This document shows positions 1 through 64,000 of a stretch of DNA of 64,000 bases, piece by piece. The notes beneath the pieces are model-generated. The model did not search any database and was not told the DNA's origin. It saw nothing but the letters and a program-made list of their open reading frames with translations. Each line of letters begins with the position of its first letter. Positions within the stretch are counted from its first letter, which is position 1. Source of the stretch: a virus; the IMG/VR virus record IMGVR_UViG_3300017527_000643, positions 29,972-93,971 of that record; one strand, 5' to 3'. The translations under genes were made by a program, and so were the position numbers.

Positions 1-1926
1 ATGAGTATTGGGTTAGGAACTATTGTTACTTTACTATTAAAAGCCGCCAACAACATGCGTATGCTTAGCGGAATGACACGCCAAGCTTCTGCGCATTTTG
101 AAGGAGGGCAGAAACAAATCGGTTCAGCTAGGGCAGCGGTAATGCAACTTCGTCGTGGGTTTGCTGCAACTTATGAAGAAGCTGGTGGGGTTGTAAGTTC
201 TTTGGCTCAGATGGGAATGAGTGCAAAAGAGATAGAAGGAACGCATTTCAAGAAAAAAACATGGATTGAAGGCCCCGTGGCGATGACGGAAGAACTGAAG
301 AGATTGTCGAAGAGTGAATATAACGCATTTAAGGATGTTGGTCGATTACAACGAGATTTATCTGATAACCAAACTACTATGACAGATGAAGAATTTGAAC
401 ATAAAAAAGGACTAATGAAAGAACGCATGTGGGATCAGGAATACTCAAGCCAACGACAAATGAGAATTATTAAAGACCAAAAGGAAGCAAGCATAGCAGC
501 ACACGAGGCTTCGGAAAAGACGAGAAGAAGAGAATATAAGACTACATACGGTGCTGCACAAGAATTATACGCCATTGAAAAAGCATTTGGAGTAAAAGTG
601 CAGCAGAGCGGTATGTTTGTTAAGCAGATGGAGCAGGATTATGGAAAAGCAAATGATGAAGCAAGGAAGATGTTAGGGGCTGCGATAGCAACAGCCACCC
701 AAATAGACAATATTGGTGTAGATGAGCTTCTGTCAGATTGGCAGAAAATGATTAATTCAGCACAGACGTACAAAACAGACGTAAATGGTATCCTTGCTTT
801 GTACAATACTATGATGAGAAAAGAAGCACAGATGGGATTGAAGGGTGTTCCAGTTGGCGTGCGTAAAGATATCGCAGCAACAGTGACTTCCTGGAAAGCC
901 TCTATGGATCTAGGTATGAAGGCACGATTAGGAAAGGGTGCTACGCCAGCAGAGCGTGCGCTTGAATTTGAAAATATAGATTATGGAGAACAACTATCGC
1001 GTGCCATGAACTTCCTGCGTGAAATTGTTCCTGAAGGTATTGAAGGCGGCACAGCAGCAGAAAAATCAAGAGCTAAGATAAAAGTTCGTAAAATGGCAGA
1101 GAAGATGGAATTTCCCCCAGATGTACAGAAGCACCTTGCTGATGCTGTTGTGGAAGGAAAAATAACTTCTGAAGAAACAAAAAAGATGAATGCGCAATAT
1201 GAGGCAGAAAGAGACGCAGTAGCAAAAAATGAAAAGATATGGAATGAGCAGCGGGGGAAGTTGATTGAACACGCAGGAAAAACTGCTACAAAGTTATTAA
1301 CAATTCAACAATTGCTAGAAAGAAAAGCAGCAGATTTTGCTGCTAACTATTTACAACCTATAGTGAACTGGTTATCTGAGATATGGGGCGCAGTTTCTAA
1401 ACTTTGGGAAGACCCCGAGCAGAAGCTAGAGAGAAAAGCTATGGAGGAATTGACAAAAACTATGTCCCCTGCACAGGCTAGTTATTACCTGACAGATGTA
1501 ATGAAAAAACATGGAGGAAAAGGTGGGGCACTAGAACCAAAGGAATTTGCAGGAGCTACCGGTTTTGATTTGATACATTCTTACGCTCAGCAGCAAGGGG
1601 AAGGTACTTTGGGGACTGGTATGGCTACGATTGGCGGATTGGCTAAGTGGGTGACCGGTAGCGCGGAAGAAGAAAGAGAAAAATACAGAGTAGCAGCAAC
1701 ATATGCTTCGGCTACTCGGCGTTCTAAAGAGCTAGCAGCAGACCCTGATTGGGGTCCAAAGTATGCGTCAGCACGAAAACAAAGTGGAAAAGCGGCTGCA
1801 AAGGTTTTTAATGATTATCTAGATCACATAAGCGGAAAAAAGACACCAAGCGCCGAAATGCGTATACCGGGTGGTGACGGTGAAAATCTTGCTGGAGAAA
1901 GAACACCGGTTGGATCTAAACTTTAA
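1..1926 (+). CDS. Large tail protein, tape-measure-like, possibly 5'-truncated
   Basis: The frame is open from the first base of the window, so the ATG at base 1 may be internal and the true start may lie upstream. The 641 visible residues are mostly helical and charged, with hydrophobic stretches near residues 1-15 and 440-470, and Gly/Ala-rich segments. The gene lies directly before the baseplate hub and spike genes, where tape-measure proteins usually sit; such proteins fill the tail tube and set its length. No lysozyme or peptidase motif was seen. The role is inferred from composition and position only. Another tail protein is possible. Confidence 0.5.
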   Translation: MSIGLGTIVTLLLKAANNMRMLSGMTRQASAHFEGGQKQIGSARAAVMQLRRGFAATYEEAGGVVSSLAQMGMSAKEIEGTHFKKKTWIEGPVAMTEELKRLSKSEYNAFKDVGRLQRDLSDNQTTMTDEEFEHKKGLMKERMWDQEYSSQRQMRIIKDQKEASIAAHEASEKTRRREYKTTYGAAQELYAIEKAFGVKVQQSGMFVKQMEQDYGKANDEARKMLGAAIATATQIDNIGVDELLSDWQKMINSAQTYKTDVNGILALYNTMMRKEAQMGLKGVPVGVRKDIAATVTSWKASMDLGMKARLGKGATPAERALEFENIDYGEQLSRAMNFLREIVPEGIEGGTAAEKSRAKIKVRKMAEKMEFPPDVQKHLADAVVEGKITSEETKKMNAQYEAERDAVAKNEKIWNEQRGKLIEHAGKTATKLLTIQQLLERKAADFAANYLQPIVNWLSEIWGAVSKLWEDPEQKLERKAMEELTKTMSPAQASYYLTDVMKKHGGKGGALEPKEFAGATGFDLIHSYAQQQGEGTLGTGMATIGGLAKWVTGSAEEEREKYRVAATYASATRRSKELAADPDWGPKYASARKQSGKAAAKVFNDYLDHISGKKTPSAEMRIPGGDGENLAGERTPVGSKL

Positions 1927-1940
1927 CGTAGGTAAATCCC

Positions 1941-2714
1941 ATGGGAAAAAATAGTGCACTAGAGATTTCAAAGAAATTTGTAGACTTTCTGACGCCTGAT
2001 GCGCAGGCCGAAAAACTCATATTTAGAAGATACCCCGGCGAAATTCTCCAAGCTGCTGCAGCGTATGGAGAACCCATTAATGAAAAGCAGATCGACAAAA
2101 TCATATTGAAGATCAATCCTCGAAACATAGGTTTTACAAAAGCCAAAGTTATCCAAAAAGTACAGACAAGTGCACCTGACCGTTTTATTGTGTTTGATTG
2201 GGGTCATGAACTTACGGTAATAAATATAGAGGGCGTTACTGGAAATTTGCTTCCTGACTCACTTACAAAAGGCGTCTTAGACCCTGTTGCTGATGCTACT
2301 ATGGAATCGCTAGCATGGTCGCCTAACACGCAACAAAATCTTCGAGGGAATGAAGGCTGGAAAAGTTTCCAAAATGTTAGTTCCCAGATGAACTCTATAT
2401 TTAATGATGTTACTTTGGGCACAATGACATACAGTGAGTTACTAGAATTATCTCCGAAATATAAAACGTTCAAGAAACTAGAAAAGATATATGACGATGC
2501 AGACGCAGATGATGATATCATTACTTTAGAATTGGGAAATGATATCTACAGAGGGTTTTTTGAGCAATTCAATTTTTCAATTTCGGCTGAATCTCCATGG
2601 AGTTGGACTTACAGTCTTGTTTTTGTAATACTTTCTAATCTTTCAGAAAAAGTTAAGAAGCTAGATCCTGCGCATACAGATAAAGATAATACTAACAAAT
2701 TTACAAACAGTTAG
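1941..2714 (+). CDS. Tail/baseplate structural protein
   Basis: This 257-residue protein has the pattern of small myovirus proteins found between the tape measure and the hub: an N-terminal INPRNIGF segment (about 55-62), then FDWGHELTVINIEGVTGNL (about 85-103), and a C-terminal part with a SPWSWTYSLVF strand (about 220-230). Such proteins are thought to help connect the tail tube and baseplate. The start is 14 bases after the upstream stop with only a weak ribosome site. It sits in one operon with the hub and spike genes. The family assignment rests on pattern memory, so the exact baseplate position is unknown. Confidence 0.55.
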   Translation: MGKNSALEISKKFVDFLTPDAQAEKLIFRRYPGEILQAAAAYGEPINEKQIDKIILKINPRNIGFTKAKVIQKVQTSAPDRFIVFDWGHELTVINIEGVTGNLLPDSLTKGVLDPVADATMESLAWSPNTQQNLRGNEGWKSFQNVSSQMNSIFNDVTLGTMTYSELLELSPKYKTFKKLEKIYDDADADDDIITLELGNDIYRGFFEQFNFSISAESPWSWTYSLVFVILSNLSEKVKKLDPAHTDKDNTNKFTNS

Positions 2715-2721
2715 AGATAAG

Positions 2722-4869
2722 ATGCCAATAAAAATCGATACAAATGATCTTATAGCTAAGGCACTTGTCCAGGAATTATATTCCAAACCGGATAAAGAAG
2801 ATCAGGTGCTGGCGACTAACGCGTTGGACAAAAGCGAAATTGTAAAATTTATGGAAGCGTATCCGCTAAAATCATCCCACGTAGACAATAATTTATTAGC
2901 TGTGGTACCACAAGATGTGTATCATCCAGAAATTACAATAGCTATTGATTTTACGCATCAATTTGTACAAAGTACAAAAGCTATTAAAGGGAAGCGCCCA
3001 TTAGACCCTCGGTTTTTTGCAAAATTTGCGGATAAGCTATTTGTATTTACAAAAAGATACTTTGATTATGTGATGTCTGTTGGAGATCGTGTAGATTTTG
3101 TAGCTGATATTACTAAAGATTATGAGTTTTCTTCGCACAATGAAGAGGACATGAACCTTTTTGTGAATCGTATCATTAACTATTTCCTAACGAACGTAAG
3201 TGTAAGTAAAGCACGTAAAGAGATAGGGAACGCATCTCTTACATTCAAGGATATAAAAAATCCACTAAAAGATGGTAAAGGCAACTACAGAATATTTTTT
3301 GATGGAGCATTTAGGATATTCAATCAATTATTAGCGCCTATGCTTCCAATTGTTATTTGGGGAAGGGGTCGTTTGTATAAGAACTGGTATTTTCCAATCT
3401 TTGATGGATTCATTGTTTCAACTTCCCCTACTGATTCTAATGGGTTTGTTGAGTACCAGATTTCTTGCAAGGACGTGCTTGAGTTAGCAAGAATAAGTGT
3501 GGAGATGATTAACCCTGCCATTCAGCAAGAAGCTGAAGATAAAAAAATAGATGCGATCAATCTTTTAAGTAAGCCGTTTTATGGGCATGACCACTTTACT
3601 ATAGTTGACCGCATGTTCAGAGGCGGTAAGCTAGTCTATGATCCTTCAGCACGCGCAAATCAAATTCAAGAAAAATTCAATGTAGATATAACCAGAAAGC
3701 CTACCCTTACAGATGCTCCCGCTATTCCTAAAGTACATGACCCAGAGCATGCCCCAATAGAAGAGGAAGGCTTACCATTAACTGCATTAGGTAGATTCGA
3801 TCCGGTTGATGGGGATGATTTTAAACTGAAGGAGGGTTTAGACGAAATTGGCGTGTATAAAGATCAGTTTACTGACAAATATAGATTAGATTATGTTTCT
3901 CATCAACGCGTGCGCAAACTCATTACATGGGGAGATAAAATGACTCCCTATAGAGTGTGGACGCTCCAATCCCCAGACTTATTTACATCTACCTTTGCTA
4001 CACGATTAGATGTAATAAATGAAGTTGCAGGCAAAGTTTATTATGATTTTTTTGTTGATGGATGCGGGAATGTTCATTATCATCCAATGCGGTTAACCAA
4101 TGACTTTCTAATGAACAATGCAACAACTTATGATCCATCATCTCCCAATAATAAAAAATTTGTTCCACGTTCATTTCCTCATTCCCAAGTAATTACTCCT
4201 GAAGAAACTTTTTCTGTGAATAGTGCATTAAATATTGAAGAATTGGTTACCTTTTTGCGCGTGACTGGTGTAGATGAAGTAATAGGCTCTACCGCTCCAG
4301 AACTTTTAACTTTATATGGAAGCGCTAGAGATAAACGAATGATATCCAAGTATGGATATCGTAGAAAAGAAATTAATAATACACTCTTCAATATCAATCA
4401 GAATATCGCTAAGAAGATAACATTTTTGGACGTAGCAGCTATGGTAATGATGCAGTTTGCTAACGCTGAGTTGTATACTCGTCAGCAGGTTATTGCTTTT
4501 CGACCAGAACTGGAACTGGCATCACCGGTAATTTTTAGTGAAGATAACAATGTATTTTATATAAATTCTATAGAGCATAATTTCGTGGTTGGTGGGGATG
4601 CTACGACCAACATCAATGGCAGTTTTGGAAGAAGAGATTTGGAATTGCCACCAGATTTGAATAGTTTACTAGTGGCAACACAAACCGTGTACGATCTTAA
4701 GGGATTCGAACCAGCAGAATTTTGGAGCAAACTAAAAATTGATGATTGGAAAAATTATTTAGATGCAACCCAAGATACTATTGAAGAACTAGAATTAATG
4801 GAATTTCTGGATAATACTTATGGATCTTCGGACGTAAGTGGGCCGGTTGATGACGATGAGTGGCTTTGA
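2722..4869 (+). CDS. Baseplate hub protein
   Basis: The product (715 residues) combines an N-terminal part with a GNASLTFKD segment, the strand pattern PMLPIVIWGRGRLYKNWYFP (about residues 208-227) followed by FDGFIVS, and a C-terminal part with a long acidic end. Hub proteins of contractile tails have comparable domains that trimerise around the spike. It starts 8 bases after the previous gene, with GATAAG as a modest ribosome site, and the spike gene follows. No lysozyme domain is visible. The call rests on gene order and the beta-rich hub-like pattern. Confidence 0.6.
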   Translation: MPIKIDTNDLIAKALVQELYSKPDKEDQVLATNALDKSEIVKFMEAYPLKSSHVDNNLLAVVPQDVYHPEITIAIDFTHQFVQSTKAIKGKRPLDPRFFAKFADKLFVFTKRYFDYVMSVGDRVDFVADITKDYEFSSHNEEDMNLFVNRIINYFLTNVSVSKARKEIGNASLTFKDIKNPLKDGKGNYRIFFDGAFRIFNQLLAPMLPIVIWGRGRLYKNWYFPIFDGFIVSTSPTDSNGFVEYQISCKDVLELARISVEMINPAIQQEAEDKKIDAINLLSKPFYGHDHFTIVDRMFRGGKLVYDPSARANQIQEKFNVDITRKPTLTDAPAIPKVHDPEHAPIEEEGLPLTALGRFDPVDGDDFKLKEGLDEIGVYKDQFTDKYRLDYVSHQRVRKLITWGDKMTPYRVWTLQSPDLFTSTFATRLDVINEVAGKVYYDFFVDGCGNVHYHPMRLTNDFLMNNATTYDPSSPNNKKFVPRSFPHSQVITPEETFSVNSALNIEELVTFLRVTGVDEVIGSTAPELLTLYGSARDKRMISKYGYRRKEINNTLFNINQNIAKKITFLDVAAMVMMQFANAELYTRQQVIAFRPELELASPVIFSEDNNVFYINSIEHNFVVGGDATTNINGSFGRRDLELPPDLNSLLVATQTVYDLKGFEPAEFWSKLKIDDWKNYLDATQDTIEELELMEFLDNTYGSSDVSGPVDDDEWL

Positions 4870-4905
4870 TTAGTATTTTTGGTATTGTTTCTTTAGAGGA
4901 TTACC

Positions 4906-5988
4906 ATGGCATTAGACGCATTTTTATTCGAAGCACGCGTAACAGCGGTGTTTCCTGAAGAACGTGTGGTAAGTGCATCATGGCTTAAGTCTGGTGAACA
5001 TCAGATTTTTGATGCGCGTGTCATAATGAGTCATGGGAATTTTTCATTTCCTATGGTAGGCGATATCGTCCTAGTTATTGGTGGTCCTTCAAGTTACTAT
5101 TGCATAGGGAAAATAGATAATCAGTATAAAGTAAAGCTTGGGCTAGGCCAGGAAGATGAGGACGGTAATCCTGCTATAGTTAAGCTAGGTGATGGCACGG
5201 AAATTGGTGAAGATCTAAAAGCTAAAAAGGTACATGGAGGAGAAACTGTCCTTGGAAATTTAGCTAAAGGAATCTGGTTATCGCTTTCCAATTCGCGCAA
5301 TTTTTCCTTGATGGGTGGTGTAAACGAGGGGATCAAATATATTTACAATGCAGGAAAGACCACGATACGAACGCTACAAGTATTAAGTCAAACGATTGTA
5401 AATGATGCAAGCGGGCAAATTACCACATTGGGCGCTGTCATGCGCTTCTTTCCTGGTGTTGGTAACTTTATCGCTAAGAACCCACAAACGCAGCAAGGTG
5501 CAGTAGAAGCTACTACTACAATTTACGATACTGCTACTGCTCTTGCAAAAGCAACGTTCAAACTAGGTGATATTTTTATTGAACCGATTGCCTCTCAAGA
5601 TGCAGGGATACTTCAGCCCCATACGGAAGCAGGAGTCGCTGGTACAGCATCCTGGCTGAATGCCATATTAGCTGTAATGAACGCTGCGGGAATAGAAGTA
5701 GCTTCTATTAAAATGGACGCAGTTGGTAATTTAACAATAAACACTCCACTAGGCGGAAAAACAGTTATAAATTCGAGTACTACTACGCATATTATTAGCA
5801 CGGCGGGTACATGGATTGGCGGAACGACTGAAGGGCCTCCTGTAGACCCGATGGTGTTGGGGCAACAATTATATACTTGGCTTGCTGCGCATAAGCACCC
5901 CACGGGGACTGGCCCATCTGGGCCACCTACACCAGATGACCAAGCTACATTAGCTACAATCCTTAGTCTGAAAAACTTCGTAGACTAA
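4906..5988 (+). CDS. Baseplate spike protein with OB fold (gp5/gpV-like)
   Basis: The N-terminal 80 residues form an OB-fold-like beta domain (FEARVTAVF, then PMVGDIVLVIGG). A middle region follows, then a C-terminal beta-helix-like part (NLTINTPLGGKTVINS) and the ending HKHPTGTGPSGPP, typical of gp5-like spikes. These trimers form the tip of the contractile tail that pierces the outer membrane. At 360 residues it has no lysozyme insert. A good ribosome site (AGAGGA) precedes the ATG. It lies between hub and wedge genes, as in other myoviruses. Confidence 0.75.
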   Translation: MALDAFLFEARVTAVFPEERVVSASWLKSGEHQIFDARVIMSHGNFSFPMVGDIVLVIGGPSSYYCIGKIDNQYKVKLGLGQEDEDGNPAIVKLGDGTEIGEDLKAKKVHGGETVLGNLAKGIWLSLSNSRNFSLMGGVNEGIKYIYNAGKTTIRTLQVLSQTIVNDASGQITTLGAVMRFFPGVGNFIAKNPQTQQGAVEATTTIYDTATALAKATFKLGDIFIEPIASQDAGILQPHTEAGVAGTASWLNAILAVMNAAGIEVASIKMDAVGNLTINTPLGGKTVINSSTTTHIISTAGTWIGGTTEGPPVDPMVLGQQLYTWLAAHKHPTGTGPSGPPTPDDQATLATILSLKNFVD

Positions 5989-5989
5989 A

Positions 5990-6481
5990 ATGGCTCTTTT
6001 ACCCGCTACATTAGCTTCAGCATTGATTGCAAACATTGATAACTTCACGATGGAAGCACAGGCAACGGCTGCGTGGGCAGACTCTTTTGATACGTATTTT
6101 CAGACAGCGATGGCTGGTGCTGTTCCTATAATTCCTCCCCCGTTTACTGCTACAGCCGATGCACGGGATCAAATGGAAGACGCACTTACAGGAATGTCGG
6201 TGCAGGATATGGGGTCAACCAAAATCGTAGCTGGAATTACAGCATATTGGACACAACTAACTGCAGATGCAACGACTATTTTTTCTGCATGTACGGCTAT
6301 CGCAGCCCCCGGTGGTTTGGCTGCGCTTAAGGGTCTGTTGGATCTTGATTTTGCATCGAATACGACTGGTGTTGTAGCAAAAGAAGCGGCGTTAACTACA
6401 ATTGCAAATACGATCCATACTGCACAAAGCGGGGGAACTGCGACATTTCCAGCACCGGTTGGTGTGCAAACTATTGTTTAG
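5990..6481 (+). CDS. Small Ala-rich virion protein of the baseplate cluster
   Basis: The 163-residue product is rich in Ala, Thr and hydrophobic residues and largely helical, with an MALLPATLASAL start and a conserved-looking ALTGMSVQDM segment. Proteins of this kind often follow the spike gene in myoviruses, but no function is known to me. The start lies one base after the spike stop, so translation is probably coupled. The stop codon overlaps the stop of the convergent DHH gene, sharing the bases TTAG. It is probably a structural or assembly protein. Confidence 0.5.
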   Translation: MALLPATLASALIANIDNFTMEAQATAAWADSFDTYFQTAMAGAVPIIPPPFTATADARDQMEDALTGMSVQDMGSTKIVAGITAYWTQLTADATTIFSACTAIAAPGGLAALKGLLDLDFASNTTGVVAKEAALTTIANTIHTAQSGGTATFPAPVGVQTIV

Positions 6482-7392
6482 CTAATTTCTAAACTATTCA
6501 ATAATTTCCAAACTTTAGCTTCAATTTCTTCGGTAAATTCATAAGGAAATCCTGCTGCACCAGGGTGCCCTCCCCCATCAAAATACTTAGCGATTGCTGC
6601 CACGTCAACTTCACCAGTCCTAGCGCGTAACGAGCACGAGTTTATAATGGGGTTGATGACACAAATATAATTCAGATCCTCAGAAGCTGGGTGGTCTAGG
6701 GCTGCGTGCCCTATTTCTGAAATGTAATCGGTAGCGAATATGATCTTGAATTTATTTCTGAATCCGTCTGCGTACAGCCGTGTTCTTTCTAGCTGTGTCC
6801 TAATTACTTGGGATACATAGCGTTTTTTGCGGGCAATCAAATACCCTATGATGGTCTTGAATGGTTCTTTAGTATCGGCGTCTAGGCTCTCCAGAAAAGC
6901 TTTTACAAATGCATCCTTACCAATAAAGCCTAACAGGGTGTTCATTTGCTCGGAACGTTCTCTATAGGGAGAATCTAGTTGCCACATATCCCAGGCAGTT
7001 ACCGTCTTTACAAAATCAAAATATGTTCCCTGTGTCTTGCCTTCATGAAGAGAAAACAGGATTTCGGTGGCTGATTTGGTTAAATCTACGGTTGCCCATT
7101 CATATTTTTTTACCCAGGCACGCGTTTTGTGATGATCCACTAAAATGACATCCAATCCATTTTTTGCTTCTTTATCAATCAGTAAGGCCGTTTCCTTGGT
7201 GGGGCAGATGTCGCAGATTAATAACCTATCACCGTTGCTGAACTCTTTGTTTTTTATATAATTTACTATTGCTTCATCTATGTTTTTGTAAGTATGATAG
7301 GAAGTAGAAGCAATTTCAAGCCCGGAGGCTTCAGCGACAATGCGAGAACCTACTGCGTCTAGATCATTATGGAGCTTGAGGTGGTCTGCCAT
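6478..7392 (-). CDS. DHH/DHHA1 family phosphoesterase
   Basis: The 304-residue protein shows the motifs of the DHH superfamily: HNDLDAVG (8-15), ICDICP (59-64, Asp61), VDHH (85-88) and the DHHA1 Gly motif GGGHPGAAGF (about 272-281). These residues bind divalent metals. Relatives are NrnA-type nanoRNases, RecJ and cyclic dinucleotide phosphodiesterases; the short two-domain layout favours an NrnA-like or oligonucleotide-degrading role. It is one of only two minus-strand genes here and has its own GGGAGG ribosome site and a probable promoter at 7418-7445. The substrate cannot be decided from sequence. Confidence 0.85.
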   Translation of the reverse strand: MADHLKLHNDLDAVGSRIVAEASGLEIASTSYHTYKNIDEAIVNYIKNKEFSNGDRLLICDICPTKETALLIDKEAKNGLDVILVDHHKTRAWVKKYEWATVDLTKSATEILFSLHEGKTQGTYFDFVKTVTAWDMWQLDSPYRERSEQMNTLLGFIGKDAFVKAFLESLDADTKEPFKTIIGYLIARKKRYVSQVIRTQLERTRLYADGFRNKFKIIFATDYISEIGHAALDHPASEDLNYICVINPIINSCSLRARTGEVDVAAIAKYFDGGGHPGAAGFPYEFTEEIEAKVWKLLNSLEIS

Positions 7393-7417
7393 ATTAATTT
7401 ACCTCCCGTTTTATAAC

Positions 7418-7445
7418 ATAATACTTTAAATCCTAGAATTTCCAA
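7418..7445 (-). promoter_or_regulatory. Probable promoter of the DHH gene
   Basis: On the minus strand TTGGAA and TATTAT are separated by 16 bases, about 25 bases upstream of the DHH start codon. It gives this inverted gene its own transcription inside the tail operon. Confidence 0.45.
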
Positions 7446-7509
7446 GGAAATTTTTCAGAAGTTAACGTAGGCGGTTCATAGTTGGCTATAGTATACCAGA
7501 GGAATTTTT

Positions 7510-7983
7510 ATGGCAGAATCTAAACTAGAAGACAATGCTTGCCTGTGCGCTTGGGTATCCTTCATTGGGGATTTCCGGGCTACGCTGGAAGCTCTGATTG
7601 ACAGCAGTATTGCGATCTTTACTACGATCAAAGTTACGTTGGCTTTGGTTCCTACGAACCTCACTGACCAGTTGAAGAAGCTGCGTTATGAAGCTGAGCT
7701 AGCTGTGATAGAGCAGGTAATAGCAGTCATTGAAGCTCCTCTAGGCTACGTGGGGCGCTATGCGCGACCTTATGCTGATTGTGACCCTGTGTCGTCGCTT
7801 ATCGTAGCTAATAATAAAGTACGGGAATTTTTGACTGCAGACGTTGAAGAACGGCGATTTGAAGTGGAACAGTTTATTGCGGCACTAAACAGAGAAAGCC
7901 TAAAGATCGAAGAAATCGATCAGATAATTGATGTGCTCACAGAAATAAAATCTGCTATAGAAATCTGTGGTGGCGAGGAATAA
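7510..7983 (+). CDS. Unknown protein of the baseplate cluster
   Basis: I do not recognise this 157-residue protein. It is helical, with a hydrophobic N-terminal stretch (about 12-48, including FTTIKVTLALV) and a charged, probably coiled C-terminal half. Four cysteines lie at both ends and in the middle. AGAGGA precedes the ATG. The stop is two bases before the start of the gp25-like gene, and baseplate genes follow, so a structural or assembly role is likely. A TATAGT or TATACC -10 element may lie at 7487-7497, without a clear -35. Confidence 0.5.
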   Translation: MAESKLEDNACLCAWVSFIGDFRATLEALIDSSIAIFTTIKVTLALVPTNLTDQLKKLRYEAELAVIEQVIAVIEAPLGYVGRYARPYADCDPVSSLIVANNKVREFLTADVEERRFEVEQFIAALNRESLKIEEIDQIIDVLTEIKSAIEICGGEE

Positions 7984-7985
7984 TT

Positions 7986-8741
7986 ATGAAACTTGACCCT
8001 ACCGTTCAATATGATTTGGGAGTTAATTTTAAACAAGAGATAACTGGATTTTCTCCAAAAGCTACCCTTACACTTACTCCGACAGGTGATCTTCAATTTA
8101 TTAATGGAAAAAGTAAACTTGTAACACAATTAATGCGGGCGCTTGTAAACGAAAAGGTAGGTTTACCACTAAATATTCCTGCGGACACATCTGGAAGACA
8201 ACTACAAACATTGATTTCCCTAATTTTGAGAAATTTCAAACGCATTCAAGTGGAAGAAACGGATCTTATAAACCCTAATTTTATTGGATACACAATATAT
8301 AGACGGGGTGGTCCTGTTGACTTTAGTGGAGATACCTCAGATACATTTGTTAAAATATCTAAAAGTGAAGTGACCCACAGATTTTCAGATCTAAACTTAG
8401 AAAATGGAAGTGTTTATGAATATGGTATATCAAAAACTTTTAGAAGAGGTGCAGTGTCGCCGCAGGTTGAGCAGATTAACGTTACTCCATCGCAGTTTTT
8501 GACTAACCAAAAAATTGTAATTGGAACTAACATAGTTGGAATTCCTGGTAATGAATCAGTGACTTTATATGTAAATACAAATAGGCTATATAAGAAATCT
8601 GAATTGTTAGAAACTATTGAAGAAATTAAAACTTATATAGATGAAACGGAACCAAGAAGAATGCTTGTTGATATAGAGATTCGTAATCTGCTCGATGAAT
8701 TTGTTAGTTTGGCTGTTGGAAGGCAGAATCAAATATCTTAA
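7986..8741 (+). CDS. Baseplate wedge gp25-like domain fused to fibronectin-like domain
   Basis: Residues about 20-85 resemble gp25-like wedge proteins: a LTLTPTGDLQFINGKSKLV segment, then a helix with VTQLMRALVNEKVG. Gp25 is a sheath-initiating wedge subunit. Residues about 90-165 look like a fibronectin type III module (GYTIYRR and YEYGISKTFRRGAVSP), and a helical tail ends the protein. It precedes the J-like wedge gene, as gp25 precedes gp6 homologues elsewhere. At 251 residues it is about twice the usual gp25 length because of the added modules. The gp25 match is moderate. Confidence 0.5.
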   Translation: MKLDPTVQYDLGVNFKQEITGFSPKATLTLTPTGDLQFINGKSKLVTQLMRALVNEKVGLPLNIPADTSGRQLQTLISLILRNFKRIQVEETDLINPNFIGYTIYRRGGPVDFSGDTSDTFVKISKSEVTHRFSDLNLENGSVYEYGISKTFRRGAVSPQVEQINVTPSQFLTNQKIVIGTNIVGIPGNESVTLYVNTNRLYKKSELLETIEEIKTYIDETEPRRMLVDIEIRNLLDEFVSLAVGRQNQIS

Positions 8742-8750
8742 GAGGTAACC

Positions 8751-10166
8751 ATGGTACAATTCAAATCAAAAGAGACTGTCTTAGGCGAGCTTCAAACATT
8801 TTTGAAAGCCTATAATAGGCAGATTGATACTGGACAAAACAGTCTTACTAAAGATTTTGTACTGCTTCCACAAGCGGTTGGTGGCTCTTTAGTTTTTGAC
8901 CAGATTGAAACAGTCAATGATCAATTCATTTTGTCGCAACAAGACACTGCCGAACTAAATTTAGAAGGAACCAATTATAAATTAGAAAGGTCTGCTGGAA
9001 CATTTGCAATAGTTACTGCTACCTTTTACACGGAAACTATTCCTACCTCTGACATTTTTATTCCTGCAGGTACTCAAATACAAACAGTCGGTACATCATT
9101 TGTTTCTCCAGTGGTTTTTGAAACAGTAGCTGATTACTCCTTAGCAGTATCTGCCATTACCGACTTTTTTTCTTATGACCGCAACAGATATGAATTTCCC
9201 GTGCTATGTACAGCAGAAGAGACTGGATCGGATAGTAATGTTGGTACAGGCACCGTTATTACTATTTCAGGATCAATAACACAGATATCGGGAGTAACGA
9301 ATCTTGCAGCGAGCAGCGGCGGTTCTGATGCAGAATCAAATGAGGATTTTAGAGCTAGAATTCAGGCAACTAAAACAGGAAGAGATTTAAACACGGTCAA
9401 TGGGATTACTGCCTATGTAGAATCAGCAGGATTTATTGATGCGCATGCGGTACGCGTTGAAGATGCTGATTCTGAAAGAGCTACTGGAATCGATGTGTTT
9501 ATTATTGATACATACATAGCTGCAGATACCCAAACGTTTACTTATCAAACGAATACCCCCAGATATTATTTTGAAAATCCACCAGTAGTATCAGTTTCTT
9601 CTGTCTCATCGTCTATTTCGGGAGTTGTCAGTACTGCGGATTATGATGTGCGTTTAGATAATTCTACACCATTAAGACGGAGTGCGCTTGCACAAGATTA
9701 TATTGAAATTAGAGCTTCTGCATCATTAACACCTGGAACTACATTTGAAGTTACATATACATATAGAGCAGACATTGCACAGCTTCAAAGCACGTTTGAT
9801 GAGGATGATAATAATGTGCTTACTGCGGATGCGCTAGTGAAGCACGCATACCCGTTGTCGTTCATTATCAATGCCACGCTGACTTTGAAAACTAATGCAG
9901 ATGGCCCCGCGACTAGAAATAGAGTTAGAAATGCGTTGATTCAATTTTTGGCAACATACAGGTTGGGGCAAGATATTCAGAAGAGCGATATTATAATCGT
10001 ACTCCAAGAAGGATACGGCGATTTTGCGGTGGATTCTGTAGATGCAGTTATAATCAACGAGTACTATCTAGAAGACGAATTTGGAGTTTCATATCTTCCA
10101 GTGGACGAAACGATTGCAGTTTCTGACAAACAATATGTAATACCTGGGACTTTTACGATACTCTAA
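8751..10166 (+). CDS. Baseplate J-like wedge protein
   Basis: The hallmark GGSDAESNEDFRARI lies near residues 189-203, typical of baseplate J / gp6-like proteins that build the wedge ring around the hub. Before it is a beta-rich domain with an IPAGTQI segment; after it the usual alpha/beta domain follows. The length (471) is normal for the family. A strong ribosome site (AGAGGT) precedes the ATG. The stop codon directly abuts the ATG of the first adhesin gene, suggesting co-translation of baseplate and fibre parts. Confidence 0.85.
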   Translation: MVQFKSKETVLGELQTFLKAYNRQIDTGQNSLTKDFVLLPQAVGGSLVFDQIETVNDQFILSQQDTAELNLEGTNYKLERSAGTFAIVTATFYTETIPTSDIFIPAGTQIQTVGTSFVSPVVFETVADYSLAVSAITDFFSYDRNRYEFPVLCTAEETGSDSNVGTGTVITISGSITQISGVTNLAASSGGSDAESNEDFRARIQATKTGRDLNTVNGITAYVESAGFIDAHAVRVEDADSERATGIDVFIIDTYIAADTQTFTYQTNTPRYYFENPPVVSVSSVSSSISGVVSTADYDVRLDNSTPLRRSALAQDYIEIRASASLTPGTTFEVTYTYRADIAQLQSTFDEDDNNVLTADALVKHAYPLSFIINATLTLKTNADGPATRNRVRNALIQFLATYRLGQDIQKSDIIIVLQEGYGDFAVDSVDAVIINEYYLEDEFGVSYLPVDETIAVSDKQYVIPGTFTIL

Positions 10167-12503
10167 ATGGTAGCCTACACCTCACAAGCAAGCGGCGATT
10201 GGTCCAACGCTGGGACGTGGCTTCCTGGTGGTGGCCCTCCTATTGCTGGGGACACCGCTACGATTGCTGGCACACACATTGTTGAGATTGATGGAGATAC
10301 TACAGTAGGTACTTCACCAAACAATCAAACTACGTTTGTAGTTACTGTTCAAAATCGCGGTACATTAAGGTGGAAAGCCCCACCAACAGGCGATTGGACT
10401 TTTGAAGTTCGCGGTAATATGAAGATTGATGCAGGAGGCACCTTTCAGATAGGAAAATCTTCAAGCCCTATTCCAAACACGCGGACGGCTACACTTTATT
10501 TTCCATCGAATTTATCTTCCACCCACCATTGGAGATTGAACAACGATGGTGATGTTGTTATCCACGGTGCACCAGATTACCGCCAGACTTCGGGGGTGCT
10601 TCGTGCACGGCTAGTAGGTAATGTTACCGCAAATCCTGGAACTCCCGTTGCTTTTCAAACAAATATTTCTACGGGCTGGCAAATGGGCGACACAGTATGG
10701 GTAGGGACAGGGGCAAGCCCTACAACTGCACCTACTGCGTGTGAACAGATTGTGATTGCAACTGCCCCTGGTGCTACTTCTTATACCGCTGATTTTGCCA
10801 ATGATCATGTGGCTGGTGATGTGGTTGTTCATGACTCTGGCAATGTACTGATTAGAGGAGGAAGTGCCAGCCCCCTAAAGGGATTAACTTTATATTCAAC
10901 TTCCAGTACTACGCTTACAGCGGCAAACATTAAATACGACATACGGTGGGCACGTTTTCTTTATTGTGCAACGAGCACCACTGACTCACGATCTGCTATA
11001 TATTTTGCATGCTCACCATCGACAATAACCAATGCACATTTTGATCCTAACAATTTCGTACTGGAGGGGTGTATATTTAGCGATCCTGCCACAACTGCAA
11101 CGCCTGGGAAAGTACTCTATTTTCAGTGCACCCTTGATTTGGAAGATCAGCACACTATGATGGATAATTGCCATTGTTGGGATCACTATACCCTAGTTGA
11201 GCTTGCAAGTAATGTAAAAGGAAGACCTGTCATACACGATTGCAGTGCTATAGAAATGTTCGACGCTGGTATCCTTGCTGAATCATCTAATTTGGGGTTG
11301 TATGTAGATGGGTTTATATACGTATCGGATTCTACGTGGTCAGGTAGTGGTCGAATCGGAATTGAGGGGTGGGTCAGATCAGTAGTGAACACAGAAATTC
11401 ATAGAGGATATCACGGAATAAGTATAACTGATAGTGGCGTTCAAACCACACCTGAGTTGATGCTTTTTCGCAATGTTAAGATCTACAATGCTTATTACTC
11501 TGCAGTCACGCATCCTGACGCTCGTCGTGTGAGCATGATGTTTGATACTTGCGAAATTTACAACAATAGACAGAACGGCCTACAGTTTTCTGGAACTCAT
11601 GGAAGAATAGAAATTCTAAATTCCTCATTTGATGATTGTGGAAATGCTGCCTCTAATAAGGGCGCTGTTTATATGACCGGGAAGCCCCGATTGTTACGTT
11701 TCCATACCTGTACTTTCGGATTAAACGATAGAAACAACAATAACAATGTGCATATAGGGGGTACGCAGCTAGGTACAGGAGATTACCGGATTATTGCAGA
11801 GAACTGCACATTCAAAGAACCCGCGAATTGGGTTGCTGGATCGTACCGATGGGCTACAGATGTACATAAGTGGGCGCTTTCATTGGGTGGAGAAAGCAGC
11901 GCAGGAGATTGGCGCACACGCATGGACCAGACGCCCAATGTTTCTGCAGAGTATGTTGATTGTGGGGTCTTAGACTATTCCGATGTAGACCAGTGGCCAG
12001 TTCAATATCCGAATGTTACTCGATTAGCGGTCGGTGCTGGGGGTGGTGAAATTAGAAACGAAACGACTGAGATAATTGACAATACATTCCCAGCAGTCAA
12101 GCTACTACCATTTGGTCCTGCCATAGATTTTATTACAAGACACCGTTCAATATTGCTCCCGTTGACCGCAGGCCAGACGCTGACGGTTACATTATCTATG
12201 AAGAAAACAGCAGATGGCTTAGCCTACCTTCCTGGGATATTCTTGGAAGGACTTGGGATTAATGATGAATCACGCATGACTGCCGCATTGTTAAACACAT
12301 GGGAAGAACTATCTGTTACTGGAACCGCTCAGTGGACTGGTGTGGCTGAATTTTACATATCAGGCGGTTCGAATGTAAATGACCCTTCTGTAACGTTTGG
12401 CGATGACTACTATTCACCACCAGATCCAACCGTCCCTGCGGATTGGGATACCATGTTCGGTTGCAAAGTTTATGCTGATGGGTTCAGCATTACGGTGACG
12501 TAA
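10167..12503 (+). CDS. Tail adhesin with G8-like and beta-helix domains
   Basis: The 778-residue product starts with a G8-like domain (SGDWSNAGTW, then a GDTATI segment; about 5-110), a beta fold found in cell-surface and adhesin proteins. The middle (about 230-600) has short repeating strands with N and C/T ladders, as in right-handed beta helices. A C-terminal beta domain (LTAGQTLTVTLSMKK, about 665-775) may bind carbohydrate. It is paralogous to the next gene over its full length. It starts at the base after the J-like stop and is probably a receptor-binding tail protein. Confidence 0.65.
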   Translation: MVAYTSQASGDWSNAGTWLPGGGPPIAGDTATIAGTHIVEIDGDTTVGTSPNNQTTFVVTVQNRGTLRWKAPPTGDWTFEVRGNMKIDAGGTFQIGKSSSPIPNTRTATLYFPSNLSSTHHWRLNNDGDVVIHGAPDYRQTSGVLRARLVGNVTANPGTPVAFQTNISTGWQMGDTVWVGTGASPTTAPTACEQIVIATAPGATSYTADFANDHVAGDVVVHDSGNVLIRGGSASPLKGLTLYSTSSTTLTAANIKYDIRWARFLYCATSTTDSRSAIYFACSPSTITNAHFDPNNFVLEGCIFSDPATTATPGKVLYFQCTLDLEDQHTMMDNCHCWDHYTLVELASNVKGRPVIHDCSAIEMFDAGILAESSNLGLYVDGFIYVSDSTWSGSGRIGIEGWVRSVVNTEIHRGYHGISITDSGVQTTPELMLFRNVKIYNAYYSAVTHPDARRVSMMFDTCEIYNNRQNGLQFSGTHGRIEILNSSFDDCGNAASNKGAVYMTGKPRLLRFHTCTFGLNDRNNNNNVHIGGTQLGTGDYRIIAENCTFKEPANWVAGSYRWATDVHKWALSLGGESSAGDWRTRMDQTPNVSAEYVDCGVLDYSDVDQWPVQYPNVTRLAVGAGGGEIRNETTEIIDNTFPAVKLLPFGPAIDFITRHRSILLPLTAGQTLTVTLSMKKTADGLAYLPGIFLEGLGINDESRMTAALLNTWEELSVTGTAQWTGVAEFYISGGSNVNDPSVTFGDDYYSPPDPTVPADWDTMFGCKVYADGFSITVT

Positions 12504-15269
12504 ATGGTTGCTTACGTATCCAATACATTGGCGAGTAGTGGAATATGGAATAACCCATTATCATGGCTACCCGTTGGCGTACCTGCACTCGGAGATTCGG
12601 CGCTAATTCAGGCAAATCATACCATAGAAATAACAGCTAATCATTCGATTGGTACCGACCCCAATGCTGATATGGGCGGTAGTCCTGGTGCGTGGACGAA
12701 TGCTGATCTTATTGTTTATGGTTTGTTGAAGTGGGCGGATAACCCAGGTGCGAACCTTACACTTTTAGTTCAAACTAACGTAGTTTTAGATGGTGCAACG
12801 GGTGGGGGCTTAGGTCGTTTTAGAATTGGGCAGAGTGCAGGAAGCCCCCTACCATCGAATAGAACTGCAACAGTACACTTTACAAGTTTAGCTGGATACC
12901 AATATCGAATGCACATTTGGCACGGGGAATTTGTGACACATGGTGCGGTTGCATACCATATGGCAGATGCTACAAGCCAGCGTACAAAGTTAACGGCTGC
13001 TCCGACTACGATTAGTCAATCCGCTAATCAGGTTGCAGTAGCAGATGATGGGGGGGCGCTTACTACTGAAACTGTGGAAGCAAATGACGCCACGGCCAAT
13101 GATATGACACTACTGCCTGCAGTTCCTGCAATGAACGACGCATATTATTGGGGAGATGATGGTAAATTTGCTAAATTGGTGCTCAATCAAGGAACAGCCG
13201 GGGCTGGTACTTGGACGATTTATTGGGAATATTATAATGGAGTAGCTTGGAATAGAATATTAACTCCTGATGGTAATAATCAATCATATGCATTTAAATC
13301 TTCTGGAACGCAAACTATTGAATGGCAAATACCTGGAGATTGGATAAAGACTTCGGTAAACGGCATTAGCGCTTATTGGATTCGTGCGCGTGTAAATTCA
13401 TACTCAGCGGTCACAACACAACCATTGGGTACACAATCTTGGCCATATATATCGGATGCTCCAACTATTTCTTTAGATGACGCTGTAGATTGGTCTGTGG
13501 GGGATGAGCTTGTTGTTGGTCAGGGAGGGGATAAGACCGCTGTTATGTGGACTGCTCCTGGTCCTACACAATCGGGCGATTGGGGAATAGAAAAAACAAC
13601 AATTACGGGTAAAACAGACGCATCAAATTACACATTGGATAGTTTAGCATTTGACCATCAAGCAGGCGATTTTGTGATTCAGTTGGATCGTAATATTATA
13701 ATAAAAGGAGATGCGATCTTACGTGGATTCGTAATTTATGTTCCTAACCACTCTGGTACAGATGATTGGGTAATAGATATTAATTGGACAAAGTTTCAAT
13801 TTATCGGAAGAAGTTCCCCCCCAACAACTTCTGCGGGTTTTAATATTAATCAGGCGATACTCACTGATGGAAATTTAAATATAAAAGATACTGTTCTAGA
13901 TACATGTGCAGGAGGCCAGCCACCTAGTCTTGGTCGGGTGCTACTCATGAATGACTGCACATGCAAAGCAACAACTGATTTGTGTGATGAACTTCATTTT
14001 GTTTTAGCACAAGAAGGCATTCTGAACAATAACTGCGACGGTCGATTCCCGTATGGACATCTTTCATTTATAGGTATTTTTGAAACATGTGTTACGAACA
14101 CCTCTGCATTAGATTTGCAAAGTTTTTGGTCTTCTAATCTTGCTAGAAATCCTGCGTCAGCTAACCAGTATACATTTTCAGGAAATGCTGGAACCGTTCG
14201 TGTGTATAGTGGAGAACATCACTGCGGGGCTGGCGTAGCAGAAATGTCTACAGGAACAACCTATGATAAATTCGGTGGCATTTTTGAAAATATAAAAGCT
14301 TATCATAGCAGGTTGCGTGGAATTACTATAAATAGCCATGCTTTAATTTTTTTCATACGTAACTGCGAATTCTATAATGGATCGGTTGGAATATACATAA
14401 TATCTGATGATAATTGTATGACAATTGTAGAAAATACTTCATTTGATGATTGTGACACAGAGGCAAGCAATACAGGTGCAGTTGTTGTTGCTAGCGATAT
14501 GAACATGAAATTTAGAAACTGCACTTTTGGTACTGTAACAAGAAATTTTCATAATATGATTTTTACCGCTACAGCCCCTTGGATAAATAATGGCGGTACA
14601 TGCGTTTTTGAAAATTGCATTATTAAAGAACCTACCTATTCAACGGCTGTCGCAGGCCCAGATTGGGGCATCCGTCAATGGATCTGGTGGGAAAGTAATT
14701 TGGACGATTATGATGATCTAAGTCTTTGGAATAGGATGTGTGCATATGAATTAGCTGATGTTCAATTGTTGAATAGCAGCGGCGTAAACCAATGGTCTAC
14801 ATTATTCGGGACTGCTTCTCGTGTGATTATTTCTGGCGGGCGTGGGGAAGTGCACCAAGAAGCAAGCACTATCATCGATAATTCGTTTGCGATTAAGCTA
14901 ATTCCGTTTAGTTGCGTAGCTGAATTTTCAGGAACCCACTATCATCCATTGGAAATCCCGGTGGATTCCGGTCAAACAATTACTGTGAAGCTGTCATTGC
15001 AAAAGAACACATCGCTTCCAACCGGGCGGCGTCCAGCAATTCACCTGTTTGGTTTGGGAATCGATGAAGAATCAGAGATGTCGAATGTGAATAATAGCTG
15101 GGAAGAATTGACTGTATCAGGAACAGCATCTGTTAGTGGTTTTGTACGTTTTTGGGTGAGTGGCGGGTATAACACTCATGATAGTTCGAGCCTTGATAAT
15201 TTTTTACGGTCTGATCCATTAGGCACCGTGTTTGCCTACGCTGATGGATTAGATGTGACAATTAGCTAG
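12504..15269 (+). CDS. Tail adhesin, paralogue of the preceding G8/beta-helix protein
   Basis: This 921-residue protein repeats the layout of its upstream neighbour: the MVAY start, a G8-like domain (about 10-115), a beta-helix part (NCTFG and SFDDCDTEASNTGAV, also seen in the neighbour) and a matching C-terminal domain (IPVDSGQTITVKLSLQK). It has an extra insert of roughly 130 residues near 170-310, with a LLPAVPAMNDAYYWGDDGKF segment and a WNRILTPDGNNQ segment that looks like a further beta module. The ATG directly follows the previous stop. It is a likely receptor-binding or glycan-cleaving tail protein; no catalytic residues can be named. Confidence 0.65.
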   Translation: MVAYVSNTLASSGIWNNPLSWLPVGVPALGDSALIQANHTIEITANHSIGTDPNADMGGSPGAWTNADLIVYGLLKWADNPGANLTLLVQTNVVLDGATGGGLGRFRIGQSAGSPLPSNRTATVHFTSLAGYQYRMHIWHGEFVTHGAVAYHMADATSQRTKLTAAPTTISQSANQVAVADDGGALTTETVEANDATANDMTLLPAVPAMNDAYYWGDDGKFAKLVLNQGTAGAGTWTIYWEYYNGVAWNRILTPDGNNQSYAFKSSGTQTIEWQIPGDWIKTSVNGISAYWIRARVNSYSAVTTQPLGTQSWPYISDAPTISLDDAVDWSVGDELVVGQGGDKTAVMWTAPGPTQSGDWGIEKTTITGKTDASNYTLDSLAFDHQAGDFVIQLDRNIIIKGDAILRGFVIYVPNHSGTDDWVIDINWTKFQFIGRSSPPTTSAGFNINQAILTDGNLNIKDTVLDTCAGGQPPSLGRVLLMNDCTCKATTDLCDELHFVLAQEGILNNNCDGRFPYGHLSFIGIFETCVTNTSALDLQSFWSSNLARNPASANQYTFSGNAGTVRVYSGEHHCGAGVAEMSTGTTYDKFGGIFENIKAYHSRLRGITINSHALIFFIRNCEFYNGSVGIYIISDDNCMTIVENTSFDDCDTEASNTGAVVVASDMNMKFRNCTFGTVTRNFHNMIFTATAPWINNGGTCVFENCIIKEPTYSTAVAGPDWGIRQWIWWESNLDDYDDLSLWNRMCAYELADVQLLNSSGVNQWSTLFGTASRVIISGGRGEVHQEASTIIDNSFAIKLIPFSCVAEFSGTHYHPLEIPVDSGQTITVKLSLQKNTSLPTGRRPAIHLFGLGIDEESEMSNVNNSWEELTVSGTASVSGFVRFWVSGGYNTHDSSSLDNFLRSDPLGTVFAYADGLDVTIS

Positions 15270-15277
15270 AGGTTATT

Positions 15278-17059
15278 TTGGTAGACTGGCGCGGAGCACA
15301 CCCGTTTTATCTTTGGTTTTCTGAAACGGGTTTATTTGACGGCGGATTCCCTATGGGAACCGGCTCGTTTGCCTATCCGTCGCTAGTGCTTTCTCCTACA
15401 AGCCTGACTTTCAATGCTGTACTCACGCGGGCTGACCCGCAGATACAGACTGTTCAAGTAACTAATGGTGGAGGAGGCACCCTAAATAACATTTCAATTT
15501 CAGAAGGAGCAGATTGGCTTGTAGTTTGGATTGGTGGGAGCGGTGACACTCAGCGGATAATGAACCGCGTAGATATCGAAGGACTTGAGCTAGGAACATA
15601 CACAGCAACTGTGACTGTTTCTTGTAGCAATGCTGATAACTCTCCAATTACTTATTTAGTAACTCTGACTATTGGTATTCATGCTGATTCTACACCACTG
15701 GAACCAAGCATTATTATCTGGGTTGCTACAACGGGCAACGACACTACAGGAACAGGATCGCAGACCAATCCATATTTGACAATTGAAAGAGCGCTTCAAG
15801 ATTTTGTTAGTGGTAGCCAAATTCGTATCGTGCAGGGGACATATACTCCAACGGATACAATTGCGATTAACAATTTAGAGGGATCGATATTCTCGGAAAC
15901 GCCTGGTGGAGCAATAATTCAACCACAAATGACTTCGCAGTATGGGGCAGCAATTGCAATAACAAACTCGTCTAGATTTACAGTGCAGGGTGTACATATA
16001 AAGCAATCAACAGAAACAGTCACAGCAACTTCAGTTCCTAATACCGTTGGGTTGTATGCAACTGCTGTTCAAAACTTTGTGGCGCATACAGTTACTGTTT
16101 CAGATTTCTCTTGCCCATCTGGTTGTGCAGGGATCTGGGCAATAGGATCTGGCCGCATACAGGATTGTGTGATTGAAGATATAACCATTGATAATGGAGA
16201 TCTTTACGGAATTTACGCAAATGGGATCAGTGTTATAGATAATACTGTTAGGAGATTGATAGATAGAGGAAATAGCAGCGCTTCGGGGATATACGTAATA
16301 AATGACTATACACCACCTAGTCCTACACCTACGCCCCCTTCTGGTCCTTTTGGCGGTCACGCAACTCTAACTAACGATTTGGTCCTTTATTATATGTGTA
16401 ATGATGATGCTGCTAATACAACTGTTCTAGATTCAACTCCAAATAATTATGATGCAGCGTCGTTACATGATACTGATGAAATGGCAGATGTTGACGCGCC
16501 CGCTGGTGCATCAAATTCATTTTCAACTAAATTTGCAGTTATTGGAAAACATTCTTGGACAATACCAAACATTTCAGGCGAATGGAATAATGATGCAACT
16601 GATGAAGCAACTTTAGTATTGTGGCTAAAGTTAGTCGATGCAACACCGTCAGCAACAACGAGAACTGGCATTTGTCATTTGTCAACCGGTATTGGTTCAG
16701 CATCTGTTTACCCATGGACTGATGGTAAACTCTACATGGGACAATTTCATAATGTGCGTGCAGACGCAATTGTGCCAGATGCAACAGTTGATCGTGAAAC
16801 TTGGCATATGTTAACAATTACTGAAAAAAGTGGTACTGGAAATTATAAATGGTATCAAAATTTGATTGAAATTCTTTCGACTGGTGGTGTCGGTTTTATA
16901 GGAGGTAGGTTAGATAGTGCCGGTTTGCTATTTGGAAAATCCAATGGTCCTTATTATTTTGATGGGAACATGATGGGAATAGGTATTTGGAACAGAGTTT
17001 TGACGACTCAGGAAAGAACTGATCTGTACAACGGTGGAGATGGTTTATTTTATAGCTAG
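15278..17059 (+). CDS. Tail adhesin: BACON-like, beta-helix and LamG-like domains
   Basis: The gene starts with TTG, preceded by AGAGGT; the first in-frame ATG is about 75 bases downstream and would cut the N-terminus. Residues about 30-130 look like a BACON/Ig-like domain (LSPTSLTFNA, then WLVVW). Residues about 145-345 are a beta helix beginning IIIWVATTGND. After a proline linker, residues 365-593 form a concanavalin/LamG-like sugar-binding domain (LVLYYMCNDDA, GIWNRVLTTQE). The beta-helix and LamG parts are shared with the next gene. Confidence 0.65.
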   Translation: MVDWRGAHPFYLWFSETGLFDGGFPMGTGSFAYPSLVLSPTSLTFNAVLTRADPQIQTVQVTNGGGGTLNNISISEGADWLVVWIGGSGDTQRIMNRVDIEGLELGTYTATVTVSCSNADNSPITYLVTLTIGIHADSTPLEPSIIIWVATTGNDTTGTGSQTNPYLTIERALQDFVSGSQIRIVQGTYTPTDTIAINNLEGSIFSETPGGAIIQPQMTSQYGAAIAITNSSRFTVQGVHIKQSTETVTATSVPNTVGLYATAVQNFVAHTVTVSDFSCPSGCAGIWAIGSGRIQDCVIEDITIDNGDLYGIYANGISVIDNTVRRLIDRGNSSASGIYVINDYTPPSPTPTPPSGPFGGHATLTNDLVLYYMCNDDAANTTVLDSTPNNYDAASLHDTDEMADVDAPAGASNSFSTKFAVIGKHSWTIPNISGEWNNDATDEATLVLWLKLVDATPSATTRTGICHLSTGIGSASVYPWTDGKLYMGQFHNVRADAIVPDATVDRETWHMLTITEKSGTGNYKWYQNLIEILSTGGVGFIGGRLDSAGLLFGKSNGPYYFDGNMMGIGIWNRVLTTQERTDLYNGGDGLFYS

Positions 17060-17072
17060 AAGGTTTATATAG

Positions 17073-19127
17073 ATGACGACTTGGCCATCCATATATGCAG
17101 CTTGGTGGGAATTTTCTGCACTTAACAATGTAGATATTACATCTAAAGCTCCCGATCAAACTGCATTCGATCTGGTTGTTAATGATCACTTCTCTTGGGT
17201 GGCAGTAGTAGATCTAGTCAGTACAGCAGACGCTGAATATGCTTGGAAATGGAATGGCATCGGGCGTGGCTGGTACGGACGCAGCACGGTTGCAAATACA
17301 GTTATGCACTATCAAGGAGCAGCCGGTCAAGGTGAGCCACTAATTGCTGGCCCACCCCCCACTGGCGAAAAATTATTAATAGCAGGTGTACTGGAGAATA
17401 TTGGTCCTGATACCTATGATTGTTATGGTTATCGTATCTCTGTTTCGGGAGGGACCGAAACAGACAGTGATTTAGGTAGACTCCTTGGAGGAGTCACTAC
17501 TTTTACGGATTTTCATTTATGGGGTCACCCTGCAGACAACCGTAATCTGGATGGCAAAGCTTATAACTTTTCAATTTGGAAAGGAACAGCACTATCGCAA
17601 GCACAATGTGAGCAGATCTTCACCGAAGCTATTCATCCTACGGATGTTCCTAATTTATTTTTCATGTGGGACGGTTGGCGGGTTCCTTCTCCCGAATACG
17701 ACCCCGAATACCCGGAGGATTCGGTTTCTTACCTCTTAGACGTGTCTGCACCACCTATAGGGTACAGTGGTCCACCCCCAACACCAACGCCTCCGACACC
17801 CCCATCACCTGAACTTCCCCACGCAGACCCTTCTCCATGGCCCCCTGATAGCATTATAATTTGGGTGTCTAAGGAAGGAAGTGACACGACAGGAACAGGC
17901 AGTCAGCAGGAGCCGTACCTGACGATAGAACGCGCCTTTCTGGACTTTACAGCAGGTGATCAGATTCGAATTTTGGATGGGACGTACACGCCAGCCGATA
18001 CGATAGTTTTTGATGGTGTGCCCGGTTCGCTATTTGCTGAAAATCCAAATGAAGTTACGATTCAACCACAGCGAACATCACAATATGGGACCGCATTGGC
18101 AATTTTGAATTCGGATAGATTTACTGTTCAAGGAATAAACATATTACAATCGACAGAGACACAAACAGCTACGTCTGTTGTTAATAATGTAGGTTTATAT
18201 GCAAACAATGTAGAAAATTTCCATGCGTATACTTGTTCAATAAGCGGTTTTGATTGCCCGTCTGGTTGTGCTGGTATTTGGGCAAGTGGTACAGGGCGGA
18301 TTGAAAATTGCACTGTAAGTGACCTAGCTATTGATAATGGGAATTTATATGGAATTTACGCTAATGGGATGAGCATACTAGATAATGAGATCACAGAACT
18401 TATTGACAGAGGATCAAGCGGCGTTTACGGGATGTACGCCATAGACGATTACACCCCACCTGGACCACCTACGCCGCCTACGCCACCTGTATACCCACCG
18501 TTTGATGGGCACCATTCCTTAGTTGTTGACTTGTGGGCCTATTACTCCCTGGACGCACCAGATGGGGCCGATTCGACCGGAAAGCACGATGCTGTTCCTA
18601 CGGGTGCACCAGTCTCTGTGCCGGGTAAACACAATAACGCAATAGACTTTACGATTGCGAACAACTATTTCGATATTGGCGAAACCGGCGCTGACGCAGC
18701 GTGGTCGGTGTCCTGTTGGCTCTATATGCCAAGTACCCGTGGCTGGGCTGGTACTGGGGTTGTTCTGAGCAGCGTAGCGCACGGGTACACTTCGTATGTG
18801 GATACAAATGGTAATCCGGGGATGTACGTTGGTGGTGCTTCTCCATGGCAGACTCATGTAACAAGTTTGGGTACAGATGCGTGGAAACACGTTGTGTACA
18901 GCCAGACCACCGGAGGATTTTACGTTGTGATTGATGGTGACTGGGCTGGAAGGTTATCCGGTGTTGCTCCGGGCAAGACAATGGGGCCAGACAACCTTGG
19001 TGCAGACGGCAATGGGTTCAACGGGCTGAGGTGCTATGGAGATGAAGTTGGGATTTGGTCAAGGGTGCTAACTCAGGCCGAAGTTGAGGAGTTGTACAAC
19101 GCAGGCGCTGGATTGTTTTATTCGTGA
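17073..19127 (+). CDS. Tail adhesin: two LamG-like domains around a beta helix
   Basis: The 684-residue protein has an N-terminal LamG-like domain (about 1-220), a proline-rich linker (PPPTPTPPTPPSP), a beta helix (about 265-470) nearly collinear with that of the preceding gene (IIIWVSKEGSDTTGTGSQ) and a C-terminal LamG-like domain (about 490-684, ending in LYNAGAGLFYS). Such modules bind host surface glycans. Compared with its neighbour the N-terminal module was swapped while the core was kept, which points to domain shuffling after duplication. Confidence 0.65.
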   Translation: MTTWPSIYAAWWEFSALNNVDITSKAPDQTAFDLVVNDHFSWVAVVDLVSTADAEYAWKWNGIGRGWYGRSTVANTVMHYQGAAGQGEPLIAGPPPTGEKLLIAGVLENIGPDTYDCYGYRISVSGGTETDSDLGRLLGGVTTFTDFHLWGHPADNRNLDGKAYNFSIWKGTALSQAQCEQIFTEAIHPTDVPNLFFMWDGWRVPSPEYDPEYPEDSVSYLLDVSAPPIGYSGPPPTPTPPTPPSPELPHADPSPWPPDSIIIWVSKEGSDTTGTGSQQEPYLTIERAFLDFTAGDQIRILDGTYTPADTIVFDGVPGSLFAENPNEVTIQPQRTSQYGTALAILNSDRFTVQGINILQSTETQTATSVVNNVGLYANNVENFHAYTCSISGFDCPSGCAGIWASGTGRIENCTVSDLAIDNGNLYGIYANGMSILDNEITELIDRGSSGVYGMYAIDDYTPPGPPTPPTPPVYPPFDGHHSLVVDLWAYYSLDAPDGADSTGKHDAVPTGAPVSVPGKHNNAIDFTIANNYFDIGETGADAAWSVSCWLYMPSTRGWAGTGVVLSSVAHGYTSYVDTNGNPGMYVGGASPWQTHVTSLGTDAWKHVVYSQTTGGFYVVIDGDWAGRLSGVAPGKTMGPDNLGADGNGFNGLRCYGDEVGIWSRVLTQAEVEELYNAGAGLFYS

Positions 19128-19171
19128 GATAACTATGACAGGTATTACAAGTGCATAAAGGCTAACGAATG

Positions 19172-19225
19172 TTGAATATCATAGGATTTTTTATGCTATA
19201 CTCAGCCGGTAAGTTTAGCTTTTAG
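19172..19225 (+). promoter_or_regulatory. Possible promoter and GTTTAGC box before 19233 gene
   Basis: TTGAAT (19172) and TATACT (19197) are 19 bases apart, a wide spacing. Just downstream GTTTAGCTTTTAG occurs at 19213-19225; nearly the same 13-mer recurs at 39654 and 26926, also at promoters. This is the only sizeable gap (105 bases) in the late part of the tail module. Confidence 0.35.
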
Positions 19226-19232
19226 GTGAAAA

Positions 19233-20894
19233 ATGCCAACTATTGAGCAATATTACCCGGATAATGTTTCCATAAACATGGACGATACTGTCTTTGTGCG
19301 CGGGAATAATGTGTCCGATATCACTGGAAACAATGCTATTGCATTTAAGCTACAGAATATCAAAAATCTTAGAGCCAAGAATAACAAAGCTATAAGAATC
19401 AGATCGCCACTTAACAATGCCAAGGGATTTGAAGTTTCGAACATTGAAGATGCTTATTTGCTCTATAATGTAGCCAGCAGAACAGACACTGGCTTCGATT
19501 TTTATACGTTAGAAAAGCTAAACGTTTTCAACATGACGGCACACAATTGCACATCTTGCACAACGGTTGCAGCTACTGGCAATTTCAATAATATTGCGTT
19601 TTCCGCATATCAGGATACTGCGCTATACCGGGTAGCAAAAGGATTTGAGATCGACCCTGCGTATTCGATTAATATTGATTACGTAATTCACTTTGGATTG
19701 GATACTTTAGTTGATGGGACAGCCGTTGAAGGCGATGAAATCTCAGAAAAGCAGATTCTCTATTTAGATGAACCAAATGACGACTTTACCCCTGATTACA
19801 TTTCTGAGCTAGTAAACACAGGTACTGAAAACCCAATCAGAGATGAATATATAGATACTGGAGGAATAGAAAGTTATGTAACCGATGAAGCAACTGCTGA
19901 CCGGAAGTATTGGTATGATATACTTGATAATGTTTTTTGGAATGTTGATGATACCCAATCAATAGAAGTAAGCTTCATTAAGGCTTTCCAAAGCAGGGTT
20001 CTTGCTAGTACAGAGGTCACGGTATCCCAAGTAGAGAATGACACACATTTAAAGTTTGCTGAATCTCTAACCAGATTTTCAGAACTTTATCCTATGTACG
20101 CACGCTACGCAAGTCAGACTAAATTCCACAAACGCGTCATGGATATGTGGTTTTCGGGACTGAACCCTGCGGTAGTTCAGTCTTACCAGAATGGAATTGG
20201 TGGCTACAATTTCTTACCATCTTTCTTCAAACGCATGGAAGACTATGAAGACGGGTGGATTATTGGAGTTTCCTATATAGCACATGATAATTGGCTGAAC
20301 AGCATGGAGGATTTGAAATACGGGATCGGCCTTGATGTATTGGGCACATCTACGATGAACCAAGCTACTTCAGGAGAATGCTACAACAACGTGATGAAGT
20401 CACTTGCCGATATCGCTCCTGTACGCTGGTTTTTGCATGATGAAGTTCAGCCAGATGGCTATTTAATGTTCACGGATATGTATAATAGTTTTGAGGGCTG
20501 CGTTTTAGACAACATGCATTATAACGATGATTTCAATATTTCTATTAATGAAGTAGGCGAAGATGGAGAAGCGGTTACACCAGTAATTAGAACAAGTACA
20601 GTTCTTCCATCAGGTGCGCCGTCTGGTTATGTTGAAGTTTCATTGCTGGACAGGACTTACAGTGAAAATACCACTCGTGAATTTTATTATAGGCAAGGAA
20701 CAAGCGAAGATACAATGCCTGCGTGGGAAGAAATTACGGACTGGATAGGGGGTGTTCTAACGATAGAACAGCCCTATGTACAATTTAAGATAAATGTTGA
20801 AAATGTAATTAGAGAAGTAGATTATGAATTCCAAGGAATAGGACTAAGACAATATTCGAGTGCCCGTGACTGGACTCGACCACAATCAGGGTAG
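19233..20894 (+). CDS. Virion structural protein, probable fibre or baseplate attachment protein
   Basis: I do not recognise a named family. The first 130 residues have short strands with N-rich turns (FKLQNIKNLRAKNN) like a small beta helix. The middle is helical with aromatic-rich segments (YPMYARYASQTKF, MDMWFSGLNPAVV), and the end (about 460-553) is beta-rich. AGGTGA precedes the ATG. It sits between the adhesins and the long fibre, so a connector or fibre-related role is likely. Confidence 0.5.
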   Translation: MPTIEQYYPDNVSINMDDTVFVRGNNVSDITGNNAIAFKLQNIKNLRAKNNKAIRIRSPLNNAKGFEVSNIEDAYLLYNVASRTDTGFDFYTLEKLNVFNMTAHNCTSCTTVAATGNFNNIAFSAYQDTALYRVAKGFEIDPAYSINIDYVIHFGLDTLVDGTAVEGDEISEKQILYLDEPNDDFTPDYISELVNTGTENPIRDEYIDTGGIESYVTDEATADRKYWYDILDNVFWNVDDTQSIEVSFIKAFQSRVLASTEVTVSQVENDTHLKFAESLTRFSELYPMYARYASQTKFHKRVMDMWFSGLNPAVVQSYQNGIGGYNFLPSFFKRMEDYEDGWIIGVSYIAHDNWLNSMEDLKYGIGLDVLGTSTMNQATSGECYNNVMKSLADIAPVRWFLHDEVQPDGYLMFTDMYNSFEGCVLDNMHYNDDFNISINEVGEDGEAVTPVIRTSTVLPSGAPSGYVEVSLLDRTYSENTTREFYYRQGTSEDTMPAWEEITDWIGGVLTIEQPYVQFKINVENVIREVDYEFQGIGLRQYSSARDWTRPQSG

Positions 20895-20903
20895 AGGTAC
20901 GCT

Positions 20904-23900
20904 ATGCAAAGAACAGAATACTGGAACCAGACTCGCCCAACTGATACGCAGTTAAATTGGACTGAAACGTCCAAAACATCCGCAATTAATCAGCGATTGC
21001 GCTCATCTGCTCAGATGGGGATTGCGTGGGGATTTCAGGTAACTGTTAACTCTGTAGATAACACCAAAATTGACGTTGCCCGTGGTGAGGGCTATAGCGG
21101 TGGGGAATTCCTAATCAATGAATTCGAAACTGCAGGTTCGGGACAGCGCATTTCCACCTATACAGATACCCCTAGCGGTACTGATGATACCGGGCCTGCC
21201 GCTACCAGTCAAGGACTTGCAGATTATACTGCCGGGGTACTAAACTATGTATCTTTGGTTTATTCCGAAACTGAATCGCACCCATTGTCTGAAAGAAGCT
21301 ATCCTTTTACAAATCGGCAAACTGTTGTAACAGAGACGTTTACAGTTTCGGTGCTTACCGAAACTCAATGGAATGCTCTTGATGCAGAAGCATTGAACAA
21401 CCGGATACTCGTTGGGATCGTGACTGCACAGGGTGCAGGCACCCCGATTACTTCTGCAAATATTGAACAATTTGTCCAGCCGAAAACACTTCCTTCTTCC
21501 AGCCAGCCTTCTACAATTTCTGGTGTAACAATTGTTGGTATATCTGATGTTACGCCATTAGGAATTGGTACTCTGCGGTGGGAACCAAGTACTAGCAGTA
21601 TGTATTGGACTGCTCCAGGAGATACCGAAGGGACAGCGCTAACAATTAGCGATTCGGGCGTCTTTACCATATATTCTAACAACACGAATTATACACTAAG
21701 TCTAAATGTTGTGTGGGGGTCGTTGTCCTTAGTAGCTGCAGAAACGTCCGAAAATATTAGTATTAGATCTTTATACGGCAGAGAAATTCCTATGTTTAGC
21801 GCAACGGACCAAATCCATAGAGATATGGTGGGGTCTGGCCAACCAAGCACGACAAATCCGCACGCACTGACTTTAGCAGATATCGGAGGTGGAACACTCG
21901 ATCACGCAGATTTATTCCACGTAAATGGGATATCCAAAGATGCGGATAGTACGCAGCTTGAGTGCCAAATAGATGCGATTAATGACCGTATTCAAGTTAC
22001 GAGCTTAGGAGGATTTGAAAATAGTTTTTTGGTGGATGGTGTTACCCTTACAGAAGCTTCTGGATCAAATTATGTAAATTTTGATACGGCACCAGCCCCT
22101 GATTCGGGTGAATATTTGATCTATGTAGACAGCGCTGGCAATCTTGGAAAAGTCCAAATTGGTAATGCTTTTACTAATTTTACTAACTTAGATATATGGG
22201 ACATAAGTAACATTGTAGCTGGAACCGGAGAGATTGAATGGGATGCTACGAATGACAGAATTAGATATAAAGCTCCGGGGGATGCCGTCTGGGGTGATTG
22301 GGTTTATGTAGCAGATAGGGCACCTCCATTGACAGGTAATGGTGGTTTTTACAAAGTGTATTCTAGTACTACAGCTAATTGGATCATTCTTGAATTTTCT
22401 GGAATCATTGGTGCTTCAAATACTGAAACATTTACAGTTGTAAAGGATGAAACCAGTTATTCAGATGAATCCATGCTGAAGCTCTCCGTTGTACATTGGG
22501 ATCAGCCTACTGAGGTATTGTCCAATCTTCGTGACATTCGTAGATTTGTTACTGCAGATAACCGCACTGAGTTTGAAGAAGAACATGATGAAAATGGGCA
22601 CCATACAAAAACACTTAGAAATGGATTAGACATATACAATAGAGAAGCTAATACGTTGCTAGATGTTTATGGCGAAAGTGTTGTTGTGCGTGGAAGAGCC
22701 GTTAGCCATACGGCTGGGTATTTCTCTGCAGAAAGCACTATGGGGTTGGAAGCCCACGCAAGTGATAGCCTTGGAGCAAAAATCCACGCACCGAATTTTG
22801 GTTTGTATGCTAGCGCAGCTACTGAGACTGCTATCTATGCAACCGCCCCAAATACTGTTGTTACTGTTCTTGCAGGCACTGATACTGCAATTAGAGCATC
22901 TGCGGTGGGCAATATTGCTGGGGCTTTTATAGCTGATAATATTCGTGCAGTATACGGGTCTGCTGCGAATGAAGCATGCTATTTCTACGCTGAAACTGAC
23001 ACAGCTATTCGCGGAAATGCAAACGGTGATACAGCAATCATGGGAACTGCTGCTAATACAGCGGTCTTTGGACGAGCAGAAACACGCTACGCTGCCTATT
23101 TCTCAGCACCAAATACTGCTCTTTATGCTACTGCAGCTACGGAAGTCGCGGTAAGCGGGCTTGCTGATTCGAATGCAATTCGTGGGACAGCCGCAGATTC
23201 GTTTGGAGTGGCGGGTCTTGCTGGCGTAAAAGTTGCTGTATGGGGAAGTGCTCCTAATACAGCCGCTTCTTTTTTTGCTAATACCGCAACAGCAATTGAG
23301 GCAAACGCAGACAGGCTAGCTATTTATGCAACCGTTACAGATTCCCAAGGTATTTATGTAACAGCCCCTAATACAGCCGCTCAATTTACTGTAGAAACTA
23401 ATACGGCAGTGGATGCAGGTGCATTGGGCGAAACGGCTGTTCGCGCTGTCGCATCAGCTACTGCTATATGGGTATCAGCTACGAATGAGGGGATACGCGT
23501 TACAGCAGCAGGTGCCACTGCGATATATGCTACCGCAGGAGCCGCCTATGGTGTCGCAGCCCAAGCTAATCAACTTGCGGGCTGGTTTAATGCAAGCAGT
23601 GATTATTCAGGAAATGAGGTACTAGGTTTATATGGCGCAGCTACTAATGCAGCAGCAGGCCATGAGGAGTCTGCAATAGGTGTAAGTGGTTGGGTGGTGG
23701 GATCTTTAGCTACGGCAGTGCATGGGTCTGCTGCACATGCTTCCTATGGAACTGGCGTACTAGGGGAAGCCGGTTCTGGCAACATTGGGGTTGGTGCATA
23801 TGGTGTCTTTGGTAGCGCAGGAGTTGCTGGCATTGGTCTAGCAGGCGTTGCAGGAATTATGGGGGCATCCCTGTCCATAAGTGCCGCTAACGCTGTGGGG

Positions 23901-24068
23901 CTACGCATCGTTGCTGACACTGCTGTTAATGGAACAGGTATGCAAGTTTTTGCATCAAGCTTATTTGCAGAAATTTCTGCACCTACACAAGATGGTCACA
24001 CTGATTCAGCAGAGGAAATTAAAGTTACCTTTAATGGAGCAGCTAGGTGGATTAGGTTGTATACTTAG
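20904..24068 (+). CDS. Long tail fibre with alanine-rich short repeats
   Basis: This 1054-residue protein has an N-terminal domain beginning MQRTEYWNQTRPTDTQLNW, beta-rich middle parts and, from about residue 590 to 900, a degenerate 15-20-residue repeat of the type A-x-x-T-A-I-x-A-x-A (for example ETAIYATAPNTV, DTAIRASAVGN). Such repeats form trimeric shafts. A final domain ends in FNGAARWIRLYT, like many fibre tips. AGAGGT precedes the ATG. No chaperone gene follows; the stop overlaps the end of a minus-strand lipoprotein gene by four bases. Confidence 0.7.
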   Translation: MQRTEYWNQTRPTDTQLNWTETSKTSAINQRLRSSAQMGIAWGFQVTVNSVDNTKIDVARGEGYSGGEFLINEFETAGSGQRISTYTDTPSGTDDTGPAATSQGLADYTAGVLNYVSLVYSETESHPLSERSYPFTNRQTVVTETFTVSVLTETQWNALDAEALNNRILVGIVTAQGAGTPITSANIEQFVQPKTLPSSSQPSTISGVTIVGISDVTPLGIGTLRWEPSTSSMYWTAPGDTEGTALTISDSGVFTIYSNNTNYTLSLNVVWGSLSLVAAETSENISIRSLYGREIPMFSATDQIHRDMVGSGQPSTTNPHALTLADIGGGTLDHADLFHVNGISKDADSTQLECQIDAINDRIQVTSLGGFENSFLVDGVTLTEASGSNYVNFDTAPAPDSGEYLIYVDSAGNLGKVQIGNAFTNFTNLDIWDISNIVAGTGEIEWDATNDRIRYKAPGDAVWGDWVYVADRAPPLTGNGGFYKVYSSTTANWIILEFSGIIGASNTETFTVVKDETSYSDESMLKLSVVHWDQPTEVLSNLRDIRRFVTADNRTEFEEEHDENGHHTKTLRNGLDIYNREANTLLDVYGESVVVRGRAVSHTAGYFSAESTMGLEAHASDSLGAKIHAPNFGLYASAATETAIYATAPNTVVTVLAGTDTAIRASAVGNIAGAFIADNIRAVYGSAANEACYFYAETDTAIRGNANGDTAIMGTAANTAVFGRAETRYAAYFSAPNTALYATAATEVAVSGLADSNAIRGTAADSFGVAGLAGVKVAVWGSAPNTAASFFANTATAIEANADRLAIYATVTDSQGIYVTAPNTAAQFTVETNTAVDAGALGETAVRAVASATAIWVSATNEGIRVTAAGATAIYATAGAAYGVAAQANQLAGWFNASSDYSGNEVLGLYGAATNAAAGHEESAIGVSGWVVGSLATAVHGSAAHASYGTGVLGEAGSGNIGVGAYGVFGSAGVAGIGLAGVAGIMGASLSISAANAVGLRIVADTAVNGTGMQVFASSLFAEISAPTQDGHTDSAEEIKVTFNGAARWIRLYT
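22680..23600 (+). repeat. Degenerate repeats coding the fibre shaft
   Basis: About 15-20 copies of a 45-60-base unit code for A-x-x-T-A-I-x-A-type peptides. Bases differ between copies while the peptide pattern stays, so the repeat is old or under selection. Confidence 0.6.
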
Positions 24069-24364
24069 TAAACGCAATCGTTGTTTGCGATTTTCTCGTT
24101 TACTTCCATTAGTTTTTCAGTGCAGTTGTGCGGTGTCCACCCTTCATACCAGGAATTTTGAACACAGTCCATCGGCTCTTCAACAAAATCTCCGCATTGC
24201 TCCTTGAGATCTGCAAGCGCGTGGCAGTACTCGTAGCATTCCGCATACATTATCTTGAAAAAATCTTCTGTTGTCATTTCGTCCAGTGAGCACTCACATG
24301 TCGGGTCTGCCCCGCAGCCCCCAAGTAGAAATCCTAATGCTGCAATTACTGTAACCATTTTCAT
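24065..24364 (-). CDS. Cysteine-rich lipoprotein
   Basis: The start is set by GAAAGGAG six bases before the ATG. The 99-residue product has a signal peptide (MKMVTVIAALGFLLGG) with lipobox LGGC, so Cys becomes the lipidated residue in the outer or inner membrane. The mature part has eight more cysteines (TCECS, ECYEYC and others), suggesting disulfides in the periplasm. It is encoded opposite to all neighbours with its own promoter at 24386-24414. Phage lipoproteins of this sort (T5 Llp is an example) can block superinfection; that role is only a guess here. Confidence 0.7.
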   Translation of the reverse strand: MKMVTVIAALGFLLGGCGADPTCECSLDEMTTEDFFKIMYAECYEYCHALADLKEQCGDFVEEPMDCVQNSWYEGWTPHNCTEKLMEVNEKIANNDCVY

Positions 24365-24385
24365 TTCGTTCTCCTTTCTAAACTC

Positions 24386-24414
24386 AATATCAGGTCGAAG
24401 TTTAGTTTTGTAAA
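24386..24414 (-). promoter_or_regulatory. Promoter of the minus-strand lipoprotein gene
   Basis: TTTACA and GATATT are separated by 17 bases on the minus strand. The run TTTACAAAACTAAAC is the same as at the promoters at 53050 and 56559. Confidence 0.65.
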
Positions 24415-24488
24415 GTAATTTTTTATGAGAAATCACTAGACCTTTTGGTAATGATGAGTATAATGTCTCCAGGAACATAGGAGATTCC

Positions 24489-26411
24489 ATGGGCAAACCC
24501 CGAATCCAAGAACTCGAAAAAATCCTTACAAATGCGCAGGATGAGTACTACAACGGCACCTCCATCATGGGAGATGACGAGTACGATGCCCTGGCAGATG
24601 AGCTTGCTGATTTGGACCCTAAGAATAAGGTTCTGAAGCGGGTAGGAGCCTCTGTTTCTGATGATGCCAAGCTCCAGAAAGCTAAACATGCGATTCCAAT
24701 GGGATCGCAGAAGAAAGTAAATGAAGAAGCTGAATTTCGTAGCTGGGTAAAAAAGACAGGTGCAAAAACGCTAGTTTGCCAAGAAAAGCTGGACGGCTTA
24801 TCAATTGATTTGGTATACAAGAAGTCAAAATTAGTTCAGGCAATTACACGCGGAGACGGCGAAACAGGAGAAGACATCACACATAATGTTGTTCATATGG
24901 ATAACGTGCTTCACAGGCTTCCCAAATTTAGTGGCAGTATCCGTGGTGAAATTGTCCTTCCGAAGAGCAGGTTCGAAAAGCATTTTGCAAATGAAGGTTA
25001 CGCAAACCCAAGAAATGCTGCTTCAGGACTTTCAAGGCGTAAAACGGTAAATAAGAAGACACTCCAACATATCAAGATCATTTCCTTTGACTGTACCCAC
25101 TCCAAAATTGACTTCAAGAAAGAACACCACAAAATACGCTTTTTGGAAGGTATGGGCGTTGATTGCGTTTTCACTAAAGTAGTAGATCTGACAAATGCCA
25201 TCAAGGGCTACAATCTATATCAAAAAACCAAGCGTGAAAAGCTCGATCATGAAATCGATGGTATGGTTTTCAAAGTCAACGATGTAGCAGCACAGGAAGC
25301 GCTTGGAGAGACGGACGGAAGACCCAAGGGACAGGTTGCCTGGAAGTTTGCTGCAGAGATGCGTAAAACTATACTGGAGGATGTTTCCTGGGAGGTTGGC
25401 CTTACCGGTAGAATCACTCCTGTAGCGATTTTGAAGCCCGTGGGCGTAGGTGGCGTTACTATCAAACGTGCCAGTCTCCATAACGTGAGCAACATGGAAC
25501 GCCTGGGTGTTTACCCAATGGCAGACGTTTTGGTGAGTCGTCGTAACGACGTTATTCCCTACGTAGAGAAGGTTATTGCGAAAGGCAAATCAAAACAACC
25601 AGGGAAATTCAAGGTTCCTTCAGACTGCCCTGTTTGTGGCGAAGATACAGAATTTGAAGGCGAATATTTGATGTGTTCCAGCAAGGATTGCCCAGCGAAG
25701 AAAGAGGGCGATATTAAGAAGTGGGTAAAGAAGCTCGATATAGATGAAGTCGGAGAATCTTTTATCCGTGCCGCAATCAAGGCAGGTTTCATTGAAGACC
25801 CGGCTGACTTGTATACCTTATCTGCCGATACGGTTGCTACGCTGGACGGCTATCAAAGCAAGAGTGCGAAAACCATCGTGCGCAATATCAATAAGACAAG
25901 AGAATTGCCTCTCAAGAAATTTATGGGAGCATTGAACATTCCCAATGTAGGAACTACCACATTTGCAGCATTGGAAAAGGGTGGCTTTGATACTATTAGA
26001 AGTTTACAAGTAGCAACTTGGGGTGAATTTGCAAAAGTGGATGGAGTGGGAGATACCACGGCTTTGGCTATTTATAACGGGCTAATCGATAAAGAAAAAT
26101 TGATCGAAAAGCTTTTGAAAAACGGTGTGTCAGTAAAAAAGAAGATCGTAGGCAAACTTAGCGGAAAATCATTTTGCTTCACTGGTCAGATTTCAATCAA
26201 ACGTGGCGATGCAATGAAGCTCGTGGAATCCATGGGCGGTGAAATCAAAAGCAGTGTGGGGAAAGGGTTGACCTACTTGGTTCAAGCCAATAAGACTTCT
26301 GCATCAGGCAAATCCCAAAAAGCAAAAAAGTATGGCACTGAAATTCTCGGTGAAAAAGAATTCTTCAAGCTTGTAGACTTTTCATTCAAACGCCTTCAAT
26401 CACTTAGCTAA
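24489..26411 (+). CDS. ligA: NAD-dependent DNA ligase
   Basis: The enzyme seals nicks in duplex DNA using NAD+. All parts are present: a short Ia domain (YYNGTSIMGDDEYDAL, about 19-34), the adenylation site EKLDG with Lys100, RGDGETGED, SIRGEIVLP, NPRNAASG, EIDGMVFKVND, an OB domain, a four-Cys zinc finger (Cys380, 383, 396, 401), helix-hairpin-helix repeats and a C-terminal BRCT domain (about 550-630, SGKSFCFTGQ). The length of 640 is near that of bacterial LigA (about 670). AGGAG precedes the ATG, and TATAAT lies at about 24461. It probably serves phage DNA replication or repair. Confidence 0.95.
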   Translation: MGKPRIQELEKILTNAQDEYYNGTSIMGDDEYDALADELADLDPKNKVLKRVGASVSDDAKLQKAKHAIPMGSQKKVNEEAEFRSWVKKTGAKTLVCQEKLDGLSIDLVYKKSKLVQAITRGDGETGEDITHNVVHMDNVLHRLPKFSGSIRGEIVLPKSRFEKHFANEGYANPRNAASGLSRRKTVNKKTLQHIKIISFDCTHSKIDFKKEHHKIRFLEGMGVDCVFTKVVDLTNAIKGYNLYQKTKREKLDHEIDGMVFKVNDVAAQEALGETDGRPKGQVAWKFAAEMRKTILEDVSWEVGLTGRITPVAILKPVGVGGVTIKRASLHNVSNMERLGVYPMADVLVSRRNDVIPYVEKVIAKGKSKQPGKFKVPSDCPVCGEDTEFEGEYLMCSSKDCPAKKEGDIKKWVKKLDIDEVGESFIRAAIKAGFIEDPADLYTLSADTVATLDGYQSKSAKTIVRNINKTRELPLKKFMGALNIPNVGTTTFAALEKGGFDTIRSLQVATWGEFAKVDGVGDTTALAIYNGLIDKEKLIEKLLKNGVSVKKKIVGKLSGKSFCFTGQISIKRGDAMKLVESMGGEIKSSVGKGLTYLVQANKTSASGKSQKAKKYGTEILGEKEFFKLVDFSFKRLQSLS

Positions 26412-26443
26412 CTGCCGCTCTTACGGCACGTCGGGAGGAAATT

Positions 26444-26779
26444 ATGGAATCAGTATACATTGTAAGTACTGGTACGGGTTTTTTGTATGTTATTCAGGGG
26501 ATTTTTACCACTAGAGAACTCGCAAACAAGTTCTCAGAAGCGTTTGAGGATGCAGTTGTTAATGAGGAGTGCCTATATACGGAATTTCCCAAATTATATA
26601 GATATGAATGCACCATAGATCTGGAAACTGGCAACCTGATCGAAGTGAAAGAGTGCAAACCTTCCGTAAGTCCCATGCTGCTAACTATCGATGGTAAAAC
26701 GCTTTATTCGGTTGGCGAAACTAAGGCCGAGGCGCAGTACAATGCAGAATCTTACCTCAAGAAATTGCGCAAAGAATAA
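26444..26779 (+). CDS. Unknown small protein after ligase
   Basis: I do not recognise this 111-residue protein. It appears to be an alpha/beta fold with an N-terminal VYIVSTGTGFLYVIQGIF strand pair and a C-terminal helix (ETKAEAQYNAESYLKKLR). GGGAGG precedes the ATG. It follows ligA by 32 bases, which contain a small TGCCG/CGGCA hairpin. It is likely co-transcribed with ligA; a link to replication is possible but not shown. Confidence 0.55.
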   Translation: MESVYIVSTGTGFLYVIQGIFTTRELANKFSEAFEDAVVNEECLYTEFPKLYRYECTIDLETGNLIEVKECKPSVSPMLLTIDGKTLYSVGETKAEAQYNAESYLKKLRKE

Positions 26780-26822
26780 AGTGATTGATTAACAAAGAAA
26801 TAAACAAGTCCTTCCCTGATTT

Positions 26823-26867
26823 AGCTACCTATTCCTATCAATTGACTCAAAAATCAATTTAGTAGCT
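26823..26867. repeat. Nested inverted repeat in an AT-rich gap
   Basis: AGCTAC (26823) pairs with GTAGCT (26862), and inside it ATTGA (26841) pairs with TCAAT (26854). It lies in the 237-base gap before the 27017 gene, which otherwise holds AT-rich sequence, the GTTTAGCCTTTAG box at 26926 and the promoter. There is no clear T-run after it, so a terminator is uncertain. Confidence 0.35.
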
Positions 26868-26925
26868 GTTTGTAACTTCCAAAAATCACTTTATTTTATT
26901 ACTAAATATTTTTTATTATCTGCTA

Positions 26926-26970
26926 GTTTAGCCTTTAGCGCTTGACAAGCTACCATTGCGACCCTATATT
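26926..26970 (+). promoter_or_regulatory. Strong promoter P1 with GTTTAGC box
   Basis: TTGACA (26942-26947) and TATATT (26965-26970) are spaced by 17 bases. The spacer begins AGCTA and ends CGACCC, as in the promoters at 28706 and 29934. GTTTAGCCTTTAG precedes the -35. The predicted transcript begins with a TGCGC/GCGCA hairpin (26976-26993). Confidence 0.85.
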
Positions 26971-27016
26971 AGTAATGCGCAAAGGAAAGCGCAACTTATT
27001 AGAAGGGAGAACTAAT

Positions 27017-27916
27017 ATGACGGGCGTAAGCGGACTTTCGGTAATCGGGTACTTCGTGTGGTGGACGGTTAGCAACCAGAAGATTCGTAGGGATGACATG
27101 CAGAAGCTGATCGACGCAGCAGGTGTGAAGGACAATCAGGGGAAGCCGTTCAAGGTTCCTGAAGTGAAGGCGCGGTCTGCCTTCCTGAAGGCTGTCCGTG
27201 AGATTCGCGGGCAGAGCAAGAACAAGGGCATCCTGATTCGCAAGATCAAGAAGGAATCAGAGGAATACCTTTTTGGGCTGGTTGATGAGGATGTGAACAA
27301 GCATGCACAAGAACTGAACTACTCGCACAGCGCCACCATGAAGTTCGATCCTATCCACGGTAATTTGAGTGTGGACCAGCCGCATCGAGGGTTCGATCTG
27401 GTCAAGGAACGGTACGCAGAGTACAAGGATTTCATGAACAGCGATGATGTTCGGGAGATCGTCCTTACCATTCTGAATCAGATTCCCACTGTCAGTGTTC
27501 GTCAGCGCGGCGGCATCTACTTTGTGCCTGAGAAGTTCTCAGCCGAAGTGGAATGCCTGGAATCGCTGGTAGGCTCGCTGCCAGGTGGCGGGGAAGTTGA
27601 TTTAGCTACGGTGGGCACCGGCTCCGCAAACGGCAGTTACCTGGCGGTCGCTCCCCAGATCGATACTGAGAAGTCCAAGAAAGCCATCTACAAGGCATTT
27701 GTCGCTAGCTTGAAGTCCCGTATGCAGAGCTTCGAAAGTGACCTGGAAGAGAACGGTATCACCCAGACACACGCCCTCAAGACCCGTCTCCAGGAATTCA
27801 AGGACATGAAGGCTGAGATCGGATTCTACCGGGATGCGCTCGAATTCCAGGTGGAAGATCTTACTGAAGGCTTGGATGCACTGACCAAGAAGGTGCAGAA
27901 GAAGTTGATGGAATAA
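27017..27916 (+). CDS. Unknown protein linked to the MoxR/VWA cluster
   Basis: The start is the ATG after AAGGGAGAACTAAT, which is shared with other strongly expressed genes here; a longer frame from 26942 would overlap the promoter. The 299-residue product has an N-terminal helical region (YFVWWTVSNQKIRRDDMQKLI), a basic middle and a long helical C-terminus (about 215-299) that looks coiled-coil. I do not recognise the family. It uses GC-richer codons (AAG, CTG, ATC) than its neighbours, like the MoxR and VWA genes, and shares their promoter type, suggesting a joint role. A terminator follows. Confidence 0.65.
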   Translation: MTGVSGLSVIGYFVWWTVSNQKIRRDDMQKLIDAAGVKDNQGKPFKVPEVKARSAFLKAVREIRGQSKNKGILIRKIKKESEEYLFGLVDEDVNKHAQELNYSHSATMKFDPIHGNLSVDQPHRGFDLVKERYAEYKDFMNSDDVREIVLTILNQIPTVSVRQRGGIYFVPEKFSAEVECLESLVGSLPGGGEVDLATVGTGSANGSYLAVAPQIDTEKSKKAIYKAFVASLKSRMQSFESDLEENGITQTHALKTRLQEFKDMKAEIGFYRDALEFQVEDLTEGLDALTKKVQKKLME

Positions 27917-27921
27917 TGATT

Positions 27922-27947
27922 GGGAGGGCTTAGCCCTCCTTTTTGTT
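27922..27947 (+). terminator. Rho-independent terminator
   Basis: A perfect stem GGAGGGC/GCCCTCC (27923-27939, loop TTA) is followed by TTTTTGTTT. It ends transcription from the strong promoter P1. Confidence 0.9.
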
Positions 27948-27975
27948 TCTGCAGTATAATGAAAGGAGAAGTCTG

Positions 27976-28341
27976 ATGAAGAAGAAATTGACGAAGGTAA
28001 AAGAAGCCAGAAAGCGACTAGGACTTACACTGCGGGATTTGGAGGAAAAGGTTGGAGTTTCCAGGCAAGCACTGTCAGCATACGAGCGTGGAGATTACCC
28101 CCCGCGTGAGGAAGTTTGGAAGAAGCTGAAGAAAGTTCTCAAGCTGAAAGGCAAAGTGGAAGAATATTGGGGCAGAGTTGCACATACCGGTAAAGCGAGA
28201 CTGTACCATGAAGGTTCGGAATGCTACATTAAGGGTTGCCACATTCAGCCAATTAGCCAGGGGTTGTGCCGCAAGCACTACCAGCGCATTCGTTATCATA
28301 GGATAACCCATGGCATTGCCCCAGAAATTAGCGAAGCTTGA
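27976..28341 (+). CDS. XRE-type HTH regulator with C-terminal Cys motif
   Basis: The start is the ATG after AAAGGAGAAGTCTG. Of 121 residues, about 5-55 form an XRE/Cro-type helix-turn-helix (RLGLTLRDLEEKVGVSRQALSAYERG). The C-terminal part has CYIKGC, then GLCRKHYQRIRYH (about 85-112), a Cys/His pattern likely to bind zinc. It overlaps the ImmA-like gene by 32 bases. XRE plus ImmA/IrrE pairs are usually repressor and protease that removes it. A TATAAT at 27955-27960, just after the terminator, can start transcription. Confidence 0.75.
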   Translation: MKKKLTKVKEARKRLGLTLRDLEEKVGVSRQALSAYERGDYPPREEVWKKLKKVLKLKGKVEEYWGRVAHTGKARLYHEGSECYIKGCHIQPISQGLCRKHYQRIRYHRITHGIAPEISEA

Positions 28342-28687
28342 AAGGCTGGCAAACAAACTAGGATATATAATAGTTCCTGGTAAAGAAAACGCCCTCCTGC
28401 CTGAAACAAAGACGATCACTGTAAACACGCGCCAATCTCCTATAAAACGCGCTTGGAATACCGCGCATGAAATAGGGCACGCAATTACGTTGACTCGTTG
28501 TGTGAACGAGATTGGTAAACGGGCACTTAGCGGTGCGTCCTACGAGTGGCCCACACTAGAGGCAGAATTTCGTGCGTGGCGCGAAGCAGATAAACTCATG
28601 AGAAAACTAAAGTTATACAATGACGCCTACCTTAAGTATAAGCATTCCTGCATAAGATCCTATTATTGCTCATCAAATAAAAAATAA
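28310..28687 (+). CDS. ImmA/IrrE-like metallopeptidase
   Basis: The 125-residue protein has a zinc HEIGH motif (His53-Glu54-x-x-His57) in a TAHEIGHAITL context and a downstream acidic helix (TLEAEFRAWREADKL) that can supply the third ligand. ImmA/IrrE peptidases cleave HTH repressors in response to a signal. It overlaps the upstream XRE gene by 32 bases with a weak ribosome site, so translation may be coupled. Its likely target is the partner regulator. It is short but complete for phage versions. Confidence 0.75.
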   Translation: MALPQKLAKLERLANKLGYIIVPGKENALLPETKTITVNTRQSPIKRAWNTAHEIGHAITLTRCVNEIGKRALSGASYEWPTLEAEFRAWREADKLMRKLKLYNDAYLKYKHSCIRSYYCSSNKK

Positions 28688-28705
28688 ACTTTGTAAAAAT
28701 TCCGG

Positions 28706-28734
28706 TTGACAAGCTAAACTTCCGACCCTATATT
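28706..28734 (+). promoter_or_regulatory. Strong promoter P2 for the MoxR gene
   Basis: TTGACA and TATATT are 17 bases apart. The spacer AGCTAAACTTCCGACCC includes a GCTAAAC box and the shared CGACCC end. The leader holds a GCGG/CCGC hairpin (28745-28766) and AGGGAGAAC before the start. Confidence 0.85.
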
Positions 28735-28779
28735 AGAGGTGTCAGCGGGAAAGCTAATATAACCGCAGGGAGAACAAAT

Positions 28780-29925
28780 ATGAAAGCTCTGGAGAAAGTC
28801 AAGAAGTTGCAGGAAGAACTGGATGCCAATATCGTAGAGCGGTCTACCGAGATCGAAGGTTCCCTGGCGGCACTGATTGCGAAGGTGCACGTCCTTTTCC
28901 TGGGGCCTCCCGGAACCGCCAAGTCCCTGTTGGCTGAGAACATCTGCAAGGCGCTTATCGGCGGAAAGTTCTTCCGCTGGCTCATGACCAAGTATACGAC
29001 GCCTGAAGAGTTGTTTGGTCCACCCTCCCTGAAGGGGCTGGAGAACGACGAGTACCGGCGTATCACCAAGAACAAGCTCCCGGAAGCTATTATTGCTTTC
29101 CTGGACGAGATCTTCAAGGCCAATTCAGCCATTCTGAACAGTTTGCTGACGGCTATCAATGAGCGCAAGTTTGACAACAACGGCGACAATGGTCCGATGG
29201 ATATTCCCCTCCTGTCCTGCTTCGGTGCCTCCAATGAGTTGCCGCAGGGCGAAGAACTTGGCGCACTCTATGATAGATTCCTGATGCGCTATTGGGTCAA
29301 GGAAATCCAGGACGATACTAACTTCTGCAACTTGCTTGCTGGCAATATCGGGAACAACGACCCTAGCGTGGAGCTTACCATCGAAGAGATCGATGAATTG
29401 AACAAGCTGGCGGCAGAAGTAACCCTCACGCAGGACATGCTTACCAACATGCGGAAGGTCCAGGCCGATCTGAAGATCAAGGGCGTCACCGCAAGTGACC
29501 GTCGCTGGAAGAGCGCTGTAGGCGTTCTGAAGGCACTTGCGCTGCTGCGCGGGCAGGATGAGGTTACCGGAGAAGAACTGGAAGCGCTGGCAGACATGAT
29601 GTGGCAGAAGCCTGAAGACCGCAGGACCATCCTGGAAGTCGTGAGCCAGTACGGCAACCCTCTGAACCTGAAGGCTATCGAATACCTGGATATGGGCAAG
29701 GAAGTTTACGACAAGTGGGCGCAGGCAGACAAGGATGCCCAGGAAATGGCAGCAATTCAGGCGAACAAGCAGATCAAGGAAATCCTCAAGAGCATCAAGG
29801 CTGACATCCACGGGCGCTCGGACTCCGAAACCCGGAAGCTGCGGGAAACCCAGAAGACCCTGAAGCGCCACCTCAAGACCCTCACCATGAAGATGATGGA
29901 TCTGGATGATTCGGACAGCTTCTAA
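28780..29925 (+). CDS. MoxR-family AAA+ ATPase
   Basis: The 381-residue protein has Walker A GPPGTAKS (42-49), Walker B with FLDEI (about 106-111), sensor 1 GASNE and the MoxR-type segment YTTPEELFGPPSLKG. MoxR ATPases act as chaperones with VWA partners, as RavA does with ViaA in E. coli. A VWA gene follows 56 bases downstream with its own copy of the promoter. The C-terminal 60 residues are charged and helical. GC-rich codon use marks it off from its surroundings and suggests strong expression or a separate origin. Its target in this phage is unknown. Confidence 0.9.
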   Translation: MKALEKVKKLQEELDANIVERSTEIEGSLAALIAKVHVLFLGPPGTAKSLLAENICKALIGGKFFRWLMTKYTTPEELFGPPSLKGLENDEYRRITKNKLPEAIIAFLDEIFKANSAILNSLLTAINERKFDNNGDNGPMDIPLLSCFGASNELPQGEELGALYDRFLMRYWVKEIQDDTNFCNLLAGNIGNNDPSVELTIEEIDELNKLAAEVTLTQDMLTNMRKVQADLKIKGVTASDRRWKSAVGVLKALALLRGQDEVTGEELEALADMMWQKPEDRRTILEVVSQYGNPLNLKAIEYLDMGKEVYDKWAQADKDAQEMAAIQANKQIKEILKSIKADIHGRSDSETRKLRETQKTLKRHLKTLTMKMMDLDDSDSF

Positions 29926-29933
29926 AGATTCAC

Positions 29934-29962
29934 TTGACAAGCTTCCCTCCCGACCTTATATT
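29934..29962 (+). promoter_or_regulatory. Strong promoter P3 for the VWA gene
   Basis: TTGACA and TATATT are 17 bases apart, with a spacer AGCTTCCCTCCCGACCT very like P1 and P2. It starts nine bases after the MoxR stop. Confidence 0.85.
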
Positions 29963-29981
29963 GTCTCTAGCGGAGGAAATA

Positions 29982-31430
29982 ATGAAGGGCAAAACTCTAA
30001 TCGACTATACGAAGTGGGAAAAGGTTCAGAAGGAAGGCTTCCAAGAGAAATACGAACCGATGCAGGAAGCAATCAAGAACGGCGACAACAAGGGATATAC
30101 GTTTGACCCATTCACGCAGGATCTTTTCAGTGCCCTTTACCAATTGAAGCCGCAGTTCCCGGAAGAAGCTACCCCTGGCACGAACTGGCAAAAGGAAGCA
30201 CTCGATACGATGCGGGATCTCCGCGAGTACAAGGATATTCGCAACGGTGGAACCCTCTGCGATAGCTTCCAGTCTGGTCTGGGCGCTACTGTGATGGCAA
30301 AGCATTTTGCAGAAGTGCTGCCTGAAATGGAAGAACCAAATCCCGATGAACTTCAAATGCAGCAAGAAGCTATCGAAGATTTTCTGCAGGAATTCCCCGA
30401 TCACCCGAATAAGGAAAAGCACCAAAAGGCACTCCAGCGAATTGCAGACCAGAACAAGGCTTCGTCAAAGGCATGGCAGGAAGGTGCTATGAAGGGGCAG
30501 GATCTGCGGATTGCCATGCGCCAAGCGTTGACGAAGGCCAAAGAGGCTATCGGAAAAGCAGAAGAAATGGCAGATGCCTACGGGTTTGGCGACGAACCCG
30601 GTAAGGATGGGTACACTGACCCCACTATGAAGTTGCGGATCGCAGAGAAGGTTCGTGCCAATCCTAAGCTGCGCAAGCTGGCTGAACTGGCTGGAAGGTT
30701 CCGTAGAGAGGCTAGGAAGGCCCAGGCGCACAAGAAGTCCCCTGGCCCGGATGAGATCACGGATATCGAGATGGGAGCCGACCTGGGGCGTCTTATCCCT
30801 TCGGAGCTAATGAAGCTGGCTCACCCTCTGATGAAGCTCGAATTTGCCCGCAGGATGCTGGAACGGGGCCTGTCTCAGTATAAAATGGAATCTGTAGAAA
30901 AGAAGACTCGTGGGCCTATCATCGTTTGTATAGACAATTCATATTCGATGAGTGGTCCTAAAGAGATTTGGAGCAAAGCCATTGCGCTGGCTATGTGCCA
31001 GATTGCGGTCGATCAGAAGCGCACTTTCGAGGTTATGCATTTTGATACTAAAGTACAAAAGATCTTTGCATTTCCTGCTGGAAATACTAACCCAGAAGAA
31101 CTGATTCAGTGTATGTCATACTTTAGTAAGGGCGGTACTAAATTTGCTCCGGTGCTTGCAACAGCGTATGACCATATTACGAATGCGGCTGAAAAGGATT
31201 TGAAGGAAGCGGACGTTATCTTTATCACAGACGGCGAAGCTCCACTGAGTACCACAGAACAGCAGATTATCACTGCAGCCAAGAAGGCGACCGGTGCGAG
31301 CCTGTACACGATTTGTTTGGGTGCGACTGCCCCTAGCCTGGAGCCGATCAGCGATAAGTTCCTGGATCTCAAGAATCTGACTTCTCCTGAAGATGAGGAA
31401 CAGGCCAAAGAGCTTATTTTCTCTGTTTAG
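29982..31430 (+). CDS. Von Willebrand factor A domain protein, MoxR partner
   Basis: The ATG after CGGAGGAAATA gives 482 residues; an upstream frame from 29934 would overlap the promoter. The N-terminal 300 residues are helical and acidic or Lys-rich. The VWA domain (about 310-480) shows the metal site DNSYS (MIDAS, about 318-322), GGTKF, and the ITDGE end strand. This matches the ViaA/CoxE type, where the helical region binds the MoxR ATPase. It is likely the partner of the upstream ATPase. Confidence 0.88.
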   Translation: MKGKTLIDYTKWEKVQKEGFQEKYEPMQEAIKNGDNKGYTFDPFTQDLFSALYQLKPQFPEEATPGTNWQKEALDTMRDLREYKDIRNGGTLCDSFQSGLGATVMAKHFAEVLPEMEEPNPDELQMQQEAIEDFLQEFPDHPNKEKHQKALQRIADQNKASSKAWQEGAMKGQDLRIAMRQALTKAKEAIGKAEEMADAYGFGDEPGKDGYTDPTMKLRIAEKVRANPKLRKLAELAGRFRREARKAQAHKKSPGPDEITDIEMGADLGRLIPSELMKLAHPLMKLEFARRMLERGLSQYKMESVEKKTRGPIIVCIDNSYSMSGPKEIWSKAIALAMCQIAVDQKRTFEVMHFDTKVQKIFAFPAGNTNPEELIQCMSYFSKGGTKFAPVLATAYDHITNAAEKDLKEADVIFITDGEAPLSTTEQQIITAAKKATGASLYTICLGATAPSLEPISDKFLDLKNLTSPEDEEQAKELIFSV

Positions 31431-31509
31431 CCTTACCACTCCTAGACATTCCTTAATTTTTAGCCTCCACTGTGTGGTACAATACGCCGCATGTTTGGAG
31501 GATTTCATC

Positions 31510-31905
31510 ATGGCACGGGTACTTATAGTTGATGACGATCCATCTATATTGAAATTTGTAGAGGAAATATTAAACAAATATGCGAAAAACGAATATAGTT
31601 CAGATTGGGATTTACGGGTTACTTCAGTTAGCAGCGCGATTAAAGCGCTAGAAATAGTAAAAGAGCATAATTTTGAACTGATTATAACTGATATTCTGAT
31701 GGCGCGTATGGATGGGTGGGAATTTATTAAGGAAATTAGAAAGAAATTTCCGCAGTTTGATACCCCAATTGTAGTTATATCTGCGATCCAAGGGGCAGAT
31801 CTAAAGTATGAAAGTATGCGGCACGGAGCAAGTGCCTGGTTCCATAAGCCATTGCGCCCAAAGGAATTCACCACAGAAATTTTTAAATTGATTCAGGAGC
31901 GTTAG
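31510..31905 (+). CDS. Response-regulator receiver-domain protein
   Basis: The ATG after TTGGAGGATTTC gives 131 residues consisting only of a receiver domain: acidic pair VDDD (about 7-10), phospho-acceptor Asp61 in IITDILM, and Lys113 in HKPL. There is no output domain, so it may act by binding a host kinase or a protein partner. A TACAAT -10 lies about 25 bases before the ribosome site. No histidine kinase is present here. Confidence 0.88.
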   Translation: MARVLIVDDDPSILKFVEEILNKYAKNEYSSDWDLRVTSVSSAIKALEIVKEHNFELIITDILMARMDGWEFIKEIRKKFPQFDTPIVVISAIQGADLKYESMRHGASAWFHKPLRPKEFTTEIFKLIQER

Positions 31906-31909
31906 GCAG

Positions 31910-32245
31910 ATGGACATCTCTACTATACTTAGCGGTATCTCTATACTCCTCGCAGCATCTTTAGTAATTTGGATGAAAGTCATTTCTGCACGGGCGTTTA
32001 AATCCCTTGATGACAAAATAAAGGATTTACACGACACTGTTGCGGGCTTAGATTCATCTGTGCGAGACATGGAAAAGGAAATCGTTCGCTTCCAAGCTTT
32101 TGAAAAGGGTGTTGATAAAGACATCAAGCAAGTGAAAGCTGACGTTATCCGTGAAGCACAGGTGATGAATAACCATTTGGAGACTGTGCATAAAAAGATC
32201 GACCACGTTGATACTATATTAGAAAAGCTGCGGGATAAAAAGTAG
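31910..32245 (+). CDS. Membrane-anchored coiled-coil protein
   Basis: One N-terminal membrane segment (about 5-24, ILSGISILLAASLVIWM) is followed by about 80 residues of heptad-like helix. The layout fits a small membrane scaffold or an i-spanin, but no lysis gene is nearby. It starts four bases after the receiver gene with a weak ribosome site, so the two are probably co-translated. Confidence 0.55.
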   Translation: MDISTILSGISILLAASLVIWMKVISARAFKSLDDKIKDLHDTVAGLDSSVRDMEKEIVRFQAFEKGVDKDIKQVKADVIREAQVMNNHLETVHKKIDHVDTILEKLRDKK

Positions 32246-32255
32246 GGAGCCGATT

Positions 32256-32453
32256 ATGGTAACTGAAAAATTTAAAGAACTTATAGCCTACGTGGCGTCC
32301 TGCAACGGTACTGGGCGAGCAGAATTAGATCAAAAGGTTGCTGCGGGAATACTTAATAAAGACGAAGCTGATTTAGTTTTTTATTATGCTAGCATCAAAA
32401 AGATAAATAATAAATTAGACAACATTACCAAAAAAGCCAAAGCTTCTCTTTGA
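32256..32453 (+). CDS. Unknown small helical protein
   Basis: The 65-residue product is helical, with a basic C-terminus (NITKKAKASL). AGGGAG precedes the ATG. It lies in the receiver-domain operon. No family is recognised. Confidence 0.5.
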   Translation: MVTEKFKELIAYVASCNGTGRAELDQKVAAGILNKDEADLVFYYASIKKINNKLDNITKKAKASL

Positions 32454-32489
32454 GCCTTCTTGAAGTATAATACTTCTAGGAGGCTACCC

Positions 32490-32981
32490 ATGCAACCCTA
32501 CAAAAAAATCATCAGAGATCCCATTCAAGTGTTCAGGCGCAGATGGAATGCTGACGGGCGTGGTAGGCTTATGGAAGGGCTTAGGAACGACGATAAGGCG
32601 TTCTCAGAGGACTTTGGGCAAGCTTACGTGACTACGATCCTTCCTGGGGTTATCAAAGCATGGCACATGCACGAAAAGCAAACTGATCGGATGCTGCTTC
32701 TGCGTGGGACTGTGCGGTTCGTGGCTGTCTTAGGGCTTGTGGCACATACGCCTGAAGGGCTTGGCCCGGATGTAAAAATGGATTTTGTAGTTAGCGATTT
32801 TGACCCATATTTGATTGTTATCCCGCCGACTCTCTACCATGGATTTCAAAATATGGCAGATGAAGAAGCTTATATTTTGAATATTCCTACTAAAGAATAC
32901 AACCGTGAAAACCCGGATGAAAAGCGGCTTGATCCTCATGATATTGTGGACTTTCCCTGGAAAATATCGTTGGATGGATAA
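32490..32981 (+). CDS. RmlC-like cupin (dTDP-sugar epimerase-like)
   Basis: The start is the ATG after TAGGAGGCTACCC; TATAAT lies at 32466. The 163 residues resemble dTDP-4-dehydrorhamnose 3,5-epimerase: RGRLMEGLR, GQAYVTTILPGVIKAWHMH (His59 and His61), DRMLLLRGTVRFVAV, then IPPTLYHGFQN and NIPTKEYNRENPDE. RmlC acts in deoxysugar synthesis. No other rhamnose gene is in the window, so it may change host sugars or have another isomerase role. The next gene follows without a gap. Confidence 0.75.
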   Translation: MQPYKKIIRDPIQVFRRRWNADGRGRLMEGLRNDDKAFSEDFGQAYVTTILPGVIKAWHMHEKQTDRMLLLRGTVRFVAVLGLVAHTPEGLGPDVKMDFVVSDFDPYLIVIPPTLYHGFQNMADEEAYILNIPTKEYNRENPDEKRLDPHDIVDFPWKISLDG

Positions 32982-33194
32982 ATGCCTATCTACTCTTTGA
33001 AATGTAATGCGTGTGGGCACCTCCAAGATGAGCTTATAGGGGTTTCAGAAATAGCAGAATATGATCCAAAGGATATGAACCTATCAGAGCTTAAAGTTAA
33101 GTGCAAAAAGTGTGGTAAACATAAGTTTAGCAAGCAGGTTGCTGCCCATGGTAAAATGCCCCATAACTGGAGCGAGTGGCAGCGAAGGCCATGA
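32982..33194 (+). CDS. Small zinc-ribbon protein
   Basis: The 70-residue protein begins MPIYSLKCNACGH and has a second pair CKKCG (about 42-46), an FmdB-like zinc ribbon. The ATG directly follows the stop of the cupin gene, so translation is coupled. Such ribbons bind nucleic acids or proteins; no partner is evident. Confidence 0.6.
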   Translation: MPIYSLKCNACGHLQDELIGVSEIAEYDPKDMNLSELKVKCKKCGKHKFSKQVAAHGKMPHNWSEWQRRP

Positions 33195-33400
33195 AAGAGA
33201 GTTTTAAAGAATTAGTAGATTTGATAGGTGACCGTAATAGTTTATGGGTAGAGCTTCGTACAGGAATAAAAATTTGTCTTGTAGCTGTAAATGACTACAA
33301 AAAGAAAGTGCTTACAGGAAGATACACGCCATGTGTGCCAAAAGCCCGGATATTTCCCATAAAATATGAACAAATTAAACGCATAGCTGGAGGTAACTAA
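33191..33400 (+). CDS. Unknown small protein
   Basis: The ATG at 33191 has GAAGG in front and overlaps the end of the zinc-ribbon gene by four bases. The 69-residue product (MKESFKELVDLIGDRNSLW) may be an SH3-like beta barrel by its strand pattern (LWVELRTGIKICLVAV, KKVLTGRY). The stop overlaps the ATG of the next gene in TAATG. Confidence 0.5.
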   Translation: MKESFKELVDLIGDRNSLWVELRTGIKICLVAVNDYKKKVLTGRYTPCVPKARIFPIKYEQIKRIAGGN

Positions 33401-33561
33401 TGAAAGCTAAAGACAAAAAGATGGACAAAGTAGCATACCGTAAGAAGATCCATATCCGGTTGGATGACGATCTTCACAGAAAACTAAGGTTGAAAGTAGC
33501 TAATGAAGCTACGACTATTCAAAATTATATTACAAATCTTCTAAGAAAATCCTTAGTTTAG
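33400..33561 (+). CDS. Ribbon-helix-helix (CopG/Arc-like) DNA-binding protein
   Basis: This 53-residue protein has KIHIRLDDDLHRKLRLKVAN followed by a second helix (TIQNYITNLLRKSL), the one strand and two helices of a ribbon-helix-helix repressor. GGAGG lies eight bases before the ATG, inside the upstream gene. It could control the strong promoter at 33594 just downstream or other phage promoters. It is short but all family parts are present. Confidence 0.7.
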   Translation: MKAKDKKMDKVAYRKKIHIRLDDDLHRKLRLKVANEATTIQNYITNLLRKSLV

Positions 33562-33593
33562 GAACTTTATTACTTCCCTTCATAAAAATAAAG

Positions 33594-33622
33594 TTGACAA
33601 ATCTTTAGTAGATGTTTATATT
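33594..33622 (+). promoter_or_regulatory. Strong promoter before the 33672 gene
   Basis: TTGACA and TATATT are spaced by 17 bases. The leader has ACTAAACAATG followed by AAGGGAGAACGAAC before the start codon, matching the leaders of the P1 and P2 genes. Confidence 0.8.
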
Positions 33623-33671
33623 ACATCTGTCGAAGTGCTGTCGGGAACTAAACAATGAAGGGAGAACGAAC

Positions 33672-34031
33672 ATGGGTAACAAGGTAAAGAAAACGGAGCC
33701 GAAGAAGCGGGTAAAGCGGTACGACGACGCTGAGAAGGTGAAGCTCTTGAATGACTATCAGGAACTTCGAAACGGTGGCAAAAACGCTGATGTTGCTGCC
33801 AAGGAAGTTGGCGTTCCCTACATCACTTTGCGGACGTGGCAGAAGGCCAAGGAAAAGAAGCCCAAGGGCAAGAAGAAGGCTGTGAAGGCCCTTGCGCGGG
33901 GCGCGAAGGCCAAGAAGGTACGCACTCCCAAGGCTCCCAGCGCGGCTGTCGTGCTCGTGCTCACGGATGGGACGCGGGTCGAATGTGCCAATGCTACGGA
34001 TGCCGTGGCGTTCATCAAGGCCAATCGCTAA
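33672..34031 (+). CDS. Lys-rich HTH protein, probably DNA-binding
   Basis: The 119-residue product has a very basic start, a transposase-like helix-turn-helix (about 18-57: AEKVKLLNDYQELRNGG, then VPYITLRTWQKAKE), a Lys/Ala linker (KKKAVKALARGAKAKK) and a small C-terminal domain (about 90-119, VVLVLTDGTRVECANATDAV). It may be a nucleoid-like or regulatory protein. A strong promoter and terminator flank it as a single-gene unit, and its codons are GC-rich, both suggesting high expression. Confidence 0.65.
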   Translation: MGNKVKKTEPKKRVKRYDDAEKVKLLNDYQELRNGGKNADVAAKEVGVPYITLRTWQKAKEKKPKGKKKAVKALARGAKAKKVRTPKAPSAAVVLVLTDGTRVECANATDAVAFIKANR

Positions 34032-34062
34032 AACAGAAGTTTAAGCAAAATTCAGTTTTGGA

Positions 34063-34095
34063 GCCAGCATAGCAATATGCTGGCTTTTCTTTTTG
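34063..34095 (+). terminator. Rho-independent terminator
   Basis: A perfect nine-pair stem GCCAGCATA/TATGCTGGC with loop GCAA is followed by a T-rich run (34085-34094). A TATAAT directly after it (34096-34101) starts the next unit. Confidence 0.92.
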
Positions 34096-34133
34096 TATAA
34101 TACGTGTAGAGACTACTAAGAGGAATTTATTTT

Positions 34134-34499
34134 ATGGCTGATTTAGAGAAAGAAGAAATAAAGTCTGTAAATGCCAAAGTTTTAGCATTTGGATTGGCTG
34201 CTGTAACTCTTCTAGTTGTCGTTATTTGCGGGTGCCTAGTTGTTGCTCTTTTTAGCATGTCTTCAAGATATGTAGCCCAATTAGAAATAGCACAAGAGCG
34301 GCAAGAAATAATACATACGATGCAGCGTGCGCTAGATCGTACAGAAGGCAAATTGTCAGTTTACGAAGAGTTTATTTCGGATAGGCGTGAAGACATTGTA
34401 CAAAAATTAATCGTGAAATATCTGAGGAAATCAAAAAATAAATCTAACGCTGTTACGTTGCAGGATTTTGAAAATTGGATGGGAGTCGGTGGGAGATAA
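34134..34499 (+). CDS. Single-pass membrane protein
   Basis: A long hydrophobic segment (about 16-42, VLAFGLAAVTLLVVVICGCLVVAL) is followed by a helical, probably coiled part and a basic end. AGAGGA precedes the ATG and TATAAT lies at 34096. The function is unknown; the layout is like the 31910 protein. Confidence 0.6.
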   Translation: MADLEKEEIKSVNAKVLAFGLAAVTLLVVVICGCLVVALFSMSSRYVAQLEIAQERQEIIHTMQRALDRTEGKLSVYEEFISDRREDIVQKLIVKYLRKSKNKSNAVTLQDFENWMGVGGR

Positions 34500-34503
34500 C
34501 ATA

Positions 34504-34836
34504 ATGAGGTCAATAAACGAATACAGTTTATATGACGGTCCCACGGAAGACTATAACGAAATAAAAATACCTGTCGTAACTGAATTGAAATTGCCTAGAG
34601 ATTCTCAAGTACTTTCTGTTTTAGTAGAAAGAAATAGCCAATCATTTTCGATAAAGGTCTACGTGGAAGAAGATGAGAATGGAGATGAGGTAACCAAGCG
34701 GATCGCGCTGGTTACCAAAGATATGCCTGACAAGTATGGGATCGGTTGGCGCTTCCTCAATTCTTTAGTTGTTTCTACTGGCCCGGAAAGCCACCCTAAA
34801 AATACGCCGTATCATGCCTACGTGAAAATATGCTAA
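34504..34836 (+). CDS. Unknown small beta-rich protein
   Basis: The 110-residue product looks like a small phage family with a LKLPRDSQVLSVLVERN strand pattern, followed by a VTKRIALVTKD strand. Function unknown. It starts four bases after the membrane-protein gene, with GGGAGA as ribosome site. It is probably in the same operon. Confidence 0.55.
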   Translation: MRSINEYSLYDGPTEDYNEIKIPVVTELKLPRDSQVLSVLVERNSQSFSIKVYVEEDENGDEVTKRIALVTKDMPDKYGIGWRFLNSLVVSTGPESHPKNTPYHAYVKIC

Positions 34837-34949
34837 ATTGTGGACTTTTTTGTGGAAAACGTGTGAAAAAGAAGAAGTTCGGCTGGTTTTTCGAAGTTTT
34901 GCAGTATAATGTGTATGTAATGTGGTGTGATTTAAACTAAACTTTCTTA

Positions 34950-34978
34950 TTGCTAAACTTTCACGGGGACATTATAAT
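34950..34978 (+). promoter_or_regulatory. Possible promoter with paired CTAAACTTTC repeats
   Basis: TTGCTA and TATAAT are spaced by 17 bases, but the -10 overlaps the ATG at 34977, so it could only serve genes downstream, such as the phosphoesterase. CTAAACTTTC occurs twice here (about 34936 and 34953). Another TATAAT lies at 34905-34910. The 140-base gap holds no other gene. Confidence 0.35.
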
Positions 34979-35186
34979 GTCGCTGACTGAAAAAGAAGTA
35001 GAACAGGCGGCAAAGGTCGTGGAAGATCTAAATAGGTCTTTTAAGGAAAAAGGAGTGGCAGAAGCGTTTACGCTAGTCGAAAAAGAGGTAGATGGAAAGA
35101 TTTGCCATTTCTTTGAATTTTCTATGCCTAAATTTGGAATAAAGACATTGACCTTAATTAATTTGCACAAAGAAGAGAGTAAATGA
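34977..35186 (+). CDS. Unknown small protein before the phosphoesterase
   Basis: The 69-residue product has an N-terminal helix (TEKEVEQAAKVVEDLNRSF) and C-terminal strands. Its stop overlaps the next start (ATGA), suggesting coupling with the phosphoesterase. The start has only a weak GGGG ribosome site; a TTG at 34950 is an alternative. Confidence 0.45.
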   Translation: MSLTEKEVEQAAKVVEDLNRSFKEKGVAEAFTLVEKEVDGKICHFFEFSMPKFGIKTLTLINLHKEESK

Positions 35187-35917
35187 GGATTCAAGTTTTA
35201 TCAGATATTCACACTGAATTTCATACTGATTCTGGGGAACAGTTTATCACTGGATATTTGCGCCCAAAGGGTGTTGATGTTTTAATCATTGCTGGGGACA
35301 TCGGTGTAGATGACTCACTGATTTATTCATTGGAACTGATCTCAAAGCATTATAAGAACGCAGCAGTCCTGTACGTACCCGGAAACCACGACTTTTACAA
35401 TAGTGATTTCCCAAATATATTGAACAACCTTAGCGTATTAGAAAGCTCCATCGATAATCTATTTGTCTTGAACAATAAAATGGTTACTATTGATGGTGTA
35501 AATTTTGTTGGTTCTCCGTTGTGGTTTAGGAAGAAAAAAGATTACAAGAAGCATGCATCTATGCTTAACGATTTCAATCTTATAAAGAATTTTGAAGATA
35601 GAGTTTTCAAAGAGAACAGGAAATGTCTAAACTTTTTGAATTGGCATACTACACAAGATTCAGTTGTAATTACGCATCACGTACCGACTGCAAAGAGCAC
35701 GCCTGCACGGTATGTGGGCGACCCTGTTAACATGTTTTTTCTTTGTGATATGGAGAAATTGATCAAAGAAAGAAAACCTAAACTTTGGGTGCATGGGCAC
35801 ACCCACGATAGTTTCAACTATATGTTAGAAAAAACTCATGTAGTATGCAACCCCCTTGGATATGTAGGACGGCAAGTCAACGCTGAGTTTATTCCAAACA
35901 TGATGATTGAACTATAG
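35183..35917 (+). CDS. Calcineurin-like metallophosphoesterase
   Basis: The 244-residue protein has the full metal-binding set: SDIH (7-10), AGDIG, PGNHDFY, THHVP and HGHTHDSF, ending with NPLGY. This class cleaves phosphoesters in nucleotides, nucleic acids or proteins. It overlaps the upstream gene by four bases. Similar enzymes in phages process nucleotides or repair RNA ends; the substrate cannot be told. Confidence 0.85.
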   Translation: MRIQVLSDIHTEFHTDSGEQFITGYLRPKGVDVLIIAGDIGVDDSLIYSLELISKHYKNAAVLYVPGNHDFYNSDFPNILNNLSVLESSIDNLFVLNNKMVTIDGVNFVGSPLWFRKKKDYKKHASMLNDFNLIKNFEDRVFKENRKCLNFLNWHTTQDSVVITHHVPTAKSTPARYVGDPVNMFFLCDMEKLIKERKPKLWVHGHTHDSFNYMLEKTHVVCNPLGYVGRQVNAEFIPNMMIEL

Positions 35918-35929
35918 GATAGGGTGCAC

Positions 35930-36292
35930 ATGAAAGATAAGAAAAAAGAGGCTTCGCAGGTGCTGATGAAGGCACAGCAGCTTTTCTATAAAAAGCTGGC
36001 GCAAGGGTTATCTCCTGATGAGCGCCGTGCAATAAATACAAAAGTACAAGAAGAATTAGGTGCTGCAAACGATTTAGGTGGTGAAATAACCAAAGCAGTA
36101 TTTAACTACGTTTGTCCTGACACGGGTGCCTTAGTAAACTCCGTTGGCTTCCTGGCACATGGCAATGTAAACCCTGAAACAGGGGATACAGAAGCTATTG
36201 TTACCGTAGAGTGCAAGGCATGCGGGAAGGAACACCCCGTGATGGCCATATCGTTTTCTGAAATGCTTTCAATGCCTTTTATCGAAGAATAA
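35930..36292 (+). CDS. Unknown protein with two Cys pairs
   Basis: The ATG after ATAGGATAGGGTGC gives 120 residues: a basic helical N-terminal half and a beta part with single Cys in NYVCPDTG and CKACGKEHP near the end, which may bind zinc. It follows the phosphoesterase closely. No family recognised. Confidence 0.5.
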   Translation: MKDKKKEASQVLMKAQQLFYKKLAQGLSPDERRAINTKVQEELGAANDLGGEITKAVFNYVCPDTGALVNSVGFLAHGNVNPETGDTEAIVTVECKACGKEHPVMAISFSEMLSMPFIEE

Positions 36293-36365
36293 CCTAACAA
36301 TTATTAAACAATCCTGCGCGTTCGTGCTTATACTCCAAGATAATAAAGCTTGGAGGGAGGCACCG

Positions 36366-36845
36366 ATGCGTGGGCCAATATTGAGAAGATCACAGGACTA
36401 TGGAGAGACGCCACCTACTGATGTAGAAGACTTTTTAGAGATGCCGACTATTGATGTAGATCTTTCTACTGAAGAGTTAAATAAGTGGTTAGATTATGAC
36501 GCTAATTATGTGAAAGCGTTAGATAAGCTGGCGCTAGATACTTTTAAGCAAACTAATAGTATGGATGCAGTTACTAATACGTTAATTTCTTATCTCCAGA
36601 AAACACTTGTTGATGGTGCACTGAAGTTATCGCCTCCTTATCAGGGATTAGCGCTTATAGCATTAGAAGATGTTGATTGGGATAACATCGTAAAGCCTTT
36701 TGCTACAGAAGCTTGGTATGGCGGTCCCGAATACCTGGATGAAGAAGAAGCAGAGTCTGCAGAGTTTGAGTCTTTGGAGCACGCAATCCAAGAAATTCCA
36801 GACTTACCTCCTCCCTCTACTACGCAGCGTGAATGGGCCTTTTAA
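36366..36845 (+). CDS. Unknown acidic protein
   Basis: The ATG follows GGAGGGAGGCACCG. The 159 residues are strongly acidic, mostly helical, and end in TTQREWAF. A TTATACT -10 lies at about 36328. It opens a group of acidic unknown proteins (36366-40064) separated by single promoters. No function can be assigned. Confidence 0.5.
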   Translation: MRGPILRRSQDYGETPPTDVEDFLEMPTIDVDLSTEELNKWLDYDANYVKALDKLALDTFKQTNSMDAVTNTLISYLQKTLVDGALKLSPPYQGLALIALEDVDWDNIVKPFATEAWYGGPEYLDEEEAESAEFESLEHAIQEIPDLPPPSTTQREWAF

Positions 36846-36855
36846 CAATATAAAC

Positions 36856-36884
36856 TTGACAAACCTCCAATAATGCTTATACTG
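36856..36884 (+). promoter_or_regulatory. Strong promoter before the 36904 gene
   Basis: TTGACA and TATACT are separated by 17 bases, followed by GAAGGAGGAAGG and the start codon at 36904. Confidence 0.8.
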
Positions 36885-36903
36885 TATTAGAAGGAGGAAG
36901 GTC

Positions 36904-37257
36904 ATGGAAAACGCTCACAACACCCCCGACACTGAAGGGGAAAGCACGCTTGGTACCATTGCAATAATTACTGGATTGATCCTGTTCCTGTGGAGCATTT
37001 TCTCTATTTTCTTTGGCATCATTGAGAACAGAACGCAGAGATTTAGCATTCGGTTCTTTGCTTTTTGCACTGTTGCGTTTGCAGAAATTCAGGCAATCTT
37101 TACACTTTATGACCACGTTTTGGCCCCGCTGCCTGGGGGCGCGTGCCGGTGGCCTGAATACCCGCACAACTTCATCTACTTTGGGATTTTTTATGCAATT
37201 CTTTATATTCTTGCTATGTTGGACACATGGGGGCGGAATAGGCGCTCAAGAGTCTAG
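36904..37257 (+). CDS. Membrane protein with three predicted segments
   Basis: The 117-residue protein has three hydrophobic segments (about 17-41, 50-72 and 88-107) and a basic end (GRNRRSRV). AGGAGGAAGG before the ATG and a strong promoter suggest good expression. Holin or membrane-modifying roles are possible, but nothing specific is seen. Confidence 0.6.
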   Translation: MENAHNTPDTEGESTLGTIAIITGLILFLWSIFSIFFGIIENRTQRFSIRFFAFCTVAFAEIQAIFTLYDHVLAPLPGGACRWPEYPHNFIYFGIFYAILYILAMLDTWGRNRRSRV

Positions 37258-37281
37258 ATATTCTTAGTATTATTAACCATA

Positions 37282-37518
37282 ATGATCTGGCGCACAATCC
37301 CAAAAAAAGATCCTGAAACATCAGAATCAATCACGCGGCACAACGCCCTTCGAAGGGCGTTGTCCTCCATAGACTTTACTCTTTGGTGCCACGACGAACA
37401 ATCCCTAAAGACTAAACTTGAACGATTTTCCATACTAAAGGCCGCAGTTTACGAAGAAAATTACAACGCATTCAAGGTAGAAGACCGGGGTAAAGTCTGG
37501 TACATAATTCTAAAATAG
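37282..37518 (+). CDS. Unknown small protein containing a 24-bp palindrome
   Basis: The 78-residue product is helical with basic N-terminal residues. No ribosome site is seen before the ATG. A perfect 24-base palindrome lies inside at 37340-37363, coding for HNALRRAL. The function is unknown, and the gene call is less sure than its neighbours. Confidence 0.4.
   Translation: MIWRTIPKKDPETSESITRHNALRRALSSIDFTLWCHDEQSLKTKLERFSILKAAVYEENYNAFKVEDRGKVWYIILK
37340..37363. repeat. Perfect 24-bp palindrome
   Basis: ACAACGCCCTTC is followed directly by its reverse complement GAAGGGCGTTGT, with no spacer. No T-run follows, so it is not a terminator. It may be a protein-binding site or a cruciform. Confidence 0.7.
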
Positions 37519-37586
37519 TTCCAAACATAAATTAAATATATCTGCTTATTTCCCACTATGATATGGAGTACATTTAGGAGGGCTAC

Positions 37587-38645
37587 ATGACTAATTTTCT
37601 TATTGACGCGGACAGTGAAGAAGAAATGCGTCAAGTTCTTAGTTACTTGGATTTGCCAGAGATCATCAAGATTCTTAAAATACAAACGAATGATATGCCT
37701 CCTGAACAACAGAAATTCTATCTGGACGAAATAGAATTGTGGGGAGCAATTGGGGATAAGCAGCAGCTAATCAGTAACATAATCAACATAGCAGAAGAGT
37801 ACGTGGGCCTAGAAGAGGTGATGGAAGTCTTTGAGGTGCTGACAGAGGGTTTGCCTCCAATGGAGGCTCAGACCCGCTTTATGACAAAGGGCGTCCCAGA
37901 AGGCTTTGAATGGTCTGAGGAGACGAGTCCTGAAGAGCGCCTGAAGTGGCTGCGGTACTATCAATACCCAGGCTATTACAGTCGAGAGGAAAAGCAACTT
38001 ATCCAACCACATCCTGAACAAGATTACGCCGATCCAGACTTGCTAAAACGCGAATGGGAAGAGGGAAAGATATTAGGATTAGGGCCTGTTATCCCATCAG
38101 AATTACCAAAATTGGAAGAAGTGGACGAAGTAAACCAAGCCCAATTAAAAAGAATAATGGAACAACAAATTACATCTGCGCTAAATCCCCCTGCGCATAC
38201 TGCAGAAGAAAAGCAACTCCCAGCAGAAGAGCGCAGGGTAATTATATCTACGCCACGCCCATACGTGATGGAAATGGTTTACGACTATTTATACATTTCT
38301 GGGCATGAAGCAGAAGCAGAGAAATTTTTACAGGATGGTGTTTCTTCTCGCTCACGCTTTGGGTTTAGCTTAGAAAGAATTTTAAAGAGAATGTTTGATG
38401 TGATGCCTTTGGAAGACTTATATTTGCATTGGAACTCAATCGTAAACAATAAAACATTACCTTGGGTAAACGAAAATTACGTAAAAGATAGATTTGGTGG
38501 TGGTGCAATGGGGGCGAATATTGAGCCACTGTATCAAACATGGCTGGCTGAGTCAGACGTAGTTAATAATCAAATTGAATGGCCCGAGTCTGTAGAATGG
38601 GTTGAGCGCGTTCCCCCCGCAGAAGCTAATCAGTGGGAATACTAA
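37587..38645 (+). CDS. Unknown acidic helical protein
   Basis: A 352-residue acidic protein with several helical parts: an N-terminal region with LPEIIKILKIQTND, a proline-rich middle (about 165-220), and a C-terminal helical part starting near RPYVMEMVYDYLY. It ends PPAEANQWEY. TTTAGGAGGGC precedes the ATG. In composition it resembles the modular proteins at 48457 and 50676, but no clear motif is shared. It may be an internal or assembly protein. Confidence 0.5.
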   Translation: MTNFLIDADSEEEMRQVLSYLDLPEIIKILKIQTNDMPPEQQKFYLDEIELWGAIGDKQQLISNIINIAEEYVGLEEVMEVFEVLTEGLPPMEAQTRFMTKGVPEGFEWSEETSPEERLKWLRYYQYPGYYSREEKQLIQPHPEQDYADPDLLKREWEEGKILGLGPVIPSELPKLEEVDEVNQAQLKRIMEQQITSALNPPAHTAEEKQLPAEERRVIISTPRPYVMEMVYDYLYISGHEAEAEKFLQDGVSSRSRFGFSLERILKRMFDVMPLEDLYLHWNSIVNNKTLPWVNENYVKDRFGGGAMGANIEPLYQTWLAESDVVNNQIEWPESVEWVERVPPAEANQWEY

Positions 38646-38660
38646 ATCCCGTGTGCCACT

Positions 38661-38861
38661 ATGGCGAAAATAATCATACAGACGAATAGCGGGGAAGAAG
38701 TAAAAGTCATCTCTGCCAGCGACCATAATTTACGAAATTGTAACCATTCTCTTCTTAGCACCTCTGGCCTAATTACCGAAATAATAAAAGCAATTGAAGA
38801 AGCGCTCGATAAAGATGTGGATAAGGACCGCGAAACAGATCCCAATCTTAGGACACCCTGA
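38661..38861 (+). CDS. Unknown small protein
   Basis: The 66-residue product has an N-terminal strand pair (KIIIQTNSGEEVKVI) and an acidic helix. There is no clear ribosome site. The gene follows the 37587 gene by 15 bases. Moderate doubt remains. Confidence 0.4.
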   Translation: MAKIIIQTNSGEEVKVISASDHNLRNCNHSLLSTSGLITEIIKAIEEALDKDVDKDRETDPNLRTP

Positions 38862-38934
38862 CAGAAGTTAATTTCTTTAGCCTTCCTATGCTACTATGCG
38901 CTTTAGAAGGCATACTTGCGCATAGGAGATTACC

Positions 38935-39288
38935 ATGGCTCAGGTGTTGATTACAGATGACGAAGGAAGAGTCCTTTTCGACGGAACGATTAACCAGCAG
39001 CATGCGTTTGATTTGGCCCAATTGGTTAAAGAAGAGTTTATGTCGAAAGAATGGCTCGACGTTCCTGAAGAAGAACTAGGGCTAGAAACTGAAGAAGCAA
39101 TTGAAGATATTCAACAACAAGATGAGGGTTGGCAACAAGTTCCCAAGGGCATTCCAGTCATCCAGCGCAGGCGTGTAGCGAGTGCGATTGCTCGCCTTGC
39201 AAAAGTTGAAAAGAAGATTGAAATTGAAGAATGGGATGATGGAAGCTGCGCCAAGGACAAACGGCGTAAAGTACACCCAAGGAAGTAG
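38935..39288 (+). CDS. Unknown small protein
   Basis: TAGGAGATTACC precedes the ATG. The 117-residue product starts with strands (QVLITDDEGRVLFDGTI), has an acidic helical middle and a basic part (QRRRVASAIARLAKVEKK) and ends KDKRRKVHPRK. The RRVASAIARLAKV stretch resembles the tag-like sequences discussed in the findings, but it is internal. A TATGCTACTATG -10 region lies at about 38891. Confidence 0.5.
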   Translation: MAQVLITDDEGRVLFDGTINQQHAFDLAQLVKEEFMSKEWLDVPEEELGLETEEAIEDIQQQDEGWQQVPKGIPVIQRRRVASAIARLAKVEKKIEIEEWDDGSCAKDKRRKVHPRK

Positions 39289-39290
39289 CA

Positions 39291-39638
39291 ATGCCAGGAA
39301 AGCCAATTCAAGAAGAGGAATGGGAAACCCTTGACGATGAGGGTAACCTCATTGAGCCGTTCAAATATATAGAATTGGAATTTCTATTTACTAGCGATAT
39401 AGAAGGAACACATATCTCTGAGATGGTTGCGTCCATTGTAGAAGAGTTTGACACTCGAATTGCTGAAGCTGAGATAGTACTGGATAAAGATGACCCAGAA
39501 GAAATGAGAAGTCCAGGCGAAGGCGGCGTAGCACTGTACGATATCTACCCAAACAAGCCTGGGTTACTTGAAGCGTTTCAGGAACGCCTAAAAGGTTTTG
39601 ATGTAGAAATTACGATTTGGCCCACCAAAGGGATGTAA
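39291..39638 (+). CDS. Unknown acidic small protein
   Basis: The ATG follows AAGGAAGTAGCA, two bases after the previous stop. The 115-residue product is an acidic alpha/beta protein (FKYIELEFLFTSDIEG, then DVEITIWPTKGM). It is co-transcribed with the 38935 gene. No family recognised. Confidence 0.5.
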   Translation: MPGKPIQEEEWETLDDEGNLIEPFKYIELEFLFTSDIEGTHISEMVASIVEEFDTRIAEAEIVLDKDDPEEMRSPGEGGVALYDIYPNKPGLLEAFQERLKGFDVEITIWPTKGM

Positions 39639-39647
39639 AATATTCAC

Positions 39648-39676
39648 TTTACAGTTTAGCTTTTAGACCCTACAAT
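39648..39676 (+). promoter_or_regulatory. Promoter with GTTTAGCTTTTAG in the spacer
   Basis: TTTACA and TACAAT are separated by 17 bases. The spacer starts with GTTTAGCTTTTAG, the same 13-mer as at 19213. Confidence 0.7.
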
Positions 39677-39695
39677 GTTCATAGCGAGGTGAGCT

Positions 39696-40064
39696 ATGGA
39701 GATTGAATATCTGACTATTTTCAATTTTGACTACCGGGAAATTGCCGGTGAATGTGGCGAAATTGACTGGAAACGTGTCGATTTCCGCAAGGATAAGGAG
39801 GTGTACAAGACTGACAACATTATGGTGTACATCGACTTTGATTTCCCTCCGCATAAACCCGGCGAAGACGTGAAAAAGCCACAGTATTCTGGGAAGTTTG
39901 TGGCGCGTCGGATCAAGCAGACTGTGCGCAATCACCCCGGAATCACAAAAGGCTTTGCTGCAATTTTGCTGGAAGAAACAGAAACAACGAAGGAAATGAA
40001 AAAAGAAGTCAAGAAGATCATCGCCAAATACAAAAAAGAAGGCGGGCTTATCCCCCTCCCCTAA
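39696..40064 (+). CDS. Unknown small protein
   Basis: The 122-residue protein is an alpha/beta fold (IEYLTIFNFDYREIAG, NIMVYIDFDFPPHKPGEDV) with a Lys-rich C-terminal helix. GAGGTGAGCT precedes the ATG. It forms a single-gene unit behind its own promoter. Confidence 0.5.
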   Translation: MEIEYLTIFNFDYREIAGECGEIDWKRVDFRKDKEVYKTDNIMVYIDFDFPPHKPGEDVKKPQYSGKFVARRIKQTVRNHPGITKGFAAILLEETETTKEMKKEVKKIIAKYKKEGGLIPLP

Positions 40065-40125
40065 TAGCTTTTCTTCCTTACAGAAATTGAATTTTAGTTA
40101 ATCCTTTGTGCTAAGCTGCTATTCT

Positions 40126-40416
40126 ATGAGAGCGCTGGCACAGGTTTCAGAAGAAGACTTTTGGAATCATGCGTATACGTTATATATTCCAAATAACGCT
40201 GCGCGTAAATGGGCCACACAGGTGCTGAAGAAATTGAATGTACAGAGACAATATATCAGTAGGCGGCACGGATATTACTTGACGGGAGATCCTGATTATA
40301 TTGCACGGTATCAGGGAATTATAAACAATGATCAGTACCGGGCATTAGCCCAGACTTATTTGCCTTACGCGCCGTATGGTGTTCAATTAGTTTGTCCTGG
40401 ATGCACTGGAATCTAA
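40126..40416 (+). CDS. Unknown small protein, perhaps leaderless
   Basis: The ATG start gives MRALAQVSEEDFW and 96 residues; the RALAQVS start resembles RVVAQVS of the 54680 protein. No ribosome site precedes it, and a TGCTATTCT -10-like sequence lies directly in front. A GTG at 40108 is the alternative start. The product has basic and aromatic segments (QYISRRHGYYLTGDPDYI) and ends with CPGC. Confidence 0.45.
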   Translation: MRALAQVSEEDFWNHAYTLYIPNNAARKWATQVLKKLNVQRQYISRRHGYYLTGDPDYIARYQGIINNDQYRALAQTYLPYAPYGVQLVCPGCTGI

Positions 40417-40429
40417 AAGGAGCTAACCC

Positions 40430-40843
40430 ATGGCTGTTTCCCCGACATTAGTAGAATTAGTTGGAAGAATAACTTTAGATGGAAATGGTGCTACTGCACA
40501 AGTTAGTGTTGGATCAACAACGCCATTTAAACATCTATGTATCACAACAAAACCACAACAAGACCCAAGCTCGTATACCGTGACTGTGATCACAGATGGA
40601 ATTCAACTTACTCAAAACGTACATGCCGGTGCAAAAGTTATTGACGTGATAAACTATACAGACCGTATTTTTCCAGCAAATCAGGGTACTGACACTATCA
40701 CGGAATTAGCTGGAAAAGAATTTACTGGTCTTCCAATTGGCGTAGAAATTCAAAATGACCAAGCAGGGGTTGCTGTATTCGATGTATATGCCACTTTCGA
40801 ACAAGCCGATCATTGTAGATTCGGGGTAATGGAAGCAGAATAG
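40430..40843 (+). CDS. Virion-like beta protein
   Basis: AAAAGGAGCTAACCC precedes the ATG. The 137-residue protein is beta-rich with Thr/Val strands (TPFKHLCITTKPQQD, TVTVITDGIQL) and looks like a small decoration or fibre-adapter protein. It leads a group of three virion-like genes (to 44531) away from the main tail module. Confidence 0.5.
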   Translation: MAVSPTLVELVGRITLDGNGATAQVSVGSTTPFKHLCITTKPQQDPSSYTVTVITDGIQLTQNVHAGAKVIDVINYTDRIFPANQGTDTITELAGKEFTGLPIGVEIQNDQAGVAVFDVYATFEQADHCRFGVMEAE

Positions 40844-40870
40844 CTTTTTTTATTTGATGTAGGAACCTCG

Positions 40871-42673
40871 ATGACTACACAGATATACAGAGTAAAGAAT
40901 ATTACTTCATATGTAGTTGCACTTCCTTTAGAGGATTCTGCGTCTATCTATATGCTGCCTGGTAGAATTGAAGATCTTATGGCTTGGGCTACTGCGACGT
41001 GGATTTTAAATGATGCAACACTTGCACGCTTTATCTCCGATGGATATTTGGCAGTAGTTTATAGTAATATTTCAGAAGAAATAACTGCTGCAGAAGTTAC
41101 TTACGATAATACTATTTCAGAAGTAATTCCAGATAATGTTCAAGATGCTTTGGATGATATTTATTCGGACTTGGGTGCTGTAGCTCCTGACAACGCAGAA
41201 TCATTAGCTGGTAAAGCTAGCACTCAAACAGGGACAACTTTGTATACTGGCAAACTTTCAGATGGAAATGTAAATTATAAAGTGGGAGATCCTGCTGGGT
41301 CTACAGTTGCTTATATTATCAATGATGCAACCTTTAGTGCTCTTAGCCCGGATAGGACTACTACGTTCAATTATGCAGATCGTGGCACGTTGCGCGTTTA
41401 TATAAACGGAGTCGAAGTAGATAGCTACGATTTGGCTACAGCATTCAATGATTCAGAAAGGGCGGGAAGTCAAAGCTATCCTCCCGATACTGGAGCCGGT
41501 GGAATTCTTAGGATTGATTCCATTGCTTGGTACAACGAATACCCTGACTGGCAAATTGGAAATGCAACTGCGCTGATCACTCCATCTGATCTGCGCCAGG
41601 GCTGGAACACAATTACGTTTGTGCATGTACTAACTGGATTAGCTAATCAAATTACTACACCATTCGATGTGTTCTACGATAATGACGCAGGTGCAGACCC
41701 AAGTATGACTACTCCTACTGTAGTTGAAAATGCTCCGTCAACTAAATATCTATCTGGAATTCTTTTCTATAATAGAACAAGTACGTTTAATCTCTCTTCG
41801 GTTGCTTCTGCTGCTTTCAATAATGTTTATCACCAGACGAGTCCAGTTACATATTCCTCAACAGGTGGCACGTTGGGTAGTGGAAACATAACTGAAACTG
41901 ATTCTAGCGTGAGCGGGGTGTCTAATCCTCCTTCTGTTGGCCAAACAATGACGATAACCAATAAGGCGCTCACTGTACCCAATAGCAATATACGAAGCTT
42001 GAATGCCCGCGTAACAGTTACTCCACGCGACCCCTACGGTTCTTACCTAGCACAGCAGAGCGCCAGCGAGAATAGGCTTGTGGACGCCTACACAACCACG
42101 TCAACAGTGTTGGCTGAGTACTTTGATGACGAGAACAGGCGCATGCCTTCAGGAGCCTACGATGTAGTTCCAGGAGCCATTACAGGCCAGTGGACGAGCG
42201 CGAGTGCGTTATCCAATGGCAACCCGCAGGTGTACAATGGAACGCTTATATACCCGCAAGGCGATTTTAGCTCTGGTTACCTACCTACTCAGGGTGGTGG
42301 AACAGATTACTCAGGCTTTAGCGGCGATCAAGTTTATTATCGAGCATTTTACGACACCGACCCCCACACCAACGGAACATTAGAAGTTCCAGGATCGGGA
42401 TTCACAGATATATCTGCGGTTGGAACTGGAAATTTGAATGTAGAAATCAAGCTTCCATCACAAACAGGATGGTTAGATTTGGGTACGAATTATAGTTTTG
42501 CTACATTTACTGGTGCAGATGGTGATGGCTGCAGGACTGGCAAATCTGGAGATCAGTATAGCTGGACTTCTGGCTCATTCAGCACAAATAATTCTGGCGA
42601 TATGATTATGGTGCGCGTGACCCTTCGCGTGAACACCGTAGTTATTACCCAGATCATAGAATCAGGTTGGTAG
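40871..42673 (+). CDS. Virion-like fibre protein
   Basis: The 600-residue product starts with a small domain (YRVKNITSYVVALPL, about 5-70) seen in phage fibre-type proteins, then beta-rich domains with many Thr, Ser, Gly and Asn and an aromatic-rich jelly-roll-like region (about 200-300). A WTSASALSNGNPQVYNGTLIYP segment may be part of a sugar-binding domain. The next fibre gene starts one base after its stop. It is probably a structural or receptor-binding protein of head or tail. Confidence 0.55.
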   Translation: MTTQIYRVKNITSYVVALPLEDSASIYMLPGRIEDLMAWATATWILNDATLARFISDGYLAVVYSNISEEITAAEVTYDNTISEVIPDNVQDALDDIYSDLGAVAPDNAESLAGKASTQTGTTLYTGKLSDGNVNYKVGDPAGSTVAYIINDATFSALSPDRTTTFNYADRGTLRVYINGVEVDSYDLATAFNDSERAGSQSYPPDTGAGGILRIDSIAWYNEYPDWQIGNATALITPSDLRQGWNTITFVHVLTGLANQITTPFDVFYDNDAGADPSMTTPTVVENAPSTKYLSGILFYNRTSTFNLSSVASAAFNNVYHQTSPVTYSSTGGTLGSGNITETDSSVSGVSNPPSVGQTMTITNKALTVPNSNIRSLNARVTVTPRDPYGSYLAQQSASENRLVDAYTTTSTVLAEYFDDENRRMPSGAYDVVPGAITGQWTSASALSNGNPQVYNGTLIYPQGDFSSGYLPTQGGGTDYSGFSGDQVYYRAFYDTDPHTNGTLEVPGSGFTDISAVGTGNLNVEIKLPSQTGWLDLGTNYSFATFTGADGDGCRTGKSGDQYSWTSGSFSTNNSGDMIMVRVTLRVNTVVITQIIESGW

Positions 42674-42674
42674 A

Positions 42675-44531
42675 ATGGCGTTAGACGACACTACAAAAAC
42701 TGATTGGATCTTCAAGAAGCTTATTCAGTTTGGTCGAACGACCAACGATAAAGCGTACTATGAAGAATCCGAATCCAATAAAGTTTTTGTGCATCAGTCA
42801 CAAATCCTTGCGGACACAATACCAACTACACCACCGGCAACCTCTACCTCCGTTATAGCAGCGTACACTCCTTCCGGGGACGGTCGATTACTTCTTACCA
42901 AAGATGCTTCTGTTGCAGGAAGCAAAGCATGGAAGAGCAATCTTACAAATTGGATTCCGCATACATATAACGCAGGTTATTTCCCACGTATCTATGAATC
43001 AGATAATACTACTGAGATTCCTACAACGGATTCCAGTGACTGGTATTTCGATTACGAAACAGGAATCCTAACATTTGAAAACACGCCCCCAGATACAACT
43101 GGCATTTACCTGGAAGGTTATCAGTATATTGGTGCTGTAGGGATTGAGACTCCTGGCAGTGGGATAGTAACGCAGACAACTGAGGATGTTACTTATTATG
43201 TCCGTATAGGTGGGGATGATAGTAATGACGGTCTTACGGTTGGAAATGCGCTTGCTACGATCCAAGCAGCAGTAACTAAAGTTCCAGTGTTTATAAGCCA
43301 CGCAGTAATTATTGATGTTGGAGCAGGGAGTTTTGCTGGTGCAGATATTTCTGGTTTTACGGTTAGAAACCAGGGGACGTTTTTGCTAAGTGGTAATTTA
43401 GACACTCCAACAATTTCTGGAGCTACCAGTGGGACAGCCGACAGTGGATCAACTACACAGTTAATCGATGCTGTTGGCGGCTGGACTGTAAATGAGTTGA
43501 TCGGGATGTTGGTTCTGATTAACGGTGAGTACAGGGTAGTACGTGACAACACAGCTACTGTAATAAACTTTATTGGACCCTACAGCGGTGCGATAGGTAC
43601 GCAAGCGTATTCTATTGTAGAGCAGAAGACCATCATCAATAGTGATGGACCATTTGGCTACCCGCTGTCGGTTCGTAATTGTAACGCTTCTCCATATGTG
43701 TACTATACTTCCATATTTGGTATCGAAGACCTAAAGATGACTGGTAATGCTGTTGCTAATTTTTTACTTCAAAATAGCTCGGGTATTACAATCAGTAGGC
43801 TGCACTCCTACGGCGCTGCCCAAGTTGGATGTTATGTTCGTAGTGGGAGCGCCCTGAATGGGTTTGATAATTTTGCTACTGATGCTACCTACGCGGGATT
43901 CTATTTCCAAGGCGCTGCAGGGATTTATAGACTGTACCGAACGTTTGGTTATGATAATGCGGGTCGCGGGTTTAATTTTGCATATACGACTGTGATGGGT
44001 GCGATCTACTTTATGTACGCAGATGACAACACAGATAATGGCATAGAATCATGGGGAAGCCCCCTTTGGACTGACATAGGTTCAGTACAGGCACGAAACA
44101 ACGGGAAGAGTGGTCTTCATCTGAAGCTGTGTCGCGGGGGTACTGTAGACATAGATACCGGCGCAGTTTTTGAGGACAATGGGAGATATGGTATTGAAGC
44201 GGGGGAATGGGGATACAGTAATGGGGTTGTAGGTGCATCTATTGGCGCAAGGGGAGCCATTACTATCCAGAACAACACGCTAGGTGGGATTCACATATCG
44301 CGTTTGTCGAACATTACATTGACTGCAGCGACTGGTGCTGGAAACGGGGGCTATGGACTCGTATTAGAAGATGGATCAACAGCAATAATTACTGGCGCTA
44401 CTGCGGTTACTGGTGCAGGTGGGGATGCAAGAATAGGTACAAGCGTGTTAGTTTGGGCAACTGATTTTGCATCGGATGGTGATATTGCAAATAACATTAC
44501 AAATGGTTGTCGGATGGAGAGGAAAGACTAG
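42675..44531 (+). CDS. Beta-helix virion-like protein
   Basis: The 618-residue product has an N-terminal attachment part (about 1-160) and a long right-handed beta helix (about 170-600) starting TYYVRIGGDDSNDGLTVGNA, a typical opening of phage pectate-lyase-like fibres. Short N/G-rich turns repeat through to the end. No catalytic residues can be named. It follows the previous fibre gene by one base. Confidence 0.65.
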   Translation: MALDDTTKTDWIFKKLIQFGRTTNDKAYYEESESNKVFVHQSQILADTIPTTPPATSTSVIAAYTPSGDGRLLLTKDASVAGSKAWKSNLTNWIPHTYNAGYFPRIYESDNTTEIPTTDSSDWYFDYETGILTFENTPPDTTGIYLEGYQYIGAVGIETPGSGIVTQTTEDVTYYVRIGGDDSNDGLTVGNALATIQAAVTKVPVFISHAVIIDVGAGSFAGADISGFTVRNQGTFLLSGNLDTPTISGATSGTADSGSTTQLIDAVGGWTVNELIGMLVLINGEYRVVRDNTATVINFIGPYSGAIGTQAYSIVEQKTIINSDGPFGYPLSVRNCNASPYVYYTSIFGIEDLKMTGNAVANFLLQNSSGITISRLHSYGAAQVGCYVRSGSALNGFDNFATDATYAGFYFQGAAGIYRLYRTFGYDNAGRGFNFAYTTVMGAIYFMYADDNTDNGIESWGSPLWTDIGSVQARNNGKSGLHLKLCRGGTVDIDTGAVFEDNGRYGIEAGEWGYSNGVVGASIGARGAITIQNNTLGGIHISRLSNITLTAATGAGNGGYGLVLEDGSTAIITGATAVTGAGGDARIGTSVLVWATDFASDGDIANNITNGCRMERKD

Positions 44532-44533
44532 GA

Positions 44534-44737
44534 ATGGCCAGCAAAGATATAGTACAGGGAGATCTTTTTGTAGGTGGCGATTTGACCATAAAAGTGTACT
44601 CTCAAGATGCAGAACCTACGCTTGACACAAACAATAAGATGGCTATATGGATTGATACCAACGATTCAGATCGGGTCTATTTATTGTTTATGCGCGGATC
44701 AGGTGTTCCTGCGCAGGTAAAGATAGAACTAACTTAG
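44534..44737 (+). CDS. Small protein after the fibre genes
   Basis: The ATG after GGAGAGGAAAGACTAGG gives 67 residues: a first strand (VQGDLFVGGDLTIKVYSQD), then NKMAIWIDTND and a last strand. It may be a small fibre-tip or adapter protein, as it is beta-rich and directly follows the fibre genes. Confidence 0.5.
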   Translation: MASKDIVQGDLFVGGDLTIKVYSQDAEPTLDTNNKMAIWIDTNDSDRVYLLFMRGSGVPAQVKIELT

Positions 44738-44754
44738 AGGATAAGGAGATAATC

Positions 44755-45033
44755 ATGAAACGCTTTACGATGGTAATCATAGGTTGTATGGCTTTTATTT
44801 TTGCGTGCTGTCCTGAACCGCAAAAGGTAAAGGACGAAAAGAAAGCCGAAGAACCTAAAGCTGACGAGAAAAAAGCTGATCCAACGATTACGACTGGTGA
44901 TGTAAAAGTAGATACAAAAGTCGAAAAGAAAGAAGAAAAGAAAGAGGAAAAAGCAGTAAAGAAGGAAGAGAAAAAAGAGGAAAAGAAGGAAGCAAAAAAG
45001 GAAGAGAAGAAGGAAGAAAAGAAAAAAGAATAA
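44755..45033 (+). CDS. Lys/Glu-rich lipoprotein
   Basis: A signal peptide (MKRFTMVIIGCMAFIFAC) with lipobox IFAC gives a lipid-anchored protein. The rest, about 70 residues, is almost only Lys, Glu and some Pro/Asp/Val, a low-complexity charged rod. GGAGATAATC precedes the ATG. The 54478 gene codes for a similar shorter lipoprotein. The role is unknown; an envelope spacer or an o-spanin is possible. Confidence 0.65.
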   Translation: MKRFTMVIIGCMAFIFACCPEPQKVKDEKKAEEPKADEKKADPTITTGDVKVDTKVEKKEEKKEEKAVKKEEKKEEKKEAKKEEKKEEKKKE

Positions 45034-45034
45034 C

Positions 45035-45062
45035 TTGACAGAACCAAATTAGTTCCTATAAT
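45035..45062 (+). promoter_or_regulatory. Strong promoter before the cREC-like gene
   Basis: TTGACA and TATAAT are 16 bases apart. The expected transcript start is at or next to the GTG start codon at 45069, so the messenger may be leaderless. Confidence 0.75.
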
Positions 45063-45068
45063 ACGTGC

Positions 45069-45419
45069 GTGAATATCCTTATTTTAGAAGATGACCACGC
45101 ACGTCAACGAATCTTCAGGCGCAACCTGATTGGCACGAATACCGTCATTGTAGAGACGGCTACAGCAGCCATTCAGAAGCTTTCTGAGCGTGTCTGGGAC
45201 TACCTCTTCTTGGATCATGACCTGGGAGGGGCACAGATGGTTGCCTCCGGTCCTGGGACAGGCTATGAGGTTGCGGAGTGGCTTGCTGCACATCCAGAGA
45301 GCCAACCTCCCAACATTATAATTCACAGCTTCAACCCGGCTGGCTCTTCCAGCATGAAGAAAGTACTTCCCGATGCTGTCGTTGCTCCGGGTTGTTGGGA
45401 CAGTATTTCTCTTTCCTAG
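45069..45419 (+). CDS. Receiver-like (cREC-type) protein, probably leaderless
   Basis: The 116-residue product begins MNILILEDDHARQRIFRRNL and has LFLDHDLGG (about 47-55) and GTGYEVAEWLA, the pattern of cyclic-phosphate-processing receiver (cREC) domains rather than of classical response regulators. The GTG start lies about seven bases after the -10 TATAAT, with no ribosome site, so translation may be leaderless. The substrate is unknown. Confidence 0.65.
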   Translation: MNILILEDDHARQRIFRRNLIGTNTVIVETATAAIQKLSERVWDYLFLDHDLGGAQMVASGPGTGYEVAEWLAAHPESQPPNIIIHSFNPAGSSSMKKVLPDAVVAPGCWDSISLS

Positions 45420-45442
45420 TATAATGAGTAAAAGGGGTTTTT

Positions 45443-45757
45443 ATGGGCAAATCTGTGCCTAAAAACAATCCGACTCCGCAAATGGTGGATTATATGCTTA
45501 GTGAATTGCTTAAGCCGCTACCATTTTGGAAGCGTCTTGGGAAAGATGCTCGTGCACGCGCAGTTTATGTTCAAGAGATTTCCAAAGCCTATGAAATTGA
45601 GCATAGCTATGGAAGGAAAATGTTGCAACTGTGTAAGGGTTTGCAAGAATTGAACGAAGGAATCGGTGAAGATTTAAAGAGTTTGAAGAATAAAGTGAAT
45701 GATTTGGTAATGCAGGCCCTTGCAGAAGATAGTAACATAGATGAAACTTTACATTAG
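45443..45757 (+). CDS. Unknown small helical protein
   Basis: A 104-residue helical protein with a basic middle (PFWKRLGKDARARAVY). TATAAT at 45420-45425 and AAAGGGG before the ATG give it its own start. The next gene follows with AGGAG. No family recognised. Confidence 0.5.
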   Translation: MGKSVPKNNPTPQMVDYMLSELLKPLPFWKRLGKDARARAVYVQEISKAYEIEHSYGRKMLQLCKGLQELNEGIGEDLKSLKNKVNDLVMQALAEDSNIDETLH

Positions 45758-45765
45758 GAGCTACC

Positions 45766-45936
45766 ATGACCTATGAAAATAAAGCAGAAAAAGCTGCACA
45801 ACATCTTGAATTGGATAAAGAAGAAACTGCAGAATTGTTAGGAAAAGCTTACTTAGCAGATGCGATCACTAAGGGCCTAAAGCGATTAGCTAAGGTGATT
45901 GATAATATTAGCATTGAAGTACAAGAAGAAGAATGA
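45766..45936 (+). CDS. Very small helical protein
   Basis: The 56-residue product starts MTYENKAEKAAQHLELDKEE. AGGAGCTACC gives a good ribosome site. It contains GLKRLAKVIDNISIE, similar to the RLAKVIAVLR end of the 50676 protein. No function is known. Confidence 0.5.
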   Translation: MTYENKAEKAAQHLELDKEETAELLGKAYLADAITKGLKRLAKVIDNISIEVQEEE

Positions 45937-45943
45937 CGATTCT

Positions 45944-45973
45944 TTAACACTTTTCTTGTTTACCCTTTATACT
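45944..45973 (+). promoter_or_regulatory. Probable promoter before the 45994 gene
   Basis: TTAACA and TATACT are 18 bases apart, followed by CTGGAGGC near the start codon. Confidence 0.5.
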
Positions 45974-45993
45974 ACGCTGAACTGGAGGCAAGC

Positions 45994-46323
45994 ATGGGCT
46001 GGCCATGGAAACCTGATTTTACTGGAGAGCAATTTTGTATTCGATGCCAGCGCGGGTGTGGCCAAATGCATTGGCTAACCCTCCAACTTCAAAATAACTT
46101 TAGCAGTGATACGACGGACGCCGCATTGGCTAATGGGTGCGTTGTAACTACCATGCAGGGACCATTTTGTCCTGAGTGTTACCAGGAAGTGGTAAAGCAG
46201 CCCGATGTAAACTGCAAAGAATGTGGTAAACCCAAGAATCAAATCGATTACGTTTGGAAATTTGATGGCGCTGAATGGGATTTTAGTTACCCATACTACT
46301 GCGTAAAGGGAAGTTCGCCATGA
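45994..46323 (+). CDS. Cys-rich zinc-binding-like protein
   Basis: The 109-residue product has several Cys pairs: CIRCQRGC (about 15-22), CPEC, and CKECG, suggesting two zinc ribbons. CTGGAGGC precedes the ATG. It lies directly upstream of the SpeD gene. A nucleic-acid or protein adapter role is likely, but none is shown. Confidence 0.55.
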   Translation: MGWPWKPDFTGEQFCIRCQRGCGQMHWLTLQLQNNFSSDTTDAALANGCVVTTMQGPFCPECYQEVVKQPDVNCKECGKPKNQIDYVWKFDGAEWDFSYPYYCVKGSSP

Positions 46324-46339
46324 TCTAGGGAGTAGGTTG

Positions 46340-46708
46340 ATGTCTAAGCACCGCCTTGGAAAGAGTCTTTCGATTGACCTTTATGGCTGCAAGGGTAGTG
46401 GCTTAGACAATAAGGAATTCGTTGAAGACTTGCTTCAACACGCAGCTAAAGAAGCTAAGGCGACCGTTCTTAATATTTATGTTCATCAATTTTCCCCGCA
46501 GGGCATTACCGGAGTGATTGCGATTTCTGAAAGCCACATGGCTGTTCACACTTGGCCTGAGTACGACTTTGTTAGCGTAGATATCTATACATGCGGCGAT
46601 ATAGCTATGCCTGATAAAGCTAAAGATTATGTGATCAAAAAATTGCAACCGCAACGCCACGAGATAAAAGAACAAACTCGCGGCAATGCAATTTTTCTTG
46701 ACAAGTAG
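46340..46708 (+). CDS. speD: S-adenosylmethionine decarboxylase proenzyme
   Basis: The 122-residue protein is a bacterial-type SpeD: it carries ISESHMAVHTWPEY, where Ser65 of ESH becomes the pyruvoyl cofactor after self-cleavage, and the later DIYTCGD with the catalytic Cys. The enzyme makes decarboxylated SAM for spermidine synthesis. AGGGAGTAGG precedes the ATG. No spermidine synthase lies in the window, so the phage would work with the host enzyme. Polyamines help neutralise packaged DNA. Confidence 0.95.
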   Translation: MSKHRLGKSLSIDLYGCKGSGLDNKEFVEDLLQHAAKEAKATVLNIYVHQFSPQGITGVIAISESHMAVHTWPEYDFVSVDIYTCGDIAMPDKAKDYVIKKLQPQRHEIKEQTRGNAIFLDK

Positions 46709-46824
46709 TTCTTGGCTAGTGTACCCCTTGGTATAATGGATACATGGCATAAGCGTGCCACCCCAGACAAGCAAAATAGCTTGTCTTAAATTGTGGGCCA
46801 AGGCTCACAGAAAGGACGTGTCCC
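46709..46824 (+). promoter_or_regulatory. Promoter and structured leader of the 46825 gene
   Basis: TTCTTG (46709) and TATAAT (46732) are 17 bases apart, with a TGG extension before the -10. The expected RNA begins with TGGCA/TGCCA (46745-46760), then AGACAAGC/GCTTGTCT (46765-46786) and TGTGGGCC/GGCTCACA near 46800. The start codon lies in the palindrome GTCCCATGGGAC. This is an unusually structured leader of about 80 bases. Confidence 0.55.
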
Positions 46825-47328
46825 ATGGGACGCAACTCTATTAGAATGCTTTCCCCCGCAGAAGAAGAATCCAGAAGAAATGAAATGCGTAAGAATCTGC
46901 GCCCGAAAATAATTCGAAAATGGGCGCAGGATCACGGTTCTAGCCGCCTTCGTGAGCAAATTGAACAAGGGTATGAGGGCTGGCCTTTGTACCTACATGA
47001 GCGACTGGCACAAGACTTCCCAGGCGCTAAGTTGGATAAGCACGCGTGGGATTACGACATGGTTCTGAACCCCACGGAAGAAGAATTGAAATTGACAAGG
47101 GATTTTGCTGAAAGGATTTACGATTTAGAATTAGTAGATGAATTTGAGCAGGCGTTTTCTAAAATGAAACTGAGAGCGTATGATGTGGACGAAGAGTACC
47201 CGGCAGTGGGAGGCTCAGAAATAATTACTCGTGAAGTTCATTGTATTGTATTCAAAGAATATAGGCCGGGGGGATCTTCCAATGCGTTCTCCAGTAAAAC
47301 AATTCGAATCGATCTGCCAAGATCGTGA
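46825..47328 (+). CDS. Unknown protein behind a structured leader
   Basis: The 167-residue product has a very charged helical N-terminus (SPAEEESRRNEMRKNLRPK), a middle part with EGWPLYLHERLAQDFPGAKL, and a beta-rich end. AAAGGAC precedes the ATG. Its messenger has a folded leader, suggesting control at the RNA level. No family recognised. Confidence 0.5.
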   Translation: MGRNSIRMLSPAEEESRRNEMRKNLRPKIIRKWAQDHGSSRLREQIEQGYEGWPLYLHERLAQDFPGAKLDKHAWDYDMVLNPTEEELKLTRDFAERIYDLELVDEFEQAFSKMKLRAYDVDEEYPAVGGSEIITREVHCIVFKEYRPGGSSNAFSSKTIRIDLPRS

Positions 47329-47542
47329 TGAATTGAAATGGGACGGCCTATGCTGTCCTGTTTCTGCTATTGCGGATAAATATAATTCGCTGCTTGTAGC
47401 ACTGCAGCCTTTTATCGAGGCAGCTAAACAAATCCCAGAAGGAACTTCACCTGATGATACAGCTTATTCTGTATTTCCGCCATTGGGGTTATTCGTAGGA
47501 GATTTTTATAGTTTACTAAGCACTGTTGGAAGGGGTGACTAG
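47282..47542 (+). CDS. Unknown small protein overlapping the previous gene
   Basis: An ATG after GGGGGATCTTCC gives 86 residues and overlaps the 46825 gene by 47 bases in another frame. The product (CQDRDELKWDGLCCPVSAIADKY) has three cysteines close together and a hydrophobic end. The strong ribosome site supports it. Confidence 0.5.
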   Translation: MRSPVKQFESICQDRDELKWDGLCCPVSAIADKYNSLLVALQPFIEAAKQIPEGTSPDDTAYSVFPPLGLFVGDFYSLLSTVGRGD

Positions 47543-47543
47543 C

Positions 47544-47786
47544 ATGGATTACAATGAATTAATGGATAGTATCGCAAAGGCTGAAGCTGAATTGTCTAAA
47601 TTTTCAAATGAATTATTAGAGAAAAGATTGCATAATGATGAAGTATCTGAATCGATTACGACAAACGTAATGATAGCACACAGTTCTTTATATGTTAGCA
47701 GGATTGCGTTTGAGCGTGCGTGCAAAAAGCTAAATGCGATGGAAAAACAAGTAGAAACGCCGCCAGAAGCTACCGACGAAAATTAA
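47544..47786 (+). CDS. Unknown small helical protein
   Basis: The 80-residue product is one or two long helices (LMDSIAKAEAELSKFSNELLE) with an acidic end. GGAAGGGGTGAC precedes the ATG, one base after the previous stop. No family recognised. Confidence 0.5.
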   Translation: MDYNELMDSIAKAEAELSKFSNELLEKRLHNDEVSESITTNVMIAHSSLYVSRIAFERACKKLNAMEKQVETPPEATDEN

Positions 47787-47810
47787 AGAATACATAGTGT
47801 TTGTGGTATA

Positions 47811-47835
47811 GTGCACGATGTAAGTTGTCGTGCAC
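47811..47835 (+). terminator. Probable terminator hairpin
   Basis: GTGCACGA pairs with TCGTGCAC across a nine-base loop, followed by TTTACTTTTAA. It overlaps a TATAGT -10 with a TGG extension (47804-47812). The U-run is imperfect, so either a terminator or an early-leader hairpin is possible. Confidence 0.5.
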
Positions 47836-47856
47836 TTTACTTTTAAGGAGCTACCA

Positions 47857-48054
47857 ATGGGCACTGTAGCTAACATACTAGACGAAATAAAAAAGCAATC
47901 TGAAATGGCATTGCAGCAGATCGGACAAATGTCTTATGGCGTGCCTAGCCATGATTTGTGGGAATTGATAGGTTCGCTAAAATCTACTATTGATACAACC
48001 ATGTTCCTTGTAGATGACGCAAGGAACGAGCTAAATACTGAGAACGTGGAGTAA
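47857..48054 (+). CDS. Unknown small protein
   Basis: AAGGAGCTACC precedes the ATG. The 65-residue product is helical (ILDEIKKQSEMALQQIGQM). It is followed by the 48066 gene after 11 bases. No family recognised. Confidence 0.5.
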   Translation: MGTVANILDEIKKQSEMALQQIGQMSYGVPSHDLWELIGSLKSTIDTTMFLVDDARNELNTENVE

Positions 48055-48065
48055 TAGGAATTCCA

Positions 48066-48359
48066 ATGAATGCAAATCAATTTAATATCGTAAGAGATTT
48101 TATTCAGGAAGTTCTGGGGGCTACACACCCGGAAGACTTTATGTTTGACCCCGCGTACCGGTCCCATCCTAAGCAGGACTTCCCGGATATAGCGTATACA
48201 ATTGCCGCACGGGTTGTAAGTAATTTTGATTTTATAGAATGGGATGATATTGAAAAAGAAGACCATTGGATCTGGAAGTTAATCCTTTCAGAGTTAGAGA
48301 AAATAGCAGCCGAAGAGGGCGAATGGGATAACGAATCCTGGACTGAATCTCCGTTATGA
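48066..48359 (+). CDS. Unknown small acidic protein
   Basis: The 97-residue product contains a VRDFIQEVLGATHPEDFMF helix and a Trp-rich acidic end (GEWDNESWTESPL). AGGAATT precedes the ATG. Its stop overlaps the start of a tiny membrane protein (ATGA). It leads into the operon with the ART-like gene. Confidence 0.5.
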   Translation: MNANQFNIVRDFIQEVLGATHPEDFMFDPAYRSHPKQDFPDIAYTIAARVVSNFDFIEWDDIEKEDHWIWKLILSELEKIAAEEGEWDNESWTESPL

Positions 48360-48460
48360 ACAACCCAGAAGACATTCCCTCCGCATATTTTTGGCCACTA
48401 ATGTTTATTATTGGTACGATCATCTGTTCAATATTTGTAGCTGCAGGTAGGCACAAATGA
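48356..48460 (+). CDS. 34-residue single-pass membrane peptide
   Basis: The ATG overlaps the previous stop (ATGA) and its own stop overlaps the ATG of the next gene (ATGA), so the three genes are translationally coupled. The peptide starts MNNPEDIPSAYFWPL and has one hydrophobic segment (residues about 12-30). It may be a small membrane anchor or partner of the ART-like protein. Confidence 0.55.
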   Translation: MNNPEDIPSAYFWPLMFIIGTIICSIFVAAGRHK

Positions 48461-50022
48461 AAAAATTAGCAACGATGGAAGAGGAGGAACTGCAGCGCAT
48501 ATACGAGTTGACCTACAAATATGGCTGGATCGTATCAGAAGAGCGCGAAAAGGGTTGGCTTCCTGACAGGGCCTATCTAGAAAAATCCAAAATAGAGAGT
48601 GCGTTGAACCACTGGATCAATTATGGGTTAGACGAATTAACAGAAACCTACGATAAGTACATTTACGATCATACCGCAGAAGGTTGGGTAGAGCGCTGGA
48701 TGGAAATGTCTGAAGGGGCAGATCTTCCTTCACTTTTAGAAGCTCTTAAAAGCTGGGCCAAAAGCGGTTCATCAGCATTGGGTGAGCGTGAAATCGAAGA
48801 ACAGTTCCTAGAATCTATATTCGAAGCTGCGGGAGGCGAAGACACTTTTCAACAAGAGTTGTATGAATACCTTGGCCCACAGTTTATAGAAAACCATATA
48901 GAAGAAATGGACGATGTGGAAGACCAAGAAAAAATGGAAGAAGAATGGGAGGAAGTACAAAGCTATTACGGCCCAGAAGAGGGTGCCGAAGATTTCATTT
49001 ACAAACATAACCTTGATAAGCAATTCCAGGAACATATAGCAGAAGCCGACTATGGCACAGTAAATTGGTTCGTAGATACGTACCATATTTCTGATGCGCT
49101 GGAACACTTTGGTCATCTGATTGACAATGAAGGATTCTTTAGAAACCTATTCTTTAATTCTTACGTGAAGAACTTCCCAGGATTGGATGAAACAGTTGAA
49201 GAGGTAGAAAGAGTAAAGGGCGAAATAGAATCTGCAAAGGCATCTGATATAAGTGCCAAGATAATTACCTTTCAATTAGGACTAACTACTGCACATCAGT
49301 TTGGCGCAATGGCAGATCACTTGCTAGAAACTGGCGTAGGAAGCGGTGAAAAAATACTAGATGAAATGTCTTCTGGGCCGCATGTGCAAGAATGGGATAG
49401 AGAGCTTGAACAGATTCTTGGACCAAAAATTCAAACAGAACAGCCTCCTGAGTACTTTACGCCTGGGGCTAATGAGAAATTAGCTCATCTTATGCAGGCG
49501 TTGTATATGCTTGCTTCGAATGATCTGTATCATGTTACCTATCTAAACAACGTTCCAGCAATAGAAGCAAAAGGATTAGCTATTTCTACAGGAGGGTCAT
49601 TTTCTGGCTATGGGTGGGGGGACGAAGGGCGAATTCACCTCACGGATAACGCTGGCATAGGCTTCTGGATGGATCGCTTTGCGCAGTTAGCCGAACACAA
49701 TGTGGAAAATCCTTTGGAAGATGGGCTGCTCCCGGTCGTAGTACGAATTCCAAAAGAAGCGCTGGAAGCTTTTGAACTGGAACTAGACGAGCACGGAACT
49801 AAAGATCAGGCATACGGCGAAGCGTATTACACCACTGCAGATATCCCATCGGATTATTTGGAAATATGGAATGGGAACGGCTGGGTAGCTCTAAGCAGTG
49901 TTGATTTGCTCACGATGCAGTCCACGGCAGAAGAGGCTGCATCAATTGATAAGTATGAAGAAGGCGGGGAAATGCACGAAGATATCATTCCTGATTTTGA
50001 TGTCTTCAACCCAAATATTTAG
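48457..50022 (+). CDS. Modular protein with C-terminal ADP-ribosyltransferase-like domain
   Basis: Residues 10-75 are helical module A (IYELTYKYG, LPDRAYLEKSKIES). Residues about 260-350 are module B (ISAKIITFQLGLTTAHQFG, then SGPHVQEWD). Both modules also occur twice in the 50676 protein. From about 355 an ART-like domain follows: LYHVT with the conserved His, GLAISTGG, IHLTD, LPVVVRIP, then GEAYYTTADIP with a candidate Glu. The same pattern occurs in the 61210 protein. ARTs use NAD+ to modify proteins or nucleic acids; KptA-type phosphotransferases share the fold. The fold call is moderate and the chemistry unknown. Confidence 0.6.
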   Translation: MKKLATMEEEELQRIYELTYKYGWIVSEEREKGWLPDRAYLEKSKIESALNHWINYGLDELTETYDKYIYDHTAEGWVERWMEMSEGADLPSLLEALKSWAKSGSSALGEREIEEQFLESIFEAAGGEDTFQQELYEYLGPQFIENHIEEMDDVEDQEKMEEEWEEVQSYYGPEEGAEDFIYKHNLDKQFQEHIAEADYGTVNWFVDTYHISDALEHFGHLIDNEGFFRNLFFNSYVKNFPGLDETVEEVERVKGEIESAKASDISAKIITFQLGLTTAHQFGAMADHLLETGVGSGEKILDEMSSGPHVQEWDRELEQILGPKIQTEQPPEYFTPGANEKLAHLMQALYMLASNDLYHVTYLNNVPAIEAKGLAISTGGSFSGYGWGDEGRIHLTDNAGIGFWMDRFAQLAEHNVENPLEDGLLPVVVRIPKEALEAFELELDEHGTKDQAYGEAYYTTADIPSDYLEIWNGNGWVALSSVDLLTMQSTAEEAASIDKYEEGGEMHEDIIPDFDVFNPNI

Positions 50023-50029
50023 ACAGAAC

Positions 50030-50058
50030 TTTACTTTCTAGCCCAATTTATTTATAAA
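50030..50058 (+). promoter_or_regulatory. Promoter immediately before the 50068 gene
   Basis: TTTACT and TATAAA are separated by 17 bases. The predicted transcript start (about 50065) is only about three bases from the ATG. Confidence 0.55.
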
Positions 50059-50067
50059 ATATTCTCC

Positions 50068-50676
50068 ATGAAGCGGAAAGTACCATGGATAGATTTTATT
50101 ATGCACGGCTCATTTACGTTACTTGGGCTGCTTGGTGTAATTTGCGTTTTAGTTTTTGATTATTCTATCGGTGCGATGATCGCATCATCGAGTGCCTTCC
50201 TTGGATTCCTGATTGTATTTATAGTTGTATTTTTCAGATGGGAATCGTCTGAACCAGACTATATCACTAAGCATGGGACCGCTGTTTGGACTGATGGATT
50301 ACCAATAATTGATAGAGAACGGATGGAACAAGCATTAGATTTTTACATAAGAAAGTTACCTTCCTACGCTTCTCAGGTAGAAATCTCTACCGAACAATTG
50401 GAATATATGCTGAAGGGTGCACAAATCGAATGGAGCAGAAAGAAGATCAGTGCAATTGGCATTGGTTGGCAAGTGAAAGATAAAGCAGGATTGCAAAGTG
50501 GAAAAGCAATAAAGGTATATTGGTCTGGATCAATTGTAAATTCTGCCTTGTACCACGAATTGCACCATATGGTGGATGAAATAGTTATTGGACTACCGCC
50601 AGATTACAAGCACGAGCGTACAGGGTGGTGGTCTATTATTCCTGCGTTGAAAAAGGATTTTGGGAGTCAAACATAA
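50068..50676 (+). CDS. Membrane protein with HExxH zinc-protease-like motif
   Basis: The 202-residue protein has two membrane segments (about 12-31 and 33-57) and a cytoplasmic or periplasmic domain with YHELHHMVDE (about 161-170). HELHH fits the HExxH zinc site, with an additional downstream acidic residue. It has no clear ribosome site and its expected transcript starts near the ATG. Its stop overlaps the start of the 50676 gene (TAATG). Protease activity is possible but not certain. Confidence 0.55.
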   Translation: MKRKVPWIDFIMHGSFTLLGLLGVICVLVFDYSIGAMIASSSAFLGFLIVFIVVFFRWESSEPDYITKHGTAVWTDGLPIIDRERMEQALDFYIRKLPSYASQVEISTEQLEYMLKGAQIEWSRKKISAIGIGWQVKDKAGLQSGKAIKVYWSGSIVNSALYHELHHMVDEIVIGLPPDYKHERTGWWSIIPALKKDFGSQT

Positions 50677-52817
50677 TGAATAAATCTGCGCGATATGGGA
50701 GTGGTATAGAAACCCAGGTATTAGAAGATATTTATGAATTGACGTACAAGCTGCAAATGCTCAACCAGGAAGAGAAGCGCGGAGATTACGGACTTCCCCA
50801 ATCACTTCCTGATCGGGCTTACATTGAAAAATCAAAAATAGAAACACAATTGTCAAAGAAACTAAGTGAAGTTCATGAAAGAATGGTAGAAGTCTATGAT
50901 GATTGGATTAGCGATCATGCCCCAGACCCAAGCCATTTTTCTGAGCAGGCATACGAATATTGGGGCGAGCGCCGGTATGAAGCAGAACACGGATACGGGC
51001 ATTTGGGGGATGTCGCAGATCTATTTGGAGACAATGATGTATTAGAAACTGTCGTGGAATTTGTGCAAGATTTACGTTCAGAAGAAGAGGAGGAAGAAGA
51101 AGTTGAAGAGGAAGATCCTTATGATGCGTGGATCAAATATTTAGATTCAATCAAAGCTAAAAAAGCCCAGCAACAAGAATTTGAATTTATGGAGTCTCCT
51201 GAGTTTGTACCTACTGAAGTTGAAGAGGTTGAACCGGAAAAACCTCTTGAAGAAATGACCATCGAAGAACTGGCAGAATTAGAAGAAGTCAAAGAGAACT
51301 TATCAGATGTCCTGGATGAAATTGAAAAACAAAATTACTTTGATACTTTTATAGAATGGCAAATAGAAGCAGAACAGGAACAATTCGAGGATGATGGGCC
51401 ATATGCTGATGTAAAGGAAATGCGGTCAGCTATGGATGAATGGGATAGTTTATCCCTTAGTGACAGAATCATATTGTTCCAAGAAGCGCTGACCACCATG
51501 CACAACAGCGGCGAAATGGCTCAATATCTTTTGGATGATGAGAACGCTGTAGAAATTCTAAACCAGTTGTCGGCTGGCCCCCATGTAGAAGAATGGGATT
51601 ACGATTTGTCCAAGATGTTGGGCTATCCACTAGGCTCTAAACTAGCGCCGACGCAGGAGTGGTTCGTGCCTGCAGCACTGAAACACCTAGCTGCAGCAAT
51701 TCTGGCGCTTGAACGCCCAGGGGAAACTATAACTCCTGAAGATTTAAAACAGATTTATGAGGGAACTTACAAACTACAAATGTTAGATCAGGAAGAACAA
51801 TTAGGAGAATATGGGCTTCCTAAACAACTGCCTGATAGAGCTTATATAGAAAAATCAAGAGTAGAAACTCAATTAGCGAAAAAGTTGGATGAAGTTTATT
51901 CTTCAGTAATTGAAGCTTATGATTATTGGATTTCTATACACGATTACCCTATTGATTGGGCGGTAGAACAGGTTCAACAGTTTTGGAAGAACGAAATACG
52001 TTTTTCAATTGAGGATCAGTATCAAGGTCTTAATCTCATTTTTAGTATATTAGATAGAGATGAGGTTATGGGAACTATAAGAGAATTTATAAAAGAAAAA
52101 ATAGCCCAAGGAGATGATACTTTAGTATCAGTTCTTGAATACGCAGGAAAATCTTTAGAAGAAATAGCTTATGAAGACGTTTCTGAAGCGCTTGCTCCGT
52201 ACACGTCCGAACTTCTTGATAGGATTGAGCAGGAAGAGTATTTTGTAAGATCCCTAGCAGACGAGGCAGAAAAGGATCTGCAAGACGAACACGAAGGAAG
52301 TGCCTTGGGTGCAATTAAGCAAATGAGGGCCGCGCTTGACGAATGGAATCAGCAAGATATTAGCGGTAAGATCATATTGTTCCAGGAAGCTTTGACTACA
52401 ATGCACAACAATTCCGAAATGGCCAATTATATTATTAAACACCAAGCTCCTATACAGCTTTTAAATGAATTATCACAAGGCCCAGATGTTCCCCAATGGG
52501 ATTACGATCTAACTAAATTGCTAGGGCATCCTCCTGGGTCTACTATAGCTCCAAAGGAACAGCAGTGGTTCACGCCCGCTTCCTTGAGGGGCATCTCCAG
52601 AGTTATTGCTATGCTTACTGGAGGCGGTATGGAAAAGGTAGCTGTGATTAGAAAGTGCAAGAAAGGTGATTCCGAAGAAGGGAAACCGTGGTGTCTCTAC
52701 ACGCATGATGGGTCTAGATTGCTTGGTAGGCATCCTTCCAAAGAATCTGCGGTCAAGCAGGAACAGGCAATAAAAGCACAGGGCAGGCTAGCAAAAGTTA
52801 TTGCAGTACTCAGGTAG
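50676..52817 (+). CDS. Duplicated modular acidic protein
   Basis: The ATG at 50676 follows GGGAG. The 713 residues consist of two copies of one long unit: module A at about 16-75 and 370-430 (LPDRAYIEKSKIETQL versus LPDRAYIEKSRVETQL) and module B at about 265-350 and 575-655 (IILFQEALTTMHN in both). Single copies lie in the 48457 protein. Between them are acidic stretches. The C-terminal 50 residues form a further small domain (KPWCLYTHDGSRLLGRHPSKESA) seen in other phage proteins, and it ends RLAKVIAVLR. A virion-internal or scaffold role is plausible but not shown. Confidence 0.6.
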   Translation: MNKSARYGSGIETQVLEDIYELTYKLQMLNQEEKRGDYGLPQSLPDRAYIEKSKIETQLSKKLSEVHERMVEVYDDWISDHAPDPSHFSEQAYEYWGERRYEAEHGYGHLGDVADLFGDNDVLETVVEFVQDLRSEEEEEEEVEEEDPYDAWIKYLDSIKAKKAQQQEFEFMESPEFVPTEVEEVEPEKPLEEMTIEELAELEEVKENLSDVLDEIEKQNYFDTFIEWQIEAEQEQFEDDGPYADVKEMRSAMDEWDSLSLSDRIILFQEALTTMHNSGEMAQYLLDDENAVEILNQLSAGPHVEEWDYDLSKMLGYPLGSKLAPTQEWFVPAALKHLAAAILALERPGETITPEDLKQIYEGTYKLQMLDQEEQLGEYGLPKQLPDRAYIEKSRVETQLAKKLDEVYSSVIEAYDYWISIHDYPIDWAVEQVQQFWKNEIRFSIEDQYQGLNLIFSILDRDEVMGTIREFIKEKIAQGDDTLVSVLEYAGKSLEEIAYEDVSEALAPYTSELLDRIEQEEYFVRSLADEAEKDLQDEHEGSALGAIKQMRAALDEWNQQDISGKIILFQEALTTMHNNSEMANYIIKHQAPIQLLNELSQGPDVPQWDYDLTKLLGHPPGSTIAPKEQQWFTPASLRGISRVIAMLTGGGMEKVAVIRKCKKGDSEEGKPWCLYTHDGSRLLGRHPSKESAVKQEQAIKAQGRLAKVIAVLR

Positions 52818-52830
52818 CGTATGAACTACC

Positions 52831-53040
52831 ATGAAACCTGGAACCATATTCAATTGTGGGGAGTGCCTTCACACTGAATATTGCGACTCCAGGAATGTAT
52901 TAGCGTCAAACACCCGCCATTATTGCAGATTGATTGACGATAATCCCCCGTACATCGTCATTGAACGGTTTGATGAAACTGGAAAAAGCAAAATGATTCT
53001 CTTCCTGCAGACCGACAACGCCATAATGCAGATTCAATAA
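52831..53040 (+). CDS. Unknown small Cys-containing protein
   Basis: The 69-residue product starts MKPGTIFNCGECLHTEYC and has four cysteines in the first half, a probable zinc site. The ribosome site is weak. It is followed by a promoter. No family recognised. Confidence 0.45.
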   Translation: MKPGTIFNCGECLHTEYCDSRNVLASNTRHYCRLIDDNPPYIVIERFDETGKSKMILFLQTDNAIMQIQ

Positions 53041-53049
53041 ATATTCTAC

Positions 53050-53078
53050 TTTACAAAACTAAACTTAGTGCTGATACT
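53050..53078 (+). promoter_or_regulatory. Promoter with TTTACAAAACTAAAC start
   Basis: TTTACA and GATACT are separated by 17 bases, and the spacer contains the CTAAACTTAG palindrome. The same TTTACAAAACTAAAC string occurs at 56559 and, on the minus strand, at 24400-24414. Confidence 0.75.
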
Positions 53079-53100
53079 ATCCTTAGCCAAGGAGAGTACG

Positions 53101-53283
53101 ATGGAAAATTGTGGTTGCCTATCCTGCAAAGAAAGAGAAAATGAAACACCGTTTGATGCCATGCTCCGTGCTCTCAAGGTGATGGTGCTTGACAAGCGTC
53201 ACCGGGCCTGGATGAAAGAGAACGACCCCAAGGCGCTGGAACAAGCCGAATACGCAATTGACTTTGCGGAGGGCAAGCTATGA
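53101..53283 (+). CDS. Unknown 60-residue protein
   Basis: The ATG after AAGGAGAGTACG gives MENCGCLSCKEREN, with three cysteines near the N-terminus, and a helical rest. Its stop overlaps the next start (ATGA). GC-rich codons mark the genes 53101-54403 as a block. Confidence 0.55.
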   Translation: MENCGCLSCKERENETPFDAMLRALKVMVLDKRHRAWMKENDPKALEQAEYAIDFAEGKL

Positions 53284-53561
53284 GCGATCACGATTTTTGT
53301 AGAAGCTTGATGGGCCAGGTAATGGCAGATGTGCGCAAGCATGTCCCGGTAGAGGATCGAAAGAAGGCGTGGGCCTATAAGTTCGATGGCTTTGGTAGCG
53401 TGGAATTCCATGGCCCCAATGACTTCTACTGGCACGGGGGTGGGTGCTGCAAGTGGATGGCCCGCTACGAAGGCTGGAGTGCTTACCTGGCCAAGCTGGC
53501 GCGGGAAGGCAACAAGGAGTTGAAGGGCTACCTTCACGAGTTTGAAAAGGAAGCTTCATAA
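53280..53561 (+). CDS. Unknown small protein
   Basis: A 93-residue protein coupled with its neighbours (ATGA before, TAATG after). It has FDGFGSVEFHGPNDFYWHGGGCC, a His/Cys/Gly-rich centre, and a helical end. No family recognised. Confidence 0.55.
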   Translation: MSDHDFCRSLMGQVMADVRKHVPVEDRKKAWAYKFDGFGSVEFHGPNDFYWHGGGCCKWMARYEGWSAYLAKLAREGNKELKGYLHEFEKEAS

Positions 53562-53746
53562 TGCTTTACGTATTCGTCTTCAAGCAGTCCCCTCATTTGA
53601 ACGTTGCTATCGAAGCTGACAACTTCGAAGATGCATATCAAAGTGTAATCACTGACTGGTGGACACACGAGGAAGACGATATCAACAACGAAGGCTTTGA
53701 AGTTATTCCTATCCACCATTACGAACTAAAAAGCGAAAAAGAATAA
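53561..53746 (+). CDS. Unknown 61-residue protein
   Basis: The ATG overlaps the previous stop (TAATG). The product has a beta start (YVFVFKQSPHLNVAIEAD) and an acidic end. Co-translated with its neighbours. Confidence 0.5.
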   Translation: MLYVFVFKQSPHLNVAIEADNFEDAYQSVITDWWTHEEDDINNEGFEVIPIHHYELKSEKE

Positions 53747-53758
53747 TGGAGGAACTCT

Positions 53759-54403
53759 ATGCATGTAGTTACTGTAAAGAAGGCCCGTAAGGATCAGGAT
53801 AATTGTCAGAACTGCGGAAAGGAAATCAAGCGTGGTGATTCGTACAAGTGGGCCAAAAGCAGGTTTGGACCTAAGCTTGTAAAGTGCACCGACTGCAATT
53901 TCCGCCCATCTGAACTGACTTCTAGTAGGATGGGTACAATTTATGATGCCCAGGAAGATATCAATGAGCAAATCGCGGTATGGGAAAGTGACGAATCCAG
54001 CGATCTTAGCTCGATTCTAGAAGAATTCGCGTCAACCGTGCGTGAGGTTGCAGAAGAGTACACGGAGAGCGCAGAGAACATGCCTGAGAGCTTACAGGAG
54101 TCCCCTGTAGCCGAGGAATGCCGTGAGAAGGCTGATGAGCTTGAAGGATGGGCCGATGAGCTTGAATCGGTCGATTTCGAGGATTTCGAATTCGATGAAG
54201 AAGCATCCAGGGAAGACAATCAGGATGCAGCAGAGGCCGCTGCAGATGATTTGAAGAAGACACAGACTATCGCGGAACGCGATAAGTTTATCGAAGAATT
54301 CCTGGTAGATGCAATTGAAGGTGAGCGTCAAGATGCCTTCGAACAATGGGCAGAAGAGCAGCGCAATGCTGCAACTGAAGCTGTAGATAATTGTCCTGGC
54401 TAA
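53759..54403 (+). CDS. Zinc-ribbon protein with acidic coiled region
   Basis: Residues 1-50 form a zinc ribbon (CQNCGKEIKRGDSYKW, then CTDC), followed by RPSELTSSRMGTIYDA, a pattern found in a phage protein family of the same layout. The remaining 150 residues are strongly acidic and helical. AATGGAGGAACTCT precedes the ATG. Likely to bind nucleic acid or protein; the function is unknown. Confidence 0.6.
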   Translation: MHVVTVKKARKDQDNCQNCGKEIKRGDSYKWAKSRFGPKLVKCTDCNFRPSELTSSRMGTIYDAQEDINEQIAVWESDESSDLSSILEEFASTVREVAEEYTESAENMPESLQESPVAEECREKADELEGWADELESVDFEDFEFDEEASREDNQDAAEAAADDLKKTQTIAERDKFIEEFLVDAIEGERQDAFEQWAEEQRNAATEAVDNCPG

Positions 54404-54423
54404 CCCACTAATCCCCTGACGGA

Positions 54424-54450
54424 AGCTAAACAATTTTAGCTCACTATGCT
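54424..54450 (+). promoter_or_regulatory. Possible operator-promoter with AGCTAAA/TTTAGCT
   Basis: AGCTAAA-CAAT-TTTAGCT is a perfect hyphenated palindrome (54424-54441) just before TATGCT (54445). A related CTAAACAATTTAG lies at 59603 before TATGCTATAC. It may be a binding site replacing a normal -35. Confidence 0.5.
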
Positions 54451-54477
54451 ATCCTCCTTTCTTAGGAGGGTTGTGCT

Positions 54478-54663
54478 ATGAAATCCATTATAGCTATCGG
54501 CATAGCTATTGCTTTTTTATTCTTGCCCGGTTGTCCGAAAGAAGTAAAAAAGGATGACCCTAAGCTAGAAGAACCTAAGAACGGTGAGGAAACACCTGCG
54601 TGGTCTAAATTCCCGCTGCCTGATGAAGAAAAAGAAGATAAAGAAGAAAAGGAAGACGAATAA
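54478..54663 (+). CDS. Small Lys/Glu-rich lipoprotein
   Basis: The signal peptide MKSIIAIGIAIAFLFLPGC has lipobox LPGC. The 42 mature residues are Lys, Glu, Asp and Pro. It resembles the lipoprotein at 44755, with shared Pro/Lys/Glu composition. AGGAGGGTTG gives a strong ribosome site. The role in the cell envelope is unknown. Confidence 0.65.
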   Translation: MKSIIAIGIAIAFLFLPGCPKEVKKDDPKLEEPKNGEETPAWSKFPLPDEEKEDKEEKEDE

Positions 54664-54679
54664 ACTTCAGGAGAATATA

Positions 54680-55174
54680 ATGAAACGTATGCGTGTAGTA
54701 GCCCAGGTGTCCCCCATTGAAGCAGCGCTTTTTGAACTGCATAAAGTATTAGATCAGTTCTTTAAGCAAAAAGAAAATATAATCTATGGAACGCTTTATC
54801 TCCATGATGGTTCAACCGACATGGGATATAAAGCACCGTGGGGGGAATACGAAGAAGAAATAGATGTTGAGGTTAACGTAAAATTCACCCATGATGGGGA
54901 CGATTCCTTTATTGAGATTTTGTTTGGCCGTTCTGGTATCGGCGGCATATACGGTGCTCAGTCAGATGACGGAAACATAGAATTCATTATAGATATTGGG
55001 TCTGATGAAGAAACTGTTGGGACTTCTGCGATACCATTGGAAGCAGTTGCTAAAAACGTTTATGATAAAATAGAAGAATCAGACTTACCAGATGAGCACG
55101 CAGTTGACCGTGCGCAAGATGCTTACGATTCTGCGCAAGAAGATAAATGGGATTCACGGCGGGACGACTATTAA
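54680..55174 (+). CDS. Tagged protein MKRMRVVA-1, unknown
   Basis: The start is the ATG after CAGGAGAATATA; it gives MKRMRVVAQVSPIEAALFEL, the N-terminal tag found on six proteins in 54-63.5 kb. The remaining 150 residues form an acidic alpha/beta domain (about 30-130, GTLYLHDGSTDMGYK and FTHDGDDSFIEILFG) and an acidic helical end. No named family recognised. The tag suggests shared targeting or processing with the other five. Confidence 0.65.
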   Translation: MKRMRVVAQVSPIEAALFELHKVLDQFFKQKENIIYGTLYLHDGSTDMGYKAPWGEYEEEIDVEVNVKFTHDGDDSFIEILFGRSGIGGIYGAQSDDGNIEFIIDIGSDEETVGTSAIPLEAVAKNVYDKIEESDLPDEHAVDRAQDAYDSAQEDKWDSRRDDY

Positions 55175-55187
55175 CTGGGAGTACCTA

Positions 55188-55601
55188 ATGAAACGTGTGC
55201 GTGTTGTAGCACAAATGTTAGCTAAAGATAAAATTGTTTTTCATTTGAAAAGCGCTATCCTAATATTAGGGGGACTGAAAGACCATGCTAAAACTGAATT
55301 GGGATTAGCTGGGCTATTCGATAAAGATAGTGATTATGATGGTATGATTGGTAAAGCAGTTATGGAATTAGTAGATACATTTGCTTCACAGGGCCATAGC
55401 GGATTTAGCGCCCAATGGGTATTAGAAGTATTTAATGAAGTAGCCCAATTCAAACCGCTTACGCCCATAACCAGTAATTCAGATGAATGGGAAGATGTAG
55501 CACGTTATGGAGATGGTAGTCCTCTTTGGCAGAATAAACGAGCACCAATGTACTTCAGTGAGGATGGTGGTAAAAATTGGTATGATGTAAACGAAATATA
55601 A
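55188..55601 (+). CDS. Tagged protein MKRVRVVA-2, unknown
   Basis: The ATG follows TGGGAGTACCTA. The 137-residue protein begins MKRVRVVAQMLAKDK, the same tag with Met4 changed to Val. The last 40 residues (NEVAQFKPLTPITSN, then PMYFSEDGGKNWYDV) resemble a C-terminal motif of other phage proteins. It is coupled in an operon with the 54680 gene. Confidence 0.65.
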   Translation: MKRVRVVAQMLAKDKIVFHLKSAILILGGLKDHAKTELGLAGLFDKDSDYDGMIGKAVMELVDTFASQGHSGFSAQWVLEVFNEVAQFKPLTPITSNSDEWEDVARYGDGSPLWQNKRAPMYFSEDGGKNWYDVNEI

Positions 55602-55612
55602 TAGTTTTGTAG

Positions 55613-55699
55613 TATAATGGATCTAGGGCTGGATAAGCCAGTCCTATAAACCGGTGTCGATTCGGGTATAAACTCGCGTCGATCCTGAAGGAGGAAGTC
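55613..55699 (+). promoter_or_regulatory. Promoter and structured leader of the 55700 gene
   Basis: TATAAT at 55613-55618 has no clear -35. The RNA would start near a nine-pair stem TAGGGCTGG/CCAGTCCTA (55624-55646, one G-U) with loop ATAAG, followed by a CGGGT/ACTCG hairpin (55663-55676). GGATC (55619) also pairs with GATCC (55681). GGAGGA precedes the start. This is a folded leader of about 75 bases. Confidence 0.55.
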
Positions 55700-56542
55700 A
55701 TGATGAAGGTTACTAGCGATCTGTTTCAACTCAAAGTTCTCGTTAACTCCAAACCAATCCAGGAATATCACAAGGATTCCAAGACCTTTGTGGAAGGGCG
55801 GCAAGGTTCGAATTTTGAACTGCTGCTGAAAAACCTTACTCCACGCAGGTTATTGGTACACCCTACCGTGGATGGCTTGTCAGCTATGACAGGCAAGGAA
55901 GCCTCCAGGAACGATTACAGCGAAGGGTACGTACTGAACCCCTTCCAGGAGATGTCTGTACCTGGCTGGAGGCTCGACAACGAGTCTGTGGCCCGTTTCC
56001 TGTTCGCTGGTGAGGGCAGAAGTTACGCAGAGCAGACAGGACAGCCGAAGAATAAGGGAGTCATAGCTGCAGCAGTCTGGGAAGAACGCATACCTACTTG
56101 GCAGTCGAAAGTAATGTTCAATATTGAAACATCGGACTCTATTACATTTACAGATGGCACAGACAATGCCGATCCAGTCGGTGGCATCTATAATGTAAAC
56201 ACTGAGCCTGCATCTCATGGTGGGGAAGAACTGACCATTGGTAGTCTTTACACGCCAGAGCGTGGCGAAAAGCTTTCTAGGGGGCGAAAGCGCCGGGTAA
56301 GCACAAAGAGTGTAAATAACCTGGGAACTGGTTTTGGCAAGAAAGCAGACCACAACGTAATGACAGTCAAGTTTGAAATCAACCAGGCTGAACCGGATGC
56401 TATTGCCGTTATTTACTATGATGACTTCAGGGGGCTAGCAACGCGAGGGATAAAAATAAGCAGAAAGCCCCAAAGTGACAGCCTTCCTAACCCGTTTCCC
56501 AAGGATACGGGGTGTGTTCCGCCGCACGGTTGGCGCGGCTAA
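55700..56542 (+). CDS. Conserved unknown protein with structured leader
   Basis: The ATG at 55700 (a second at 55703) follows AAGGAGGAAGTC. The 280-residue product starts with a beta part (KVLVNSKPIQEYHKD, FVEGRQGSNFELLLKN) and has LVHPTVDGLSAMTGKEASRN and GYVLNPFQEMSVPGWRLD, a pattern that I have seen in unnamed phage and bacterial proteins. The C-terminal 100 residues are Gly-rich and less ordered. The strong ribosome site and folded leader suggest high or controlled expression. The function is unknown. Confidence 0.6.
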   Translation: MMKVTSDLFQLKVLVNSKPIQEYHKDSKTFVEGRQGSNFELLLKNLTPRRLLVHPTVDGLSAMTGKEASRNDYSEGYVLNPFQEMSVPGWRLDNESVARFLFAGEGRSYAEQTGQPKNKGVIAAAVWEERIPTWQSKVMFNIETSDSITFTDGTDNADPVGGIYNVNTEPASHGGEELTIGSLYTPERGEKLSRGRKRRVSTKSVNNLGTGFGKKADHNVMTVKFEINQAEPDAIAVIYYDDFRGLATRGIKISRKPQSDSLPNPFPKDTGCVPPHGWRG

Positions 56543-56558
56543 TCTGTCAAGAAATTAG

Positions 56559-56590
56559 TTTACAAAACTAAACATGGTCCTTACTATACT
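56559..56590 (+). promoter_or_regulatory. Promoter with TTTACAAAACTAAAC start
   Basis: TTTACA is followed after 17 bases by TACTAT and after 20 by TATACT. It shares the 15-base TTTACAAAACTAAAC with the promoters at 53050 and 24386. Confidence 0.65.
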
Positions 56591-56607
56591 GGCAGGAGGT
56601 AGGGTCC

Positions 56608-56802
56608 ATGTTTTGTCTAATCTGTTGCAAGCAAATCGATCCAGGCCAACACACCTGCGGTAATTCTTACTGCCAGGAAGCTGACTTCTTCTTCCACCGG
56701 GCCAGAAACTCCAGAAAGAACAGCAAGAAACAGCGGGAAGCGTACAACCATGCGCTGAAGGTTGCCGCCATCCGACATAAACAGGTAGCTCGGCACGCCT
56801 AA
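56608..56802 (+). CDS. Small zinc-binding-like protein
   Basis: The 64-residue product has CLICCKQIDPGQHTCGNSYC at its N-terminus, a dense Cys pattern, then a basic helix (RNSRKNSKKQREAYNHALK). GGAGGTAGGG precedes the ATG. Probably a nucleic-acid-binding zinc protein. Confidence 0.55.
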   Translation: MFCLICCKQIDPGQHTCGNSYCQEADFFFHRARNSRKNSKKQREAYNHALKVAAIRHKQVARHA

Positions 56803-56824
56803 TTTAGTATAATGAAAAGAGATA

Positions 56825-57112
56825 ATGGCTAGACGCCTAAAAACTTTAGCTAAAGAGATAAACGACACGCTTCCTGGTTACACAGCGGAGATTGTCCAAG
56901 GCTATTGCAACACAGACCGAAAGATTGCAGGCACACGCCTACGTTGGGAAGGCAAAGGAAGGGAAGGAAATAGGCTTATCGTAAAGAATTCAAAAGGCGA
57001 AGTTGTGTTCGATCACAATTCCGCTGAAACATACAGATGCAACGAAGAAGTGGAAGAATGGGTCAAGTATGTAAAAGAGCATGGCAAACCTTATAATCCG
57101 TTTGAAAGGTAA
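56825..57112 (+). CDS. Unknown small protein with very short leader
   Basis: The ATG lies about five bases after the expected start of transcription from TATAAT (56808-56813), so the leader is nearly absent. The 95-residue product has an N-terminal basic helix (MARRLKTLAKEINDT) and a beta part (GTRLRWEGKGREGNRLIVKN). No family recognised. Confidence 0.5.
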   Translation: MARRLKTLAKEINDTLPGYTAEIVQGYCNTDRKIAGTRLRWEGKGREGNRLIVKNSKGEVVFDHNSAETYRCNEEVEEWVKYVKEHGKPYNPFER

Positions 57113-57115
57113 ATA

Positions 57116-57589
57116 ATGGCTAAAAAAATTGTAATGAAAAAGCATTTTGTAACCTTTCTTAGCCCTGGAACGTTCTTCAATGAACAGTCTTCAAAAGAAG
57201 TAAAAAAGTGGGATGTGGTCAAGGCAGTCAAGATGGCCGATACTGTTTTGGAACGCCATGGAGCTACACCCTATGCATTTTATTTCTCCACACAAGGGCG
57301 CGGCGCTAAGGATTTGAACAGCAAAGAAATTGACCGAAGCCCAACGTATTTCCTGGGAGGAAAGATCGAAACGTTGGAAGAAGTAGAAGCACGCAATGCC
57401 CCTGACGAAAAAATTTTACGGTCTAACATGCGGGGCAACAACTACCATAAAATCATAATAAATAACAACTCTTGGAAGATTACAGTTCCATTTAACGAAG
57501 ACGAGGGCGATGTACTTCTGGATTACATTCCTCCGAGGGACAGAAATGAAAAAAAGAAAGCCAAAAGAAGTAAAAAAAGCAAAGCCTGA
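57116..57589 (+). CDS. Conserved small phage protein
   Basis: The 157-residue protein resembles an unnamed phage family with a FVTFLSPGTFFNE start, YAFYFSTQGRG, then YFLGGKIETLEEV and ILRSNMRGNN. The C-terminus is Lys-rich. It follows the 56825 gene by three bases and overlaps the next gene. Function unknown. Confidence 0.6.
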   Translation: MAKKIVMKKHFVTFLSPGTFFNEQSSKEVKKWDVVKAVKMADTVLERHGATPYAFYFSTQGRGAKDLNSKEIDRSPTYFLGGKIETLEEVEARNAPDEKILRSNMRGNNYHKIIINNNSWKITVPFNEDEGDVLLDYIPPRDRNEKKKAKRSKKSKA

Positions 57590-57713
57590 ACAGACTGAAC
57601 CCGACTGGACCAAGAAGTGTATTGTCTGTGGGGCAACTCCTATCGTTCCTATGACGGAGATGTGCGGGCCGTGTACTTTTGGAGAGGCTGAAACCGCAGG
57701 AGGAAATTGGTGA
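57546..57713 (+). CDS. Small zinc-ribbon protein overlapping the previous gene
   Basis: The ATG after GAGGGACAGAA gives 55 residues: a basic start (MKKRKPKEVKKAK) and two Cys pairs (CIVC, CGPC) typical of a zinc ribbon. It overlaps the upstream gene by 44 bases in another frame. The good ribosome site and Cys pairs support it. Confidence 0.6.
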   Translation: MKKRKPKEVKKAKPEQTEPDWTKKCIVCGATPIVPMTEMCGPCTFGEAETAGGNW

Positions 57714-57720
57714 GGCGCAA

Positions 57721-57894
57721 ATGACAGAAAAAAACTTAGCTAAAATTTTGGTAGATAATGTTTCCACAGCCATGCAGCGCGAAAAGATGCTGCGTGATGT
57801 CGTCATGATCTTTATGGATAAGATAAAGGAATACAAAATCGAATTGACCGAAGAAGAGAAGTTGAAGATTCAAAAACTTCTGACAATGGAATAA
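57721..57894 (+). CDS. Unknown 57-residue helical protein
   Basis: The protein is one long helix with charged residues (REKMLRDVVMIFMDKIKEYK). GAGG lies about nine bases upstream. The next gene starts three bases after the stop. Confidence 0.5.
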   Translation: MTEKNLAKILVDNVSTAMQREKMLRDVVMIFMDKIKEYKIELTEEEKLKIQKLLTME

Positions 57895-57897
57895 GCC

Positions 57898-58350
57898 ATG
57901 GGCGATCCCACAAAAGAACTTGAAACAATGATGATGCTTGGGCAGATAGCAAAAACTATGCTCGAAGCCCGACAAGCTGAATTCCATAAGTCCAATCCAC
58001 ACATGAACGAAGCTGAATCCAAAGCAGCGGATTTACTTCAGAGCATGGTGCAAAAGAAATTCGATCAGATTATAGAAAAGAACAAAAAGGAAGGCTTTGA
58101 CTTTAGTGGAATGGATGTGCTGGAGTTACGGCTTTGGGCACCTGATGCTAAATGTGTGTTGATGCAGTTGCATGATTACCTCATGAAGGAATATGGGTTG
58201 TTCCACCACGTCGCACTTTCATCCGGGATAGTTATGATTGCTAAAGATAAACTGTTCTTCATCAGCCTGGTCATAAAGAAAATGAGCCAGGAAGATTTGT
58301 TCGGAGACAAAGATGGAATGCCCACTGTGCAAACTGGAAAAGAAGACTGA
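57898..58350 (+). CDS. Unknown helical protein
   Basis: The 150-residue product is helical in the first half (DPTKELETMMMLGQIAKTM) and alpha/beta in the second (VLELRLWAPDAKCVLMQLHDY). It overlaps the HIT-like gene by 38 bases. No family recognised. Confidence 0.5.
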   Translation: MGDPTKELETMMMLGQIAKTMLEARQAEFHKSNPHMNEAESKAADLLQSMVQKKFDQIIEKNKKEGFDFSGMDVLELRLWAPDAKCVLMQLHDYLMKEYGLFHHVALSSGIVMIAKDKLFFISLVIKKMSQEDLFGDKDGMPTVQTGKED

Positions 58351-58585
58351 TTGGTATTTTGAAAACGTGATGCTCGCAGTGCTTGAATGTAAAACCTGCA
58401 ACCTTCCCATGGTCGTGCTCAAACGGCATACCATGGAGCCAACAGCTAAAGAAGAGAAGGCTATGATTAGGGAGCTAACCAAGGTTGCAGACGCCTTCTT
58501 TGATGAAGGCAACTGGGCGCTAAGGAAGTATCAGCGCAACATCAAGGACCACCTTCACTTCCACGCTATCCCCAATAGGAGCTAA
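58313..58585 (+). CDS. HIT-like nucleotide-binding protein
   Basis: The 90-residue protein has CPLCKLEKKTDWYFEN at its start (zinc pair), then NLPMVVLKRHTMEPTAKEE, and KDHLHFHAIP (about 78-87), the H-x-H-x-H histidine triad of HIT hydrolases or transferases on nucleotides. It is a short version. It overlaps the previous gene and precedes TAAACAATG. Confidence 0.75.
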   Translation: MECPLCKLEKKTDWYFENVMLAVLECKTCNLPMVVLKRHTMEPTAKEEKAMIRELTKVADAFFDEGNWALRKYQRNIKDHLHFHAIPNRS

Positions 58586-58588
58586 ACA

Positions 58589-58939
58589 ATGGAAGAATGG
58601 GCGAAGGAATGGCAAGAGGGTGATCCAGACTTCGATGAAGAATCCATCGAATGGCTAAAGAAGCGCCCTTCATCTATAACGAAGTTGCTAATAAGGTTCC
58701 CACCCTCTTGTTTGGTCCAGGCAAACAGAACCCTAATGTGTCCTGCTCCTGGGGAAACAGGCATTGTAACGAGCTATTTTGAACCGGATGATGAGCATCC
58801 TGAAGGAATGGTGTCTGTTAGGAACCACGGCACAGATACACCAGTTAAGGCGCAATGTGAACCTGTATGGCTCAATGTTGTTGGCTACCATAGGGGCATC
58901 ACCCCTGAAGTAGTCAAAAAATTATTGGGGGAAGAATAA
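58589..58939 (+). CDS. Unknown small protein
   Basis: The 116-residue product has an acidic N-terminus (DPDFDEESIEWLKKRP) and a beta-rich C-terminal half (GETGIVTSYFEPDDEHPEG). AGGAGCTAAACA precedes the ATG. No family recognised. Confidence 0.5.
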   Translation: MEEWAKEWQEGDPDFDEESIEWLKKRPSSITKLLIRFPPSCLVQANRTLMCPAPGETGIVTSYFEPDDEHPEGMVSVRNHGTDTPVKAQCEPVWLNVVGYHRGITPEVVKKLLGEE

Positions 58940-58942
58940 AGA

Positions 58943-59182
58943 ATGCACAAAAGAAAAAGAGGCATTAGATCATCAGCGCGTGAATTAGTAGATGAACAAG
59001 CTAAGAAACTTCGTAAACAAAAGCGCCCATACGCGGTAGGTCCAGCCGTCATAACCTTTCCTGGCTGGATGGTCATTCCGCTTCTTTGGGGCGCAATGGA
59101 AATGCTAAGAATGCCAGCGTTCCAGACATGTAAAGAATACATTATAGAAACGCAGAAACTATATAAGAAAGGTAAGGACTAA
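58943..59182 (+). CDS. Unknown small basic protein
   Basis: The 79-residue product is basic at both ends (MHKRKRGIRSSARELVDE) with a central hydrophobic segment (AVITFPGWMVIPLLWGAMEML, about 34-55) that could span or touch the membrane. It follows by three bases. Confidence 0.45.
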   Translation: MHKRKRGIRSSARELVDEQAKKLRKQKRPYAVGPAVITFPGWMVIPLLWGAMEMLRMPAFQTCKEYIIETQKLYKKGKD

Positions 59183-59185
59183 ACA

Positions 59186-59404
59186 ATGGAATGCGCTGAA
59201 GGGTGTGAATGTAAATATGTGTTTGCTCACTGTGCAAATTGCCTAAAGAGCAATGAGCCGTCTGGTGTGATGGTTATGCTAATGTTTGACACCACTGTAG
59301 AAGCATATTGCAGGGTGTGCGGTTTACCGGTTTGGAGCCTTACAGGAGATTTTCACTTTGCTAATCTCCAGGAGGCAGAAGAACCGGGTGCACTAAAGCA
59401 TTAA
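59186..59404 (+). CDS. Small Cys-rich protein
   Basis: The 72-residue product has CAEGCEC, CANC and CRVC; the last two pairs are spaced like a zinc ribbon. AGGACTAAACA precedes the ATG. Likely zinc-binding; function unknown. Confidence 0.55.
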   Translation: MECAEGCECKYVFAHCANCLKSNEPSGVMVMLMFDTTVEAYCRVCGLPVWSLTGDFHFANLQEAEEPGALKH

Positions 59405-59414
59405 GGAATAAACA

Positions 59415-59606
59415 ATGACAGACGCGGAAAAGTATAAGCTACACAACCTTTGCTACCAGGCTAAGCTAGGAAAACCTATTAGTGAAGAAGACAGCAAATG
59501 GCTAAGAAAGATGTATAAGGCACACCCAGAAGAATATAAGGTGGTTCATAGAAAAGCTGCTCAAGAAGCAATAGATACCGTCAATCCTTTCGCTAACAGA
59601 ACCTAA
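59415..59606 (+). CDS. Unknown small helical protein
   Basis: The 63-residue product has a helical DAEKYKLHNLCYQAKLGKPI start and a basic middle. AAGGAATAAACA precedes the ATG. No family recognised. Confidence 0.5.
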   Translation: MTDAEKYKLHNLCYQAKLGKPISEEDSKWLRKMYKAHPEEYKVVHRKAAQEAIDTVNPFANRT

Positions 59607-59638
59607 ACAATTTAGTCCCTCCTGGGCTATGCTATACA
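59603..59638 (+). promoter_or_regulatory. Possible promoter with CTAAA-CAA-TTTAG palindrome
   Basis: CTAAACAATTTAG (59603-59615) precedes TATGCTATACA (59628-59638), like the site at 54424. No classical -35 is present. Confidence 0.45.
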
Positions 59639-59653
59639 GCCAGGAGGGTACCG

Positions 59654-60001
59654 ATGAACATCCACGCCCAAAAAGCCATTCTACGCATCTCTAAATGTAC
59701 GAAAATGCTGGCAGATGAAGTGTATCGTCCTGATAAGCATGGGCGTCCTGAAGCATTAGAGATAGCAACTCAAATAGACGATAAATTTGTTGATATCCTG
59801 GAGCTAATAAATGAATTATTAGAGCTAGGCAAATTTGAGCTAAATGATCCTGCATCAGAAGAGTTGGCAGATACGCTTTTCAAGATTACAGAATACGCGC
59901 TTGAACATGTAGAAGCATTTTTAGGGAAAAGTAAACAAAGATCAATAGAAGACATTCCTGATGAAGAACTTGCTGAATCCATTGACTGGATTCAGGAATA
60001 G
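59654..60001 (+). CDS. Unknown helical acidic protein
   Basis: CAGGAGGGTACCG precedes the ATG. The 115-residue product is all helical (KAILRISKCTKMLADEVYR, LEIATQIDDKFVDILELIN). It opens the last operon, which carries four of the six tagged genes. Confidence 0.55.
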   Translation: MNIHAQKAILRISKCTKMLADEVYRPDKHGRPEALEIATQIDDKFVDILELINELLELGKFELNDPASEELADTLFKITEYALEHVEAFLGKSKQRSIEDIPDEELAESIDWIQE

Positions 60002-60012
60002 GGAGCAACCTA

Positions 60013-60276
60013 ATGACGCATAAACAGGTTACGAAGCCGCTGTTCAAGAAGACTGCATATGATCCTGTAGAGGAAGCAGAAACTAAAAGTAAACAAGAAC
60101 TGCTGCTGCAGATGATCGATTATAAATATACAAATCCTAAACAAGCTATTGGTGATCTTGTTGAGTCAATGACCAGTGAGGATTTGGACATCTGGCTTTA
60201 TGAACTAAAGAAAGAACTGGATTGGGACAATATAGATTCAGACCCCTCCCACGCACCGGATGGAAGTGACCAATGA
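60013..60276 (+). CDS. Unknown small acidic protein
   Basis: The 87-residue product is helical and acidic (EAETKSKQELLLQMIDYKYTN). GGGAGCAACC precedes the ATG. Its stop overlaps the start of a tagged gene (ATGA), so translation is coupled with it. Confidence 0.5.
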   Translation: MTHKQVTKPLFKKTAYDPVEEAETKSKQELLLQMIDYKYTNPKQAIGDLVESMTSEDLDIWLYELKKELDWDNIDSDPSHAPDGSDQ

Positions 60277-60647
60277 AACGCATGAGAGTGGTGGCGCTAA
60301 CCCGCGAAGAGCTACGAGAAATGGCATTAGAGGATATCCGGGAAACAGACGGCGATTGGCACCAGCGATACACTCAAGCTAAAGGCTTAGTGGAAGATCA
60401 CATAGCTAATGAGCTAGATGAAAAGCTCGCCAAGCTTCATGATCAAATGGCCCACCTTGAAGACCAGCGCCAAGAACTACTAAACTCGCTAGCTGATGAA
60501 GATTGGGAAGCGTTCAATAAAATTCTTCCCCAGAATCTTGTAAACGAGCTTACCTATTTCAATTCTGATCAAGCTATCGAAGACCGCGTACAGGAAATAT
60601 TGAGTGGTGATCTTGATCGTTGGGATGATGAAGTACCACCCGAATAA
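60273..60647 (+). CDS. Tagged protein MKRMRVVA-3, helical
   Basis: The 124-residue protein begins MKRMRVVALTREELREMALE. After the tag it is almost wholly helical, with a coiled-coil-like middle (ELDEKLAKLHDQMAHLEDQR) and an acidic end. It is translated together with the 60013 gene. No named family recognised. Confidence 0.65.
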   Translation: MKRMRVVALTREELREMALEDIRETDGDWHQRYTQAKGLVEDHIANELDEKLAKLHDQMAHLEDQRQELLNSLADEDWEAFNKILPQNLVNELTYFNSDQAIEDRVQEILSGDLDRWDDEVPPE

Positions 60648-60650
60648 ACA

Positions 60651-61208
60651 ATGAAACGAATGCGGGTCATAGCGACTAAGCTTCGCGTAGAGTCTTTAGC
60701 ACTCAAAGATTATAATCAGGAATATGTGGACGATCCTGACTTTGTTGGGTTTCACTGCCAGCAAAATGAAAGAAGCAAATACGATGACTTCATTGGAGCA
60801 CAGTACGGGGGTGTGGAAGGTGGCCAGAACTACCTGATACATATCCTGGATGGCTTGTATGACGATATGCGCGACGAGGCAACGGAACTAGGATTGATGG
60901 ACACACCAGACAATCCTTATGACGATGACTATGAAGAGTGGGCGAACAAAGTAGAAGACTTCCTGGCATCCAAAAACATAAAGTGGATCTTCGTATCCGA
61001 AACCAAACCGCTCTCATCCTCTGGTGAAACCTACGGCGGCTATGGCGACAACTGCTACTATGTAATGCTCCCGCAAGATCTTATCATAACCGAATTTCAT
61101 GATGTCGGAGTGAACGATGCGGCTATGGCCTATGTGTACGACGCAAACAAAGGGCAACCTAAACTTATAGAAGTTGAAGAGCAGGAATCCGAAGACGCGG
61201 AATGGTGA
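60651..61208 (+). CDS. Tagged protein MKRMRVIA-4, unknown
   Basis: The 185-residue protein begins MKRMRVIATKLRVESLALKD. The body has FVGFHCQQNERSKYDDFIG (about 27-45), KWIFVSETKPLSS (about 111-123), GDNCYYVMLPQDLI and a HDVGVNDAAMAYVYD segment. The order of a His segment, an S/E segment and a late beta part loosely recalls ART-like folds, but this is weak. The upstream junction is TAAACAATG. Confidence 0.6.
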   Translation: MKRMRVIATKLRVESLALKDYNQEYVDDPDFVGFHCQQNERSKYDDFIGAQYGGVEGGQNYLIHILDGLYDDMRDEATELGLMDTPDNPYDDDYEEWANKVEDFLASKNIKWIFVSETKPLSSSGETYGGYGDNCYYVMLPQDLIITEFHDVGVNDAAMAYVYDANKGQPKLIEVEEQESEDAEW

Positions 61209-61209
61209 A

Positions 61210-63207
61210 ATGAAGCGCATGCGTGTTACAGCACTCTCTGTCAGAGCACAATACCTGTACCACGTTACAGATAGCAAGAACCTCCCCGACATAGCAGCCG
61301 AAGGATTGGCGATTGAAGAAGGTGGCGCACTCTCTAAAGGCCAGCATAAAGAATACTCGCAGGATAAGATCTTCCTTACAGATAAAGACACCATTCCCAA
61401 TTGGGAATATTATGTAAAGGAAATGACCTACCCGGACGACGACCCAGCCGTGCTAAGAGTAAACACCGATTACCTGGAAGAGATCCTGGTGGATGAAAAG
61501 GGTACGCATGACGCTCCTAAACTGATACCATTTGATTACAACAAACCAAGATTCCTGCCTGACCCAGACCCGACCACGTTTTCTTATTATACGGAAGAAA
61601 ACATTCCACCTGAAGCTATAGAAGTGCAAACCCCTGAAGGATGGGTCGCACTAGCAGCCCACCAGATACGTGCGTTCGAATGGCTGAATTACGTAGCTGA
61701 TGTGATACCGGGCGAAGTAGAAGCAGAGCGCATTATAGAAAAGATGGTGGTAAACATTGCCGACAAAATTGGTATAGATAAAGAGTCACTGGCGACTGAG
61801 CAAAAGAATACCACTTCAATTTTGTCAAAAATAGAGAACATGTTTGAGACTAACCCAGAGGCATTCGATAGGCTTTTGGAAAGTTCATTTTCTGCAGCAC
61901 AGCCAGACGATCCGACCCAGTTTGAATTGCCACCAGATGTACGTAACCTATTAGACCCTGCTCATTGGGAATTTCTTACAGAGGAAGACCCACGTCCAGA
62001 AGAAGATGAAGAAGAACCACCAAAAGTAAAGAAGCCGCCAGAAGTAAGGAAACCACTAGAAGTAAAGAAGCCAGTAAAGCGGAAGAAACAAGAACCCAGA
62101 TCAATCTATGATGAATTTGGTTTAGGTACGCCAAAAGACCAACCCAAGAAACCTGTTGAGCCTTCCAGCGTTCCTAAATGGGAACCGCTGGTAGAACAGC
62201 CTAAAAAGAAACCTAAAGAAAGAAAAGTCAAAGAAAAGGAACCTAAAGTAAAGGAACCAAGGCCCCCTAAAAAGCGGACGCCTAAGAAGCACCCCCCTGC
62301 TCCCCCCAAGCCTTACCCGAATTTAATTCCTATGGAAGAGCCACCGGAATCAGTACGGGAAAGCGAATTCTGGCGCGATGATGTGCGGGATGTTCTTAAA
62401 AGTAAATATATCGATCCTGTTGCTGCTCCCCAGGTAATAAACTTTATGTTTTATGTGGTGGAGCAAACCCATCCCGCACCCAGTTATGAGGCGCTGAAAA
62501 ATGAGATAGACTTTCTCTATGCATATCAGCCCGAAGAGTTTACTGAAGTACTAAACACTTCCATTGAGATGTACGAGAAAGAGCAACAGTTTGGACATGT
62601 AATAGAAAGACCTGAAGCAGAACCATTGGGATTTAAAGATTACTTTGAACTACCTGACGTTGAACTTGGCGAACCTGAAGATCCACTAAAGGGCGTTCAG
62701 GTTTCAGAAGAGCTTAAAAAGTATTTGAGAACTCCTATAGATGAGCTTATCCCATATACAGGACCACCAATTTCGCAGAGGAGTAATCAAATAAAGAGAA
62801 TGAGAACCAGGGCAGAAGCAAACCTCCAAACTAAACTCATCCAACTGAAACCACAAATGGCGAACGCTGCCCAGAAAGTTTACGACGAATGGGAACAAGA
62901 CGAAGAAGGCATCGATGAAGTGTTTGGTGCTGGTGGTCCATGTGATCAGATAGCAGATGCAATAGCAGGAGTCATAGTAGACAACATAGATGTAAACATA
63001 ACCGAAGGTGGTCATGAAGGCGACGACCATGCCTGGACCATAGCGTACACAAACACTGAAGCTTATGGAATAGACATCCCTCCAGAAACCTACGAAGAAG
63101 GTGGAGGCTATCGCTGGACTAAACTGAAGGATGTAAAGTTTACTCCAGAAGATGTAGAAATATTTCCACTGCATGAATTCTTGGAAGATATACTTGAGGA
63201 GGAATAA
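61210..63207 (+). CDS. Tagged multidomain protein: ART-like domain, linker and fused tagged domain
   Basis: The ATG at 61210 gives MKRMRVTALSVRAQYLYHVTD and 665 residues. Residues 17-155 are an ART-like domain (LYHVT, GLAIEEGG, IFLTD, PAVLRVN, FSYYTEENIPPEAIEV, GWVAL), parallel to that of the 48457 protein. A helical part (about 155-265) is followed by a Pro/Lys linker (about 265-375), another helical part, and at residue 528 an internal tag, IKRMRTRA. The last 135 residues form a separate domain with CDQIADAIAG, GDDHAWTI and YGIDIPPETYEEGGGY, suggesting a Cys/His/Asp triad. The DNA around 62778-62802 looks like a lost gene junction. Confidence 0.65.
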   Translation: MKRMRVTALSVRAQYLYHVTDSKNLPDIAAEGLAIEEGGALSKGQHKEYSQDKIFLTDKDTIPNWEYYVKEMTYPDDDPAVLRVNTDYLEEILVDEKGTHDAPKLIPFDYNKPRFLPDPDPTTFSYYTEENIPPEAIEVQTPEGWVALAAHQIRAFEWLNYVADVIPGEVEAERIIEKMVVNIADKIGIDKESLATEQKNTTSILSKIENMFETNPEAFDRLLESSFSAAQPDDPTQFELPPDVRNLLDPAHWEFLTEEDPRPEEDEEEPPKVKKPPEVRKPLEVKKPVKRKKQEPRSIYDEFGLGTPKDQPKKPVEPSSVPKWEPLVEQPKKKPKERKVKEKEPKVKEPRPPKKRTPKKHPPAPPKPYPNLIPMEEPPESVRESEFWRDDVRDVLKSKYIDPVAAPQVINFMFYVVEQTHPAPSYEALKNEIDFLYAYQPEEFTEVLNTSIEMYEKEQQFGHVIERPEAEPLGFKDYFELPDVELGEPEDPLKGVQVSEELKKYLRTPIDELIPYTGPPISQRSNQIKRMRTRAEANLQTKLIQLKPQMANAAQKVYDEWEQDEEGIDEVFGAGGPCDQIADAIAGVIVDNIDVNITEGGHEGDDHAWTIAYTNTEAYGIDIPPETYEEGGGYRWTKLKDVKFTPEDVEIFPLHEFLEDILEEE

Positions 63208-63210
63208 ACA

Positions 63211-63450
63211 ATGAAACGCATGCGAGTAGTAGCCTACCAACCGCAGGCTAAAGTCATCGTGGAATGCTCACACTCTGGGGCCGAAGCACTTCAAGCTCTG
63301 ATTGAATATATAAAGTCAAACGGCAACACCGGACACTCCTTTTCTATCATCGTAGACCCTGATGACAAAGATGCCAACGAATCATTCGGCTGGGACGGTG
63401 ACGGATCAGACAGCATCGGGGATATCAAAGTAGAGAACCTGGAGGACTAA
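63211..63450 (+). CDS. Tagged protein MKRMRVVA-6, unknown
   Basis: The 79-residue protein begins MKRMRVVAYQPQAKVIVECS. The rest is a small alpha/beta domain with SGAEALQALIEYIKS and FGWDGDGSDSIGDIKVEN. GAGGAGGAATAAACA precedes the ATG. No family recognised. Confidence 0.65.
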   Translation: MKRMRVVAYQPQAKVIVECSHSGAEALQALIEYIKSNGNTGHSFSIIVDPDDKDANESFGWDGDGSDSIGDIKVENLED

Positions 63451-63453
63451 ACA

Positions 63454-63690
63454 ATGACACCATATCAAAGAGGATTGCAGGATTGTTCACTGGATGACAT
63501 GGAGAATGCCCACTTTGCCAGCATCGGTGGGCTAAACAATAGAGACAATCCAGGCACACCAGATTATATAAAAGAATCAGACCGAAAAGAATATCTCCGT
63601 GGATACACAGACCAGGCGAAAGCACTTTACGGCGACGAATGGGAGGGTGTCCAATTCTCCTGGAATCCAATCCTGCAGATCAATCCGTAG
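63454..63690 (+). CDS. Unknown small protein
   Basis: The 78-residue product has a helical LDDMENAHFASIGGLNN part and a DRKEYLRGYTDQAKALYGDEW helix. GGAGGACTAAACA precedes the ATG. Its neighbours are tagged proteins, but it lacks the tag. Confidence 0.5.
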   Translation: MTPYQRGLQDCSLDDMENAHFASIGGLNNRDNPGTPDYIKESDRKEYLRGYTDQAKALYGDEWEGVQFSWNPILQINP

Positions 63691-63697
63691 TTCTGAG

Positions 63698-63719
63698 TAT
63701 AATGAAGTAGGAGGAGAAT
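63698..63719 (+). promoter_or_regulatory. TATAAT -10 and ribosome site before the last gene
   Basis: GAGTATAAT (63695-63703) has no clear -35. AGGAGGAG (63709-63716) lies at the expected transcript start and just before the GTG at 63720. Confidence 0.45.
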
Positions 63720-63992
63720 GTGAAAGCCTACGCGCTAATCGTAAAAGCTACGGATGAGACAGAGACAATCGAACAAGTTGTAGAAGACCGCATCGTAACA
63801 GGCAATTTCGAAGATGAAGATGGTGCAACCTGGCAAGACGTAGTGGATTTCTTTGAGAAGAAGCACGGTAAAGATAATGTCAGGGTAGCACCTGTAGAAA
63901 TAGATTCCGATCTCAGCGATCCTGATGCTGTGGGCGCAGAACTGTATGAGAAGCTAAACTTGACCGCAAAGATCCCACCTTCCAATAATTAG
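63720..63992 (+). CDS. Unknown small acidic protein with GTG start
   Basis: The start is GTG after TAGGAGGAGAAT; the nearby ATG at 63718 is in another frame and stops at once. The 90-residue product has KAYALIVKATDETETIEQV at its start and an acidic body (FEDEDGATWQDVVDFFEKKH). The next promoter begins right after its stop (TTTACA at the window end). Confidence 0.55.
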   Translation: MKAYALIVKATDETETIEQVVEDRIVTGNFEDEDGATWQDVVDFFEKKHGKDNVRVAPVEIDSDLSDPDAVGAELYEKLNLTAKIPPSNN

Positions 63993-63993
63993 T

Positions 63994-64000
63994 TTACAAA
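63994..64000 (+). promoter_or_regulatory. Start of a further promoter, cut by the window
   Basis: The window ends with TTAGTTTACAAA, which matches the beginning of the promoters at 53050 and 56559. Confidence 0.4.

What the first reader, a model, noticed from the sequence alone, without database searches (positions are those of the whole stretch)
54680..63450. Six unrelated proteins share an N-terminal MKRMRVVA tag
The genes at 54680, 55188, 60273, 60651, 61210 and 63211 start with MKRMRVVA, MKRVRVVA, MKRMRVVA, MKRMRVIA, MKRMRVTA and MKRMRVVA, while the rest of each protein differs. The DNA of the tags differs at silent positions (CGT, CGC and CGA for Arg; GTA, GTC and GTG for Val), so the peptide is conserved and not the DNA. 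Phage T4 uses N-terminal targeting peptides to pack internal proteins into the head. A similar capsid-targeting or processing signal is my best explanation. I know of no described tag with this sequence.
Basis: partly seen in the sequence, partly recalled or inferred. Interest (0 to 1): 0.9.

Follow-up and report, generated by a model that had tools for sequence, protein, structure and literature searches.

The report
Shared N-terminal tag on phage effectors
Six otherwise different proteins of an uncultured phage, one of them an inhibitor of a bacterial immune system, begin with the same eight-residue peptide, and the related signal in sister phages sits exactly where their giant multi-part proteins join, so it is probably the address label that packs host-takeover proteins into the phage head.

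Summary
In detail: six genes (54680, 55188, 60273, 60651, 61210, 63211) start MKR[MV]RV[VIT]A. The chance expectation is 0.002 genes. The tag DNA differs mainly at third codon positions and the flanking DNA is unrelated, so the peptide is what is conserved. A seventh copy, IKRMRTRA (62791), lies inside the 61210 protein at a module junction.

The window is the end of a 94-kb virus record that also encodes a head maturation protease. One tagged protein is a Tad3-family Thoeris inhibitor; every Tad3 relative whose N-terminus I could read lacks the tag. The module behind the internal tag is 59-61% identical to a module of a 4,132-residue ART-PolyVal polyvalent protein in an unrelated phage. Sister phages lack MKRMRVVA but carry a shorter core, [LMF]R[VI]xA[SQT], at the start of accessory proteins and at module junctions of multidomain proteins. 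In one case it begins, after a single residue, where two stand-alone homologues stop.

Best reading: a capsid-targeting and/or processing signal for virion-delivered effectors, working like T4 CTS peptides but with a new sequence. Packaging and cleavage are inferred. The head proteins' own candidate cleavage motif, [KR]TA|[SQA], is offset from the tag by one residue. New variant of a known kind.

The parts
54680..54703 (+). N-terminal tag MKRMRVVA
   Evidence: translation
54680..55174 (+). tagged protein 1, 164 aa, no family match
   Evidence: no relative in viral contigs
55188..55211 (+). N-terminal tag MKRVRVVA
55188..55601 (+). tagged protein 2, 137 aa: Tad3-family Thoeris inhibitor (domain aa 30-132) behind the tag and about 20 further extra residues
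   Evidence: Pfam PF25185 E 2.8e-32; PDB 9b7d Tad3, weak; untagged relatives
60013..60276 (+). upstream gene of the same tight gene cluster; no tag, but N-terminus ...PLFKKTAYD resembles the head-protein motif KTA
   Evidence: sequence; role inferred
60273..60296 (+). N-terminal tag MKRMRVVA
60273..60647 (+). tagged protein 3, 124 aa, start overlaps the preceding stop
60651..60674 (+). N-terminal tag MKRMRVIA
60651..61208 (+). tagged protein 4, 185 aa, no family match
61210..61233 (+). N-terminal tag MKRMRVTA
61210..63207 (+). tagged protein 5, 665 aa, multi-module: YLYHVTDSKNL..GL module (ADP-ribosyltransferase-like by eye only) related to the C-terminal module of 48457, charged linkers, then an internally tagged C-terminal module
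   Evidence: fold not confirmed
62791..62814 (+). internal tag copy IKRMRTRA (ATA in place of ATG) at a module junction
62791..63204 (+). C-terminal module, 59-61% identical to a module of a 4,132-aa polyvalent protein, where it follows KTAAIASKQA instead
63211..63234 (+). N-terminal tag MKRMRVVA
63211..63450 (+). tagged protein 6, 79 aa
48457..50022 (+). probable relative of the same class: starts MKKLA; its homologue in sister phage G006 starts MRILA; C-terminal module related to that of 61210
50676..52817 (+). multi-module protein with two copies of the 48457 N-terminal domain; RVIA in a linker (ISRVIAML); no N-terminal tag

Best explanation
MKR[MV]RVxA is an N-terminal address peptide that puts accessory host-takeover proteins into the prohead of this phage, so that they enter the cell together with the DNA. 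It is probably also cut, most likely after the final Ala, when the head maturation protease matures the prohead. The tagged genes are stand-alone versions of the kind of module that other phages string together in polyvalent proteins. In sister phages a shorter form of the same signal, [LM]R[VI]xA[SQT], marks both N-termini and module junctions; in this phage a further copy sits at a junction inside the 61210 protein. Shown: the conserved peptide, its absence from Tad3 relatives, its position at module junctions, the protease gene in the same record. Inferred: packaging, ejection, cleavage, and that one signal does both jobs.
For: (1) Selection on the peptide: differences fall mainly on third codon positions and flanks are unrelated. 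(2) Cargo type: tagged protein 55188 is Tad3; in another phage Tad3 is a module of a 789-aa protein with an SLT transglycosylase and a GNAT-like domain, a polyvalent-type architecture. (3) Tad3 relatives whose N-termini could be read start at the domain (MSLVQHAKEEL, MGNLTDHAKYEL) or have it embedded in a larger protein; none has the tag. (4) The module behind the internal tag is 59-61% identical to one in the 4,132-aa ART-PolyVal protein of G015; there the same junction carries KTAA, and [KRV][TV]A[ASQ] occurs 9 times against 1.2 expected in the 3,721 residues examined. (5) Sister phages: [LMF]R[VI]xA[SQT] 13 against 1.7 expected. In G001 protein 16716...KIEG-N-MRIEAQ begins one residue after the point where stand-alone homologues L112 (...KIAG*) and L114 (...KVEG*) end. 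G003 6144 has internal LRVEATEVLAQTS where G001 14461 starts MRVEASKVLAQTS. (6) A head maturation protease is present (E 1.1e-37). Head proteins of the family are enriched in [KR]TA[ASQ], 31 against 5.1, with no enrichment elsewhere (10 against 10.7), including protease FYKTA|Q, portal RRTA|Q, scaffold PPKTA|S and MCP VERTA|S. (7) The protease and an unrelated zinc-ribbon protein beside it share a similar N-terminus in these genomes (MPFYKTAQTPIV and, in G000, MTFHKTGISPIE): a second shared N-terminal peptide in the head cluster. (8) Precedent: the first 10 residues of T4 IPIII suffice for packaging and T4 Alt has a 7-residue propeptide (PMC9026906); the first 30 residues of P1 DarB suffice (PMC9024508).
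Against: No virion proteomics. The tag end (R at P4, V at P3, A at P1) and the head-protein motif ([KR] at P3, T at P2, A at P1) are off by one residue, so cleavage by the same protease is not shown. Proteases of T4, phiKZ and SPN3US cut after Glu (PMC5694885), and the tag has no Glu. Neither candidate motif has an experimentally mapped cleavage site here. The accessory-gene class was drawn partly after seeing the motif; the unclassified count does not depend on it, but its regex was also chosen after inspection. Four of the six tagged proteins have no family match, and the tagged genes lie far from the head genes. The exact tag is known from one virus record only.
Confidence: 0.6

Rival explanations
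1. The peptide is only a proteolytic processing site (head protease or a host protease) at the start of each module. Packaging is determined elsewhere, and N-terminal copies are remnants of junctions left when a polyvalent gene was split.
For: The core recurs at internal junctions, and polyvalent junctions in G015 carry KTAA. The internal copy at 62791 looks like a gene start fused in frame (ATA for ATG).
Against: A bare cleavage site would not need the conserved MKR in front of RVxA in all six genes. At an N-terminus, removing 8 residues has little purpose unless the peptide did something first.
Confidence: 0.2
2. The tag addresses proteins to another phage structure or complex (a replication compartment, the portal or scaffold, the tail) and has nothing to do with ejection.
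For: Only position and cargo speak for ejection; a basic-hydrophobic octapeptide could bind many partners. Nothing in this record was shown to encode or exclude a compartment.
Against: Tad3 and polyvalent modules are proteins useful at the moment of entry, and the family has a head with a maturation protease and candidate cleavage sites.
Confidence: 0.1
3. Recent copying of one 5' gene segment, or a nucleotide-level element (translation enhancer, recombination linker), produced the shared starts without a peptide function.
For: Two tags (54680, 63211) differ at only two of 24 bases, and AAA-rich early codons can help initiation (general knowledge).
Against: Third-position divergence with conserved residues, and flanks at random identity. 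The codons for the same Arg residue at position 5 include CGT, AGA, CGG and CGA.
Confidence: 0.05

Closest known systems
T4 capsid targeting sequence (CTS) on internal proteins IPI, IPII, IPIII, and the Alt propeptide (PMC9026906)
   Same: Short N-terminal peptide, a few to about twenty residues, shared by otherwise different proteins, some of them anti-restriction or ADP-ribosyltransferase effectors; head protease in the genome; poorly conserved cargo.
   Different: Sequence unrelated, no Glu at the end, different head protease family; no packaging or cleavage data here; the related core also occurs at internal module junctions.
P1 DarB N-terminal packaging signal (PMC9024508)
   Same: N-terminal signal on an ejected anti-restriction protein, sufficient in P1 for a reporter.
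   Different: 30 residues on one protein; here 8 residues repeated on six proteins.
Polyvalent proteins (Iyer et al. 2017, PMC5512222)
   Same: A module shared with an ART-PolyVal multidomain protein; multi-module proteins in the same window; predicted delivery with the DNA.
   Different: Here several small proteins are separate genes, each with its own tag. The paper proposes release by embedded peptidases; I found no mention of a short junction peptide in the passages read.
N-terminal propeptides of phiKZ/SPN3US giant phages (PMC5694885, PMC10052503)
   Same: Head and ejection proteins with N-terminal propeptides removed by a phage protease; two SPN3US paralogues share an identical 15-residue N-terminus.
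   Different: Cleavage after A-X-E there; the tag has no such motif, and here the cargo proteins are not paralogues.

Membership tests
T4-type capsid targeting sequences | short N-terminal peptide shared by otherwise different proteins | tested here: met
T4-type capsid targeting sequences | directs proteins (or a reporter) into the prohead | not testable with these tools
   needs fusion and virion assays
T4-type capsid targeting sequences | removed by the prohead protease at its cleavage motif | tested here: inconclusive
   protease gene present; tag end RVxA resembles but is one residue out of register with the head motif [KR]TA[ASQ]
T4-type capsid targeting sequences | cleavage after Glu, as stated for T4 and giant phages in PMC5694885 | tested here: not met
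   no Glu in MKR[MV]RV[VIT]A; so it may work like a CTS but is not filed as a T4 CTS
phiKZ/SPN3US propeptides | A-X-E before the cut | tested here: not met
   tag sequences; motif from PMC10052503
Polyvalent proteins | modules homologous to polyvalent-protein modules | tested here: met
   62791-63204 is 59-61% identical to a module of the G015 protein that matches ART-PolyVal at 4.2e-45; shown for this module only
Polyvalent proteins | two or more distinct domains in one chain | tested here: inconclusive
   met by eye for 61210 and 50676; the other five tagged proteins are small
Polyvalent proteins | delivered with the DNA | not testable with these tools
   needs proteomics
Tad3 (anti-Thoeris) | Pfam PF25185 domain above gathering score | tested here: met
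   111.4 bits against 27, only for 55188
Tad3 (anti-Thoeris) | inhibits Thoeris | not testable with these tools
   needs a plaque assay

The most novel reading that the evidence does not exclude
Polyvalent proteins of these phages are capsid-processed polyproteins: a short address/cleavage peptide (RVxA[SQT] or KTA[ASQ] type) stands before each module, and phages move effectors between fused and stand-alone form while keeping the peptide, so that reading the peptide alone predicts the ejected arsenal, including anti-Thoeris proteins.
Probability: 0.35. Interest if true: 0.88.

Novelty: new variant of a known kind. Interest (0 to 1): 0.7.

Why it matters
How ejected effectors are chosen for packaging is known for only a few phages (T4, P1). 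If the tag is the address, ejected immune-evasion proteins of uncultured phages could be listed from sequence, and the open question of how multi-module polyvalent proteins are released gets a direct test: do virion peptides begin right after the junction motif. It would also mean that an anti-Thoeris protein acts from the moment of entry and not only after expression. A new targeting peptide would add a delivery tag to the T4 and P1 tools used in laboratory phage work.

Tried and rejected
Exact-tag search in IMG/VR gave no convincing second case, and the tag pattern was absent from 14 related records. Relatives of 54680 and 60651: none. MCP relatives in GTDB genomes: none, so no host. 61210, its C-terminal module and 48457 in named phages: none. 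AlphaFold2 of two modules gave pLDDT 54 and 32, too poor to use; no fold search was run. Pfam did not confirm the ADP-ribosyltransferase reading of 61210, so it is by eye only. I first took RVxA and KTA as one protease motif; the per-position count shows different registers, so I keep them apart. A looser count of A[SQ] sites with basic residues was too common to use. The idea that each G015 module start has a motif upstream is only weakly supported (5 of 14 against 1.6, P 0.015). A paper search for Tad3 with Thoeris returned nothing, so the Tad3 function rests on the Pfam and PDB labels.
Full report
Check of the observation. Six open frames at the stated coordinates start MKR[MV]RV[VIT]A. The expectation from shuffled N-terminal columns is 0.002 genes. 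The 24 bases are 78% identical on average, while the flanking 30 bases are at 33% and 25%. Differences at codon positions 1, 2 and 3 are 18, 5 and 57 of 105. The peptide is therefore conserved, not the DNA. Apart from the tag the six proteins show no convincing similarity. In the nine other phage contigs scanned the same way, no comparable set of short shared starts on unrelated proteins appears, except a pair in G001, MRVEASEVLA and MRVEASKVLA; a strong triplet in G013 (MKNKKKTEVN) was not examined further.

A seventh copy. Inside the 61210 protein, after a proline-rich linker region, stands IKRMRTRA (62791), with ATA where a start codon would be. It looks like a tagged gene joined in frame to the one before it. 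The module that follows has one relative in IMG/VR, L128, in a phage without a detectable relative of this MCP. There it is part of a 4,132-residue protein with about ten YH[GVY]T-type modules; the 3,721 residues scanned match Pfam ART-PolyVal at 4.2e-45. In that protein the module is preceded by KTAAIASKQA. [KRV][TV]A[ASQ] occurs 9 times against 1.2 expected in those 3,721 residues. In that genome [KR]TA[ASQ] is 12 against 1.0 in head/polyvalent genes and 2 against 1.7 elsewhere.

Genome context. The window is the end of a 93,971-bp virus record. Upstream lie portal, amidase, head maturation protease (phrog_18299, 1.1e-37), a scaffold-like protein and the major head protein (phrog_2522). The nearest named relative by MCP is Virus Rctr197k (44%), followed at 25-28% by Salmonella phage Sen-NF, Dickeya AD1 and Erwinia giant phages.

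Cargo. Tagged protein 55188 is a Tad3-family Thoeris inhibitor, weakly matching the solved Tad3 9b7d. Its domain starts at residue 30. Relatives start right at the domain or carry it inside larger proteins, and none whose start could be read has the tag; L015 has Tad3 between an SLT transglycosylase and a GNAT-like domain. The 61210 protein begins, after the tag, with YLYHVTDSKNLPDIAAEGL, related to the C-terminal module of 48457. It reads like an ADP-ribosyltransferase, but neither Pfam nor modelling confirmed this. The remaining tagged proteins are unknown.

Sister phages. Contigs sharing the head genes (G001-G008) lack MKRMRVVA but carry [LMF]R[VI]xA[SQT]: 13 copies against 1.7 expected over G000-G008. 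Copies of the core are at N-termini (G001 MRVEASEVLA, MRVEASKVLA, MSNKFRVEAQ; G002 MRILAQ; G006 MRILAK, the homologue of window 48457, which starts MKKLA) and inside multidomain proteins (G001 16716 three times, G002 13000 twice, G001 63012, G004 40845, G003 6144). In G001 16716 a zinc-binding module is flanked by SLRVEAL and NMRIEAQ. Stand-alone homologues L112 and L114 end at KIAG* and KVEG*, aligned to KIEG just before N-MRIEAQ. G003 6144 carries LRVEATEVLAQTS internally where G001 14461 begins MRVEASKVLAQTS. The signal is therefore portable between gene starts and junctions.

Link to the head. In the head genes of G000-G008 [KR]TA[ASQ] is found 31 times against 5.1 expected, and outside them not above background (10 against 10.7). 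The sites include protease residue 5, portal residue 38, the C-terminal part of the scaffold, and MCP residue 82 (VERTAS), in a conserved island between less conserved stretches. I infer that this is the head protease's cleavage motif. The tag end, RVxA followed by Q, S or T in several cases, is similar but has its basic residue one place further out, so identity of the two is not shown. In addition the protease and a neighbouring zinc-ribbon protein share a similar N-terminus in these genomes, another shared N-terminal peptide in this head cluster.

Mechanism. Most likely: the tag binds the growing scaffold/core, carries the effector in, and is cut off at maturation; the effector leaves with the DNA and acts at once. 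This is how T4 internal proteins work (first 10 residues of IPIII, 7-residue propeptide of Alt; PMC9026906) and, for targeting, P1 DarB (first 30 residues; PMC9024508). Polyvalent proteins are proposed to be packaged and released by embedded peptidases (PMC5512222). The junction peptides seen here suggest a simpler or additional route through the head protease. None of packaging, cutting or ejection has been shown for this phage.

Membership. It works like a CTS but is not a T4 CTS: the sequence is unrelated and the Glu-based cleavage rule of T4, phiKZ and SPN3US (PMC5694885, PMC10052503) is not met. Verdict: a real, peptide-level signal of a known kind in a new form. Confidence in the delivery reading is 0.6.

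Noticed in passing
G015 (L128/L129-L130), 8669-21067: A 4,132-residue polyvalent protein with about ten ADP-ribosyltransferase-type (YHGT) modules, plus 2'-5' RNA ligase-like and NUDIX matches; many junctions carry KTAA-like peptides.
   Followed up: partly
G000 about 8565-8830, beside the protease gene (also G001-G008): A small zinc-ribbon protein beside the head protease has nearly the same N-terminus as the protease (MTFHKTGISPIEEI against MPFYKTAQTPIVSV).
   Followed up: partly
L015 8630-10996: A Tad3 domain sits inside a 789-aa protein with SLT transglycosylase and GNAT-like domains, which suggests virion delivery of an anti-Thoeris protein in another phage.
   Followed up: partly
window 6478-7392 (-): A protein resembling DHH-type phosphoesterases by eye is encoded on the opposite strand within the baseplate genes; reversed genes at the corresponding place occur in G002-G005.
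   Followed up: no
window 46337-46708: Reads like a small S-adenosylmethionine decarboxylase (ESHMAVHTWPE), unusual cargo for a phage; by eye only.
   Followed up: no
L049 (G001) 11001-12875 (-): An apparent intein interrupts a protein in the accessory cluster (CNCLTEDTKIPLLDGKTVSMKEL ... HNCPAYLWHGS); by eye only.
   Followed up: no
window 40126-40416: A 96-aa protein starts MRALAQ, close to the MRILAQ and MRVEAQ starts of sister phages; a possible further degenerate member.
   Followed up: no
window 50676-52817: A protein with two copies of a domain starting IYE[LG]TYK and a C-terminal KPWCLYTHDGSRLLGRHPSKESA motif.
   Followed up: no
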